Source: Bacteroidota bacterium (lineage in GTDB: Bacteria > Bacteroidota > Ignavibacteria > Kapaibacteriales > NICIL-2). From it: a stretch of DNA of 53,027 nt. The position numbers were made by a program, and so were the translations under genes. The notes below the pieces were generated by a model that was given only the letters and a program-made list of their open reading frames with translations, was not told the DNA's origin and made no database searches. Of this stretch, positions 1-53,027 are shown piece after piece. Every line of letters begins with the position of its first letter. Positions within the stretch are counted from its first letter, which is position 1. The stretch spans positions 1 to 53,027 of the forward strand of contig JAIBAE010000023.1 of assembly GCA_019695345.1 (NCBI GenBank), written 5' to 3'.

Positions 1-2405
1 GTATTTGCATTAACTGTTTGTGGTGCAGCTGCAGAACCTAAGTCAGCAGGAGCTGCATCACCAATTGTAGAACCCGCTAAAGTAGAATTACGCATAGCAT
101 CTACAGCTAAACCAAGAGCTTCATCGTTCCCGGTACCACCCATAAATGCAGTCATTTCTTCTACAAAGTTTGTTCCATTTGAACGTAAACGGCTATAAGC
201 AGCATCATAACCACCACTACCGGTAGCAAATCCTGCCATCATATTATATGGTGCAGCAAATCCTGCATCGTTAGTAGCACCTGCTACAATATACTTAGCA
301 CCGGTACCATTTTGAACAGTATTAGGCGCTACTGCAGTAACGTTTACGTTTGAGTCGATTGTAATTGATGTTAAATAATCATCTCCAGTTAATCCCCAAT
401 ATGTACCAAATGTACGATTGATGGAACCATTAGGTGAAGTACCATTCCATTGCAACTGCCAAATCAAACCATCACCTAAACCAACAGTACCTGTACTATT
501 GATTGTAGACGAAATCGCACCGGCAGATGCCATAATATTAGAACTGTTATCACTAAAAGTAACACCTGCTACTGCAAAACTTGTATTGCCTGCAACAGTC
601 CAGTCGTGCGCAACGCCATATACACCGTCGTTATTTGTACTACCAACAAAGGTAGCACCATCTAACTGACCGTTTGTATTGAAACGTGCCGCAAAACCGT
701 CATCGTTTGAGAAGTTACTTGTTGTACCTGAACCATTATTATTCCATACGGTATTAAACGAACCTGCTGTAGCAACTGAGTCAGGTGATGTTGTTGAACC
801 ACCAACCCAAACAGCACCGGTGCTGTTTACGTGTGCAACTGAACGTACCTGTGTAAGTCCGCCGGTTCCGTAATATGTTAACCAGGTTGGGTTCGATGTT
901 AGAGATGAACCAGCCGGGAAACGAGCTAATAATCCGTGGCGGGCTGCAATACCGTTTCTGTTTGGCTGCCAAACGGTTGTTGGTGTGCCATAACTTGCAA
1001 CCAAACCGGTACTAGCGGTATAACCACCTACGGTAACAATATTATTTACATCAATGGTAATACATTGTAAACGATCTGCAGAGTTACCTCCAAAGTACGA
1101 ACAAGCTGTTCGTGCACCAGCGGAAGTAAAGGTTGCAATAAATGCATCCGGTATTGTATTCGAAGAACTATTAAATGTATTATCAAATGCAGAGCCTGTG
1201 GCAAACGTGCCATTAGGTGAAGTAGTTTCACCAACAACAAAAATGTTACCGGTATTATCTACCGCAACACCAAAGGCCATATCGTCGCCAGTTCCACCAA
1301 AGTAGGTTGAAAACGTACGTGCCGTTGTACCACCAACTGCGCCATAGGTAAATCCACTTACAAAACAGTCGCGTGTTCCGCTTAGTGCTGTTTGGAAAGC
1401 TCCACCTGTTGTAGGATAATTTGTACTAATTGTATGTCCAACGATGTAGTGAGCAGGGCCAGCTGCTAATGTAGCAAAAGCTCCTGAACCAAATTGCTGA
1501 ACAGCAACAGCTGTAGCAATATCAGTATTTGTTCCACCTGAAAGTGTTGACCAATCGCGCTGAGGGTCAATTACCAGTGTTTGTGTTTTATCGTAATCCG
1601 GAACAGTAAATCCTACTGTCGAGCCGTCAACATTAAAAGTAACAGCCACTTCTTGTTGTTTACCGTCAACGGTAACATAAGAATATGGTGTTTCTTCAGT
1701 AATCGTACCTAATGGTGATGTAACTTTCATTCCGCCATTAGCTAATAGCGCAACATCATCTGCACCATTAAACTTCATTTTAATCAAACTGGGATTTCCA
1801 CCCGGGCGTACTATAAATTCAGCTTTTAAGCCTTTGCCTTTTGATACGAGTACCATATCAATATTAGGATACACGTTCTCGTAAACAAGCTTACCGTATC
1901 CATGAACTCCCGATATACCACCTTGAACAGATGCTACATTATAGAAGTTCGAAACCCCAGGCAACATTGCGGAGGGTGAAATCACCGCATTAGAGTTTGC
2001 TCCAACCAACTCCATATCCATACGATATAAAGTTGTTTTAGCATTACTCATGTCCATGTCCATTGGGCTTTTGGCGTTTTTAACACCATCTACCTTTGTG
2101 AACACATAACTGAGTTTGTCCGGGAACATATAGATTTTGGTGTTATTCGATGAAGCCGTGAACTTAATGTCCTTACGGGCAGTTCCCTTATCATCGAAAA
2201 CTTGTCCTTTGTTCTCGACAAACTCAAGCGATGCTTTACTAAGCATTGCGTTTGCCTGAGCTGTTGAAACAACATCCGGTTTTTTTGTTTCGGATGTGCT
2301 AGCAGGTCGAGCAGATGTTTGAGCAAACAACGACGTACCGGCAACCGCTAATCCAAGCGTTACCGTACAAGCCGTTCGCCACAAACTCCGTAACTGCTTT
2401 TTCAT
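1..2405 (-). CDS. Exported SBBP beta-propeller protein with DUF7948 domain (3' end outside window)
   Basis: The first 801 or so codons of a large exported protein; the C-terminus lies beyond base 1. The start at 2405 is supported by GGAGG six bases upstream. A signal peptide begins MKKQLRSLWRTACTVTLGLA and ends near SLFAQ. After it comes the 'FVENKGQV' motif typical of the DUF7948 domain that precedes SBBP propellers in FCB bacteria, then from about residue 270 repeated units with DxxGNxxVxG and 'STYFGGTGDD'-like signatures (SBBP, PF06739 type). It shares this architecture with the divergent gene at 3464, so the two are paralogues. By analogy it should end in a T9SS sorting domain, but that part is not visible. 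Probable role: secreted or surface-displayed propeller protein, substrate unknown. Confidence 0.88.
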   Translation of the reverse strand, partial: MKKQLRSLWRTACTVTLGLAVAGTSLFAQTSARPASTSETKKPDVVSTAQANAMLSKASLEFVENKGQVFDDKGTARKDIKFTASSNNTKIYMFPDKLSYVFTKVDGVKNAKSPMDMDMSNAKTTLYRMDMELVGANSNAVISPSAMLPGVSNFYNVASVQGGISGVHGYGKLVYENVYPNIDMVLVSKGKGLKAEFIVRPGGNPSLIKMKFNGADDVALLANGGMKVTSPLGTITEETPYSYVTVDGKQQEVAVTFNVDGSTVGFTVPDYDKTQTLVIDPQRDWSTLSGGTNTDIATAVAVQQFGSGAFATLAAGPAHYIVGHTISTNYPTTGGAFQTALSGTRDCFVSGFTYGAVGGTTARTFSTYFGGTGDDMAFGVAVDNTGNIFVVGETTSPNGTFATGSAFDNTFNSSSNTIPDAFIATFTSAGARTACSYFGGNSADRLQCITIDVNNIVTVGGYTASTGLVASYGTPTTVWQPNRNGIAARHGLLARFPAGSSLTSNPTWLTYYGTGGLTQVRSVAHVNSTGAVWVGGSTTSPDSVATAGSFNTVWNNNGSGTTSNFSNDDGFAARFNTNGQLDGATFVGSTNNDGVYGVAHDWTVAGNTSFAVAGVTFSDNSSNIMASAGAISSTINSTGTVGLGDGLIWQLQWNGTSPNGSINRTFGTYWGLTGDDYLTSITIDSNVNVTAVAPNTVQNGTGAKYIVAGATNDAGFAAPYNMMAGFATGSGGYDAAYSRLRSNGTNFVEEMTAFMGGTGNDEALGLAVDAMRNSTLAGSTIGDAAPADLGSAAAPQTVNAN

Positions 2406-3068
2406 AAAATCCTCCAACAGAGTTGTGAAAAAAATGAAGTATTACTACTATGATAATTAATATATACTGTGTTTGTATTGTAAAGTAAAATCGAGGATAC
2501 TAATCCATAAACTAAGGAAGGCACGTCCGATGTGCGTGAACCAAATGGTAACGCAAATCGTGTGCCTGATATAACCGATTCAGCAAAATTTGCTGAAGGG
2601 AAACTAACTTCCGTGTTTGGGAATAGTATCAACGTTCCATAAAATTTAGTGTAACTACCGCTTGTGCACAAAATGTCTTTCATTTCGGCACAAATTATCT
2701 GAATTATGTCAGTTGAGCCCTGCGAGATATCCCCCCGGACGGCTACGCAAGCATTGTAAATTGTATTGAATATGCTGCAACATGCTCCGCATTTTCAAAC
2801 AGAATAAACATTATAAGTGCTTATTCTGAGCCAACTTGACACACTCTATCATCTTTCCCCATACTCCCCAAAGTCCCCTACAGTTCTAAAGCCACCCTTC
2901 AGAACTTCTCGCAATATAACAGATGCCAAAATTTGGGCAAAGGTTTTTTTTCCGCTTTCCCATTATATTTCATTCACAATAAACGGTTTAGTAAGCAATC
3001 ATAACCCGTACCACTGCATGTTATCGCTTACTATACTTCTGTACACAAGATTTGGTTTCAAAACACGA

Positions 3069-3118
3069 GTGTTTCCCGCTATTGCCGCAGCACACCTTCT
3101 GCGCCGTCACCCGGGCGG
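3069..3118 (-). repeat. Family-2 repeat end, reverse orientation
   Basis: GTGTTTCCCGCT and TGCCG...CACC are the reverse complement of the family-2 right end seen at 3321-3346. They are followed by CTTCTGCGCCGTCAC and CGGGCGG, which recur almost exactly at 15003-15027. Together with 3275-3346 this forms an inverted pair about 280 bp across. Confidence 0.6.
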
Positions 3119-3274
3119 AATCAAACCGATTCAACTTCGCAACGATCCATGTGTAACGATGTGCTATTGTACCTAAATCATTACATTAAAATTTGTTTTT
3201 GAAAAATGCCGGATTACCAACATCTTCCTTGCACAGCAACTTTTGAAGAAAAAGAGCTTTCTGTTTCTCGTAAT

Positions 3275-3346
3275 GCGATGTACAACGCTTGGCTCGCACA
3301 GGGTTTGCACGTACCACGGGTGGCTACGGCGCACAGCGGGAACACC
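3275..3346 (+). repeat. Family-2 interspersed repeat
   Basis: Contains GGCTCGCACAGGGTTTGC, then TGGCTACGGCGCACAGCGGG and AACACC. The same order of blocks is found at 15130-15204 and 51744-51816, and inverted at 30182-30250. Confidence 0.75.
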
Positions 3347-3463
3347 ATATTTTCAGATTTATAAAGAAATACCAATTTGTACAAATGGAAGTAACCTGAA
3401 TTTTAAAACCGTGTTTGGTGTTATTTTCGCGTCTCTGCGTTTTTTTCACCATAACATTAACTC

Positions 3464-5773
3464 ATGGAATCGAGAATTATAATGATGATGTTTTGTTTAC
3501 TGTATGCTTGTACAGGATATGCTTCATCATTGAACATACCATTCATTGAAAACAACGGTCAATACTCATACAAACACGGTGATGACCTATTGTTTTCAGC
3601 TAAAGCAGGTTTAACAACATATTACTTCACTAAAAATAGGGTTTGCATTGTTACAACAAACCACAACAGAGTAGAACGCATTGACCTTGTGTTTGATAAT
3701 ACTTTACCAAATACCGAATTGGTAGGCACAAACATTAGCCCATACTACGTAAACCACTATACAACCACCGGCAAATACGAACTACTACATGCGTTCGAGA
3801 GAATTCAGTACAAAAATCTATACCCCAACATTGATGTTACTTTTACGTGTATAAATAATACACTTTCCATTTTGTATTCTTTAAAGAAAGGTGCTGCTCC
3901 TACGGCAATCAAACTTCATTATGAATCACCAAATGTAAGTATTTCGGAACTGACACCATCGTCCATCAAATTTCTAGGTGAAACAACCACGTTACAGTTA
4001 ACATCAGGAAATAGTACATCTGATAATTCATTATTATTCTCTACCCAAAACAATGTAATCTTATCAACATTGGATAATAATATTACTGTTACTACATCGA
4101 ACAAAGAACACACTGTACAACCATTGGAAATACTATTATCACTTACAACCATGTCTACATATACCGGAGGAAATAATGCTGACTCTACAACATGTGCTGT
4201 TAAAGATGTTAACAACGGTATGATTGTGTGCGGTGTAACGAATAGCAATAATCTTCCAACAACTTCTGGTGTATTTCAACAATCCACGCAAGGTGGTAAG
4301 GATGCATTTGTAACTAAGTTTGATGCAAATGGAACTATGGTTTGGTCCACGTACTTTGGGGGTAATGGCGATGATGTTGCTTATAAAGTTGCTTGTACTA
4401 CTAACACCATTGCTATTGTAGGCTCAACAACAACTCAAACTAACTTTGCAACCTCTGGGACCATACAAACAACTCACGGCGGGGATAAAGATGCCTTTGT
4501 TGCAACCTTATCGTCAAACAATGGTACACGAAAAGCCTGTACATATTACGGAGGTACAAAAGGCGATGTTTTGTACGGTGTTACATTTGATAAATCAAAC
4601 AATATTATTGCATGCGGTACAACACAGAGTACCAATATCTCCATGACCACTCATCAAACAGAATATCATGGTGGAAAAAGTGATGCGTTCATGATAAAAT
4701 TAAATACTGATGTAACGCAAAAATTATGGTCTACGTATTATGGTGGTATTTTAGAAGAGGAAGGTATTTCGATTGCAAGTTTGAACGATGGAACCATAAT
4801 AATGTGCGGTACAACAACAACTCCATTTATTGATGTAGATATTTCTGAGAATGTTACCGAAGGTATAAGTGAATTCGGACAAACAGATGTATTCCTTACA
4901 AAGTTTTCACAAGATGGAAAACGTATTTGGGGAAGATACTATGGTGGTGCAACTATTGATGTATCAACAGATATTATAATCAGTAACGAGAATATTTATT
5001 TGTGTGGTTATACCAATAGCAGTAATACCGGAGCACAATATATTGCAACCTCAGGAACAGTACAGAATAACAAAGCAGGTGGTTATGATGGATTTATAGC
5101 AAGATTTGACCCAGCAAATGGCACACGTATTTGGGGAACATACAATGGCGGTGAGGGCGACGACCGTTGTACTGCTTTATCCCCTATGGCAAATGGAGAC
5201 GTTTATGTATGTGGCTATACAAACAGTGGTGCCTTTCCCATTGTTGCTAGCGACCAAAAGAAAGTAGCCGGAGGATATGATGCCTTCCTTGGATATTATA
5301 TTTCTAATGGCACTAAACTATTAGCATCTGCATTAGTAGGTGGAAGTAAAGATGACTACGCTGCAGGCATTGCACGTATGAACGATGGTACAATTCTTTT
5401 CTGCGGAACAACGAACAGTACAGACTTCCCTACATTAAATGCGGCACAAGGTTCTAACGCTGGAAGTTATGATATGTTTATTGTGAAGTTTATTGACTTA
5501 ACAATTCTTGATGTGCATGAAACAGACAACACTATGGGTGTAAGTGTTGCGCCGAACCCAACAAATGGAATAATCACAGTATCGCATTCTGAAATTACTT
5601 CGCCTACAACTGTTACAGTATCTTCAGTTCTTGGTGAGCGTATATATACGATTGAGTCAAACCTTGGCTCGCAACAAACTACAATCAATACATCGGAACT
5701 TGCTAGCGGAATGTACATCACAACCCTTACATCAGCCACAGGAGTTTCAACGATAACGTTTGTTAAGCAGTAG
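3464..5773 (+). CDS. Exported SBBP beta-propeller protein with T9SS sorting domain
   Basis: A complete 769-residue paralogue of the partial gene at 1-2405. A hydrophobic signal (MMMFCLLYACTGYAS) is followed by 'FIENNGQYSY', the DUF7948 hallmark, and from about residue 230 to 675 by seven or so SBBP units with 'STYFGGNGDD', 'CTYYGGTKGD' and 'GTYNGGEGDD' signatures. The last ~80 residues form a T9SS type-A sorting domain: 'SVAPNPTNGIITV', then 'LGERIYTI', then 'ELASGMYITTL'. Expected to be exported by Sec, moved across the outer membrane by T9SS and retained at the surface or released. No Shine-Dalgarno is visible; the ATG at 3482 is an alternative start that would still keep the signal peptide. 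Ligand unknown. A strong terminator follows at 5804. Confidence 0.9.
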   Translation: MESRIIMMMFCLLYACTGYASSLNIPFIENNGQYSYKHGDDLLFSAKAGLTTYYFTKNRVCIVTTNHNRVERIDLVFDNTLPNTELVGTNISPYYVNHYTTTGKYELLHAFERIQYKNLYPNIDVTFTCINNTLSILYSLKKGAAPTAIKLHYESPNVSISELTPSSIKFLGETTTLQLTSGNSTSDNSLLFSTQNNVILSTLDNNITVTTSNKEHTVQPLEILLSLTTMSTYTGGNNADSTTCAVKDVNNGMIVCGVTNSNNLPTTSGVFQQSTQGGKDAFVTKFDANGTMVWSTYFGGNGDDVAYKVACTTNTIAIVGSTTTQTNFATSGTIQTTHGGDKDAFVATLSSNNGTRKACTYYGGTKGDVLYGVTFDKSNNIIACGTTQSTNISMTTHQTEYHGGKSDAFMIKLNTDVTQKLWSTYYGGILEEEGISIASLNDGTIIMCGTTTTPFIDVDISENVTEGISEFGQTDVFLTKFSQDGKRIWGRYYGGATIDVSTDIIISNENIYLCGYTNSSNTGAQYIATSGTVQNNKAGGYDGFIARFDPANGTRIWGTYNGGEGDDRCTALSPMANGDVYVCGYTNSGAFPIVASDQKKVAGGYDAFLGYYISNGTKLLASALVGGSKDDYAAGIARMNDGTILFCGTTNSTDFPTLNAAQGSNAGSYDMFIVKFIDLTILDVHETDNTMGVSVAPNPTNGIITVSHSEITSPTTVTVSSVLGERIYTIESNLGSQQTTINTSELASGMYITTLTSATGVSTITFVKQ

Positions 5774-5803
5774 AGATTCTTTCACGCAACATGTGGATAT
5801 ACA

Positions 5804-5834
5804 AAAGGGCAGTATTAACTGCCCTTTCGTTTTT
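5804..5834 (+). terminator. Rho-independent terminator after the SBBP gene
   Basis: A perfect 10-bp stem AAAGGGCAGT / ACTGCCCTTT with a 4-base loop (5814-5817), followed by CGTTTTT. It lies 31 bases after the stop at 5773. The A-run upstream could let it work for the convergent gene as well. Confidence 0.85.
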
Positions 5835-5848
5835 ACTACACGCCGCTT

Positions 5849-5867
5849 GGTGCGGTCAGGCGTTAGC
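5849..5867 (-). repeat. Family-1 repeat end
   Basis: GGTGCGGTCAGGCGTTAGC, the inverse of the GCTATCGCCAGACCGCACC end. It lies 6 bases beyond the stop of the minus-strand gene ending at 5874. No partner end was found nearby. Confidence 0.75.
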
Positions 5868-5873
5868 AATAAT

Positions 5874-8800
5874 TTAGTGAAGTATTGTTACCGGTTTTGA
5901 TACAGTTCCTATCTGCGTAGTAGCAACAACAAGATACACACCATTTACAATACCATCAGGCAGAGTAAACTCCTGTGAACCAATTGTTAGTTCTCCGTTG
6001 TACAAGGTATATACATGTTCTCCTTGCAGGTTCACTATTCCAACATTTGCAGTTAACTGTTCCTGTGAATATACATGCAGTGTATTTTGCTGAACGCGCA
6101 ATATCATATTCACCGCGTTTGTATTGACGACCCGGGAATCGTACGCACAGTATTGCGCTCGCAATAAACCGGAATGTACTGTTACATCGCTAAAACCATT
6201 TGCAAACAATGCCGAACTTAACCGTAATGGTGTTTGATACACAGAACTCAACAACACATCACTTCTCAGCATTGCTATTGTACTACTTTCTTCCAGCGAT
6301 ACATTTGTAAGCGATAGCGACGATGTACTTTTAGTGTTTTGCAATACTGTAGAATTTTGCAAGCGAATCATACCGTTATTAGTAGAAAAACTATTCACGC
6401 GCACTAACGAACTATCATACTGTAACGAAAGATTCATTGCAGTTGCATTAGATGTATTCATTATGCGTACTAACTCTTCGGCAGTATACACTGCGTTCCG
6501 TAATGGTTTGAAGCGAACAGGAATTTCAACTAGCTCTCCAACATTTGCGTTTATAGTATCCACAGAAATTTCTCCGCAGATAACACCCGTTGCCAATAAC
6601 GTAAGAACAGTATCGGTGGCTGTAATCCATTTACCATTACTTTGTATTGTGAGTGAAGTAGAATGATTGCCAACATCAACCGGAGTATATCGCACACGAA
6701 CTTGTTTAGCACTATCAGGCATCACTACCGGCACATCCAGCGGCGATATAGTAAAATTAGAATTGCCACTTGCTACTATGCGCGTTACATTGAGTGGCGC
6801 ATTACCCTGGTTGCGAATCTCTATTGTTGTATCAATTGTATTACCTACACAAACTCTTCCTAACGCCAGTGTTCTTGAGCGCACATCAATAATTGGTTGT
6901 GTACCTCGCCCGTTTAACTGGACGGTTTGAAATTCAGCACAAGGCGAATTACGATTCAGACTAAGTGTTATAGCGGCACCTCTTTGTTCAATATCTTTTG
7001 GCGTAAACATTACAAACACAGATAAGCTATCGCCACTGTTTATTGTGTAAGGCAACGTAATACCGGAAGGTAGTTGAATTGTATAATCAGAAGCAAACAG
7101 ACCTGCTTTAGTTATAGCACTAACAATAGTTGCATCGGTTCCTGTTGCATATATTTTTAGTGTATCATGTTTGGTTGAATCAACTAATACATCGCCATAT
7201 GCTAACGTTGTTGCTGTTTGTGTTGTACGGGTAATAACAACAATATCAGACTGTAATGCAACATTACCAACTGTGCTATGCACCGTAACATTGGCGTTAT
7301 ATGTTCCGGGCAAAGTAAATACACCACTTACATTAAGTGTAATAGATGTATTAGGTGGAATAACAAAACGATTTTTTGGAGATACATTCCAACCATTTAC
7401 TGTTGATGTTACAGATATACTATCAACAACAACTGCACACGCTGTTGGATTAGTTAGCTTCACAGATTTTGTTCCACTACTGTTAACACAAACAGTATCA
7501 ATTGTCAACTGATTACTTAGTGTTTCTACATGTGGCACATCTGCAACACCTTTTAGATACAGCGTATCAACAAACGGAGCATTGGGAGATTTTATAATTG
7601 CCATTCCAATAAACGTTCCGGCTGTTTGCGGAGTAAATAACAATGCGATTGTGTCGCGCTTACTTCTTTGTACCAATGAAGGAAATATATTTGCTGGCGC
7701 AACGGCAAAGTAGTTGCTACCAGTTACTACACTAGTGCTGCCGGAGAGAATCGTAACTGCACAACCACCAATATTAACTGCATCCCAATCGCCTGTGGCT
7801 GTGTCGCCAACACAGATTCTGCCAAAGTCTAATGTATCTGTAGAACGAGCCCACAGAAACTCCGCTTCTCTGCTTGGTGCAGTAACAAACGATGTATCAA
7901 ACACAACAATGTTTGTAGTATCACCGGGTTTCTTCACATCATAATCTCGCAACTGTAATACTACACCTATGGTTGGTGTATTATTGTTTACTGTTGGTGC
8001 ATAGCGTACGCGCACAATAGTAATTGAATCTGCCTTTGACAACAATGGCAACGGATTAATAACCGAGAACTGTGCTACATCAGCCGGGTTACCCGTTAGT
8101 GTTGCAGTAATAACTTCCAAACACCGTTTCCCTTTTAACTTAAACTGAACATCTAATGTATCAACCGACTGCGGACAAACAGGTTCATACGTTTTATCTA
8201 CTCCAGTTAACACACCTTGCAAACCGGGAACACAGACATCAATTGTATCAAACAATACCGGAACATTATTACTATTAAGCAATGCAACAGGAACTCTGTA
8301 GCTTTGTGCCTGCAACCTTGGCATTGGCACTAACGAAACAACAGCAACACCAGTTTGCGCCGGCGATAATGTAGATGGAATTACTGTTCCACTTACAGAC
8401 CCAGCCACAATACCCTGAGGATAATTTGTAACTGATAAATGTACATTGTTTTGTGTGTTCACTGTATCAAGATTTGTAACAATAAACATTGCCTCTAACG
8501 TATCGGGTGAATACGGTGTATATCCGGGCGTGCCGCATGGCTGCTCAAGTACATCTTCAACACTCAAACAAGTTCCAGAACCCGCCATACCAAAGCCGCC
8601 ACTACCGTAATCATATCCACCACCACCCGGCGCACCACCACCAAAATCTACACTCAACGAATCAACAATTCCTATCTCTGTTGATGCCTTTACAATAGTA
8701 CTTCCACTACCCATAACATCCTCATCCCACACTAACAGAATTGCGCTATCGGTGTAATCAAGATTCGATGCTGTACGTTCCTTCCACTGTGTTGAGGCAA

Positions 8801-9647
8801 GCCCTTTAATACCTTGCGATGTATAGTCAGTCCAGTTTCCAAATATCAATCTATCCGGCTCAATCAAATCCACGTCGCGCAGGTTACCGCGTGTTACTAC
8901 GCCCGGTGCAATGGGGGTTCCTTCCATTGCCAACCAAAAGTCAGGTACTCCTTGTGCAACGCCTCTATCGAATTGTTTCTCGGTACTACTATATCCAAAC
9001 GATGTAGCAATCGGAGCTCTATCATTATTCCCAATCTTCGTATCTATTAACATCAATGCACCAACTTTACGTGCTTTAGAAGTTGTGTTTAAAACAGTAA
9101 CAGTCATTCGTATAAATGCACCACTTGAACGCTTAACAGGCATCATGCTAAAGACAAACTTCATTGTGTCGCCATCGGTGAGTTTTGCAAAAGAGTTTGC
9201 ATTAATACGTGGTGTACCATTTACCGTATCTCTAAATATTCGTTGTGTTATAATAGGGTGTGGCGGCGGCGATACCAACGTAGCAGTATCTAATTCGTAT
9301 TGTAGTTGATATACAATATCATCAATACGAATATGGAAGTGCGAAGTATAGTTTACCGGACGCCCACTTGTACCGTCTTCTTTATAAATCAAAGATTTGT
9401 TTACAGGCGCAGTATAGTTTGTTGAAATAGAAAAATGTCCGTTACTTAACAACACCGGGTTCAATGCATACGGCGGCAACGCATCAACAATAGTAAGCGA
9501 TGTTTGTGCAATACTAACAACAGAAAATACAATAATCAGTATTACAATCGTATAAATACGATACATTGTCTCGCTCATAGTATTACAGAGCGTTCTGCGC
9601 GGCAACCCGGTCCGCTCCGACCCTCTGTGCGGAAGAACATACTTCAT
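5874..9647 (-). CDS. Large exported ASH-domain protein with T9SS sorting domain
   Basis: 1257 residues. The start at 9647 has AGGAG eight bases upstream, and its ATG overlaps the TGA of the OmpA-like gene (ATGA), indicating translational coupling. The N-terminus is unusual: MKYVL is followed by about 20 residues encoded by repeat-like DNA (9587-9638), and only then by the hydrophobic segment IYTIVILIIVFSVVSIAQ. The middle carries ASH/choice-of-anchor-D type beta domains marked by 'VCVGDTATGDWDAVNIGG', 'VCVNSSGTKSVKL' and 'VCVGNTIDTTIEIRNQGN' (roughly residues 600-1090). A possible cohesin-like region follows (about 1090-1190), then a T9SS type-A domain ending 'VVATTQIGTVSKPVTILH'. Last gene of a three-gene operon. 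Function unknown; probably a surface adhesion or scaffold protein. Confidence 0.87.
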   Translation of the reverse strand: MKYVLPHRGSERTGLPRRTLCNTMSETMYRIYTIVILIIVFSVVSIAQTSLTIVDALPPYALNPVLLSNGHFSISTNYTAPVNKSLIYKEDGTSGRPVNYTSHFHIRIDDIVYQLQYELDTATLVSPPPHPIITQRIFRDTVNGTPRINANSFAKLTDGDTMKFVFSMMPVKRSSGAFIRMTVTVLNTTSKARKVGALMLIDTKIGNNDRAPIATSFGYSSTEKQFDRGVAQGVPDFWLAMEGTPIAPGVVTRGNLRDVDLIEPDRLIFGNWTDYTSQGIKGLASTQWKERTASNLDYTDSAILLVWDEDVMGSGSTIVKASTEIGIVDSLSVDFGGGAPGGGGYDYGSGGFGMAGSGTCLSVEDVLEQPCGTPGYTPYSPDTLEAMFIVTNLDTVNTQNNVHLSVTNYPQGIVAGSVSGTVIPSTLSPAQTGVAVVSLVPMPRLQAQSYRVPVALLNSNNVPVLFDTIDVCVPGLQGVLTGVDKTYEPVCPQSVDTLDVQFKLKGKRCLEVITATLTGNPADVAQFSVINPLPLLSKADSITIVRVRYAPTVNNNTPTIGVVLQLRDYDVKKPGDTTNIVVFDTSFVTAPSREAEFLWARSTDTLDFGRICVGDTATGDWDAVNIGGCAVTILSGSTSVVTGSNYFAVAPANIFPSLVQRSKRDTIALLFTPQTAGTFIGMAIIKSPNAPFVDTLYLKGVADVPHVETLSNQLTIDTVCVNSSGTKSVKLTNPTACAVVVDSISVTSTVNGWNVSPKNRFVIPPNTSITLNVSGVFTLPGTYNANVTVHSTVGNVALQSDIVVITRTTQTATTLAYGDVLVDSTKHDTLKIYATGTDATIVSAITKAGLFASDYTIQLPSGITLPYTINSGDSLSVFVMFTPKDIEQRGAAITLSLNRNSPCAEFQTVQLNGRGTQPIIDVRSRTLALGRVCVGNTIDTTIEIRNQGNAPLNVTRIVASGNSNFTISPLDVPVVMPDSAKQVRVRYTPVDVGNHSTSLTIQSNGKWITATDTVLTLLATGVICGEISVDTINANVGELVEIPVRFKPLRNAVYTAEELVRIMNTSNATAMNLSLQYDSSLVRVNSFSTNNGMIRLQNSTVLQNTKSTSSLSLTNVSLEESSTIAMLRSDVLLSSVYQTPLRLSSALFANGFSDVTVHSGLLRAQYCAYDSRVVNTNAVNMILRVQQNTLHVYSQEQLTANVGIVNLQGEHVYTLYNGELTIGSQEFTLPDGIVNGVYLVVATTQIGTVSKPVTILH
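9587..9638 (-). repeat. Repeat-like DNA translated inside a signal-peptide leader
   Basis: On the minus strand this reads GCGGACCGGGTTGCCGCGCA in its core. The same core (GCGGACTGAGTTGCCGCGCA) occurs in the intergenic family-2-like copy at 28921-28990. Here it lies in frame just after the start codon of the gene ending at 5874, encoding residues about 4-23. Confidence 0.6.
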
Positions 9648-11788
9648 CGCAATTCTCCTTCTTCGTCTAACTCGGTATTTAGCGGAGTTGCTATCTCAAC
9701 AAACACACGTCTATTGTAAAATCGTCCTTCGGGAATTGTATTATCAAACAAATCAACTTCGCCCAGCCCTTTTGTATCTACAGCCACCGGTTTAATAAAA
9801 TCCGTGATGCTTTTCTCAACAGCATTAGCACGCGATTCAGATAAGCGTTGGTTATTTTTCTTTCTGCCAATGTAGTCGGTCATACCCTCAATATCAACAC
9901 TCGATGATGTTCTTATTCTTGAACGTATTAGCGATAGTATCTGGTCGTTATTACTTGCAATTGTAGATGCTCTATCGAAGTTAAACAACAACATACTGTA
10001 TCGTTCAATCAGCGTATCCCGCACAACCTGTGCATTCGCTCTCGACGACGTAAATGTTCGGCGTACAGGAATAGGTCTTTGTGCTTCCGTCACTCTTCCA
10101 TCATCGGTTGTAATCTTTACCGTTGCAAGTAATGGCTTAGTTGGGTCGTGAATTACAGCGTCCGATAACTTTGCTCGAACTTTATCGGCAGACGATTGTT
10201 TAGTAGTAAACAACACACTACCCGAATTATCCTTAATAGTATATTCTGCTTCTTTTACGGTACCTTGATATACAACTTCAGGTTGAAGTAATACTTCGCT
10301 TGGTGTTACTGTATTCTTTGCATTCCGAACGTATACAGGAGCAAGAATTCTTGGGTCGCTGGCAGTTATCTCAGCACGTCTGTTTTCTGTTCTTCCATCG
10401 TCTATTCTGCGCGTTGATACAATTTCTGGCAACTCACGTGAACGTGTTGTAATTCTATCCTCGCTTATCCCCCACACATCATGTAGATACTTCTTCACAT
10501 TAGTAGCTCTATTCATTGCAAACGAATTCTTTCCACTCTCATCTTTTGGCTCAACACAGCCGGTTACTGATAATGTTGTATTAGTATAGCGTTTCATACG
10601 CAAGCCGATGATGTTGAGTAAATGATGGTATACTGCAATCTGGTCGTTGGGTAAAGTTGTTTCGGTAAATGAGGAAGTATTACCTGATTGTAATGGTGTG
10701 TATCGTTCAGATAAATCTGCGCTTCCGCTTTCAAAAAATACGTATGGTAACAATGGGAGTATGTCTTGTGTTCTGTGTTGATTCACTGTTACTTCGGCGT
10801 AGTTCAACTCTGTACCATCTGTTTCAATGTTATGCACATCTAACAATGCCATTGGCGGTGGCATAACCTGAGCCACTGGTGCCTCTTTTTTGTCTTCAAC
10901 AGGTGGAGGTAACGGAGGTGGCGGTGGAGCTGATAGTACATACATCAACCCTGCACCAACACGTAACGAATGTACTTTCCAATCATTAATACTAATAACA
11001 TTTGAAAAAGAATATTGATACGATATTTCGGGGTTAAGAATAAACGATTCACCAAGCGGAAACATAGCTCCTATGCCTGCTACAGCCGATATTCTAATAT
11101 TATTTCCAGCAAGATGTCCATTATTATCTGTAAAGTTACCTGCCGCAATTCTTCTGGTGGTACTACCATCTACAAACGTTGCTCCTGTTGGCGATAGAAT
11201 GTGTTCTTCTTGTTCAAAAGCGTTTCTTGTTGTAAAGCCAACCGAGGGTCCTAATGCTGCATACCACTTGGTATCAAGATAATATCTCAACATTGCATCA
11301 AGTGTAACATAATCCAATGATACAGATAAAGCATGCTCGGTTGATAATGGCGTTGTTGAACCATCTTGCAATGCAATTAACGGTGTAACTGGATTTGGCG
11401 CTGTAAATGTCCCGTTTGCTTTATGATAATACAAACTTGGTACAAATGCTATACTTGGTGTTAACGGAATGTTTGCGTAATTCCCAAGTGTCCAACCTAA
11501 TGTTGTAGCATTTTCAAAACTACCGCACTCTAATACACCTTCGTTAGTTGTTAATGCTCCACGGTGCATATTTACTGCTGCGTTTGCATTAATGCCGGCT
11601 GCAAGTTTATTACCCGTTTGTGCGTTACTATACTGCATACAAACTGCAAACGCAACTAGCATCAAGAATAACTGCGTACGTTTATTTACACATGCTATCT
11701 TATGGTGGCTCGGCTCGCACAGGGTTTGCGCGCTTAAGGTTGTAGTATACTGTGAGGGTACCCCAAATGTTCTTTGTAATTGTATCAT
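9644..11788 (-). CDS. Outer-membrane protein with barrel-like N-terminus and two OmpA-type domains
   Basis: 714 residues from the ATG at 11788, which lies 4 bases after the upstream stop and has GGTGAT before it; a start further upstream would overlap the previous gene by 91 bases. Residues 9-31 are encoded by a family-2 repeat, followed by a signal sequence NKRTQLFLMLVAFAVCMQ ending SNAQ. The N-terminal ~270 residues look like an outer-membrane barrel ('GAGLMYVLSA'), followed by a Pro-rich linker (PPPPPLPPP). There are two OmpA-like domains: one with 'LPYVFFESGSADL' and 'TENRRAEI', and a C-terminal one with 'LLFNFDRAS', 'IEGMTDYIG', 'LSESRANAV' and 'NRRVFVEI'. The latter should bind peptidoglycan. 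Paralogue of the gene at 43082, which has the same position after a T9SS cargo gene. Confidence 0.88.
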   Translation of the reverse strand: MIQLQRTFGVPSQYTTTLSAQTLCEPSHHKIACVNKRTQLFLMLVAFAVCMQYSNAQTGNKLAAGINANAAVNMHRGALTTNEGVLECGSFENATTLGWTLGNYANIPLTPSIAFVPSLYYHKANGTFTAPNPVTPLIALQDGSTTPLSTEHALSVSLDYVTLDAMLRYYLDTKWYAALGPSVGFTTRNAFEQEEHILSPTGATFVDGSTTRRIAAGNFTDNNGHLAGNNIRISAVAGIGAMFPLGESFILNPEISYQYSFSNVISINDWKVHSLRVGAGLMYVLSAPPPPPLPPPVEDKKEAPVAQVMPPPMALLDVHNIETDGTELNYAEVTVNQHRTQDILPLLPYVFFESGSADLSERYTPLQSGNTSSFTETTLPNDQIAVYHHLLNIIGLRMKRYTNTTLSVTGCVEPKDESGKNSFAMNRATNVKKYLHDVWGISEDRITTRSRELPEIVSTRRIDDGRTENRRAEITASDPRILAPVYVRNAKNTVTPSEVLLQPEVVYQGTVKEAEYTIKDNSGSVLFTTKQSSADKVRAKLSDAVIHDPTKPLLATVKITTDDGRVTEAQRPIPVRRTFTSSRANAQVVRDTLIERYSMLLFNFDRASTIASNNDQILSLIRSRIRTSSSVDIEGMTDYIGRKKNNQRLSESRANAVEKSITDFIKPVAVDTKGLGEVDLFDNTIPEGRFYNRRVFVEIATPLNTELDEEGELR
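11705..11760 (-). repeat. Family-2 repeat inserted in a coding region
   Basis: GGCTCGCACAGGGTTTGCGC matches the intergenic family-2 core at 3290-3310, 15149-15169 and 51761-51781. It lies in frame within the OmpA-like gene, encoding residues about 9-31 between the start codon and the signal-peptide core. Confidence 0.75.
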
Positions 11789-11792
11789 AATA

Positions 11793-14700
11793 TCACCGAA
11801 GAATTGTAATTGGCTGTGTAAGTTGTATTGTACCGTTTTGCTGTAATGAACAATAGTATATTCCTGCCGGAAGCATTGATACATCTATGGTTTGCGTTGT
11901 GGCGTTTGTTGTTATCTGGCTAACTATCTCGCCAAGAATATCACGTATTACAAACTGTACCGGTTGCTTATTGGAATGATACAGTTGCAGTTGGTTACTA
12001 ACCGGATTTGGCATTAGTTGCATTACCATTGCATTGGTAGATGTAATTAAACTATTACGTCCGCCGCATAGTTGCTGGATATCGAGTAGAGCAGTTGCAG
12101 TATTTGTACAAACAGTATTATTGGTATCGCTTGAGAATGTAATCTGACTTTGAGTATCATCCCCACGAAGGACATCACACTCAACTCCAAACACATCATC
12201 GGGTGCAGTAGGATGTGTGTTCCAGTTTAGCACCAGATGCGTTTTACCGTACTCTTGCTGTATGATACTTGTTGCTGTGTTGATATAGTTTTTACCATTG
12301 AGATTTATTATAGCCCGTGGATGAAGTACCGAGCCATTATACACCATAATGTGTTTTGAGGTCTGGAATGAAGTTATAGCATCGCTTCTGCGGATTGGAA
12401 TTGTTATTGATGAAGCTACCGAAGACGACGCGTTACTTACTGCAAGATTCATGCTTTGCTGAGCAGTTACATTTAAGGAATACGATGATGAGCCAAGATT
12501 TGTAAACGCCACAATGCTACTGTTCCCATTACTACTAACAGTTGGAGCAATAACCATTGTAACTTGTGTTGAACGCCTTGGTAAAATTGTAATCTGATTA
12601 GTAGTACGAGTGTATCCGTTAACACCGGTAACCCGGATTGAATCCACGCGTAGTGTATCAAACGCACTCGGGTTTTCTAATACAATATCAAATGTAGTTG
12701 AATCGCCAACACAAACATTGAGTGCTTGCGTTAACGGTACATTAAACTTTAGTGTTCTGTTGCGCGGGGTAATACATAACTGCGTTATACAAACAGTATC
12801 TCCATCGTTTATAAACTGAACTGTAGCGCGTTCTTCGCTTTCGCGTTGTGCTGTAAAGTTGAGAATAATCTGTGCGCTTGAACCCGGGTTAACGCGAACA
12901 GGTGTAATAGTCCTTACAGCAAACGTGTTAGCTAACGTAGAACGAATTGTAACGTTGGTAATGTTAACGGGTAAATCGCTGGTGTTAAACACCTGCAATG
13001 GTATTTTAACGGAGTCTCCAACCGGGAGTGCAATGGTATCACAAGGCAATGTTGCTTGAGTTATAATAAATGCCCGAATCCCTTGCCCGGTAAGGGTTAC
13101 AGGGTATTGCCTATCGGCAATATGAACAAGAGCGCCTTCGTTATACAGCTTACGTTGTTGTGGTTTAAAGCGCACACATAATTGCAATGAGTCCTTAGGT
13201 GGAATGCGCACACTACCAACCGGGGAAACAACAGTAAATCCATCGGCAGGCGAAATCATTACGGAATCAACTACGGTTGTATCGTTGCCATCGTTCCGTA
13301 TTGCGTAAAAGCAAATTGTTGTATCCGTTTTAACTTTCCGTACTAAGAAATCTTGTAATGAGGTCAGTACACTTATACTTGATTTTATTCCAACGCCTTC
13401 AAGCCTTACGGTATCTGTCATTGCACCAACATCAAACAAAAGCAATGCGCTTCTGTTACCTATTGTATTAGGGCGGAAACGTACATCAATATCAAATGTT
13501 CCGTTGGCTTGCAGAACAATACTGTCCTGCGCATTGGTCAGACGGAACTCTGCCGATTGAATTCGTATGTTCCGAATCATTACCGGTAACAACCATGTGT
13601 TCTCAACTTTTACAACATGGCGTTTAGTTTCACCACCAATTTCCTGCTGACCAAAGTTTTCATCGTTAGCCAGGAATGGCTGAAACACTTCTACCGAAGC
13701 AACTGCACGGTTTCCGGTAACGCCGCCGGATACAACCGGAAGATTAAACGTATCTATACTGGCTATTTTATCGTATCCGGAATTTACAAGTTGATTAAAT
13801 GGTTCCCAAATACCGTTTACGTTTGTACTTGTTGGTAACGAGAACAATTCACATTCCGCTGTTGACGAAGTAGTAGTTGATTCCCCGCCAATTGCCATGT
13901 AGTAGTTTGTTGTATCTCGAACGCCGGCAATATGTAGCATCGGGAACTTGGCGCGTGGTGTTTGCATACGTGGCATTAATCTCCAACCACTTTTCACATC
14001 ATACCATTCGCCGCGGTTGGTTTGTTTATTGGTTTCATCTATACCGCCAACCATACGCGCAATGTTAGCACGGTCGGTAAAACCTGCGGCAAACCGTTGT
14101 TGAAACTGCGGAGGATTAGCACGTGCATCCCACGTTGTATTGGTGAGTATTTCTGTTGCAGGTGTAACAACATTCTCGCCGCACGCACTAAGAACAGTAG
14201 AGTCGTTAGTTGCGCTAACAATCATTGCTGTTGTATGTTCACTACGCGGAGTAGCCATATCACTTAACTTCTCAATAGCAAGTGTTGCAATGTTTATTCG
14301 CGATGTAACAGCAGTTGCAGTTCCGCTTTGTAATGCGCCACCTGTCTGGAATCTGCCGCCACTTACAACAATGTATCCATGTTTATTATAATACGCCGCA
14401 CAATTACCAGCAGCAATAGGAAGATTACCAACAGAACGCCATTGCCACACCCGTGTAGTTGCATCGTAACGCAAAACTTCTACGCTTGCAACCGATGCAT
14501 AATTGCCTGCGCTTCCGGAATACCCGCCAATGGCAAACACTACCGATTCCCCATTACTTTGCTTAACCGATACCAAGGCATGATATGCGCGTGCCTGAAG
14601 CAACTGGTTTCCTGTTTGCTTCCAGATGCCGTTACTAAAAATGTACGATGAGTTAGTAGCCGCACCATTAGATGTAACTCCTCCACACACCAACACTTCG

Positions 14701-14837
14701 CCCGTATGAAGCGAGACGCCCTTGTGTCCGCTTAACGGCAATGGCAACGATGCAACCGGTTTCCATTCAGGTTTTGTGGTTTGTGCAGAACTCCATACAA
14801 CGCACAATGTAATACCAAATAACAGCAGGTATTTCAT
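11793..14837 (-). CDS. Exported kelch-propeller/ASH protein with T9SS sorting domain
   Basis: 1014 residues with the signal peptide MKYLLLFGITLCVVWSSAQ. Residues ~35-390 contain kelch-like units with paired glycines and downstream aromatics: 'GEVLVCGGVTSNG', 'VVFAIGGYSGSAG', 'GYIVVSGGRFQTGG', 'MAIGGESTTT'. From ~395 there are ASH-type domains ('VVKVENTWLLPVMIRNIRI', 'VCVGDSTTFDIVLENPSAF'). The last ~85 residues are a T9SS type-A domain: 'MPNPVSNQLQLYHSN', 'DILGEIVSQI', 'LPAGIYYCSLQQNG'. First gene of the operon with the OmpA-like protein (4-base gap) and the 1257-residue ASH protein. No Shine-Dalgarno visible. Probably surface-exposed; partner unknown. Confidence 0.88.
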   Translation of the reverse strand: MKYLLLFGITLCVVWSSAQTTKPEWKPVASLPLPLSGHKGVSLHTGEVLVCGGVTSNGAATNSSYIFSNGIWKQTGNQLLQARAYHALVSVKQSNGESVVFAIGGYSGSAGNYASVASVEVLRYDATTRVWQWRSVGNLPIAAGNCAAYYNKHGYIVVSGGRFQTGGALQSGTATAVTSRINIATLAIEKLSDMATPRSEHTTAMIVSATNDSTVLSACGENVVTPATEILTNTTWDARANPPQFQQRFAAGFTDRANIARMVGGIDETNKQTNRGEWYDVKSGWRLMPRMQTPRAKFPMLHIAGVRDTTNYYMAIGGESTTTSSTAECELFSLPTSTNVNGIWEPFNQLVNSGYDKIASIDTFNLPVVSGGVTGNRAVASVEVFQPFLANDENFGQQEIGGETKRHVVKVENTWLLPVMIRNIRIQSAEFRLTNAQDSIVLQANGTFDIDVRFRPNTIGNRSALLLFDVGAMTDTVRLEGVGIKSSISVLTSLQDFLVRKVKTDTTICFYAIRNDGNDTTVVDSVMISPADGFTVVSPVGSVRIPPKDSLQLCVRFKPQQRKLYNEGALVHIADRQYPVTLTGQGIRAFIITQATLPCDTIALPVGDSVKIPLQVFNTSDLPVNITNVTIRSTLANTFAVRTITPVRVNPGSSAQIILNFTAQRESEERATVQFINDGDTVCITQLCITPRNRTLKFNVPLTQALNVCVGDSTTFDIVLENPSAFDTLRVDSIRVTGVNGYTRTTNQITILPRRSTQVTMVIAPTVSSNGNSSIVAFTNLGSSSYSLNVTAQQSMNLAVSNASSSVASSITIPIRRSDAITSFQTSKHIMVYNGSVLHPRAIINLNGKNYINTATSIIQQEYGKTHLVLNWNTHPTAPDDVFGVECDVLRGDDTQSQITFSSDTNNTVCTNTATALLDIQQLCGGRNSLITSTNAMVMQLMPNPVSNQLQLYHSNKQPVQFVIRDILGEIVSQITTNATTQTIDVSMLPAGIYYCSLQQNGTIQLTQPITILR

Positions 14838-15002
14838 AATAATAAAGGCGTAAATAAAACAAGTGGTGTATCCGTACAGATGTGTCTCGAGCCCATCGCA
14901 ACCTCTACCTTTGGGTGCAACAAATAGTAAAGGTGCGATAGGTCAACGAGGAAATGTAAATGCGAATTTCTGAGTGTTGGCTTCGGTCTACTGCCGAGGC
15001 AA

Positions 15003-15027
15003 CCCTTCTGCGCCGTCACGCGGGCGG
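15003..15027. repeat. Family-2 associated block
   Basis: CCTTCTGCGCCGTCAC followed by CGGGCGG; one base differs from 3095-3118. Preceded by CTGCCGAGG, as in the other reverse-oriented family-2 end. Confidence 0.6.
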
Positions 15028-15095
15028 GGCCTACCCTTAAGCACCGCAGTTGTAACTGGCTTGGTACAAATTAGAGAAGTTAACTGCACAACTCA

Positions 15096-15114
15096 CTACG
15101 TATTTACTACATAG
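15096..15114. promoter_or_regulatory. Inverted repeat CTACGTA-N5-TACATAG
   Basis: One of three near-identical 19-base dyads; this copy has one base off symmetry. It lies 259 bases upstream of the kelch/ASH gene start. It may be an operator or just part of a repeat. Confidence 0.35.
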
Positions 15115-15129
15115 AACTTCTCTCTCACT

Positions 15130-15204
15130 CTGCGACGCTGCAACGTGTGGCTCGCACCGGGTTTGCGCGCTGCACCGTTTGCTTCGGCACAGCAACGGGA
15201 ACCC
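15130..15204 (+). repeat. Family-2 interspersed repeat
   Basis: TGCGACGCTGCAACG, then GGCTCGCACCGGGTTTGCGC, then TTTGCTTCGGCACAGCAACG. It ends 14 bases before the stop side of the 1193-residue gene (15219). Confidence 0.75.
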
Positions 15205-15218
15205 AAAGCACACTCCCC

Positions 15219-18200
15219 TTACCGAACTACAGTCATTGGGGTGCTGAACTGTTCTTGCGGCGTAATAACGCGTACAAAGTACATTCCATCGGATATGAGA
15301 GCAGTTGAACATTGCACCGAGTGCATGCCTTGCTGCAATACGGAATTGGTTAGCTCCGTAACTATTTGCCCAAGTGTGTTTACAAGTACCACGCGTGTTT
15401 GGGCATCGTGCTGAAGTGTAAAATGAATTGTTGCTTGTGTTGATGCGGGATTGGGTATTACCACTATTGGATTTTCGGTTGATAGCCATGCACCTTTTTC
15501 TTCGTCAATACCAAGCATAAGGTTTGAAAATTTTACCCAACACCCGGATGTATTATTAAGCCCAATCGTTTGAATAGAAAATGATTTTGTAGATGGACTC
15601 TGCACTATAAGTTCTGCTTCTGTTTCTATGGATGAAACAGTTGCGTATAAAGAATCTTTCCCATTTTCGTCAGTTACTTTAATAACATAGAATGCAGATA
15701 GCGGGTCGGGGGATTTATTCCATCGTAGCTTAACTATACCTTTGTCAGTATAAAATCCTGTAGCATTTGAAGGTGGTGGTAATATTTTTTTATTGTTTAC
15801 AAAGCTATTAGGTGAGTAAACAAAATTAGTTGCTTGTTTATTATCCCAGCGTACCGCATAAATATAGTAGCCACATTCCATTAACGAATCGGAAAGAGTA
15901 TAAGAAAACGAACCGGTTTTTTCATTCACCGTTCCAATTCGGTAGCCATCGTAACCCTTATTATCTTTATCCAGATAGAAATCAACGAATGATTCATCTG
16001 ATGCACCTGAGTTATCCCAATTACAATTAACAGTTCGTGCAATTTGTACAGCCGAGAATGTGAAATCTGCCCTCTGTTTTACTAGTGACCAAATATGTAC
16101 TGAGTCGCCATTTTTTTTCCCAACAACTCCTACCTTCCACTGTCCCATCTCAGGATTTTTTAACACCCAGAGGTCAACATCATTAACTGATTTTGAAGCT
16201 GAAAAAATAATTAATGAATCTGTTGATGTTGAAGTAAATACTTTTTGAGTGGGCGAAACAAGGAATGATGCCGGTGGAGTTGCTGATTTTATTTCAGCAT
16301 AAGCATAATTAGTAGCTACATTAATAGTAAAGGGGATATAGGTAGTATCGTTTGCTTGAACTTCGTTCCCCTTCCCATAAAATGCTATTCCACCTAAATC
16401 TTTGATTGAGCCACTTTGTAGTCCCATGAATGATCGTGTCTCAGTGAACGGATTTTTGCTTATATCGACCCAGGCACTCCATACACCAAGCCATCCAAAG
16501 TTTAGGTCTACGGATATTTGAGTATTCCTCAGCATTGCCTGAACAGAAGAAAGACGTATAGGCAATCCCAATTTTGTATTGACAAGTTGAAAAAGAGGGT
16601 GATTCTTAAACAAGTCTGGTATAAAAAAATCTCCTTTAATAGCAACACTAAACACAAATTTTGGTAATACATTAATAGAACCATTTACTGTACCCGATAA
16701 AAGAAACTTATCGCCCCCAAGTTGTATAATGTCTGCGCCTACATTATTTAGTCCCGCATACATTAAAGGTTGGTTCAGATTAAATGCTAACGAGTACCCG
16801 CCTCTTAATTGCGCCGCCCAAACATCTATCTTACCCAAAAATCGGATTTTTCCATCCACGCCAATCTCTCCTAATTCATTGCCTTGCATTGTTCCTTCGG
16901 CTTCAAAAATTTGCCATTCGGTAACTTTACTTCCTAATTCTTGTTTAAGAAAATCGAATGCAGGAACTTGTTCCCAGTCGTCTCTATTAGCAAAAAACAA
17001 TGTACCTCGTAAAGTTTTGGGTCCTGTTTTCCAATTGCTAACTTCTGCTTCAAAACCTCTCCAAACACCAACATGTGCCGGAGGTGGTTCGGGAATAGGA
17101 ACAGGAATTCCACCACTCCCAAGCTTTGCTAAAATTTTAAATTGTTCCAGATCACCCTTAATAAAAGTACATCCCATACCTATATCCGAGAACATTGGCG
17201 CTTTAAGTACACCATCAAAGGCGAATCTTTCGGTAGGTTTATCATATGTAACAAGTAAGTTTTTTAAGCACCATTTATCAGAGGTAGGAACTCCTATATT
17301 GTTCAATTGCACTGCGGCAGGAAAACTCCAGCCATTTGAGGTTATCTTCATATCTCTAAAAACAACACCACCGGTATTATCAGAAGGATGAAGTATAATA
17401 TCACAACCATCGGAAAAAGTTTTGAATATCAAGCGTATGTCTGCTAACGCTTCAGTTGGTGAATTGGGGTCACCTATTACTCGTATTCTATCGAAAATAG
17501 GAGCAATACCAGCTAGAAAATACGCAGCTGCCCCCATACCCATCGGTACCGGGCTTGAAAAAAGCAAACTATCGTTTAATCGTAGCGTTGTTAGTGGAAG
17601 ATTAAAAACTTCAACCCCATTCATTAAACATTTACCGTCAAAATTTATTTTTGAATTATCAATCGTTGTATCTATTGATAAAGAAGCAACCTGAACAAAC
17701 TTCAGTGCATCACCAATAACTACTTCTGTACCTCCATCTAAATAAATATGATGTTCTAACAACCCACCAACAAATTTTGCCTTTTTATCGGTAGTTTTAA
17801 CTGTAAATATGTGCTTACCTTTATATACATATTTCCATTCTCTTCTTGGTACATTAATTTCGAATTCATTACTTTTTACCTGGCCAATGACACCGGTGTA
17901 TAAAGTAATATCCATGATTTCGCCTATATTTAGCTCACTATAAATCTGTTGACCTTGCTTCCCTGCATTACCAACCGATAAAGACTTTGCACCTGTTTTA
18001 CTATCTTCGGTGTAACGAAATTGAAATTCGAAGTCTTGGGTAATGTTTGTACCATTTATATCATTTGTCTGCACAAATTGCCTTGCAAAGTTTGCCCAGA
18101 TTTTTTGTGTTGATTTACCATAATCTTTAATAGCTAAAAATGCACTACAAGTATTTCTATCAACAGTACCTTTAAACTTATCACCAGGATTTCGTCCTTT

Positions 18201-18800
18201 ATAAACTGGAAGGTTAACGCTACTAACTTTATAAAAAGTTGCGCCGGCTGCAATTGCTTCATGGTGCCATTCGTTTCCTAATGTGCTACACGAAAATTGT
18301 GGCTCTCCGCCTACAATTTTCTCAATTTGCATTTGAAGTTGTCCAGTTGCAAAATAATACCACGTTGACTCTTTATACTTACTAACATTAAGTGCAACTT
18401 CACTAACAGAACTTTCATTTCCTTCAATCGATAACAACGCGTTACACAGATACTTGTCCTGTAGATTGGTTCTTATCAATGTAAGTTCATCTTCCCAAAG
18501 AATAGTTTTTGCCCCATCGCTTGTAATCAAACCAATATCACCAGAAATTTCGGAAGATGTTGGTTTAAGTGTGAATAACGTGCTACCAATACATAGGGCA
18601 CTAAACTTAACAACAGCACCTGCCGCCGGAAAATCTTTTGCGGTGTACGTTATTTTAACATATTGTGTCTCATCATCATGCTTTAGTACTTCTGCTTTAA
18701 CATTAGTGATTGTAGGATCTGCTCCGAATAAATTGCTATTAATGTAAAAAAACATAGAAAAAACAGACAAAACAAGACGGAAGAAATAACCGTTTCTCAT
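15219..18800 (-). CDS. Large exported protein of unknown function with Fn3-like and T9SS sorting domains (module 1)
   Basis: 1193 residues. The start is supported by GAGGA six bases upstream and by a signal peptide (LVLSVFSMFFYINSNLFGA). The protein is a clear paralogue of the gene at 21275: both begin with 'LKHDDETQYVKITYTAKDF'-like sequence and share 'PSDNTGG', 'KGNEVQANDTTY', 'NDGYRIGT' or 'YDGYRIGT', and 'CGYYIYAVRWDN'. A region near residues 1015-1090 resembles an Fn3 fold ('GIVKLRWNKSPDPLSAFYVI'). The last 85 residues are a T9SS type-A domain ('VIPNPASTQATIHF', 'LGQIVTEL', 'SDGMYFVRV'). I do not recognise the central ~900 residues. It is transcribed divergently from the TPR-LuxR gene at 19256, suggesting that regulator controls it. 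Confidence 0.85.
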   Translation of the reverse strand: MRNGYFFRLVLSVFSMFFYINSNLFGADPTITNVKAEVLKHDDETQYVKITYTAKDFPAAGAVVKFSALCIGSTLFTLKPTSSEISGDIGLITSDGAKTILWEDELTLIRTNLQDKYLCNALLSIEGNESSVSEVALNVSKYKESTWYYFATGQLQMQIEKIVGGEPQFSCSTLGNEWHHEAIAAGATFYKVSSVNLPVYKGRNPGDKFKGTVDRNTCSAFLAIKDYGKSTQKIWANFARQFVQTNDINGTNITQDFEFQFRYTEDSKTGAKSLSVGNAGKQGQQIYSELNIGEIMDITLYTGVIGQVKSNEFEINVPRREWKYVYKGKHIFTVKTTDKKAKFVGGLLEHHIYLDGGTEVVIGDALKFVQVASLSIDTTIDNSKINFDGKCLMNGVEVFNLPLTTLRLNDSLLFSSPVPMGMGAAAYFLAGIAPIFDRIRVIGDPNSPTEALADIRLIFKTFSDGCDIILHPSDNTGGVVFRDMKITSNGWSFPAAVQLNNIGVPTSDKWCLKNLLVTYDKPTERFAFDGVLKAPMFSDIGMGCTFIKGDLEQFKILAKLGSGGIPVPIPEPPPAHVGVWRGFEAEVSNWKTGPKTLRGTLFFANRDDWEQVPAFDFLKQELGSKVTEWQIFEAEGTMQGNELGEIGVDGKIRFLGKIDVWAAQLRGGYSLAFNLNQPLMYAGLNNVGADIIQLGGDKFLLSGTVNGSINVLPKFVFSVAIKGDFFIPDLFKNHPLFQLVNTKLGLPIRLSSVQAMLRNTQISVDLNFGWLGVWSAWVDISKNPFTETRSFMGLQSGSIKDLGGIAFYGKGNEVQANDTTYIPFTINVATNYAYAEIKSATPPASFLVSPTQKVFTSTSTDSLIIFSASKSVNDVDLWVLKNPEMGQWKVGVVGKKNGDSVHIWSLVKQRADFTFSAVQIARTVNCNWDNSGASDESFVDFYLDKDNKGYDGYRIGTVNEKTGSFSYTLSDSLMECGYYIYAVRWDNKQATNFVYSPNSFVNNKKILPPPSNATGFYTDKGIVKLRWNKSPDPLSAFYVIKVTDENGKDSLYATVSSIETEAELIVQSPSTKSFSIQTIGLNNTSGCWVKFSNLMLGIDEEKGAWLSTENPIVVIPNPASTQATIHFTLQHDAQTRVVLVNTLGQIVTELTNSVLQQGMHSVQCSTALISDGMYFVRVITPQEQFSTPMTVVR

Positions 18801-18927
18801 ATATTCCTCGTTGTATGTAATTGATAATGATATTAAACTAATTGCACCGTTAACATCTCATCACCGTATAGTACAAGACCATACGTACTCTCAGCATCAA
18901 ACATACAAGTTCTTTTGTACTGCATCG

Positions 18928-18946
18928 CTACGTATATACTACGTAT
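18928..18946. promoter_or_regulatory. Inverted repeat CTACGTA-N5-TACGTAT (candidate operator)
   Basis: Nearly identical to 25093-25111, which sits in the equivalent divergent region of module 2. It lies 128 bases upstream of the surface-protein start. A dyad of this form suits a dimeric HTH regulator, but binding is inferred. Confidence 0.45.
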
Positions 18947-18962
18947 GGAAGGTTTGTTCGTT

Positions 18963-19143
18963 GCTGGCGCAAACCGTAACCAATGCTCTGTAGTACTTGC
19001 TCCCCATCAACTTGCGGGAGAGAATGCCGCCGGCAGTCTTAAGCGCGGTAATCGTGATATATGGATTTTATACCGGAGAGTTTTTTTCCGGCAAAAGGAG
19101 GATATTGCTTAAAATTTGCCATTTGGTGCCGTCGGGCGTTAGC
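18963..19143. repeat. Family-1 repeat, degenerate left end
   Basis: The left end GCTGGCGCAAACCGTAACC is a degenerate copy. The central CAACTTGCGGGAGAGAA matches the core of other copies (CCTATGCGGAAAAGAA at 21017-21032). The right end GGTGCCGTCGGGCGTTAGC (19125-19143) is good. Confidence 0.65.
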
Positions 19144-19172
19144 AAAAACATAGTAATTACTATGGTAGTACG

Positions 19173-19200
19173 TTTGATTTACTGGATTTAAGTAACTTTG
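19173..19200 (+). promoter_or_regulatory. Candidate FCB-type promoter for TPR-LuxR gene
   Basis: TTTG at 19173-19176 and TAACTTTG at 19193-19200 match the Bacteroidota -33 (TTTG) and -7 (TAnnTTTG) elements. The 16-base spacing is slightly shorter than usual. The leader to the ATG at 19256 would be about 50 bases. Confidence 0.4.
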
Positions 19201-19255
19201 GGAAATAGAGTTATTAGTAAAGTGCTTAACAAGTGTTTTATAGTACAAGATTGGA

Positions 19256-20965
19256 ATGTTTACCTACCAACACACAAATATTGATGAGCTTCGGGAACAG
19301 GTACGGAAGGCAAAACACGTCCGTAAAAAGATTGAATTATCTATAACGCTTTGCAATGCGATAATAGAACGCAATACACATGGAAACAGAGTGTATGCAG
19401 AACTTTTAGAAGCTATAGATTTTGCCAAGAATGGTGCCACGTTAGCATCCCAACATAACTTTGCCGATTTGGAACTTGAATGTATAATTGCCCAGGCACG
19501 TTGTATTGGAAATTGTAATAACTTCGCCGAGGCCATTTCTACGTTAGAATCTGCACAACAGCTTTTACACACAACAACACCAACCCGTTTACTTGCCCAG
19601 TGGCACTACACAGTAGCAAATCAATTATACTTTTTGGGTGAATATTCTAAAGCAATACATCATTATACTGATGCAATGCGGTACTTTACCGAAGTTAATA
19701 ATACCGAGTACATTGAATATTGTTGTAGCAACTTGGGTGCATCCTACCGGGAAATTAACGAATACTCAAAAGCGTTTCAGTATCATGCCGATGCTATTGC
19801 TATGGCTCAACCACGCAACAGTCCGCAGTTGGGTGGATATTACGTACACATGGCAGCCGATTATTTTATGCTTGCAAACGAACCCAAAGCATTCGAATAT
19901 CTTAATCTAGCCGAAGACTTTTTTATTAAACATCAACAAGAACAAGCACTACCCAGAGTATATATTAACCGCGCAGCAGGCTTAAGCCATGCCGGTAAAA
20001 ATTACGAGGCACTTCAATCGTATTTTAAGGCGTTGGATGTTTTAAACAAGTTTGATATTCATGATAACAAGCCACGATTATTGGCACAGGTTGCGCGGAC
20101 GTACGAAAAGTTGCAGGACTATGATTCATCCTTATTGTACTTCAATGAATCCATGATGTTGGCAGAACAACGTGGCGATAAAACTTTGATAGCAACAATA
20201 CAGGAGTATGTTGCTACTTTGTATATCAAACTCAACAAACTTGATGAAGCAGAAAGGTTATTAAAGGCTGCACTCTATTTCTTTCTTCATACCGAAGGGA
20301 AATTCTCAAGTACGGCACAAGTGTACAAACATCTTTCTGAAATTGCCCAACAGCGGGGTAAGTATAAAACAGCATTGGAGTACTACCAAAAATATCACGA
20401 GATTTTAGAAATAGTGCGGGAACATGAACGTGCACAAGCCAATAAAGAAGCTCAACACCGCTTAGAGGTAGAACGTGCCGCACGCGAACGAGAAGAATTA
20501 AAAATCAAAGCCGCTGAACTTGAACGCTCGTTAGAAATGAAACAAGGTGAACTTACTTCGCTTGCTATAGCTCTCTCGCAAAAAAACGAACTGATTGAAA
20601 AACTCCGAATTAAGGTAAAGGAGCTTTCGGAATCTAAACAGGCATCAAAACAAGATGGCTGTAAAACCATGATACACGAAATTGAGGTATTACGTCAATC
20701 GAGCGAGGAACAATGGACAACACTGCAAAAGCAATTTGAAAGCATTGACTCCGGATATCAGAACAGATTGCTTCATCAATATCCGGCATTAACGCAATAC
20801 GAAATCAAAGTTTGTTTACTGATGAAACTGAACCTATCAACCAAGGATATTGCTAGTATCCTCTGGACATCGCCACGCACAGTAGAAACACAACGCTATT
20901 CTATCCGTAAAAAACTCAATCTGAATAAAGACGAAAATCTCTATTCGTTTTTAGTAAAGGTGTAA
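19256..20965 (+). CDS. TPR-coiled-coil-LuxR-type HTH transcriptional regulator (module 1)
   Basis: 569 residues with no signal peptide or membrane segment, so a cytoplasmic regulator. Residues ~10-390 are TPR helices ('LGASYREINEYSKAFQYHAD', 'YEALQSYFKALDVLN', 'KYKTALEYYQKYHEIL'). A charged coiled coil follows (~395-475). The C-terminal LuxR/GerE-type HTH spans about 505-569: 'LTQYEIKVCLLMKLNLSTKD', then the recognition-helix motif 'SPRTVETQRYSIRKKL'. TPRs may sense a peptide or partner protein; the HTH binds DNA. Its HTH closely matches the regulators at 25180 and 26922, while the TPR part is divergent. Divergent from the 1193-residue surface protein, its probable target. No strong Shine-Dalgarno. 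A family-1 repeat begins 7 bases after the stop. Confidence 0.88.
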   Translation: MFTYQHTNIDELREQVRKAKHVRKKIELSITLCNAIIERNTHGNRVYAELLEAIDFAKNGATLASQHNFADLELECIIAQARCIGNCNNFAEAISTLESAQQLLHTTTPTRLLAQWHYTVANQLYFLGEYSKAIHHYTDAMRYFTEVNNTEYIEYCCSNLGASYREINEYSKAFQYHADAIAMAQPRNSPQLGGYYVHMAADYFMLANEPKAFEYLNLAEDFFIKHQQEQALPRVYINRAAGLSHAGKNYEALQSYFKALDVLNKFDIHDNKPRLLAQVARTYEKLQDYDSSLLYFNESMMLAEQRGDKTLIATIQEYVATLYIKLNKLDEAERLLKAALYFFLHTEGKFSSTAQVYKHLSEIAQQRGKYKTALEYYQKYHEILEIVREHERAQANKEAQHRLEVERAAREREELKIKAAELERSLEMKQGELTSLAIALSQKNELIEKLRIKVKELSESKQASKQDGCKTMIHEIEVLRQSSEEQWTTLQKQFESIDSGYQNRLLHQYPALTQYEIKVCLLMKLNLSTKDIASILWTSPRTVETQRYSIRKKLNLNKDENLYSFLVKV

Positions 20966-21274
20966 TGTGTTTGCTATCGCCAGACCGCACCGTACCTATA
21001 TATATTTCACACCAATCCTATGCGGAAAAGAACTTGTTCAATACTACCAAACGGTAATCGTTTTGTAGTTGTAGGTTGTACAATCTCGGCAAAATTGAGG
21101 ATGTTTATGTATCAACGTATGGTGCCGTCCGGCGATAGCAGATACTATAAAAGTGATAATATTTAGTGCTTTATTCTTTTACTTGTATCTGAGAATCAGT
21201 TAAGTATCAACAAAAGTAACAAGGGCTAATTCACTACTGTTGTACTTTTCTCCAAATACTATGAACTCACATTT
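20966..21274. other. 309-base convergent intergenic region
   Basis: Lies between the ends of the TPR-LuxR gene and the 1206-residue surface-protein gene. Most of it is one complete family-1 element (20973-21139). The remaining 135 bases show no gene or clear terminator. Confidence 0.6.
20973..21139. repeat. Complete family-1 element, 167 bp
   Basis: Ends GCTATCGCCAGACCGCACC (20973-20991) and GGTGCCGTCCGGCGATAGC (21121-21139) are 17/19 inverse. The core has CCTATGCGGAAAAGAAC. The left end starts 7 bases after the TPR-LuxR stop. Confidence 0.85.
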
Positions 21275-24200
21275 CTACCGTACTACCGACATAAGTTTAT
21301 GATATTGTTCTTTCCCGGTAACAAGCCTCACAATGTATGCTCCTGTTTCAAGATTACTAAGCTGCAATTGAATTTGTTGTGTTCCTGCCTCTTGATATCC
21401 TGCATCGAAATGTAAACGTTCTTTACCCATCAAATCGTAAACAATTATCTCAACTTTTTCTGCGACTGTATTACGAAACACCAGAGTAGCACGTGCATTA
21501 CTGGGTGTAGGAATAATATCCATCATTGTATTAGTTGCTAAATGAGTGAGGTCATCTTCTACATCAAGTACTAACGAAGCAAATTTAGCCCAACAACCGG
21601 TGGTATTATTTTCGCCTATGGTTTGAATAAAAAATGTTTTAGTTTCTGGATTTTCTACATATAATTGAACTGCGTTGAAATCAGCATGAACAGTAGCGTA
21701 CAACGAGTCCTTACCACTTTCATCCCGAACCCTGATAAGGTACAAGTGCGCATTAGGGTCAAGCGATTTGTTCCAACTAAGGTTTACAACATTCTGATTT
21801 GTATAAAAGCCTACAGCATTCGTCGGTGCAACTAACGCCTGCTTAGGGTTAGGCAGATAGGTTGGCGAATAGATAAAATTGGTGGCACGGTCATTATCCC
21901 ACCGTACAGCATAGATATAATAACCACACTCTAGTAGTGAATCAGATAGAGTATAAGAGAATGTTCCTGTCTTTTCATCTATCGTACCTATACGATAGCC
22001 ATCATTATTTTTGTCATCTGTATCAATATAGAAATCTATAATTGAGCTAGCAGGAGCACTTGTTTTATCCCAGGTGCACGTAATAGTTCGAGCATTTTGC
22101 TTAACACTATAACTGAATTCTGGTCTGGGCTTTACTATAGACCAAATACGAACAGAATCTCCAGTTTTTTTACCAACCACTCCAAGTTTCCATTCTCCCT
22201 GTTCGGGATTTTTTAACACCCACAACCCAACATCCGAAGCCGAAGCAGCGGGAGAAAATATTACGGTTGAATCGGCTGATGTTTTTGTGTACTGTTGTTT
22301 TGAAGGAGCAATAAGAAAGGTGTATGGCTGATCGGCAGACTTAATTTGTGCATACACATAGTTTGAAGGTTTATTAATGGTAAAGGAAACATAGGTTGTA
22401 TCGTTTGCTTGTACCTCGTTGCCTTTTCCTTTAAAGGCTATCCCGCCCAAATCTTGTATTGTTCCTTCTTGAAACCCGATAAACTCAGTGGTTTCACTAA
22501 TAGGGCTTTTACTCAGATTAATCCATGCACCCCAAACTCCAAGCCACCCAAAATCCATATCAAAAGAAACTTGGGTGTTTCGAATCATCAATTGTGCGGC
22601 TGAAACACGGTACGGTAATCCCAGTTTAGCATTGACAAGTTGAAATACAGGATGATTCTTAAAGAGATCGGGGATATAGATATCCCCACGCACTAAGCCA
22701 GAAACAATAAATTTAGGCAGTACATTCAAAGAACCACTTAATGTTCCTGAACAAAAAAACTTGTCCCCACCAAACTGAGCTATATCGGCTCCTATGTTAT
22801 TCAAACCAAAATAGCATAGTTCCGGGTTGATTGCTACTGCAAACGTGCCTCGAAGCTGTGCTGCCCATACGTCAATTTTACCAAAAATTCTTAATTTTCC
22901 TTCTGCTTCAAATTCTCCAAATTCATTGCCTTTTAAGCTCATATCAGCATCAAATATTTGCCAATCCGCTGCTGCATTCGGTAGGACCGCTTTCAAGTCC
23001 GAAAAAACTAATGCTTCTGTCCAGTCGTTTCTATTTGCTAAAAATGCGGTACCCCTAATAGTCTTGGGACCGGTTTGCCAGTTACTCATTTCAAATTCAA
23101 AACCTTTCCAAACTAAATAATGGAACGGGGGCGGGTTTGGCATGGGGACCGGAATACCATATTTATTATTAGCATCAAGTTTAAATAGAACTTTGAATTG
23201 TTCAGGCTTTCGATCGATATAAGTAAAACCACCTCCTGCGTCCGAAAAAAGCTTTGTTTTGAATAAAATATCGAATGTAAATTTCTTTTCCGACGTATTA
23301 TACTCACACAGCATATTTTTAATGCACCAATCCTTAGAATTTGCTATCCCCACATTATTCACTTGCAAACCTGTGGGTAATTCCCATCCTGATGGGCTAA
23401 TTTTGAAATCCTTAAAAACTATCCCGCCGGTATTATCTGAAGGATGAAAGAGTATATCACAGCCATCGGAAAATGTTTGTAAAATCAGACGTAGATCTAT
23501 TAGCATATCAGTGGGAGATTCAGGATCGCCCTCCATACGTAATCGTTCTATAATAGGTGCGATTCCCCCAAGATAGTATGTTCCAGCAGCTACACCTAAT
23601 ACTAAGGGATTTGAAGAAAATTCCAAGCTTTCAGTCAACGTAATGTTCGAGGCTACAAGGCTTATTAGACCAAGATCAACATCATTCATCACAAGATTAC
23701 CAGTAAAGACAATTTTTGAACTTCCCGGTGTGGTATCTATGACAAACGATGCCAAGTTTTTGAACTTTAGGGCTTCTCCTATACGAACCTCATTAAAGTC
23801 ATTGGCAAGTTCAAGAGATATAGCATTGGGGAATATATCACTCCCTATAAACTTTGCCTTTTTGTTAGCAACCTTTACAGTGAATATATGCCTACCGTTA
23901 TAAAAATGTTTCCACTCCCGCCGCGGTACTTCTATAGTAAAATCACTACTTCTCGCCTCTCCGATAGTAGCGGTTTCAAGGTTTAAGTGCATTGTTTCAC
24001 CACGCTGCAATTCACTAAATATCTGCTGCCCTTGTTTACCGGCATTTACAACTACTAAGCTTTTACTACCGTCAACAGTCTTTTCTACGTAGCGGAATTG
24101 GAATTCAAAATCTTGAGTAATATTCGTACCATTAACATCTACCGTTTTCACAAAGCGTTTTGTGAAATTTGCCCAAATTACTTGTGTTGGTTTGCCATAG

Positions 24201-24895
24201 TCTTGAATGGCAAGAAAAGAACTACAGCCTTCTTTGTCACAAACTCCTTTAAACTTATCAGAAGGGTTTCTTCCTTTATACGCTGGAAACTGCGTTACAT
24301 CACTGACTTTATAAAAAATGGCTCCAAAAGGTATGGTATTACCTCCATGCCAGTTATCTCCAAGTGGAGAACAAGAAAACTCTGGGTTTACCCACGTCAT
24401 CTTTTCAATTTTCATACGAAGCAAGCTCGGATTGAAGTAATGCCAAGTAGCATCCTGAAATTTCATCACATTCAGAGACACTTCGCTGATACTTGCCTCA
24501 CTACCTTCTATCGAAAGAACAACATTACAGCTAAATTTCTCCTGCTTACCTAACCGGATAAGAGTTTTTTCATCTTCCCAGATAATTGTCTTCTGCCCAT
24601 CACCTGTTACCAAACCAATATCTCCGGAAAGTTCTGCGGCAATAGGGCGCTCGCTGAAATTATTATTTCCTAAGCCTTTACAATCAGCCAAAAACTTTAC
24701 GATGGAACCTTTTGCAGCAAAGTCTTTTGCCGTGTAGGTGATTTTAACGTATTGGCTTTCTGTTTCGTCATCGTGCTTCAGCACTTCGACTTTTATGTTA
24801 GAAATAGTGGGATCAGATGCAAATAAGCTGGGAACGCAAATACATACTATTGCAGTACAAAGAAGTATAGTTGAGCAGATGTTCGGAAATTTCAT
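21275..24895 (-). CDS. Large exported protein of unknown function with T9SS sorting domain (module 2)
   Basis: 1206 residues, a full-length paralogue of the gene at 15219 with conserved order throughout. The start at 24895 has AAGGAA eight bases upstream and a signal peptide (STILLCTAIVCICVPSLFA). Shared signatures include 'SQYVKITYTAKDFAAKGS', 'GGIAPIIERLRMEGDP', 'CDILFHPSDNTGG', 'FGWLGVWGAWINLSKSP' and 'CGYYIYAVRWDN'. An Fn3-like stretch ('NVVNLSWNKSLDPNAHLYLI') precedes the C-terminal T9SS type-A domain ('DIIPTPSNARATLVF', 'DLMGKERLHF', 'ETGAYIVRL'). The two paralogues differ most in the sorting domain. Function unknown; probably a surface or released structural protein. Divergent from two tandem TPR-LuxR genes. 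Confidence 0.85.
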   Translation of the reverse strand: MKFPNICSTILLCTAIVCICVPSLFASDPTISNIKVEVLKHDDETESQYVKITYTAKDFAAKGSIVKFLADCKGLGNNNFSERPIAAELSGDIGLVTGDGQKTIIWEDEKTLIRLGKQEKFSCNVVLSIEGSEASISEVSLNVMKFQDATWHYFNPSLLRMKIEKMTWVNPEFSCSPLGDNWHGGNTIPFGAIFYKVSDVTQFPAYKGRNPSDKFKGVCDKEGCSSFLAIQDYGKPTQVIWANFTKRFVKTVDVNGTNITQDFEFQFRYVEKTVDGSKSLVVVNAGKQGQQIFSELQRGETMHLNLETATIGEARSSDFTIEVPRREWKHFYNGRHIFTVKVANKKAKFIGSDIFPNAISLELANDFNEVRIGEALKFKNLASFVIDTTPGSSKIVFTGNLVMNDVDLGLISLVASNITLTESLEFSSNPLVLGVAAGTYYLGGIAPIIERLRMEGDPESPTDMLIDLRLILQTFSDGCDILFHPSDNTGGIVFKDFKISPSGWELPTGLQVNNVGIANSKDWCIKNMLCEYNTSEKKFTFDILFKTKLFSDAGGGFTYIDRKPEQFKVLFKLDANNKYGIPVPMPNPPPFHYLVWKGFEFEMSNWQTGPKTIRGTAFLANRNDWTEALVFSDLKAVLPNAAADWQIFDADMSLKGNEFGEFEAEGKLRIFGKIDVWAAQLRGTFAVAINPELCYFGLNNIGADIAQFGGDKFFCSGTLSGSLNVLPKFIVSGLVRGDIYIPDLFKNHPVFQLVNAKLGLPYRVSAAQLMIRNTQVSFDMDFGWLGVWGAWINLSKSPISETTEFIGFQEGTIQDLGGIAFKGKGNEVQANDTTYVSFTINKPSNYVYAQIKSADQPYTFLIAPSKQQYTKTSADSTVIFSPAASASDVGLWVLKNPEQGEWKLGVVGKKTGDSVRIWSIVKPRPEFSYSVKQNARTITCTWDKTSAPASSIIDFYIDTDDKNNDGYRIGTIDEKTGTFSYTLSDSLLECGYYIYAVRWDNDRATNFIYSPTYLPNPKQALVAPTNAVGFYTNQNVVNLSWNKSLDPNAHLYLIRVRDESGKDSLYATVHADFNAVQLYVENPETKTFFIQTIGENNTTGCWAKFASLVLDVEDDLTHLATNTMMDIIPTPSNARATLVFRNTVAEKVEIIVYDLMGKERLHFDAGYQEAGTQQIQLQLSNLETGAYIVRLVTGKEQYHKLMSVVR

Positions 24896-25092
24896 AGTTT
24901 ATTCCTTGTATTTATGTAAAAGCAGCAGTGTATAGATATAAGTAAAGTTTTTCCTATGATAAAATCTATCCCCAACAGTTTTCCTACTTTATCTATATCA
25001 CATCTAAAAACCAAATTGTGTGCGACAGGGTAAGATGAACTTGATGTTGATTAGTTTTCAAACAAATCTCACAATTCTATCTTATCACATCA

Positions 25093-25111
25093 CTACGTAT
25101 TTACTACGTAG
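25093..25111. promoter_or_regulatory. Perfect inverted repeat CTACGTA-N5-TACGTAG (candidate operator)
   Basis: Perfect 7-bp arms, in the 284-base region between the divergent 1206-residue surface-protein gene and the TPR-LuxR gene at 25180. Matches 18928-18946 in module 1 at 17 of 19 positions. Confidence 0.5.
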
Positions 25112-25179
25112 TTCATTTTTTGTAAGTTAGACTAAACTCTATAGTTACATTTTCATTATCAACCACAATTATCTGTACA

Positions 25180-26889
25180 ATGCAAAAATTCCAAGAGAGT
25201 TTTATTCCTGATGATAGTGAATTTCTAAGAAACCTACAGTCAGCCAGATATCACCGAAAAAAGGCAGAAATATCACTCTCTGCCGGTATTTATTACATAA
25301 AAGAGCATGCAGTGACTCAGGACATACATCTGCTGTATCATGCAGCTTATTACTTTAGAACTGCATCCCATTATTCAATTGAAAAATCATTATCTCGAAT
25401 TAACCTTCTTAGCAAAGTATTCCTTGCCAGAATTGATGTTATTGAGTCTCGGCATGAGGTTGCCCTAACTAAACTTGTGAAACTTGAGAAAGAAGTGGAT
25501 ACTTTGCAGGATAAGGAGATTAGAGCAACGTGGTGTTATACAATGGCACTGCTATACCAGTATCATGGTGATAACACATTAACTATTACGTATGGTAAAG
25601 AAGCACTTGATTTATTTAGTCAAATTGGTTCTTTCCGTGAAATAATAACATGCTTGTTCAACCTTGGGGTAGATTATAGGGAGATTGGCGATTATACAAC
25701 AGCGATTGAATATTTCTCAAAAGCTCTCGAGTTAGGATTAGAACACAATAGTCCGTTTCTTGAATATTTCTATATTGAAGTTGGAAAGATTTACTTATTA
25801 AAAGGTAATACTAGTGAAGGGTTAAAGTTTGTTGAGCAAGCAGCAACTATACTACACATGAAAAATGACTACGAAGGATTAATCTATGCTTATACAACAA
25901 TTGCACTTCATTATTCAGACGTTAATAATTTGGAAGATGCTTTTGTGTGGTTTAACAAATGCCTTAATATCTCAGAACAACATAATGTTCATAATACTTT
26001 TTTTGTACTAAGCTATGCTGACACCTGCTATAAAGTAAAAAATTTCTCAGGTGCTTTGGAACTTTACGAAGAAGCCCTTGCTGTATCAAGAATCAGAAAC
26101 GACCTTGTTTACATTGCCAAATCCGAGAATCGCATTTCCTCAGTTCTTATTGAATTGGGTGACTTTAAAACAGCTTTAAATCTTGCAGAAGAAAGTTTGA
26201 GTTTTTTTTCCACTGCAAGCTATTATACAGACGAGTTATGCATTCTCTATCAAAACCTAAGCACCATTTACGAAAAACAAAAGAATACAGCCAAGGCGTT
26301 AGAATACCAAAAACTCTATTGTACCTGGAAATCGAAATGGTTTGAGCAACAAAGAGAAATTGATATTCAAAAAGCAAAACAACGGCTGGATCTTGAAACT
26401 ACTGCGCGAGAACAAGAAGAGTTAAAAGTTAAAACACTTGAACTTCAGCATCAACTGACATTACAACGTGCGGAGGTTACTGCCTTAGCCATTACACTTT
26501 CTCAGAAAAATGAATTTATTGATAAACTACATACTCGAATTAAAGAATTATCACTGATGCAAGAATCTGCAACCAAAGATAAGTGCAAAACCATGATTCA
26601 AGAAATCGAATCACTACGCCAATCGGGTCCAGAACAATGGGAGACTCTGCAAAAACAATTCGAAAGCATTGATGAATCATTTCAAATTAGGCTAACAAAA
26701 CAGTTCAATGAATTAACGAATCACGAGATAAAGGTATGTATGCTTATGAGATTAAATTTATCAAGTAAAGATATCGCTAATATTTTATGGACATCCCCAC
26801 GCACCATAGAAACTCACCGCTATTCTATCCGTAAAAAACTCAACTTGAATAAAGAGGAAAACCTCTATTCGTTTTTAGTAAAAGTATAA
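25180..26889 (+). CDS. TPR-coiled-coil-LuxR-type HTH transcriptional regulator (module 2, first)
   Basis: 569 residues, soluble. TPR units fill ~10-395 ('LGVDYREIGDYTTAIEYFSK', 'FSGALELYEEALAVSR', 'NTAKALEYQKLYCTWK'). A coiled coil (~395-475) leads to the LuxR-type HTH ('LTNHEIKVCMLMRLNLSSKD', 'SPRTIETHRYSIRKKL'). Probable cytoplasmic regulator of the divergent 1206-residue surface protein and perhaps of itself. It is followed 32 bases later by a second regulator, so the two are likely co-transcribed. The final 104 bases of coding DNA are identical to the end of that gene (26782-26885 against 28542-28645), including wobble positions, although the N-terminal halves are quite different. No strong Shine-Dalgarno. 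Confidence 0.88.
   Translation: MQKFQESFIPDDSEFLRNLQSARYHRKKAEISLSAGIYYIKEHAVTQDIHLLYHAAYYFRTASHYSIEKSLSRINLLSKVFLARIDVIESRHEVALTKLVKLEKEVDTLQDKEIRATWCYTMALLYQYHGDNTLTITYGKEALDLFSQIGSFREIITCLFNLGVDYREIGDYTTAIEYFSKALELGLEHNSPFLEYFYIEVGKIYLLKGNTSEGLKFVEQAATILHMKNDYEGLIYAYTTIALHYSDVNNLEDAFVWFNKCLNISEQHNVHNTFFVLSYADTCYKVKNFSGALELYEEALAVSRIRNDLVYIAKSENRISSVLIELGDFKTALNLAEESLSFFSTASYYTDELCILYQNLSTIYEKQKNTAKALEYQKLYCTWKSKWFEQQREIDIQKAKQRLDLETTAREQEELKVKTLELQHQLTLQRAEVTALAITLSQKNEFIDKLHTRIKELSLMQESATKDKCKTMIQEIESLRQSGPEQWETLQKQFESIDESFQIRLTKQFNELTNHEIKVCMLMRLNLSSKDIANILWTSPRTIETHRYSIRKKLNLNKEENLYSFLVKV
26782..26885 (+). repeat. 104-bp direct repeat, copy 1 (HTH-encoding)
   Basis: Identical base for base to 28542-28645. 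Encodes the recognition helix to the C-terminus of the TPR-LuxR protein. Confidence 0.9.
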
Positions 26890-26921
26890 TACAACTTCCA
26901 CATTATACACAGCAACAGAAT

Positions 26922-28649
26922 ATGTCTCAAACTCATGCCATCCCTAAAAAAACATTAGAAGATGTTGAAACTGAACTACGTAATGCAAAACATGCTAAGC
27001 GTAAGTTCGATGTAACTCTGGAGCTTTGCCGCTACATGAGGAAAGATGTCCCCAGAATGCAAACATTAGCAGAGTCTGCCTTGCAGTTAACCGAATCACA
27101 TCCCGAACTTGGGTTGATTAGAAAAGCAAGAGCAGCTTGGTGGATTGGCTTTTCTTTCCGCTTGCAAAACAAATTCGAGTCTGCTCTCCAAATGTTCCAA
27201 CTTGCCTTCAAATATCACACACAAGCAAGTATTACTGATACAAAAGACTTTAGTGAGATTGAAATTGACACTTATCTTATGGAGCTAGTTGATAACATCG
27301 CTATAGTCCAGTTCCACTTAGGCAACATAGAACAAGCAATGGCAAACTTCTATCACAACTTACAGCTGTGCGAGAAACATCAAGTTACCGGTGGCATCAT
27401 TGCATCCAATAATAGCTTAGGAGAGGTATGGCGTAATGCCGGCAATATTGCAAAAGCATATATTCACTGGAACACAGCCTTAAATACCTCATTCCGCACG
27501 AACGATTTACGCCGCATTGCAGAGTTATACAGCAATCTTTCTTCCGTACATGAATACTATGGCGAGAACGATAAAGCTTTAGAGCTAATTAACAAAGCAG
27601 TTCTTCATGCTAAAGAATACAAAAACGAATATGGTACATGTATGTCCCTACTAAACCGTGCACGAATTTATAACTGCAACAAAGATTGGGAAAAATCACA
27701 GCTTGATATAGAAGAGTGTATGGCAATAGCTGAAGAATTTCACATAGGGATAATAACAATACAGGCATACATATCTCTGGCAGAAACCTATTATTCTCAA
27801 GGCGATATTCCCAATACCATACTGCAATACACCCATGCAATAACACTTGCCAAAGAAACAAACGAGAAATCAACCATTGCCCAATGCACCTTTAGTTTGG
27901 CAGATTGTTACCATAAACTAAAACAAAACACAGAATCTATTATCAACGCAAAAATATCGTACGATATTGCTCTTTCAATTAACAGTACAGCTCTTGCGGC
28001 ATCTGCATTACAGCTTCTGGCAGATGTAGAGCAAGAACAAGGAAACATTACCGAATGTAACAACTACTTACGTAAGTATATTGCTATAAAAGAACAAATT
28101 CACCAAGAACAACATACCAACGAAGTACGCGAAGCACGAATGCGCTTATCCTTAGAAAATGCAGAACTTGAACGACAAGAACTTGCAAAAAAAACATTAG
28201 AATTGGAACGCAACCTAAACGAAAAAAGTGCAGAGTTATCAGCATTAGCATTGTCAATTTCGCAGAAGAATTCGGTTATCGAAAAACTCAGTAAAAAAAT
28301 CGAAGAACTCTCAACAACACCCAATCAAAGCTATACCGAACGTTGTAAAAGTATGATTCACGAGATAGAAATACTCAAAAATTCGGGCGAGGAACAATGG
28401 ACAACACTGCAAAAACAATTCGAGGGATTTGACAATGGTTTCCAAACACGGTTGCTGCACCAATTTAACTCGTTAACCGGCAAAGAAATGAAAATCTGTT
28501 TGCTAACACGGTTAAATTTATCAAGCAAAGATATCGCAAACATTTTATGGACATCCCCACGCACCATAGAAACTCACCGCTATTCTATCCGTAAAAAACT
28601 CAACTTGAATAAAGAGGAAAACCTCTATTCGTTTTTAGTAAAAGTGTAA
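26922..28649 (+). CDS. TPR-coiled-coil-LuxR-type HTH transcriptional regulator (module 2, second)
   Basis: 575 residues. TPR helices span ~10-395 ('NSLGEVWRNAGNIAKAYIHW', 'LSSVHEYYGENDKALELINK', 'SLAETYYSQGDIPNTILQYT'), then a coiled coil, then the LuxR-type HTH from ~510 ('LTGKEMKICLLTRLNLSSKD', 'SPRTIETHRYSIRKKL'). The C-terminal 35 residues equal those of the preceding regulator. It starts 32 bases after that gene, so the two probably form an operon; differing sensor halves with the same DNA-binding end suggest two inputs converging on one operator set. This is inference. A family-1 repeat end begins 7 bases after its stop, and that junction is nearly the same as at the end of the 19256 gene. 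Confidence 0.88.
   Translation: MSQTHAIPKKTLEDVETELRNAKHAKRKFDVTLELCRYMRKDVPRMQTLAESALQLTESHPELGLIRKARAAWWIGFSFRLQNKFESALQMFQLAFKYHTQASITDTKDFSEIEIDTYLMELVDNIAIVQFHLGNIEQAMANFYHNLQLCEKHQVTGGIIASNNSLGEVWRNAGNIAKAYIHWNTALNTSFRTNDLRRIAELYSNLSSVHEYYGENDKALELINKAVLHAKEYKNEYGTCMSLLNRARIYNCNKDWEKSQLDIEECMAIAEEFHIGIITIQAYISLAETYYSQGDIPNTILQYTHAITLAKETNEKSTIAQCTFSLADCYHKLKQNTESIINAKISYDIALSINSTALAASALQLLADVEQEQGNITECNNYLRKYIAIKEQIHQEQHTNEVREARMRLSLENAELERQELAKKTLELERNLNEKSAELSALALSISQKNSVIEKLSKKIEELSTTPNQSYTERCKSMIHEIEILKNSGEEQWTTLQKQFEGFDNGFQTRLLHQFNSLTGKEMKICLLTRLNLSSKDIANILWTSPRTIETHRYSIRKKLNLNKEENLYSFLVKV
28542..28645 (+). repeat. 104-bp direct repeat, copy 2 (HTH-encoding)
   Basis: Identical to 26782-26885; see that entry. 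The flanking upstream sequence already differs at synonymous sites. Confidence 0.9.
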
Positions 28650-28656
28650 TGTGTTT

Positions 28657-28675
28657 GCTATCGCCAGACCGCACC
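28657..28675 (+). repeat. Family-1 repeat end
   Basis: GCTATCGCCAGACCGCACC, 7 bases after the stop at 28649. The core TTATGCGGGTAAGAAC follows at about 28711; no matching right end. Confidence 0.8.
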
Positions 28676-28768
28676 ACACATTACACTCCGTACCAACGTT
28701 CTTATGCGGGTAAGAACGCACCATTACAACAAAACCTATATCGAGGTAGTTAAGCATTATTATTTCCT

Positions 28769-28857
28769 GTCATTCCCGTGAAAACGGGAATCTATTGTAC
28801 GCAAAAAGATATTTCTGGATTCCCGATAAACGCTTTATCAGCATTTTCGGGAATGAC
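28769..28857. repeat. 89-bp palindromic MITE/REP-like element
   Basis: Perfect 10-bp terminal inverted repeats GTCATTCCCG / CGGGAATGAC. Inside are two hairpins: ATTCCCGT-GAAA-ACGGGAAT (28772-28791), and ATTCCCGA...TCGGGAAT (28819-28854) enclosing GATAAA-CGC-TTTATC. Elements with CATTCCCG...CGGGAATG ends are common in bacteria. Only copy seen here. Confidence 0.85.
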
Positions 28858-28920
28858 TACTCGCTATAATAAACATAACTAAGAATGTTGAAACAGTTCA
28901 TCGTAGCCCTTGTAAACTAT

Positions 28921-28990
28921 GCGACGCAGAACGTTTGGTGCGGACTGAGTTGCCGCGCAAGCGGGTTGCTACGGCAGATGTGGGTAACCC
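28921..28990 (+). repeat. Family-2-like repeat
   Basis: GCGACGCAGAACGTTTGG matches the family-2 left side. It continues with GCGGACTGAGTTGCCGCGCA, which matches the translated copy at 9587-9638, then GGTTGCTACGGCAG. It ends 5 bases from the prfB stop. Confidence 0.6.
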
Positions 28991-28995
28991 AATAG

Positions 28996-30094
28996 TTATT
29001 CTTCCATCATAAGTAAATATGCCTTGATAAGTTCATCAAGGTCGCCATCCATAACACTGTGAACATCGTTAATTTTTGTTTCTGTGCGGTGGTCGTTCAC
29101 CATGGTGTAGGGCTGAAAAACGTACGAGCGAATCTGGCTTCCCCACTCTATACTTTTCTTGGTTCCTTCTATTGCGGCCTTTGCAGCAAGTTGTTCTTCT
29201 AATTGTTTTTGGTAGAGTTGAGACTTAAGCATTTTCATAGCTCGCTCGCGGTTTTGAAACTGCGAACGCTCTTGCTGACAACTAACAACAATCCCCGATG
29301 GAATGTGGCGCAGACGCACAGCTGTTTCAACTTTGTTCACATTCTGCCCACCTTTACCGCCGCTTCGGAAGGTATCCATTTCAACATCAGCCGGATTAAC
29401 TTCGATGTTGATGTTATCATCAATTTCGGGGTACACATACACCGATGCAAACGATGTATGGCGGCGCGCGTTACTATCAAACGGAGATATACGCACTAAT
29501 CGGTGTACGCCGTTTTCTGCTTTTAAATATCCATAAGCGTATTTGCCTTGTATCTCTAGTGTAACAGATTTTACTCCGGCAACATCGCCTTGTTGTTCAT
29601 CGGCAAGATACACTTTGTAACCGTGGCGTTCTGCCCAACGTGTGTACATGCGCATCAGCATTTCTGCCCAATCCTGTGCTTCGGTTCCGCCGGCACCCGC
29701 ATTAATGGTTAAGATAGCATTGCGCTCGTCGTTTTCACCCGATAAAATTTTTCGTATTTCTGTTTCTTCTAATGATTTTTCGGCGGATAGTATTTCTGCA
29801 TCTATGTCTTGCTCCATCGTAGCATCGCCAGCTTCTTCGGCAAGTGTTATCAATGCTTCGGAGTCATCTACTTTTGCGGCGGCTTGTTCGTACAAATGCA
29901 CCCATTCTTTTAATTCGGCAATTTCTTGCATTACTTTTTGTGCGGCAACATTATCATCCCAAAATCCGGGTTGCTCGCTTTGCTGTTCGCGGTCGGCAAT
30001 ATCAATTAACTTTTGGTCAATGTCAAAGAAACCTCCGCAGTTGTGCAACGCGTTCTTTGAATTCCGTTATTCGTGTTTTTTGTGGTTCAAACAT
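28996..30094 (-). CDS. prfB: Peptide chain release factor 2 with programmed +1 frameshift
   Basis: RF2 recognises UGA/UAA stop codons and triggers peptide release on the ribosome. Reading starts at ATG 30094; codon 24 is an in-frame TGA (30025-30023). Just before it is CGG AGG TTT CTT, and the base after TGA is C, giving the classic slip site CTT TGA C with a Shine-Dalgarno-like GGAGG upstream. Skipping one base (30025) joins 23 codons to the main frame for 365 residues, the normal family length. The main frame shows the stop-recognition tripeptide in '[15 protein letters not shown]' and the catalytic GGQ in '[18 protein letters not shown]'. Low RF2 slows termination at the TGA and favours the shift, so the gene autoregulates. 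No strong initiation Shine-Dalgarno is visible. Confidence 0.96.
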
Positions 30095-30181
30095 AATTCT
30101 ATACTTGTGAAGATACTATTTAAGCGGCGCGAAAATACGAAGAATACAGAAGTTACGACTCCGAGGTATCAAATGCTGCTT

Positions 30182-30250
30182 GGTTTTCCACCTCTGCCGA
30201 AGCGCACGTTTAGCACGCAAACCCGGTGCGAGCCAAACGTTCAGCGGCGC
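30182..30250 (-). repeat. Family-2 interspersed repeat, reverse orientation
   Basis: On the minus strand: AACGTTTGGCTCGCACCGGG, then TTTGCGTGCT, then GCTTCGGCAGAGGTGG. It lies between the M48 protease stop (30263) and the prfB start. Confidence 0.75.
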
Positions 30251-30262
30251 ATTGGAAAATAT

Positions 30263-31516
30263 TTAACGGCGGTACACAGAGTTACGAAATTCATCAGCTA
30301 ACTTTAATGAAATTTCTTTTTCAAACTTTTTTAACTCTTCTAACAATTGTTGATGTTTATAGTCTTTTAAGTGATATTTGGGTGGAATGATACCCTTACT
30401 TTTAGCAAAACCAATTCTGTATGGCGTCGGGGGATGCGAAGAATCAACACGTGATTCGTATAACATGTTTACGCATTGGATTCTCTTTATTTCTGTTTCG
30501 GGTATATTATTAACTGCCTCTATAAAGTATTCAAACACTGCATCGTATCTTTTTGCTAATACTGCTCGTTGGGCAGCTAACTGAAGTTCGGAATTATACA
30601 TTAGCTTTCTGAAAAATGTTTCGCAACATGCATTACCACTCATTGTCATAGCTAAGTAATCTGCATAGTACTCTGCTCGTTGAGAATCTCTCCACATCAA
30701 CCAATACAACAAGTTTGTTAAACCAAGAAACATCTGAGAAATACACCACATTAACAAGTTCATAGGCACCGAAAATATTAATGCATAAATACCGGCGTTA
30801 GTTGTGATAATTTCATCGGGATATGTTATATAATACCAACGCTCTAACGAGGACGCCGCATACCACTGTATATATCCTCTCATTGGGTCTCGATTAATAT
30901 TATGTGCAAGTTCATGGCTTATCAATTCAACAGTTTCCTGTGAGTCCAGAACAAGAAGTAATGGATAGCCTAAGGTAAGTACACGTTTTTGTGCTATGCC
31001 TCTATATCCCATGGATGCATTATGTTCATGGTTTAGTATAACATAATCAATAGTTGAAGCGCTAAGTTCTGAACATATATCTTCTATTATGCTAAATAAA
31101 ATAGGAGCATCGCTTTTTGACATATATTTTTGAGGCGGTTTACTTATTCTAGGGCGCAACGTTACAAGCAACATTGTACAAATAACACTACCAATAATTG
31201 CAAAAATGTTCAAGTATTGTAGTATCAGGAATATATCAGCGTACAACAAAAAAAGCCAAAACGTAAACACTAACGATGCTACAATAAACGACACCACCAT
31301 CTGCCAACTAATTCCCGGTTTTACAGATTCTATTGTGATCATTTCCTGGTATAGACTCTTACTATATCTATCACCTAACTTATGAACAATCCTTTCATAC
31401 AACGTATCATAAAATTCCCCCTTCCTTGGTTTTACGTTCCAATTGCATACTTCACACCAATCCGTATAACCTTCGTAGGATTGGTACATGTGTCCACAAT
31501 TAGGACACTTCTTCAT
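30263..31516 (-). CDS. M48-family membrane metalloprotease with N-terminal zinc ribbon
   Basis: 417 residues from the ATG at 31516, chosen because the frame further upstream runs through a family-1 repeat. An N-terminal treble-clef/zinc-ribbon pattern 'MKKCPNCGH'...'WCEVCNW' begins the protein. Two hydrophobic stretches follow ('VSFIVASLVFTFWLFLLYAD', 'LNIFAIIGSVICTMLLVTL'), then the zinc protease motif HELAH at about residues 201-205 and the M48 third-ligand motif 'RAEYYADYLAM' after a further membrane segment. Resembles the HtpX/Ste24 superfamily, but the zinc ribbon fusion and the substrate are not assigned. Divergent from the PD40/OmpA gene at 31736. Ends with 'FRNSVYRR'. Confidence 0.85.
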   Translation of the reverse strand: MKKCPNCGHMYQSYEGYTDWCEVCNWNVKPRKGEFYDTLYERIVHKLGDRYSKSLYQEMITIESVKPGISWQMVVSFIVASLVFTFWLFLLYADIFLILQYLNIFAIIGSVICTMLLVTLRPRISKPPQKYMSKSDAPILFSIIEDICSELSASTIDYVILNHEHNASMGYRGIAQKRVLTLGYPLLLVLDSQETVELISHELAHNINRDPMRGYIQWYAASSLERWYYITYPDEIITTNAGIYALIFSVPMNLLMWCISQMFLGLTNLLYWLMWRDSQRAEYYADYLAMTMSGNACCETFFRKLMYNSELQLAAQRAVLAKRYDAVFEYFIEAVNNIPETEIKRIQCVNMLYESRVDSSHPPTPYRIGFAKSKGIIPPKYHLKDYKHQQLLEELKKFEKEISLKLADEFRNSVYRR

Positions 31517-31620
31517 TTCATAAGGGATTGAACTCAACGTACTATCTCCAATAGTGTTCAGGGTAATACTTTTACTATATTTACTTCCGCAATATAAGGA
31601 TATGTTTTGTAGACGAAATC

Positions 31621-31639
31621 GGTGCGGTCCAGCGATAGC
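31621..31639 (-). repeat. Family-1 repeat end
   Basis: GGTGCGGTCCAGCGATAGC in the promoter region between the divergent M48 and PD40/OmpA genes. Followed by GCAATAC...GTATTGC, a separate short dyad (about 31639-31670). Not beside a stop codon. Confidence 0.7.
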
Positions 31640-31735
31640 GCAATACAACGTAGTAGTAAAGTAGTATTGCGAAATACATCCGAACAAGCGAGTTTTGCAA
31701 CTAAAGTTTTGAAATTATACAGTGAAAGAACTACG

Positions 31736-33844
31736 ATGAAAACATGTTTGCTTTTTGTTCTGCTAACATTTGTTGTGTATGCACAACATCCGGAAGATAA
31801 CCTAGTGTTTAACGAGCAATTTGAAAACAACTCAAACAAGTGGCTAACAGGTAGTAACGAAACTCGTTCTGTAGAACTCACAAACGGGAAGTATGTTATG
31901 AAGTTGCTTGTAGCGGGTCGTATCCAAGGTTTTTGGAACACTCCGTCATTTAACATGAATCAGGAGTATATAATTGAAACCGAACTCCGCAAAACATCGG
32001 GCGATGATGCAACTGATGCATTTGGCATACTCTACGGTATTAAAGATCTAAACAACTGTTATCGTTTTGCCGTAAGAACGGATGGCAAAGTTGCTGTATA
32101 TAGTGTTACCGATGGAACCACTGATTACAAACTACCTTGGACTGATTATTCGTGTGTACGTAAAGGACTCACTGAAGTTAACAAACTAACAATCGAGCGT
32201 AGAAATTCTGCTGTTGCATTTAGAGTTAATGGTACACTAGTATACTCTATGGATGAAACTGATTACTTCGGTACAATGGTTGGTTATTATCTGGAAGGGA
32301 ACTCTACCGTTGAAGCTGATTACTTAAAAATTTATCAGCGTAATTTTGATGCAGTTAATGTGTTACAAACTTCCGTTCCATTTGGCGAACGGGTAAACAT
32401 TGGCGAATTTGTAAACTCTGAATATAGTGATATAAACCCTGTTATATCGCCCGATGGAAATACGCTGTATTTTGGTAAATATGAACCTCTTGACACTAAT
32501 AATACCTCAAAAACAACAGAGCAAATTTGGTATTCACAACTACAGACGGATGGCACCTGGGCAAAAGCACAGAAGGCATTACCTCCGCTTAACCATTCAT
32601 CACATTGCTTTGTAATTTCTGTTTCGCCGGATAACAATACCTTACTTGTTGCAAATGCCTATACACAAAACGGATTACCAAACGGCCCGGGAGTTTCGAT
32701 TACAAACAAAACTACAACCGGATGGGAAGTACCAAAAAAAATTACAATAGAAAACGAAGAAAACAAAAGTAAATATGTAAACTATTTTTTAACAAATAAC
32801 CGTAAAGTGCTGATAAGCAGTGTTGAACGTAGTGAAGGATTTGGTGCTTTAGACTTATATGTTTCATTTCTGAAAAACGACAACACATGGTCTGTTCCTA
32901 AGAACATGGGCAATACCATTAATACTATCGGAGATGACAGCGCACCATTTGTTGCTGCCGATGACAGAACTATGTATTTCTCTTCGTCTGGGCATCCCGG
33001 ATATGGAGGTAACGATATTTACATGTCTCGCAGATTAGATGACTCCTGGACGAAATGGTCAACTCCTGTAAACCTAGGAGACAGGGTTAACACATCCGGA
33101 TTCGATTCGTATTTTACCATACCGGCAACAGGCGATAAGGCATACATTGTAAGTTGGCAGAGCAAGGAGCGGAGATCCGATATATTCACTATTTCTTTAC
33201 CCCCGGAGGCACGTCCGGAGCCGGTGATACTTGTATCGGGCAAAGTATATGATGCAAAAACAAAACTTCCAATTCAGGCAACTATTAAATATGAAACGTT
33301 ACCATTAGGCAAAGAAGTTGGGGTTGCCTCATCTGCACCTCAAACAGGTGATTACAAAATTGTTTTACCTGCAAAATCCTTCTATGGATTCCGCGCAGAA
33401 CGTAATGACTACATTCCCGTTTCAGATAATATTGATGTCACTAAGGTACTATCGTACAAAGAAATTAAACGCGATTTATACCTTGTACCAATAGAACAAG
33501 GTTCGGTTATACGTATCAACAACCTGTTTTTCGATTTTGCAAAATCAACATTACGTCCGGAATCATTTCCGGATTTAAACAGAATTGTTGAGCTATTAAA
33601 AAGTAAAATAGTAACCGAAATACAAATTGAAGGACATACCGATAATGTCGGTAATGAAGTTGCAAATCAAAAGTTATCCGAAAGCAGAGCCAAAGCAGTT
33701 CTGGATTACCTTACCAGCCACGGTGTGGATGCTAAAAGTATTAGTAGTAAAGGATATGGCAAAACAAAACCAATAACTACAAACGATTCAGATGAAGGGC
33801 GTCAACAAAACCGACGAGTTGAGTTTGTAATTCTTAAAAAGTAA
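31736..33844 (+). CDS. PD40 propeller/OmpA envelope protein, PorE-like architecture
   Basis: 702 residues from the ATG at 31736, where the signal MKTCLLFVLLTFVVYAQ begins; upstream in-frame codons pass through a repeat. Domains: a concanavalin-like beta domain (~20-205), PD40/WD40-like blades ('INPVISPDGNTLYFGKY', 'DDRTMYFSSSGHPGYGGNDI'), a carboxypeptidase-regulatory-like Ig fold (~500-585, 'VSGKVYDAKTKLPIQATIKY') and a C-terminal OmpA peptidoglycan-binding domain ('NLFFDFAKSTLR', 'IEGHTDNVGNE', 'LSESRAKAVLDYL', 'QQNRRVEFVILKK'). The PD40-Ig-OmpA order is that of PorE, a T9SS-associated protein, but the N-terminal TPR of PorE is absent and I see no lipobox, so it may just be a general envelope protein. 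A family-1 end follows the stop. Confidence 0.87.
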   Translation: MKTCLLFVLLTFVVYAQHPEDNLVFNEQFENNSNKWLTGSNETRSVELTNGKYVMKLLVAGRIQGFWNTPSFNMNQEYIIETELRKTSGDDATDAFGILYGIKDLNNCYRFAVRTDGKVAVYSVTDGTTDYKLPWTDYSCVRKGLTEVNKLTIERRNSAVAFRVNGTLVYSMDETDYFGTMVGYYLEGNSTVEADYLKIYQRNFDAVNVLQTSVPFGERVNIGEFVNSEYSDINPVISPDGNTLYFGKYEPLDTNNTSKTTEQIWYSQLQTDGTWAKAQKALPPLNHSSHCFVISVSPDNNTLLVANAYTQNGLPNGPGVSITNKTTTGWEVPKKITIENEENKSKYVNYFLTNNRKVLISSVERSEGFGALDLYVSFLKNDNTWSVPKNMGNTINTIGDDSAPFVAADDRTMYFSSSGHPGYGGNDIYMSRRLDDSWTKWSTPVNLGDRVNTSGFDSYFTIPATGDKAYIVSWQSKERRSDIFTISLPPEARPEPVILVSGKVYDAKTKLPIQATIKYETLPLGKEVGVASSAPQTGDYKIVLPAKSFYGFRAERNDYIPVSDNIDVTKVLSYKEIKRDLYLVPIEQGSVIRINNLFFDFAKSTLRPESFPDLNRIVELLKSKIVTEIQIEGHTDNVGNEVANQKLSESRAKAVLDYLTSHGVDAKSISSKGYGKTKPITTNDSDEGRQQNRRVEFVILKK

Positions 33845-33853
33845 TTCTCAATA

Positions 33854-33871
33854 GCTATCGCAACCCGCGCC
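33854..33871 (+). repeat. Family-1 repeat end with core
   Basis: GCTATCGCAACCCGCGCC, 9 bases after the stop at 33844. The core CAACTGCGGGAAAGAATCGCC follows near 33898. No right end. Confidence 0.65.
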
Positions 33872-33946
33872 ATACGATATTTCTTCGCACACCCTTCAAC
33901 TGCGGGAAAGAATCGCCATTTTTCATACAACCATTATCGCGATGGA

Positions 33947-34687
33947 TTATTTCAGGAAATCATCTAAGCGGAGGAGTTTACATTCGGTGCCATCGAACAT
34001 AGCAAACGTGCGGTGGTGCATCCATTCGCCTAAGTTGATGTATGTGCCGGTGTGTGTGGCGTTGCCATAGTGTTTTTCTAACGGTTGATGCTGATGCCCC
34101 ATTATAACGTAGTCAAATCCTTCCTGAATACGTTTATCGGCAAAGTCTGCCAGACCGTCGGGTTTGCCGTAATCCTTTGCATCGGTATAGGTACGGCTTT
34201 TGTGCGAAGTCCCCGATGCCAACCAAATACCAATATCAGGATGCAGCCATTGATAGAGTTTAATAGATAGTTTGTTCCGTAATATGGCACGGAGTATTAA
34301 ATATCCTTGGTCGTTATATACTTTACCATCGCCATGTGCTATATAAAACTTCTTACCGTTGTGCTGGCGCGTTATGTCTTCTTTATAGATTGGAATGTTT
34401 AGCTCTTGTTCAAAAAATGATTGGTGCCCGAAGTCATGATTTCCCATTACGTATTCCACGGGTATTCCAGAAGAACGGAAGGAGTCGAGAGCTGTAAGTG
34501 TACGAAAAAAATCGCGAGGCAATACGGTATTGTATTCAAACCAGTAATCAAATAAATCACCTACTATATACAAACATTCGCAGTCCGGGCGAATTTGTTC
34601 TAAAAAACGAAGCAGTAATTCCTCGCGTTGGCGGGATGACTCTTTACTACCAAAACCAAGATGTACGTCGGATATAAAATAAATCAT
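33947..34687 (-). CDS. lpxH: UDP-2,3-diacylglucosamine hydrolase-type metallophosphoesterase
   Basis: 246 residues. The calcineurin-like phosphoesterase motifs are in the LpxH order: 'SDVHLGFG', 'GDLFDYWFEY', 'GNHDFGHQ', 'AHGDGKVYNDQGY' and 'IMGHQHQPL'. LpxH removes UMP from UDP-2,3-diacylglucosamine to give lipid X, a peripheral-membrane cytoplasmic step in lipid A synthesis; its presence fits a Gram-negative envelope. Length is right for the family. No other lpx genes are in the window. No Shine-Dalgarno visible. Other calcineurin-like phosphatases cannot be fully excluded. Confidence 0.88.
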   Translation of the reverse strand: MIYFISDVHLGFGSKESSRQREELLLRFLEQIRPDCECLYIVGDLFDYWFEYNTVLPRDFFRTLTALDSFRSSGIPVEYVMGNHDFGHQSFFEQELNIPIYKEDITRQHNGKKFYIAHGDGKVYNDQGYLILRAILRNKLSIKLYQWLHPDIGIWLASGTSHKSRTYTDAKDYGKPDGLADFADKRIQEGFDYVIMGHQHQPLEKHYGNATHTGTYINLGEWMHHRTFAMFDGTECKLLRLDDFLK

Positions 34688-34799
34688 GTTCTGTCATTTA
34701 TTTGAATTGCTGCAAATATACACGTCAACCACGAACACCGTTGCTTACAGCTGCAATGTTCTGCCCGGCAGGGTGACGGTTTGTTGTAAAGATTCGTGC

Positions 34800-34818
34800 G
34801 GTGCCGTAATGCGTTAGC
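34800..34818 (-). repeat. Family-1 repeat end
   Basis: GGTGCCGTAATGCGTTAGC, 10 bases beyond the stop of the DUF486 gene (34829). A possible degenerate partner lies near 34762, but it is weak. Confidence 0.6.
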
Positions 34819-34828
34819 AAAAGTTTAC

Positions 34829-35161
34829 CTATTGTTTATCGTAAAACATAAAGAATACCGCGCCAAGCATACAAACAAAGGCAACAATGTAATTCCATTT
34901 GATTGTTTCTTTTAGGTAGAATACAGAGAACCCGACAAACACAAGTAGGGTTAATACCTCTTGAATTATTTTTAGCTGTGCTGTGGTAAATGTGTACGAG
35001 CCGATTCTGTTTGCCGGTACTTGCAGGCAATACTCAAAGAAGGCAATTCCCCAACTTATCAGGATAACTTTCCAAAGTGCGGTGTCTTTATATTTTAAGT
35101 GTCCATACCATGCAAAGGTCATGAAGATGTTAGATGCAAGTAATAGGAGTATTGTACTCAT
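34829..35161 (-). CDS. DUF486/DMT-family small integral membrane protein
   Basis: 110 residues in four hydrophobic helices, with the DUF486 hallmarks 'NIFMTFAWYGHLKYK', 'SWGIAFFEYCLQVPANRIG' and 'QLKIIQEVLTLLVFVGFSVF'. The family is related in fold to small drug/metabolite exporters of the EamA/DMT type, but its substrate is unknown. Typical family length. It lies downstream of the 920-residue surface protein on the same strand, separated by a terminator, so it is probably independently expressed. Confidence 0.87.
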   Translation of the reverse strand: MSTILLLLASNIFMTFAWYGHLKYKDTALWKVILISWGIAFFEYCLQVPANRIGSYTFTTAQLKIIQEVLTLLVFVGFSVFYLKETIKWNYIVAFVCMLGAVFFMFYDKQ

Positions 35162-35180
35162 GTGTAGTTAAGGTTACAGT

Positions 35181-35210
35181 AAAAAAAAGCCGACATACTA
35201 TATATCGGCT
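35181..35210 (-). terminator. Rho-independent terminator after the 920-residue gene
   Basis: On the minus strand: AGCCGA, an 11-base loop region, TCGGCT, then a run of eight T. It lies 25 bases after the stop at 35235 and just upstream of the DUF486 start. Confidence 0.75.
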
Positions 35211-35234
35211 TCGGGTAAAATTATGTGGATTGTG

Positions 35235-37997
35235 TTAACGGACAATGGACATTTTTTTGGTTAGTCGTGTTCGTCCATTTTCGCATTGCAAAATGTAATT
35301 CCCAACAGGTAACGCATGGACATCAAGTGGAACAGTGTGTTCGCCAGATGAATACGCTTGTTGCGGAAGCTCAAGAACACGTTTACCAAGTTCATCGAAT
35401 ACCGACAAACGAACTGATGATTCTTTTGCCAACGTGAAATGTACCTGAGCGTTATTGTAACAAGGATTTGGATACAATGGATGGAGTAATACATTTGTAC
35501 TAACGGTATTATCATTTACCGAGGTATTACTTGGCTCGTACGGGATTGCATATCCGCTAAACACTCCTAACCCGTGTGATGCAATAGCCACAAAGCCATC
35601 GGTTGAACGGGCACGAATCATGTTGATATTTACATTTCCTATGCTTGGTTCAAACGTCCAGATGGTGTTATCGCCATCTATTTTATTGGTTGTAAACACA
35701 CCGGATGAAGTTCCTGCTATGTATAATGTTTGTCCTTTGTAGTGCAGTATCTCAAAACACCGAACTGATGGGCCGTACCCCGAGCCGTCAGGTTTTTCTT
35801 CTAAGTTTCCGCTTACACTTTTCCAGGTTTCTCCACCGTTTGTAGAATTAAAAATACTTTTCACACCATAATTACTAAACACTACAAACACGTTGTCTTC
35901 ATCGAATGGGTCAACGGTTACACACAGTGCATACGCTGTACTTGGTACGTTGATTTGTGTCATGGCTTTTATACTTCTGGGGTTTTCGGCGGTGATGATT
36001 GGATAATCAATTCGGGCTATCTTTCCACCGCGTGTTGCAATATATATTCTGCGTTTGCTTGAACGTGAGACATCAAATGCAGTTAACTGTGTGTTGGACC
36101 AAAGTGATTGCAATGGTATCATTTCCCAATTGGTAGCAATTGAATTTTTACCTTTAACCATAGGAATACCATATAGATTAGAATTCACCCAAATACCCCG
36201 GTAACCATCAAGTAGATATAAGATGGAATCATTAGTGGGGTCAAGGCGCAATGGATTTGTAAATGTTGGAGAAATACCATTTGGGCGAACACATGTATAG
36301 TTCGTTACATCAAAATTAGCATCAAGTTGTACTCTGTAAACATTTGCGTTTTGGCTTGAGGGGTAAAATGCTGAGGCATCCGCAGCTACATCGCAAATCA
36401 TACCATCGCCGCCAAGTATCCACTGTAATGGTTTACCACTTCCTGCCATACCTGCGCTTGCATTGTTATCTTGCGCACCGGCAATAAGTATATTATCGTG
36501 ATTTCCCACGGGGTCAATACCCACACTATAAAATTGTGCAACTACATAATTACTGTTGATGCTTTGCCATTGCGTATTTACACCTTGGGTAATGTCATCT
36601 GTTCTGAACACTCCTCCATCGTTACAACTATACACAACCTTAGGGTTGGATGGCAAAAATACAGCACCGTGTTCATCGGGGTGATGCCCGTTAAATAAAA
36701 ATGCGTTGGGGTCAACAGGGTCCCACTGCCCTGTTTGTTTATACGCTTCGCTATAACCACCAACATGAGTAACATTTGAAGATGTAGAAAAACCATCGGT
36801 GGTATAATACGAATCCGTTCCACCTATAAGCACCTTGTCTTCGTTATCGGGGCTAACTGTAAGTTGCATACAGTATGTACCAAATACTGATAGTTTACTT
36901 GAAATTGCCGAGCTTCTATTAGACCACTCCCCGCCCGATGCACTACCATTACCTGATATATATTTATACTTCCATACGGTAATACCGGAGTTACCCGAAA
37001 CATACACCCAAACAGTATTAGGATTACTTGGAGCATACGCTACTCTTGCCCTTTGAATAGCTGTTATACCGCTTGGCGTGATGTTCGTCCACGTTACACC
37101 ATTTACCGAACGATATATCCCCATATAATTCCCTGTGCTTAGGGTTGCATATATAGCACCATTAGAAGCAACTGTTACATCAGACCATACCGATGTTTTT
37201 GTGTTTAGCGACCCCAATGCAACTTTCCACGATGCACCTCCATCGTTAGAGCGCATAATTGCCCCAACACAAGCCGCATAGACTATATCACTGTCGTTTC
37301 TTGTTGGGTCGGTAGCGATATTATGGATAAAATGAAATGGTGAACGCGCTGTATCGGTACGTTGAACAGACGTTGCAGATAACTTAACCCACGACTTTCC
37401 TCCATTAACCGATTTATACATTCCTTCGCCAATATCCCAGTTATATGTTGGGTATCCGGCAGGAGAATAATACTCCCCTGTACCATAATACCAAACATCG
37501 CGTTTGCCCATTCGCTTATCTTGCGCTATGCTTGATACACTATGCAGTTCGCTATTAGCAGTTGTCTTTACCCAACTGGTTCCGCTATTTGTAGTGCGCC
37601 AGACACCTCCGCCAACAGCACCAGCAAGAAGTATATTTTCGTTACCTACATCCATAGCTAACGAACGTGTTCTGCCGCCAGTTTTTTCAATACCGGTGTT
37701 TTCCCATGTGGTTGGTAAATGTAAAAGAGTATCCGCCGTCTGTGTACTCCACATAGCTAAGCTTTGCCGCGTTGGTAATGTAGCAACAAATGCACGTTCT
37801 TTTTCGCGGATATCAATGGGTACTTCGCCTAAGGCGGGATCCATCGTTTTTTCAAACTCAAGTTTAGCCCGTTCAAAAAAATCATTTTCGTATCCTGGAG
37901 TTTCGATATACTCCAATTCGGGTTGATTCAACGAACCAAAATGTGCTGATATATAAAATGTACAGCTTAACAAAAGTAGTGCGAGAGGATATTTCAT
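35235..37997 (-). CDS. Exported Asp-box (BNR/sortilin-like) propeller protein with T9SS sorting domain
   Basis: 920 residues with the signal peptide MKYPLALLLLSCTFYISAH. At least four Asp-box motifs of the S/T-x-D/N-x-G-x-x-W type are visible: 'RTTNSGTSW', 'KSVNGGKSW', 'RSNDGGASW', 'NSTNGGETW'. They are spread over ~residues 130-730, indicating a sialidase- or VPS10-like propeller; no sialidase catalytic Arg triad could be assigned by eye. The C-terminal ~85 residues are a T9SS type-A domain ('LLHPLYPNPCYNNAQVHF', 'DELGKRVLEL', 'LPVGNYILQCENG', 'LTKKMSIVR'). Probably a secreted or surface protein; enzymatic activity not claimed. A terminator follows. Confidence 0.88.
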   Translation of the reverse strand: MKYPLALLLLSCTFYISAHFGSLNQPELEYIETPGYENDFFERAKLEFEKTMDPALGEVPIDIREKERAFVATLPTRQSLAMWSTQTADTLLHLPTTWENTGIEKTGGRTRSLAMDVGNENILLAGAVGGGVWRTTNSGTSWVKTTANSELHSVSSIAQDKRMGKRDVWYYGTGEYYSPAGYPTYNWDIGEGMYKSVNGGKSWVKLSATSVQRTDTARSPFHFIHNIATDPTRNDSDIVYAACVGAIMRSNDGGASWKVALGSLNTKTSVWSDVTVASNGAIYATLSTGNYMGIYRSVNGVTWTNITPSGITAIQRARVAYAPSNPNTVWVYVSGNSGITVWKYKYISGNGSASGGEWSNRSSAISSKLSVFGTYCMQLTVSPDNEDKVLIGGTDSYYTTDGFSTSSNVTHVGGYSEAYKQTGQWDPVDPNAFLFNGHHPDEHGAVFLPSNPKVVYSCNDGGVFRTDDITQGVNTQWQSINSNYVVAQFYSVGIDPVGNHDNILIAGAQDNNASAGMAGSGKPLQWILGGDGMICDVAADASAFYPSSQNANVYRVQLDANFDVTNYTCVRPNGISPTFTNPLRLDPTNDSILYLLDGYRGIWVNSNLYGIPMVKGKNSIATNWEMIPLQSLWSNTQLTAFDVSRSSKRRIYIATRGGKIARIDYPIITAENPRSIKAMTQINVPSTAYALCVTVDPFDEDNVFVVFSNYGVKSIFNSTNGGETWKSVSGNLEEKPDGSGYGPSVRCFEILHYKGQTLYIAGTSSGVFTTNKIDGDNTIWTFEPSIGNVNINMIRARSTDGFVAIASHGLGVFSGYAIPYEPSNTSVNDNTVSTNVLLHPLYPNPCYNNAQVHFTLAKESSVRLSVFDELGKRVLELPQQAYSSGEHTVPLDVHALPVGNYILQCENGRTRLTKKMSIVR

Positions 37998-38077
37998 AAC
38001 TACATGATTAGTACTGAAATGGTATGAACTTACGTAGCAATATACCGCAGTTTTACTAAATGTTTCGGGTATTTTTT

Positions 38078-38096
38078 GCTATCGCCAGACCGCACC
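38078..38096 (+). repeat. Family-1 repeat end with core
   Basis: GCTATCGCCAGACCGCACC, then CCAACCTATGCGGGAGAAAG. Located 81 bases upstream of the 920-residue gene start and downstream of the 131-residue gene, so not immediately beside a stop. Confidence 0.75.
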
Positions 38097-38161
38097 GCAC
38101 AACATTCTACTATTTCACCAACCTATGCGGGAGAAAGTCGATACTTAAGAAAACATGGTTC

Positions 38162-38190
38162 AAAAAAAAGGCAATCCAAAAAGAATTGCC
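38162..38190 (-). terminator. Rho-independent terminator of the 131-residue gene
   Basis: Minus strand: GGCAATTC, TTTTT loop, GGATTGCC (one U-G wobble), then eight T. It lies 28 bases after the stop at 38218. Confidence 0.8.
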
Positions 38191-38217
38191 CTAGGGTGAA
38201 AGGTGAGTATTGAATAT

Positions 38218-38613
38218 TTATTTACTGGCAGACACACTCGGTAAGGATATTACTTGCTTAGTAGTATTTAACCGTGTTTTACTTACACTTACCGTTCCGT
38301 TTGGCACTACTTCATCAATAACTATCTGGATATTCAACATATGCTGTTGATAATACTGTTTCCATTCTGTTTCGTTCATAGTTGTAGGAATAGAAGGCTG
38401 TGCTATTCTACCCTGAATATTGGAAACATCAACATCTTTCTTAAAGTTACATTCTATCGAAGTACTTTCGCTATGATAAGCGCCGTCTTTACCTAAAGTC
38501 CAATAAACTACTTTACCATTGCGGCATTCTGCAAACTTGGTTGGGCGGGCAGGCATTTCTGTTACAACAGCAAAAAATGCAAAAAGAATCGAGAATAAAA
38601 GAACGTGTTTCAT
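38218..38613 (-). CDS. Small exported protein of unknown function
   Basis: 131 residues. GGAG lies seven bases before the ATG at 38613, and the N-terminus MKHVLLFSILFAFFAVVTE is a signal peptide or signal anchor. The mature part has two cysteines ('KFAECRNGKVVYW', 'SIECNFKKDV') that could pair. No T9SS tail. I do not recognise a family. It has its own terminator and no co-directional close neighbour, so it is probably a single-gene unit. Confidence 0.75.
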   Translation of the reverse strand: MKHVLLFSILFAFFAVVTEMPARPTKFAECRNGKVVYWTLGKDGAYHSESTSIECNFKKDVDVSNIQGRIAQPSIPTTMNETEWKQYYQQHMLNIQIVIDEVVPNGTVSVSKTRLNTTKQVISLPSVSASK

Positions 38614-38939
38614 AATAACTCCAAAGTGTAATGTAATTGAATAATACTTAGCTGATTTGTCTTGTTGTTTGAGCGTTGAACTCGTTGCGAAACTACGGTG
38701 ATGACTTTACCGGTTAAATCCTGAATGAGTAAATACTCCTTTTCAATGAGTGAATACTATTTACGAGTAAGATTACGAAGCAATCCTGTTCCGTTGTACG
38801 ATGTTTTGAGGAGAGAAGTACCTTTCCCGCAAGTAGAGGTTTTGCATAGTTTTTGGAGTGGTGCGGTTTGCGGTAGCAAAACATAATATTGAACACGATT
38901 TACGTATATTACCCTTTAAACAAACATCCCATAAGTATT
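38614..38939. other. 326-base divergent intergenic region
   Basis: Between the 131-residue gene (minus) and the vWA/SBBP gene (plus). A family-1 end (38860-38877) and a reverse-oriented core (CTTTCCCGCAAGTAGAGG near 38822) are present. No gene seen. Confidence 0.6.
38860..38877 (-). repeat. Family-1 repeat end
   Basis: GGTGCGGTTTGCGGTAGC, followed by AAAA as at other copies. Located 62 bases upstream of the ATG at 38940. Confidence 0.7.
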
Positions 38940-41900
38940 ATGAGAACATCCTTTGTGCATACGTTTTTGTTGTTTTATGTTTCTGTAGTGATGATTGTTA
39001 TTAATGTACAATCACAGACTATAGATATTTCTCAAATCAATATCCAACAATTTCCTACTGTTAGAGCGCGGCTTTTAACATTCGATAAAAATGGAACTTT
39101 TATACCACATACTGCATCCACACTCAGGTTAAAGGAGAATGGAAACTCTAATGTAATTACATCGGTAACTTGCAACAATACTTCATCTTCTCAGCCAATT
39201 TCGGTTGCGATTGGCATCGATGCATCTGTTTCGATGAATTATGCCGAACAACTGGATTCGCCGCTACAATTAACTTTTACTTCGGTTAACACACTACTCA
39301 GTAAGGTTCAGCACAATGAGTCTGAATTTACATTACAAACCAGTGACGCAATTCCGCAAATCATTCAAGATGCAACTACTATCAGAAGTAATATATCTGC
39401 GGGCTTAACCACAATTAAAACAGCAAGTGGGAATAACTTTTCACAACAGCTTCTGCATCCTGTAACAGGGCTGATTGCAGTGGCAAGTGCTTTGCACAAT
39501 AAAAAAGTGATTTTGTTCTGTACGGACGGACGTTATGGTGTGCTACCTGAAGCAGATGTGCTGCAGTGTATTACTCTGTGCAGACTACAGAATATTACAT
39601 TTTGCTCGTTGATTTATACAAGCCCCAATACCGATGCTACAGGGCTCCGTACTTCGTTACGTACTATTGCAGACTCTACAGGTGGCTATATCTTTGAAAA
39701 CATAGTGAGTACACAAGATGCGTTAAATAAAGCAGCTGCATTACAACAACTGTTACAGGGAGCTACACCATGTACTATTGAATGGCAAAGTGACTATGCA
39801 TGCCATAGTGAAATTCGTACAATAGAACTAACAAGTAACAGCTTACAAGCTAAAGCTGAATCGTTTTACTTAGTACAAGAGAATACTGTATCACGCTTAC
39901 AATTTTCTACACCGTATATACATTTTTATAATTCCAAACCGGGTGTAAAACGTGATACTATTATTACTGTAACCGCATTATACAAGCCATACAATGTAAC
40001 TTCTGTTACTACATCAAATCCGGCATTTTCGGTTTCTCCTACTTCCTTTACTTTAGGTGTAGGTCAGCAAATACAACTTACGGTGTCGTGTAAACCAACC
40101 GATAGTAGCTACACATGGTCTCAAATTTCGTTCACTAATTCTACTTGTTCATCAACGTTATATGGTAGCTGTGGATTCACTGGTAAAAAACCAATTAAGC
40201 CGTCTCTACAAGTTCTATTTCCCAATGGTAAAGAAAAGATAATCCCCGGACTTGACACTACAATTACGTGGAGCGGGATTCCATTAACTGATACAGTGCA
40301 GATTGATTATAGTACCGATAAAGGTATCCGCTGGAATATGATAACCAACAAGGCAACAGGAGGTACATACCAATGGGAACAGATTCCTTCCGACAGCTCG
40401 GATAATTGCCTTATACGTGTACAACAGTTAGCACCATTTTTTGATAGAGGTTGGGCGCGGCATTGTGGCTCGGATAGTGAAGACAGAGCTTATGCAGTAT
40501 CATCTGATTCACTTGGTAATATCGTTATTGCCGGATCTTTTAGCTCAACAATGAACATTGGGAATACTACTATTACCAGTAATGGCGGCACAGATGTATT
40601 TATAAGTAAGTACAACCCAAAAGGTGAACTACTATGGAGTAAAAAAGCGGGAGGCGTTAATAATGATGTTGCTAAAAGTCTAGCAATAGATAAACTTGGT
40701 AACATCTATATAACCGGACAATATACCGGTAATGCAACTTTTGATACCGTTAAAGTTACCGGTACATCCGATTACAATATATTTTTAGCAAAGTATACTA
40801 AAGATGGCTCTATTGTTTGGATACAAACAATGGGCTCGGATGCTTATGACCACGGGAACTCCCTTGCATTAGACCGTTTTGATAATTTGTATTTAGCAGG
40901 AGACATTGCCGGAAGAACACAGTTTAGCGATACCGTTGTTTTTTCCCAAGGCAGTTGGGATAGCTTTATAGCAAAATACACCGTAGATGGCAAGTTACAG
41001 TGGGTTCGTGTTGATGGTGGCAATGAGTGGGACGAATCAATATCCATCGCATGTGATACATCGGGTAATGTTTACAGTACAGGTGTTGTTGAAGGCTCGG
41101 CAACCTTTTCATCAACAACAGTTAGAAGCATAGGTAGCACTGATATTTTTGTTGCGAAATACGATAGTACAGGTTCAATGCAATGGGTTAAAAATTTTGG
41201 TAGTATCTACGAAGATAAAGGTACGGGAATTTGTTATGATTATAATGGGAACATCTATGTAGCAGGCTCTTTTTCAGGTATCTCAATTTTTGATACTTTA
41301 CGCGCAACCAGCAAAGGGCAGTTAGATATTTGTTTGGCAAAGATTTCTACCGATGGCGATGTTATATGGGTAAAGAGTGCAGGAGGAAACCTGGACGACG
41401 AACCCTTATCTGTTTGTTACGATACAACAAATACTATCTCAATAACAGGATACTTTAATACCAAAGCAGTATTTTCAACTGACACTATAGTATCACAGGG
41501 AAAATCTGATATATTCATTGCTGCATACTCACTATTGGGTGACCTACATTCAATTCGAAGAGAAGGAAGCGATTCTGCTGATAGAGCACAATCCATAATT
41601 GTTACACCAGATAATCATACGCATGTAGCTGGTTATTGTGCATCGAATATAATTATAGAATCAGAAAATTTGGTTTCAGAAGGTAGTGATGATGCTATTG
41701 TTTGGCGAATAGGCCAACGCCCACTGCAATTAGATGTATCGGATGTAGCGTGGAGTTTAGTAAAGCCCAACGTACATATTACGGATACTATACACATTGG
41801 AACTATACCATTAGGTGTTTCTAAAGATACAATAGTGACTAATGTCATTACTAATGTTAGCAATTACCCTGTTAAAGTGAATACTTGGAAAATTATCGGA

Positions 41901-43085
41901 GCGGATTCATCATCATTCAAAATAATCGGTAATAATGTTCCATGTATTATTGATACAAACTCAAGTAAACCAATTGAACTTAGTTTTTCACCTAAGCACA
42001 CCGGAATTAATTCGGTTCTCTTGGAGATAATTACACCATTCGATACACTGCATCAGGTTATTCAGGGATTTTGTTTACCATCCTTAGTAAAAGTTGAGAC
42101 CCCAATCATTGATTTAGGAAAAGTATGGATTCATACCCGCAAAGACACACTTCTAGCAATTACATTACGCAATGTCAATTCTGATACACTTACCATTGCA
42201 AATTCATCAATTGTTTCTGCCTCTCAGAATTCTCCATTTTCCATTACTCTTGGTGGTGGTGGATTTCGTTTAGCACCAGGCCAATCACGTACTATGATAA
42301 TTTCGTTTGCACCTAATCACATCGGTCGTGTTACCAGTACAATTGAATTTGAGTATTCTGGCTATGGTTCACCTGCAAAAATTCACTTATCCGGTGAAGG
42401 ATTTGAGGACAACGTTTCGATTGATGTAAGTTTAAGAGATACATCTGCCTATCCCGGAAATGAAATTTCAATACCTATTTCCATTACAGGTAATAAGAAC
42501 TTAACTCAATCAGGAACTAAAAATCTCCAATTAACTATTCAAACAAACTCAACGCTACTCACAACAGAAAACAGCGTTGTTAGTTCAAACATATCCAACG
42601 ACACGCTTGTTTTTTCAATTAATACTACTCTGCCACAAGATAATTCTGGAATACTATCAACACTAAAATTCAACACAGCACTTGGCAATGATACCTCATG
42701 CAACATTTCAGTAATTAAAATTACTTCCAATAATCAACCACTTACATTCAGACAGAAACCTTCGCAATTTACGTTACAAGGTGTGTGTAAATCCGATGGT
42801 GGCAGATTATTTTCTATAAGTGGAAATGTAGCCATACATGCTATGTATCCTAACCCGGCAAGTTCAGAAAGTACCTTAGAGTTTGAAACAATTGAGCATG
42901 GCATAACAACTATTTCAATTTTAGATGTGTTAGGTAATACTGCCTATACATTACTCAAACAAGAGTTGCCCGCTAAAGTACATACTCTCCAAATCCCAAC
43001 GGATAATCTCTCTAATGGCAGGTATTATGTAATTATCAAAACACCCAGTGTAACCAAAGTAACACCATTACAGGTGCTAAAATGA
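38940..43085 (+). CDS. Exported vWA / seven-repeat SBBP propeller / ASH protein with T9SS sorting domain
   Basis: 1381 residues from the ATG at 38940, where the signal (FVHTFLLFYVSVVMIVINV) begins. A von Willebrand A domain has a MIDAS-like motif 'DASVS' at residues 94-98 and 'VILFCTDGRYG' later. An Ig-like region follows, then seven consecutive ~61-residue SBBP units (about 505-920) such as 'DSLGNIVIAGSFSS', 'DKLGNIYITGQYTG' and 'DYNGNIYVAGSFSG', enough for one seven-bladed propeller. Two ASH domains follow ('LGKVWIHTRKDTLLAITLRN'), then a cohesin-like region and a T9SS type-A tail ('AMYPNPASSESTLEF', 'DVLGNTAYTL', 'SNGRYYVII'). Its TGA overlaps the ATG of the OmpA-like gene (ATGA), so the two are co-translated. 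Likely a calcium- or metal-dependent surface adhesion protein (inference). Confidence 0.89.
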   Translation: MRTSFVHTFLLFYVSVVMIVINVQSQTIDISQINIQQFPTVRARLLTFDKNGTFIPHTASTLRLKENGNSNVITSVTCNNTSSSQPISVAIGIDASVSMNYAEQLDSPLQLTFTSVNTLLSKVQHNESEFTLQTSDAIPQIIQDATTIRSNISAGLTTIKTASGNNFSQQLLHPVTGLIAVASALHNKKVILFCTDGRYGVLPEADVLQCITLCRLQNITFCSLIYTSPNTDATGLRTSLRTIADSTGGYIFENIVSTQDALNKAAALQQLLQGATPCTIEWQSDYACHSEIRTIELTSNSLQAKAESFYLVQENTVSRLQFSTPYIHFYNSKPGVKRDTIITVTALYKPYNVTSVTTSNPAFSVSPTSFTLGVGQQIQLTVSCKPTDSSYTWSQISFTNSTCSSTLYGSCGFTGKKPIKPSLQVLFPNGKEKIIPGLDTTITWSGIPLTDTVQIDYSTDKGIRWNMITNKATGGTYQWEQIPSDSSDNCLIRVQQLAPFFDRGWARHCGSDSEDRAYAVSSDSLGNIVIAGSFSSTMNIGNTTITSNGGTDVFISKYNPKGELLWSKKAGGVNNDVAKSLAIDKLGNIYITGQYTGNATFDTVKVTGTSDYNIFLAKYTKDGSIVWIQTMGSDAYDHGNSLALDRFDNLYLAGDIAGRTQFSDTVVFSQGSWDSFIAKYTVDGKLQWVRVDGGNEWDESISIACDTSGNVYSTGVVEGSATFSSTTVRSIGSTDIFVAKYDSTGSMQWVKNFGSIYEDKGTGICYDYNGNIYVAGSFSGISIFDTLRATSKGQLDICLAKISTDGDVIWVKSAGGNLDDEPLSVCYDTTNTISITGYFNTKAVFSTDTIVSQGKSDIFIAAYSLLGDLHSIRREGSDSADRAQSIIVTPDNHTHVAGYCASNIIIESENLVSEGSDDAIVWRIGQRPLQLDVSDVAWSLVKPNVHITDTIHIGTIPLGVSKDTIVTNVITNVSNYPVKVNTWKIIGADSSSFKIIGNNVPCIIDTNSSKPIELSFSPKHTGINSVLLEIITPFDTLHQVIQGFCLPSLVKVETPIIDLGKVWIHTRKDTLLAITLRNVNSDTLTIANSSIVSASQNSPFSITLGGGGFRLAPGQSRTMIISFAPNHIGRVTSTIEFEYSGYGSPAKIHLSGEGFEDNVSIDVSLRDTSAYPGNEISIPISITGNKNLTQSGTKNLQLTIQTNSTLLTTENSVVSSNISNDTLVFSINTTLPQDNSGILSTLKFNTALGNDTSCNISVIKITSNNQPLTFRQKPSQFTLQGVCKSDGGRLFSISGNVAIHAMYPNPASSESTLEFETIEHGITTISILDVLGNTAYTLLKQELPAKVHTLQIPTDNLSNGRYYVIIKTPSVTKVTPLQVLK

Positions 43086-45229
43086 GTTCTCTTACACTAC
43101 TTGTTCTACTACTACTTTCTTGCACTCCTATAGTAAATGCGCAATCACATTCAGTACTGCGATACGGTGGTTTTGCCAACTGGGGGTATGTATATCACAA
43201 TGCCAACTTTCAGCAATTACCCGGTGTGCCTAATTGCTGCCCCAGGTTTGAATCCGGAAAAGCTACATCTTCTGCATTTGGAGCAGTAATTGATTTCCCG
43301 TTAACAGAAACTATTTTCTTAGATACCAGATTAGGTTACAACTCTTTGGGTGCAACGTTGCAGAAAGATGAGTCAACCACAATTATAAATCAAGGTATTA
43401 CTCAGGAAGGCATCTTTACACACTATCTTACATCAACATTAACAGGCGTAACACTTCAACCGATGGTAGGATTTGAAGTGTTTAACGATGTAATGATATA
43501 TACAGGTGTCTCATCAACATTCCTAATAACCAAAAACTACGCACAAGAAGAACGTATAACTAAACCAATCGATGCAGGAACATTTGTTGACTTTGCAGGT
43601 AACAATACGTACCAACGTGTACGTAATGTTAAAAGTGGAACAATACCCGGAGCAGGTACTTTGCTCTTTGCACTCAATGCAGGTATTGGTATAGAACTTC
43701 CTGTTAGCACAGATAAGAACTTTATTCTTGCACCCGAACTTCAAATCTCATACGGGCTTACTCCGGTTGCTCAAGATTTAGAATGGAATTTCGCAACTAT
43801 TCGAGCAGGACTTACACTAACGTATGGAAACGTACCTCCGAAGGTACAAGTCCTTAAATTCGACACTCTCTATAAAAGAGACACAGTTCCATCGCCGTAC
43901 ATTCATGCTACTGAAGTATCTCGCCTTTCGTTTGAATCAAAAAATTCAAAAAGGGAAACACCTGACACCATCTACATTCGCACCATTTTTACCGAGCACT
44001 ACCAATACAACGCTCCGGTTACTAAAGAACCCGAACCTGTAACTCTGCAATGTAGTATACAAGTTCAAGGCCTTGAGCACAATGGTACAACAGTGCCAAT
44101 GAACACAATGCTTGTTGAAGAATTTAGGTCCGATAAAATTTACCCGCTATTACCCTATATCTTCTTCGATGCCAACGACAGCGAAATCCCTGATAAATAC
44201 GTTACTCTTTCATCGCAAGAAACTGGTAGTTTCTCCGAAAAAAATTTCATATCATCTACGAATATTGATGTGTATTATAACATCCTTAATATTATTGGTA
44301 AGCGTATGAACCAACATCAAAACGCCACATTAACAATTACCGGATATACATCAGATGACGATGGTGTTGAAAAAGGAAAAATAGTATTAGCTCAGCAACG
44401 TGCCGAACATGTAAGAGACTACCTTCAAAAAATATGGAGCATACCCACAAACAGGCTTAAAATACAAGCACGTGCATTACCGGAAAAACACTCCAATACA
44501 ACAACAATACAAGGCGCAGAAGAAAACAGACGTGTAGAAATTCAGGCATCAACACCTGAGATATTGGATATACTCTTCATTAATGATACACTACGCCAAG
44601 TAACACAGCCATCGGTGCTTTTTAACATTACTACTACATCTTCACGTGATGTCAAATCTTGGGAACTAACTGCAGAACAACAAGGTAAAATTCTTAAGGA
44701 ATTCTCCGGGGCAGGCACACCTCCAAACAGCATAACTTGGCAGATGGAAAATGAGCAATCAACCGTACCCAGAAATAACGCAGCAGTAAAAACAATTCTT
44801 AAAGTTACCGACACTAATAATCTTACATCACAATGCACAGCAACAATCCCACTACAACAGATAACCGTTGCCGATAAAACCGAACAACACAAAACCGATA
44901 AACGCATTGATACCTACAATCTTATCCTGTTCGATTTTAACAGCGCAGAGCTAAGTCCATTCAATAAAAAAGTAACAAAGCTTATACAATCAAAACTACA
45001 ACCACAATCGGTACTTAGTATCACAGGACATACCGATTTATCGGGCGATGAAGCCACTAACGTTACGCTATCACAACAACGTGCATCATCAGTAGCATCG
45101 GCTTTTAATGGCTACAATGTTTCAGCAAAAGGTGTAGGAAAAAGTACAGAGCTTTACAACAACCAACTCCCCGAGGGGCGCATGTACAGCCGTACTGTCA
45201 TTATCACGGTGATAACAGAATCAAAATAA
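43082..45229 (+). CDS. Outer-membrane protein with barrel-like N-terminus and two OmpA-type domains
   Basis: 715 residues, paralogue of the gene at 9644 and almost the same length. Signal MSSLTLLVLLLLSCTPIVNAQ. A barrel-like N-terminal ~260 residues ends with 'RAGLTLTYG'. A first OmpA-like domain has 'LLPYIFFDANDSEIPDKY' and 'AEENRRVEIQAS'. A linker Ig-like domain is followed by a second OmpA domain ('LILFDFNSAELSPFNKK', 'ITGHTDLSGDEATN', 'LSQQRASSVASAF'), which should bind peptidoglycan. The start overlaps the upstream stop by four bases. Unlike its paralogue it has no repeat-derived leader, giving a clean comparison for that insertion. A family-1 element starts 7 bases after the stop, and a terminator follows. 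Confidence 0.89.
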   Translation: MSSLTLLVLLLLSCTPIVNAQSHSVLRYGGFANWGYVYHNANFQQLPGVPNCCPRFESGKATSSAFGAVIDFPLTETIFLDTRLGYNSLGATLQKDESTTIINQGITQEGIFTHYLTSTLTGVTLQPMVGFEVFNDVMIYTGVSSTFLITKNYAQEERITKPIDAGTFVDFAGNNTYQRVRNVKSGTIPGAGTLLFALNAGIGIELPVSTDKNFILAPELQISYGLTPVAQDLEWNFATIRAGLTLTYGNVPPKVQVLKFDTLYKRDTVPSPYIHATEVSRLSFESKNSKRETPDTIYIRTIFTEHYQYNAPVTKEPEPVTLQCSIQVQGLEHNGTTVPMNTMLVEEFRSDKIYPLLPYIFFDANDSEIPDKYVTLSSQETGSFSEKNFISSTNIDVYYNILNIIGKRMNQHQNATLTITGYTSDDDGVEKGKIVLAQQRAEHVRDYLQKIWSIPTNRLKIQARALPEKHSNTTTIQGAEENRRVEIQASTPEILDILFINDTLRQVTQPSVLFNITTTSSRDVKSWELTAEQQGKILKEFSGAGTPPNSITWQMENEQSTVPRNNAAVKTILKVTDTNNLTSQCTATIPLQQITVADKTEQHKTDKRIDTYNLILFDFNSAELSPFNKKVTKLIQSKLQPQSVLSITGHTDLSGDEATNVTLSQQRASSVASAFNGYNVSAKGVGKSTELYNNQLPEGRMYSRTVIITVITESK

Positions 45230-45236
45230 ATTTTCT

Positions 45237-45393
45237 GCTATCGCCCGACAGCACCGCACGGAAGGTACAAACTGAACATTCCTATGCTGATAAGTACCAT
45301 CAACTACGGTTAACCATTGATCGTGGATGTGTGTTCTCTCTCCCGCAGGTGATAGGTGTGTACAATGTGTGGTGTGGTGCGGCTTGCGTTAGC
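45237..45393. repeat. Complete family-1 element, 157 bp
   Basis: GCTATCGCCCGACAGCACC (45237-45255) and GGTGCGGCTTGCGTTAGC (45376-45393). Starts 7 bases after the OmpA-like stop; core CTCTCCCGCAGGTG in reverse orientation. Confidence 0.8.
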
Positions 45394-45397
45394 AAAA

Positions 45398-45429
45398 AAA
45401 GCCGATACATAAACAACTGCATCGGCTTT
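45398..45429. terminator. Bidirectional terminator between OmpA-like gene and thrS
   Basis: AAAGCCGAT / ATCGGCTTT, a perfect 9-bp stem with a 14-base loop. An A run on the left serves the minus-strand thrS transcript (stop 45452) as its U tract; the plus-strand side has a weaker U run. Confidence 0.8.
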
Positions 45430-45451
45430 CACTTACTATTATGTGCGGGTT

Positions 45452-47365
45452 CTACACATTACTCAAATCTTTGAACATTGCGAGAACTTCTTCTACACTA
45501 AGAACGCCTTTATCGCCTACGCCGTGCTCGCGCAGTGCAACTTGATTGTTCTCTGCTTCCCGTTTGCCTATTACTAATGCAAATGGAATTTTCTTTTGCT
45601 CGCTCTCGGCAATTTTGCGTTGCACTTTTTCCGAACGATTATCAAAGTTTACGCGGTAATCCATATCCTTTAGCTTTGCTACAATGCTTTCGGCGTATTC
45701 GTTTTGTGCATCAGTTATTGGCAATACGCTTACTTGCGTTGGTGCAAGCCAGAATGGGAAATTGCCTGCGTAGTGTTCAATCAAAATTGACATAAAGCGC
45801 TCCATAGAACCAAATGGCGCACGGTGTATAATTACCGGACGGTGCTTTTGGTTATCTGCGCCCATGTACTCTAATTGGAAGCGTTCTGGCATTACGTAAT
45901 CTACTTGCACTGTTCCAAGCTGCCACTTTCTGCCAATTGCGTCGCGCACAATAAAGTCAATCTTTGGTCCGTAGAATGCCGCTTCGCCTTCGCCAATAAA
46001 ATATTCTAACTGCATTTCGTCGGCTACTTCTTTAATCTCTGCTTGTGCGCGTTCCCACAATGCTAAGTCGCCACCATATTTTTCTGCGTTGTCGTCGCGG
46101 AAAGAAAGACGTGTACTTACGTCCATTCCAAATGTGGTGAATACTTTTTGTGTTAGTTCAATTACGTTTTTGATTTCGTCTTTGAGTTGGTCATGCGTGC
46201 AATAGATGTGCGCATCGTCTTGTGTAAAGCCACGCACGCGGGAGAGTCCGCTTAACTCACCCGATTGCTCGTAACGGTACACCGTTCCAAACTCAGCAAG
46301 ACGCACCGGCAAATCTCTGTACGAGCGTGGCTCGCTTGAATAGATTTGATGGTGATGCGGACAGTTCATTGGCTTTAGTAAATACTGCTCTTCTTCTATC
46401 TGCATTGGTGGGTACTGCGAATCTGCATAGTAGGGATAGTGACCCGATGTTTTATACAATTCCAGATTTCCCAAGTGCGGAGTAATTACTTCTTGGTAGC
46501 CGCGTTTCTTTTGTTCGTTACGTAAGAATGCTTCTAAGGTGCGGCGCATACTTGTTCCGTTTGGTAACCACACAGGTAAACCGCCACCAACCATTGGAGA
46601 AATCATAAAGATTTTAAGCTCTCTGCCAAGTTTCTTGTGGTCGCGTTTTGCAGCTTCTTCTAGTTGCTTTAAGTATTCATCAAGCAAATCCTTTTTAGGG
46701 AAGCTAGTACCGTAAATACGTGTAAGTTGTTGGCGCGATGAATCACCACGCCAGTATGCACCCGCTACCGAAAGCAACTTTGGATACTTTAACATACCCG
46801 TAGAAGGTACGTGCGTTCCACGACACAAATCTGTAAAGTTGCCTTGAGTATAAAAAGTAATCTCGCTATCCTTTAATCCTTCAAGCAACTCAAGTTTATA
46901 CTCGTCGCCTTTTTCGGTAAAGTAAGCAACTGCTTCTTCCCATGTTTTTTCGGCGCGTTGGTAGCTGTTATCTGCTTTTACAAGTTCCTTCATTTTGTTT
47001 TCGATTACAGGCAAATCCTCAACCGAAAGTTTTGTGTCGCCGGGTAAATCTACATCGTAGTAGAAACCATTTTCAATGGGTGGGCCAATCCCAAATTTTA
47101 CACCGGGATACAATGCCTCTAAAGCCTCAGCCATTAAGTGCGCAGTAGAGTGGCGGAAAATCTCTTTTCCTTCATCATCATTCCATGTTAGAATGCGCAC
47201 CGAGGCATCCTGCTCTATAGAACGAGATAAATCATAGTTCACGCCGTTAACAATAATTCCCAAGGCGTTACGCGCAAGCCCCTCGGAAATAGATTTCGCA
47301 ATGTCCATACCCGTTGCACCGCTTGCAAACTCACGCACCGAGCCGTCTGGTAATGTGATATTCAT
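45452..47365 (-). CDS. thrS: Threonyl-tRNA synthetase
   Basis: 637 residues from the ATG at 47365 (a TTG at 47377 would add four). Charges tRNA-Thr in the cytoplasm. Domains in order: TGS ('MNITLPDGSVREFASGATG'), the editing domain with the zinc-like HxxxH motif 'HSTAHLMAEAL' and 'CRGTHVPS', the class II catalytic core with the zinc ligands 'MNCPHHHQIY' and 'VIHRAPFGSMERF', motif 2 'RVRGFTQDDAHIY', and an anticodon-binding domain ('WLAPTQVSVLPI', 'FALVIGKREAENNQVALREH'). Length and all domains are normal. A hairpin followed by a T run lies in the leader (47412-47437) and could attenuate the transcript. Confidence 0.97.
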   Translation of the reverse strand: MNITLPDGSVREFASGATGMDIAKSISEGLARNALGIIVNGVNYDLSRSIEQDASVRILTWNDDEGKEIFRHSTAHLMAEALEALYPGVKFGIGPPIENGFYYDVDLPGDTKLSVEDLPVIENKMKELVKADNSYQRAEKTWEEAVAYFTEKGDEYKLELLEGLKDSEITFYTQGNFTDLCRGTHVPSTGMLKYPKLLSVAGAYWRGDSSRQQLTRIYGTSFPKKDLLDEYLKQLEEAAKRDHKKLGRELKIFMISPMVGGGLPVWLPNGTSMRRTLEAFLRNEQKKRGYQEVITPHLGNLELYKTSGHYPYYADSQYPPMQIEEEQYLLKPMNCPHHHQIYSSEPRSYRDLPVRLAEFGTVYRYEQSGELSGLSRVRGFTQDDAHIYCTHDQLKDEIKNVIELTQKVFTTFGMDVSTRLSFRDDNAEKYGGDLALWERAQAEIKEVADEMQLEYFIGEGEAAFYGPKIDFIVRDAIGRKWQLGTVQVDYVMPERFQLEYMGADNQKHRPVIIHRAPFGSMERFMSILIEHYAGNFPFWLAPTQVSVLPITDAQNEYAESIVAKLKDMDYRVNFDNRSEKVQRKIAESEQKKIPFALVIGKREAENNQVALREHGVGDKGVLSVEEVLAMFKDLSNV

Positions 47366-47740
47366 AATAACATCCAATTTGTAAAGTTTCTTAATTACTT
47401 AGTGACATAATAAAAAGACTGTTTAACAAGTAAACAGCAAGCAAAATACAATAATATTCTATGGTATAATAACAATGTACTCCCTACCGGGAGGTTCGTG
47501 TGGTAGTTGTGGTAAAAACAATACAACAACGGAAAGGCGATATGTTTTTGATTTGATTCAATGTAGATTTTATCCTTGAAACAAATATACCAAATTTTGG
47601 AAACAGCGAAGAATTCATATTGTAATCTTACATGTAAAAAGGCATTTGTTGTAAATAGTAGTTTATATTTTTCCTTGCTTTACGAAAAAAACAACAGTAT
47701 TTTATACTAGGAATTGAGTACATATATCTGATACACAACA
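47366..47740. other. 375-base divergent region between thrS and TPR gene
   Basis: AT-rich promoter region. It contains the thrS leader hairpin (47412-47437). No gene, no family-1 or family-2 copy, and no T-box-like sequence recognised by eye. Confidence 0.6.
47412..47437 (-). promoter_or_regulatory. Terminator-like hairpin in thrS leader (possible attenuator)
   Basis: Minus strand: CTGTTTA-CTTGT-TAAACAG then TCTTTTTA, ending about 47 bases before the thrS ATG. The weak 7-bp AT-rich stem makes the terminator reading uncertain. Confidence 0.4.
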
Positions 47741-48676
47741 ATGACCGAAGACCACTTAAGCGAACTCCTTGATTTAGCTATGAAATCGTGGGAGGTTGGA
47801 AATTTTGATAAATGCGATGAGTTTGTAAACCGTGTTTTGTATTTTCTCAAAGAAAATGTAGGGGATGAAAACTCTCTTCCAATTCAGTACGCCCCTATAT
47901 TATCACGCGCCTACAGATTACTTGGTATAACCCAAAAAGAACGCGGCAATAACATGCTGTGCCTACAATATTTTGAGAAGAGCTTGAGTATTGCCGAGCA
48001 GTACCACGATAACAGGAACATTGCTAAAGCATTAGTTAGCTTAGGAACTATCTACGAGAGAACAGACAAAATGCCCGAAGCAAAGGAAGCGTATTTGCGA
48101 TCATTACGTATTTGCGAAAATATTAATGAAGTAAGAACAAAAAGCCGTGCTATTAGTAACCTTGGCATTCTTTACTATAATGAAAAAGACTTTGTAACTG
48201 CATTGCAGTTTTTTCAACAATCGTTAGCAATTAAAGAAGAACAAAACGACAAACTTGGAGTGAGTAATGTATTGAATAACATAGCACTCATTTATAAAGA
48301 TACATCCGACTTTGCCGTGGCTTTAGATTACTTTAGTAAGGCTATAGAGATAAAGAACGAAATACAAGATAAACAAGGAACAAGCAACATCTATATTAAC
48401 ATGGGCGACACTTATATACTTCTGAATGAACCAATTAAGGCACGCATCTTTTTTCAAAAAGCAATAAAAATTAAGGAAGAACTACATAGCGAATTGGGTC
48501 TTGCAATGGCATTTTTAGGTATGGGTAATAGTTACGTCGCTACAAAAGATTATCAGTTAGCACAAGAGTTTTTTAAACAGGCAATACAAAGTGCACACGA
48601 TAGTAACTCAACCCGATTTGAGCGATTGGCATATAAAGCACTTACCGAGCTCTACGAAAAACAATTACAGCAGTAA
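47741..48676 (+). CDS. Tetratricopeptide-repeat protein, cytoplasmic
   Basis: 311 residues, almost all TPR helices: about six units such as 'ALVSLGTIYERTDKMPEAKE', 'SNLGILYYNEKDFVTALQFF', 'NNIALIYKDTSDFAVALDYF' and 'INMGDTYILLNEPIKARIFF'. No signal peptide, no membrane segment and no HTH, unlike the TPR-LuxR regulators in the window, although TPR sequence is of the same general Rapsyn/LGN-like type. Probably a protein-protein interaction scaffold; partner unknown. No strong Shine-Dalgarno. A family-1 element with an internal strong terminator follows the stop by 6 bases. Confidence 0.85.
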   Translation: MTEDHLSELLDLAMKSWEVGNFDKCDEFVNRVLYFLKENVGDENSLPIQYAPILSRAYRLLGITQKERGNNMLCLQYFEKSLSIAEQYHDNRNIAKALVSLGTIYERTDKMPEAKEAYLRSLRICENINEVRTKSRAISNLGILYYNEKDFVTALQFFQQSLAIKEEQNDKLGVSNVLNNIALIYKDTSDFAVALDYFSKAIEIKNEIQDKQGTSNIYINMGDTYILLNEPIKARIFFQKAIKIKEELHSELGLAMAFLGMGNSYVATKDYQLAQEFFKQAIQSAHDSNSTRFERLAYKALTELYEKQLQQ

Positions 48677-48682
48677 ATCTCT

Positions 48683-48854
48683 GCTAACGCCGGACGGCAC
48701 CGTGCGTTGTACTTTACAATAGTAACATTGTGCCGCTCAGTTCCTCAGCATCAATACACCATCTATCGCGATAAAAATACTCCGCTTGCAGAAGGTTCTG
48801 TTCTGCAAGCGGAGGTTGTGTTTTTCGTAACGTGCGGTGCAGTCCTGCGATAGC
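48683..48854. repeat. Complete family-1 element, 172 bp, bridging two convergent stops
   Basis: GCTAACGCCGGACGGCACC (48683-48701) starts 6 bases after the TPR stop. GGTGCAGTCCTGCGATAGC (48836-48854) ends 11 bases before the tnaA stop. Contains the terminator at 48780. Confidence 0.85.
48780..48825 (+). terminator. Strong Rho-independent terminator
   Basis: Perfect 14-bp stem CTCCGCTTGCAGAA / TTCTGCAAGCGGAG with a 7-base loop, then TTGTGTTTTT. Serves the TPR gene; A-rich sequence on the left may serve tnaA. Confidence 0.88.
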
Positions 48855-48865
48855 GGAATACACAA

Positions 48866-50236
48866 TTACACATACGATAAATGAGCTGTGAAGTGACGCA
48901 GGTATTCCGATTCGTAGAGAAGTTTCATACCACGAAGCTGCTCGCGGCTGTTATATACTTCGATAATTGCTTCGATGCAGTAATCAATATGGCTTTGCGT
49001 ATATACCCTACGCGGGATTGCCAAACGTACAAGCTCCATTGGCGGGGCAACATGTTTACCATGTTCATCGTATTTTCCAAACATCAGCGAACCTATTTCT
49101 ACACTTCGTATTCCTGCATGGCGGTATAACTCGCATACTATAGACTGCCCGGGAAACTGCTCGGTTGGGATGTGCGATGCAAAACGGGACGCATCAAGAT
49201 ACACGGCATGTCCGCCCGTTGGCATTAAAATAGGAACACCTGCATTAGTTAGTTTTTCGCCAAAGTATTGTGTAGAACGAATGCGATAATGTAGATAATT
49301 TTCATCAAGTACTTCTTTAAGTCCTTGCGCAATTGCTTCAAGGTCCCGGCGTGCTAAGCCACCATAGGTAGTAAAGCCCTCAGTTATAATCAACAGGTTT
49401 CGGGCTTTGCCTGCCCAATCGTCGTTGTTCATGGCAATCCATCCGCCGGTATTTACCATACCGTCCTTCTTTGCACTCATGGTGCAGCCATCGGCATAGC
49501 CAAACATCTCGCGGACAATTTCATCTATTGGTGTGTAGGCAAATTCAGGTTCGCGTTGTTTAATAAAGTAAGCGTTTTCTGCAAAGCGGCACGCATCAAT
49601 AAACAGAGGAATTCCATACGCATTACAAACATTACGTACGGCACGGATATTTGCCATTGATACCGGTTGTCCGCCACCGCTGTTGTTGGTAACGGTTAAC
49701 ATTATCAGCGGGATATTTTCCTTACCAACTTTTTCAATAAACGCAACTAAAGCATCAACATCCATATTGCCTTTAAAGTCTGCAATTTGTTCGGGATGTT
49801 TACCAACCTCGCATAAAATATCCACTGCTTCTGCGCCACTATATTCTACATTGGCGCGAGTTGTATCGAAGTGCGTATTATTAGGAACATACTTCCCTTT
49901 GCCACCTACAATACTAAACAGAATTTTTTCGGCTGCACGACCCTGATGAGTTGGAATGATATGCTTCATCCCGGTTATATCGCGTACGGCGTTTTCGAAC
50001 AGGAAATAACTTTTGCTACCGGCGTACGCTTCATCACCATCCATAACACCTGCCCATTGTTTACTGCTCATGGCAGTTGTGCCGGAGTCGGTAAGGAAGT
50101 CAATCAGTACATCTTTAGAATGTAAAAAGAACGGATTGTAAAATGCTTCCTGAAGCAATGATTCGCGCTGTGCGGCTGTGGTAAAGTTTATTGGCTCTAC
50201 CGACTTTATCTTAAACGGTTCAATGATTGTTTTCAT
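48866..50236 (-). CDS. tnaA: Tryptophanase (tryptophan indole-lyase)
   Basis: 456 residues from the ATG at 50236; frame upstream of it lacks family similarity. A PLP enzyme splitting L-tryptophan into indole, pyruvate and ammonia. Family motifs: 'PFKIKSVEPI', 'LTDSGTTAMS', 'GDEAYAGSKSYF', 'PTHQGRAAEKI', 'NSGGGQPVSMANIRAVRN', the PLP lysine in 'TMSAKKDGMVN', 'GLARRDLEAIAQGL'. It is tryptophanase rather than tyrosine phenol-lyase: 'FDTT' replaces the lyase 'FTTT', 'IRSVEIGS' carries Val/Ile where the lyase has Met/Arg, and 'RHFTAHL' keeps the tryptophanase His where the lyase has Phe. No tryptophan permease or tnaC-like leader was seen next to it. A TATCTTTG promoter-like box lies 37 bases upstream. 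Confidence 0.94.
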   Translation of the reverse strand: MKTIIEPFKIKSVEPINFTTAAQRESLLQEAFYNPFFLHSKDVLIDFLTDSGTTAMSSKQWAGVMDGDEAYAGSKSYFLFENAVRDITGMKHIIPTHQGRAAEKILFSIVGGKGKYVPNNTHFDTTRANVEYSGAEAVDILCEVGKHPEQIADFKGNMDVDALVAFIEKVGKENIPLIMLTVTNNSGGGQPVSMANIRAVRNVCNAYGIPLFIDACRFAENAYFIKQREPEFAYTPIDEIVREMFGYADGCTMSAKKDGMVNTGGWIAMNNDDWAGKARNLLIITEGFTTYGGLARRDLEAIAQGLKEVLDENYLHYRIRSTQYFGEKLTNAGVPILMPTGGHAVYLDASRFASHIPTEQFPGQSIVCELYRHAGIRSVEIGSLMFGKYDEHGKHVAPPMELVRLAIPRRVYTQSHIDYCIEAIIEVYNSREQLRGMKLLYESEYLRHFTAHLSYV

Positions 50237-50272
50237 AGGTGTATTCTCTATAGTTTTAATTACGCAATAGTA

Positions 50273-50280
50273 CAAAGATA
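50273..50280 (-). promoter_or_regulatory. Candidate -7 box of tnaA promoter
   Basis: TATCTTTG on the minus strand fits TAnnTTTG of Bacteroidota promoters. No TTTG was found at the usual spacing upstream, so the call is weak. Confidence 0.3.
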
Positions 50281-50383
50281 CGCATAAAAGATATTTTAGT
50301 CTTATTTGTATAATCTTACCATTTCTTGTTTCTACCAAAAGCATGCGTATCTTGCCTATTATTACAAACGGAGAGCACAAACA

Positions 50384-51022
50384 ATGAAGTTACTGATAGC
50401 AGTTATTCTTATAACAATCACCTATACCGGTGTAGCCCAAACAGGTACAACACTTAATACAACAGCTAAAAACACTCGCACAACCGATGAAACAGTTATC
50501 CGTAAAAATATACTCAGTCAAGCTACTACTATGCTCAAGGCCTTAAAGAGTAAGGATTACACAACATTCCTTACGTTTCAACACCCCGATGTAATTAAAG
50601 CTGTTGGCGGAGACACCAGTTTTTTACGCTTTATAAAAGAACAAATGGCAAAACTGAACAATACTCAAATTGTTATCATGGAACCTGCAACCATACGTCA
50701 GGTTTTGCGCATAGGTACAACATGGCAATGTGTTATCGACCAAATTACCGAGATGCGCATGGACTCCTCAACCATTATATCATCGGTTGTGCCACTCATC
50801 GGTTTTTCCGACGATGGAACTACATGGAAGTTTATAGATGCAAGTAATGGTGCCGAAAAAGTTAAATCGGTAATACCAAGTCTTAGCAATCTTTTGTACA
50901 TACCATATAAAAAGAATCAGTTTGGGGTTGATGTACAATCGTTATACAAAGACTACACCCCCGAGTATCCGGAAACAACGCCTGCTCCTTCAACGCCAAC
51001 GCAAAGTAAAAAGAAAAAGTAA
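50384..51022 (+). CDS. Exported protein of unknown function, Lys-rich C-terminus
   Basis: 212 residues from the ATG at 50384, preceded by GGAG about ten bases upstream; N-terminus MKLLIAVILITITYTGVAQ is a signal peptide. The mature part (residues ~45-185) could be an NTF2-like or similar alpha/beta fold ('MLKALKSKDYTTFLTFQHPD', 'TTWQCVIDQITEM', 'GTTWKFIDASNG'). It ends in a Pro/Thr linker and KKKK. No T9SS tail. Divergent from tnaA. I do not recognise a family with confidence. A family-1 end begins 17 bases after the stop. Confidence 0.78.
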   Translation: MKLLIAVILITITYTGVAQTGTTLNTTAKNTRTTDETVIRKNILSQATTMLKALKSKDYTTFLTFQHPDVIKAVGGDTSFLRFIKEQMAKLNNTQIVIMEPATIRQVLRIGTTWQCVIDQITEMRMDSSTIISSVVPLIGFSDDGTTWKFIDASNGAEKVKSVIPSLSNLLYIPYKKNQFGVDVQSLYKDYTPEYPETTPAPSTPTQSKKKK

Positions 51023-51039
51023 AGGTACTATACACATTT

Positions 51040-51058
51040 GCTATCGCCGGACGGCACC
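51040..51058 (+). repeat. Family-1 repeat end
   Basis: GCTATCGCCGGACGGCACC, 17 bases after the stop at 51022. No right end before the Rieske gene. Confidence 0.75.
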
Positions 51059-51205
51059 AAGCCGCTTGCTATACACACTGTTGCATTGCCGTTAAATACG
51101 ACATCTTCGTATTATTTTTTGTTCATTGTTGTAACAATACACAAAAGGCGTCATACATTGCCAGTGAATGTACTTCAACTTTATCTTTTACAAGGGAGTT
51201 TAATA

Positions 51206-51667
51206 ATGGAAAGCACACAAGGTCACCACGACAATCAACCCCTATTTATGAACCGCAAAGAATTCTTAAAAACTGTAATGTATGGCACAGCAGCACTTGG
51301 TATTACTGCATGTATAGGCAGTTGCCTTAGCGGATGCTCGGATGATGTTACAGCACCATCAAATGTTGATTTTACGTTAGACCTAACTCTTGCCGCAAAT
51401 GCTGCATTGTTAACCACTGGCGGTTATCTTGTTAGCAATGGTGTTATTGTTGCCCGCACAGGAACAAATCAATTTACAGCTGTGTCGGCAAAGTGTACAC
51501 ACGAGGGAACTCAAGTTGCATGGCAGCAAAGTAACAACAGATTTTATTGCTCAAATCATGGTGCTACGTTTACATCGGCTGGAGTTGTTACGGGTGGACC
51601 GGCTTCTAAAAATCTTACTCAGTATAACACAACACTAACCGGAAACTCGCTACGAGTTTTTTCATAA
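51206..51667 (+). CDS. Stand-alone Rieske [2Fe-2S] protein, probably exported or lipid-anchored
   Basis: 153 residues from the ATG at 51206, with GGGAG eight bases upstream. The N-terminal hydrophobic stretch 'MYGTAALGITACIGSC' precedes 'LSGCSDD', a lipobox-like Cys followed by Asp. The C-terminal ~90 residues form a Rieske domain with the two cluster motifs CTH ('SAKCTHEGTQV') and CSNH ('FYCSNHGATF'), giving the two Cys and two His ligands. It resembles the small Rieske proteins of bc1-type or periplasmic electron-transfer partners, but no cytochrome or oxidase subunit is adjacent, so its partner is unknown. The twin-arginine motif is absent. Followed by a strong terminator. Confidence 0.86.
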   Translation: MESTQGHHDNQPLFMNRKEFLKTVMYGTAALGITACIGSCLSGCSDDVTAPSNVDFTLDLTLAANAALLTTGGYLVSNGVIVARTGTNQFTAVSAKCTHEGTQVAWQQSNNRFYCSNHGATFTSAGVVTGGPASKNLTQYNTTLTGNSLRVFS

Positions 51668-51700
51668 GGGTTACAATACAATTAAACACACTCGCACAGC

Positions 51701-51741
51701 AAACGGATGTATCAAGCAAACTGATACGTCCGTTTGTTTTT
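51701..51741 (+). terminator. Rho-independent terminator of the Rieske gene
   Basis: 14-bp stem AAACGGATGTATCA / TGATACGTCCGTTT (one wobble), 7-base loop, then GTTTTTT. It starts 33 bases after the stop. Confidence 0.88.
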
Positions 51742-51743
51742 TA

Positions 51744-51816
51744 TGCGCCGCTGTACCGCCTGGCTCGCACCGGGTTGGCGCGCTGAAGGAACGTTTCGGC
51801 AGTGGCGGGAAACACC
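51744..51816 (+). repeat. Family-2 interspersed repeat
   Basis: GCGCCGCTGTACCGCC, GGCTCGCACCGGGTTGGCGC, then CGTTTCGGCAGTGGCGGGAA and ACACC. Full forward-oriented copy between a terminator and the next gene. Confidence 0.75.
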
Positions 51817-51914
51817 TTATTAGGGTTTTGTAGTGGTGAAGGCAACTACCACATAAGCAATATTGCCGGTAGAAATAATGGAACAACAGTTTTTTGTTAT
51901 CTACCGGAGTATAT

Positions 51915-53027
51915 ATGAAACACACATTCTCATTCATAGGAGCGTTGTTGCTTCTGTTTATGTTGTGTATTAAAACCTTTGCCGAAGTACCTAAAACGAT
52001 ATCGTACCAAGGTGTGCTTACTAATAGTATTGATGAGCCATTTCCCGATGGTACATATACAATTTCGTTCTCGTTATACGATGCAGCAACAGGAAGTACT
52101 GCGTTATGGACTGAAAGCCGACAAGTTAAGACTAAGTTTGGGGTGTTTGATGCAACACTTGGGGAAACAGTTCCATTTGACCTTCTGTTCGACAAACCAT
52201 ACTGGCTTGGTATAACAGTTCAGGGACAACAAGAATTGAGTCCACGACTTGCGTTGGTGTCATCGCCATATTCTTTTAACTCCGTTCGTGCTACTGTAGC
52301 TGATTCAGTATCGCCTACTGCCGGTGGAGTGGTGCGCCAGTTAAATGGTATGAACGGTAACCTGACAATTGTTGGCGATGGAACTACTACCGTTACTCAA
52401 AGTGGCAATACCATTACTATAAAAACACTTCAGCTTGGCGTACAGCGTATTGAGAGCGCAGACAACGCACTTGTTGTTACAAATCCCGATGGTCCAACCA
52501 CAACACTCTCGTTAAAAGACAGCGCAATAACAAGTAATAAAATAGCAGCTGGTGTTATCCCAACAGCACTTCCACCAAGTGGCACAGCAAGTGGAGATTT
52601 AACCGGAACGTACCCAAATCCAACAGTAGGAAACGGAGCAATAACAAATACCAAGCTTGCAACGAACGCAGTTGGTACAACCAACATTCAAGATGCAAGT
52701 GTAACAACTCCAAAGCTCGCAGATGCATCGGTAACAAGTACAAAGTTAGCAGATGGCGTTATTCCAACTACGTTGCCACCAAGTGGTACAGCAGGCGGTG
52801 ATTTAATAGGTACCTATCCAAACCCTACTGTTGGCAATGGTGCAATAACCAATACCAAGCTTGCAACGAACGCAGTTGGTACAACCAACATTCAAGATGC
52901 AAGTGTAACAACTCCAAAGCTCGCAGATGCATCGGTAACGAGTGCGAAGTTAGCAGCGGGTGTTATTCCTACCTCACTTCCTCCAAGTGGTACGGCAGGA
53001 GGTGATTTAATAGGTACCGATCCAAAC
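51915..53027 (+). CDS. Repetitive exported protein (5' part; 3' end outside window)
   Basis: 371 codons visible; still open at the window end. GGAG lies about seven bases before the ATG, and MKHTFSFIGALLLLFMLC is a signal peptide. Residues ~25-115 form an all-beta N-terminal domain ('ISYQGVLTNS', 'GTYTISFSLYDA'). A tail-fibre-like section follows with repeated units of ~68 residues ('NTKLATNAVGTTNIQDASVT', 'TPKLADASVTS', 'IPTTLPPSGTAGGDLIGTYP'). Such collagen-like or fibre repeats occur in FCB surface proteins, often ahead of a T9SS or S74 peptidase C-terminus, but neither is visible here. Function unknown. A tandem DNA repeat runs through it. Confidence 0.87.
   Translation, partial: MKHTFSFIGALLLLFMLCIKTFAEVPKTISYQGVLTNSIDEPFPDGTYTISFSLYDAATGSTALWTESRQVKTKFGVFDATLGETVPFDLLFDKPYWLGITVQGQQELSPRLALVSSPYSFNSVRATVADSVSPTAGGVVRQLNGMNGNLTIVGDGTTTVTQSGNTITIKTLQLGVQRIESADNALVVTNPDGPTTTLSLKDSAITSNKIAAGVIPTALPPSGTASGDLTGTYPNPTVGNGAITNTKLATNAVGTTNIQDASVTTPKLADASVTSTKLADGVIPTTLPPSGTAGGDLIGTYPNPTVGNGAITNTKLATNAVGTTNIQDASVTTPKLADASVTSAKLAAGVIPTSLPPSGTAGGDLIGTDPN
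52647..52939 (+). repeat. 204-bp in-frame tandem repeat
   Basis: Blocks 52647-52735 and 52851-52939 are identical over 89 bases and spaced 204 bp (68 codons). A shorter, diverged third unit lies upstream (from ~52545), and another begins at ~52940. Likely to vary in copy number. Confidence 0.88.

Follow-up and report, generated by a model that had tools for sequence, protein, structure and literature searches.

The window analysed here, a stretch of 53,027 nucleotides from a genome of the Kapaibacterium lineage, raises the question of whether interspersed repeats have become part of the leaders of two exported proteins encoded side by side in one operon, and if so, where translation of these proteins begins. 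An earlier note had placed such repeats at residues ~9–31 of an OmpA-like protein and ~4–23 of its coupled neighbour. The features concerned are as follows.

11793..14837, minus strand: upstream operon gene with kelch/ASH domains, ending in a T9SS C-terminal tail; stop codon TGA 4 nt ahead of the OmpA ATG
9644..11788, minus strand: OmpA-like gene with OMP_b-brl_2 and OmpA domains; read from the conserved ATG (11788), the product has 714 aa
11708..11741, plus strand: subfamily-A repeat core (hairpin half), antisense to the OmpA-like gene; leave-one-out E 8.8e-9
11624..11668, minus strand: hydrophobic signal-peptide core of the OmpA-like protein, FLMLVAFAVCMQYSNA, then Q
9655..9660, minus strand: Shine-Dalgarno-like AAGGAG for the start at 9647; its GGAG starts at -11, close to the modal position in this genome
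5874..9647, minus strand: coupled gene for an exported protein with HYDIN/ASH Ig-like domains, in ATGA overlap with the OmpA stop
9591..9626, minus strand: subfamily-B repeat core, on the same strand as the 9647 gene; leave-one-out E 1.9e-8
9504..9557, minus strand: hydrophobic signal-peptide core of the coupled protein, TIVILIIVFSVVSIA, then Q

Repeat copies in two adjacent leaders

Both leaders contain copies of an interspersed repeat. The decisive profile models were built without any window sequence (leave-one-out), and on the reversed window, used as a control, they found nothing. First-pass E-values for the two copies were discarded as circular, both having served as seeds; the leave-one-out matches are shorter and weaker, and still significant. 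This independent similarity covers only the ~35-nt core half in each leader, encoding about residues 17–27 of the OmpA-like protein (subfamily-A core match at 11711–11732) and about residues 8–19 of its partner, so that the identity of the repeats was upheld and their proposed spans were not. Weaker similarity reaches 11779 (residue 4) in the first leader and runs from 9547 to 9631 in the second, these longer spans (11708–11779 and 9547–9631) coming from models that contained the copies themselves. The outer arms have decayed in both. The two copies, which had been called related, do belong to the same kind of repeat, but they represent separate subfamilies, and their orientation with respect to the gene is opposite in the two leaders. 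As had been claimed, they stand in frame between start codon and hydrophobic core; they lengthen the n-region by roughly 25–30 residues, where the note had given ~20 (leader peptides predicted from the frames include TFGVPSQYTTTLSAQTLCEPSHHK and TLCNTMSETMYR); the paralogue at 43082 indeed has a clean, short signal with no insert (MSSLTLLVLLLLSCTPIVNAQ).

A stop-hugging hairpin family

The repeat is a GC-rich element with a conserved unit of ~65–70 nt and a hairpin supported by covariation (47 double-sided changes in the stem). There are 294 copies in 1.93 Mb of sampled genome and several hundred genome-wide; the statistics cover this ~1.93 Mb, plus 0.39 Mb in a check for open extensions, of a 4.56 Mb genome, part of the sample having been picked around copies already known. 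Searches of the genome that allowed ≤3 mismatches gave 190 matches to the subfamily-A core TGGCTCGCACCGGGTTTGCGCG and 0 to its reversed sequence, used as control. The subfamily-B core GGAGCGGACCGGGTTGCCGCGC, taken from the 9647 gene (9597–9618), recurs exactly at 10 other places and has 122 matches at ≤3 mismatches (control 0). An Rfam search of the window gave no match. Profile models placed these further copies in the window:

51738..51822, plus strand: full-length intergenic copy
30172..30262, minus strand: full-length intergenic subfamily-A copy, used as reference
28914..29006, plus strand: full-length subfamily-B copy directly behind the stop of gene 28996-30048 (minus strand)
15125..15207, plus strand: intergenic copy, 11 nt beyond the stop of gene 15219-18800 (minus strand)
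14979..15055, minus strand: intergenic copy, head-to-head with 15125-15207
3270..3360, plus strand: intergenic copy
3055..3126, minus strand: intergenic copy, head-to-head with 3270-3360

Position statistics show that copies normally lie close to stop codons and away from gene bodies. The great majority (271/294) are intergenic, and we found no convincing gene-body insertion among the 294. Less than 10 nt from a stop lie 32 of the 56 copies in convergent spacers (8.8 expected) and 35 of the 146 in tandem spacers (8.7 expected), whereas a single copy was found within 10 nt of a start, against 12 expected. We identified neither a target-site duplication nor a mobilising enzyme for the repeat; RAYT-type (Y1) genes were dropped as partners, because the ~3.2–3.4 kb loci around the four Y1_Tnp matches contain no copy. 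The element itself is permissive to translation, each of its frames being open in 60–89% of copies compared with 37.5% for random intergenic 67-mers, and the residues it encodes are basic in every frame (net charge +2 to +3.7).

The genome search for in-frame copies that the note had suggested added three leaders in the sampled genome, those of the C2, C55 and C78 genes, and the arrangement is thus recurrent. All five convincing in-frame cases among the 294 copies are signal-peptide leaders, against 63 signal-peptide genes among 264 coupled genes (p 6.8e-4, with n=5 and with home-made gene and signal-peptide calls). The C2 case is a misfit with stop-proximal insertion, its copy lying ~110 nt behind the upstream stop, and its 62-codon leader includes sequence beyond the element. 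Open extensions at C22, C52, C95, C136 and C144 were rejected, the gene apparently starting downstream or the extension depending on a TTG/GTG start far upstream.

Where translation of the leaders begins

Both starts had been described as firm, coupled and preceded by Shine-Dalgarno-like sequences. The starts proved firm and conserved; a Shine-Dalgarno-like sequence is present at 9647 only, and none precedes 11788, where it is the stop-TATT-ATG junction that is conserved. The window reads TGA-TATT-ATGATAC here, and the relative G002 has the matching TGA-TACC-ATGATAC; in G030 and G016 the spacing is 5 and 2 nt, respectively. The 9647-type start overlaps the OmpA stop as ATGA, GTGA or TAATG in G030, G008, G017 and G002, with the same overlap in the further loci L166, L168, L169, L170 and L173, and in none of these is the repeat present in the leader. 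Because the orthologous operons keep both starts and have no repeat there, as the orthologue comparison proposed at the outset could reveal, the leader copies are insertions directly following conserved starts. The orthologues are 36–63% identical, which leaves no empty-site allele close enough for the insertion borders to be read. Among 30 relatives, the element model found confident copies in G002 only (two matches, best E 1e-18) and single borderline matches in four others. Some orthologues (L169, L170, G030) have long n-regions without any repeat. Elsewhere in the genome, the SD-preceded C2 start is conserved in G030 and G015 and the C55 start in G002, whose orthologue has a leader that is long even in the absence of the repeat. 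An ancestral OmpA start at a GTG that is now GTA (residue 36) was considered and dropped, since the G030 alignment was one codon off.

We think it rather unlikely that the leaders are untranslated, with the repeats lying in junction sequence, the true starts downstream (at MSET or MYRI for 9647, at an unusual codon for OmpA) and the open frames due to chance. Copies are usually intergenic, and with the element open so often in each frame accidental open extensions are expected; they do occur upstream of cytosolic genes (an aldehyde-dehydrogenase-like gene in C144, and the C95 gene). Moreover, there are ATGs further down in the 9647, C55 and C2 leaders, and in the 9647 gene those at codons 24 and 28 would give an ordinary short signal peptide and could serve as starts too. 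However, the OmpA leader has no in-frame ATG, GTG or TTG between repeat copy and h-region, so that translation through the copy is hard to avoid: here, and in OmpA only, reading through the repeat is predicted from the sequence to be close to forced. The upstream starts are also the ones conserved with relatives; an SD at modal spacing precedes two of the five, and there is none at the downstream ATGs in 9647 and C2.

The covarying stem, and the position ≤15 nt from stops, at which E. coli REPs reportedly stall ribosomes (PMC12306157), would suit junction hairpins that act as regulatory RNA tuning translational coupling in the operon, with the added residues a side effect. This seems improbable to us, given that both leader RNAs fold no better than shuffled sequences (z about -0.25), that the outer arms are decayed in both copies and that orientation is opposite at the two junctions. 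It is more doubtful still that a portable hairpin module has been repeatedly recruited to exported-protein junctions, RNA and basic residues together tuning re-initiation and signal-peptide behaviour. That each of the five in-frame cases concerns an exported protein, with mostly basic added residues, could also be taken to mean that the extensions are adaptive, delaying or redirecting export or assembly of outer-membrane and T9SS-associated proteins. We give this very little credence: relatives do without the extensions, lengths and frames differ among the cases, and tolerance alone explains the pattern.

Probable insertion at coupled junctions

The reading we prefer, with a probability of about two in three, is stop-proximal insertion at coupled junctions, near-neutral and tolerated in length-tolerant signal-peptide n-regions. 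Lineage-specific short hairpin repeats would have spread through this genome, preferring the first nucleotides behind stops. Where genes are stop-start-coupled, the next start lies at or within a few nucleotides of the stop, so an insertion would fall just after the start codon and thus inside the next gene. It would survive only where the first codons encode an n-region, a segment that tolerates changes in length, judging from relatives that vary there without any repeat, and an element that is stop-poor and basic in every frame would be accepted. OmpA and its partner would then start at their ancestral codons, with ~25–30 repeat-derived residues ahead of an intact h-region, and both proteins would probably be made from the upstream start with export still working. 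Specificity for export function need not be invoked, n-region tolerance being enough.

Precedents are known, and by our analysis the present case would be a variant of them. Rickettsia palindromic elements (RPEs) are in-frame repeats translated as fusions (Ogata 2000, 2002, summarised in PMC10969869), ~150 bp long and nearly half in genomic ORFs, many in unrelated metabolic genes (PMC10969869). The likeness drawn in the earlier note holds for short open-frame repeats lying in frame in protein genes (the two window leaders and three elsewhere) but not for length (~65–70 nt here, ~100–150 bp in RPEs) or distribution (almost wholly intergenic and stop-hugging here, largely within ORFs there), the comparison being one of these traits. 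In Yersinia YPO1552, the 168-bp RU-2 gives residues 1–30 of a predicted signal peptide, and relatives carry unrelated signals (Delihas 2007, PMC2759123). There too a small mobile repeat lies within an export signal; RU-2, however, makes up part of that predicted signal peptide, whereas here the n-region is lengthened, the host gene keeps its own h-region, and there are several independent cases with start codons conserved in relatives. ERIC/RU consensuses are 127–168 bp and enterobacterial, and differ in length and lineage from this Kapaibacterium-lineage repeat. E. coli-type REPs are GC-rich intergenic hairpins present in hundreds, many within 15 nt behind stops (PMC12306157), and share with our repeat the many short intergenic copies, the conserved hairpin and the preference for stops; our unit is longer, has more than one stem and has no copies in the ~3 kb Y1 (RAYT-type) loci examined. 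Coxiella QMITEs, MITE-like repeats with terminal inverted and direct repeats, are likewise short and occasionally fused in frame (PMC5896051).

The length-tolerant n-region would be a third kind of site at which repeats turn into protein, besides gene bodies (RPE) and the signal core (RU-2); the repeat would get there by targeting stop codons, where coupled genes have their starts. A caution follows for annotation, as automatic start calling shifts such starts downstream, which the gene caller used here did. The simple rule proposed links where the repeat prefers to insert with how compact operons are and how much signal peptides tolerate, and may be applied to any repeat-rich genome.

Coupled junctions and leaders of the operon

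The contig (C10 in our genome-wide handles) belongs to an assembly of 4.56 Mb in 163 contigs, whose relatives are Candidatus Kapaibacterium / Ignavibacteria MAGs. Its operon comprises three genes:

Genes of the operon in the window
11793-14837, minus strand: kelch/ASH protein with a T9SS tail, first gene
start 11788, stop 9644, minus strand: OmpA-like protein, second gene
start 9647, stop 5874, minus strand: exported Ig-like-domain protein, third gene

The OmpA-like leader reads MIQLQRTFGVPSQYTTTLSAQTLCEPSHHKIACVNKRTQLFLMLVAFAVCMQYSNAQ and that of the third gene MKYVLPHRGSERTGLPRRTLCNTMSETMYRIYTIVILIIVFSVVSIAQ. The OmpA-like protein has 39 matches in its own genome; these make up an extensive family of paralogues, frequently found in pairs with T9SS-tail proteins.

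The relatives G030 (54-55% identity), G016, G008, G017 and G002 have orthologous operons, as do further genome contigs. At the OmpA junction the window reads CGG TGA TATT ATG ATA C and G002 CGG TGA TACC ATG ATA C, with identical spacing and codons; the stop-to-start spacing is 5 nt in G030 and 2 nt in G016. The third-gene start overlaps the OmpA stop as ATGA, GTGA or TAATG in G030, G008, G017, G002 and at the loci L166, L168, L169, L170 and L173, and the ATGA of the window lies at the equivalent place. The earlier note had described both starts as firm, coupled to upstream stops and equipped with Shine-Dalgarno-like (SD) sequences. The coupling holds, both junctions being kept in relatives, and AAGGAG precedes the third-gene start at the genome's usual SD spacing, but no SD was found at the OmpA start in the window. 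No main repeat was seen in the orthologous leaders, which were read by eye. Since the starts are conserved at equivalent junctions and these leaders lack the repeat, the repeats were inserted directly behind the starts. Of 30 relatives searched with the element model, G002 gave two matches (best E 1e-18) and four others one borderline hit each. Orthologous n-regions differ in length without repeats (L169, L170, G030). The L169 contig, labelled Bradyrhizobiaceae, holds a Kapaibacteria-type operon and is probably a mislabelled MAG; the third-gene orthologue at G002:C96:713-4337 consists of two overlapping frames, likely an assembly frameshift.

The stretch from the OmpA copy to the hydrophobic core contains no in-frame ATG, GTG or TTG (TTG and ATG occur only within the core), so this copy would escape translation only through an unusual start. 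In the third gene a downstream start is possible, at the ATG of codon 24 or 28, neither of which carries an SD.

The main repeat family

The core of the first subfamily, TGGCTCGCACCGGGTTTGCGCG, occurs 190 times in the genome at up to 3 mismatches (reversed control, 0) and that of the second, GGAGCGGACCGGGTTGCCGCGC, 122 times (control, 0), the latter exactly in the third gene and 10 other places. Complete copies are ~65-70 nt long. Aligning 66 copies shows covariation in the core stem, two of whose pairs have 15 and 32 double-sided changes; the covariation score is 0.257, versus 0.100 for shuffles and at most 0.053 after sliding. A GC-UUCG-GC hairpin lies 3' of the stem; an Rfam search of the window returned no family matches. 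The hairpin may be regulatory in leaders, although the folding of the leader RNAs is not better than that of shuffled sequences.

Both leader copies were among the seeds of our initial profile models (E 1.6e-10 and 1.8e-11). Models rebuilt without window sequence still matched 11708-11741 (E 8.8e-9) and 9591-9626 (E 1.9e-8); the repeats claimed for both leaders are thus secure in their core halves, while the outer halves have diverged. Relative to their genes the two copies point in opposite directions, and they are translated in different frames. Per frame, 60-89% of main-repeat copies are open versus 37.5% of random intergenic 67-mers, and their translation has a mean net charge of +2.0 to +3.7. 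Head-to-head pairs share one spacer at 3055-3126(-) with 3270-3360(+) and 14979-15055(-) with 15125-15207(+) in the window, and overlapping or close opposite-strand pairs occur elsewhere (e.g. C25:88471-88626 and C25:107325-107487, on another contig).

Placement and known repeat systems

Placement was sampled over 1.93 Mb of a single assembly, or 42% of the genome, using home-made gene and signal-peptide calls; long stretches from large contigs supplied 1.22 Mb, and the remainder was chosen around listed copies. Among 294 copies, 271 were intergenic, 10 partly overlapped a frame and 13 lay in an open frame; an extra 392 kb held 32 copies, 31 of them intergenic. Copies crowd behind stops, at less than 10 nt for 32 of 56 in convergent spacers (8.8 expected under uniform placement) and 35 of 146 in tandem spacers (8.7 expected), and are depleted at starts (1 within 10 nt versus 12 expected). 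Both leader copies in the window follow the upstream stop at 12-13 nt, near this usual place, but at these junctions the next gene has already begun.

The earlier note likened the element to Rickettsia palindromic elements (RPEs), which are ~150 bp long and nearly half located in ORFs (PMC10969869). In-frame fusion bears this out, but the high ORF share does not recur (271/294 intergenic). Position recalls REPs, which in E. coli often lie behind stops, with ribosome stalling reported when they are at most 15 nt away (PMC12306157), but the REP association with RAYT transposases was likewise not found in the ~3 kb loci examined around the Y1-transposase genes. Because of these two differences we file the main repeat under neither. 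In Yersinia YPO1552, RU-2 supplies residues 1-30 of a predicted signal peptide (PMC2759123). A second family in the window (TTTGCTATCGCC-RGACSGCACC), possibly terminator-like or REP-like, has most copies within a few nt of stops:

Copies of the second repeat family in the window (minus strand where marked)
5839-5869(-)
20970-20996
21113-21142(-)
28654-28680
38075-38101
45234-45260
48680-48706
48831-48858(-)
51037-51063

Further leaders and a proposed explanation

The search for in-frame copies that had been suggested yielded three further leaders in the sampled genome, on contigs C2, C55 and C78. The C2 leader (MKTQQNYPIHKG...NGNPLRVSGRACAATLSAPTRLRLPHGMVSVVVMMLILVASTLTAQ) has a strong SD and a start at the same position as in G030 (MKAIVFF...) and G015 (MKHCKEL...), both without insert. 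This 62-codon leader of a VIT/vWFA-like protein (G000:C2:3048-3234) has ~30 extra codons before the repeat, with no matches elsewhere in the sampled genome. G002 conserves the C55 start (MNNQNINMGTPPLPKQPQLRGNSVRAKRFATHCG...) and likewise has a long leader, but one lacking the repeat. In C78 (MIPATAAAILQRRHTGGNVAYSVAILCVVYCTFCIEAHAQ) the repeat forms nearly the whole n-region, and a GTG is the sole later start before the core. The C2 and C78 matches are weak and partial (28 bits each), that of C55 strong (64 bits). The remaining open-frame copies look accidental, the genes starting downstream. By our heuristic calls, all 5 of the 5 retained cases are signal-peptide genes, versus 63 of 264 stop-start-coupled genes (p 6.8e-4) and 29% of all genes (p 0.002).

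Stop-proximal insertion at a coupled junction would place the repeat immediately after the start of the next gene, although the C2 copy, ~110 nt behind a stop, does not fit this first half of the explanation. The repeat would then survive in secreted proteins because its translation is basic and stop-poor and the n-region tolerant, and such leader insertions are probably near-neutral.
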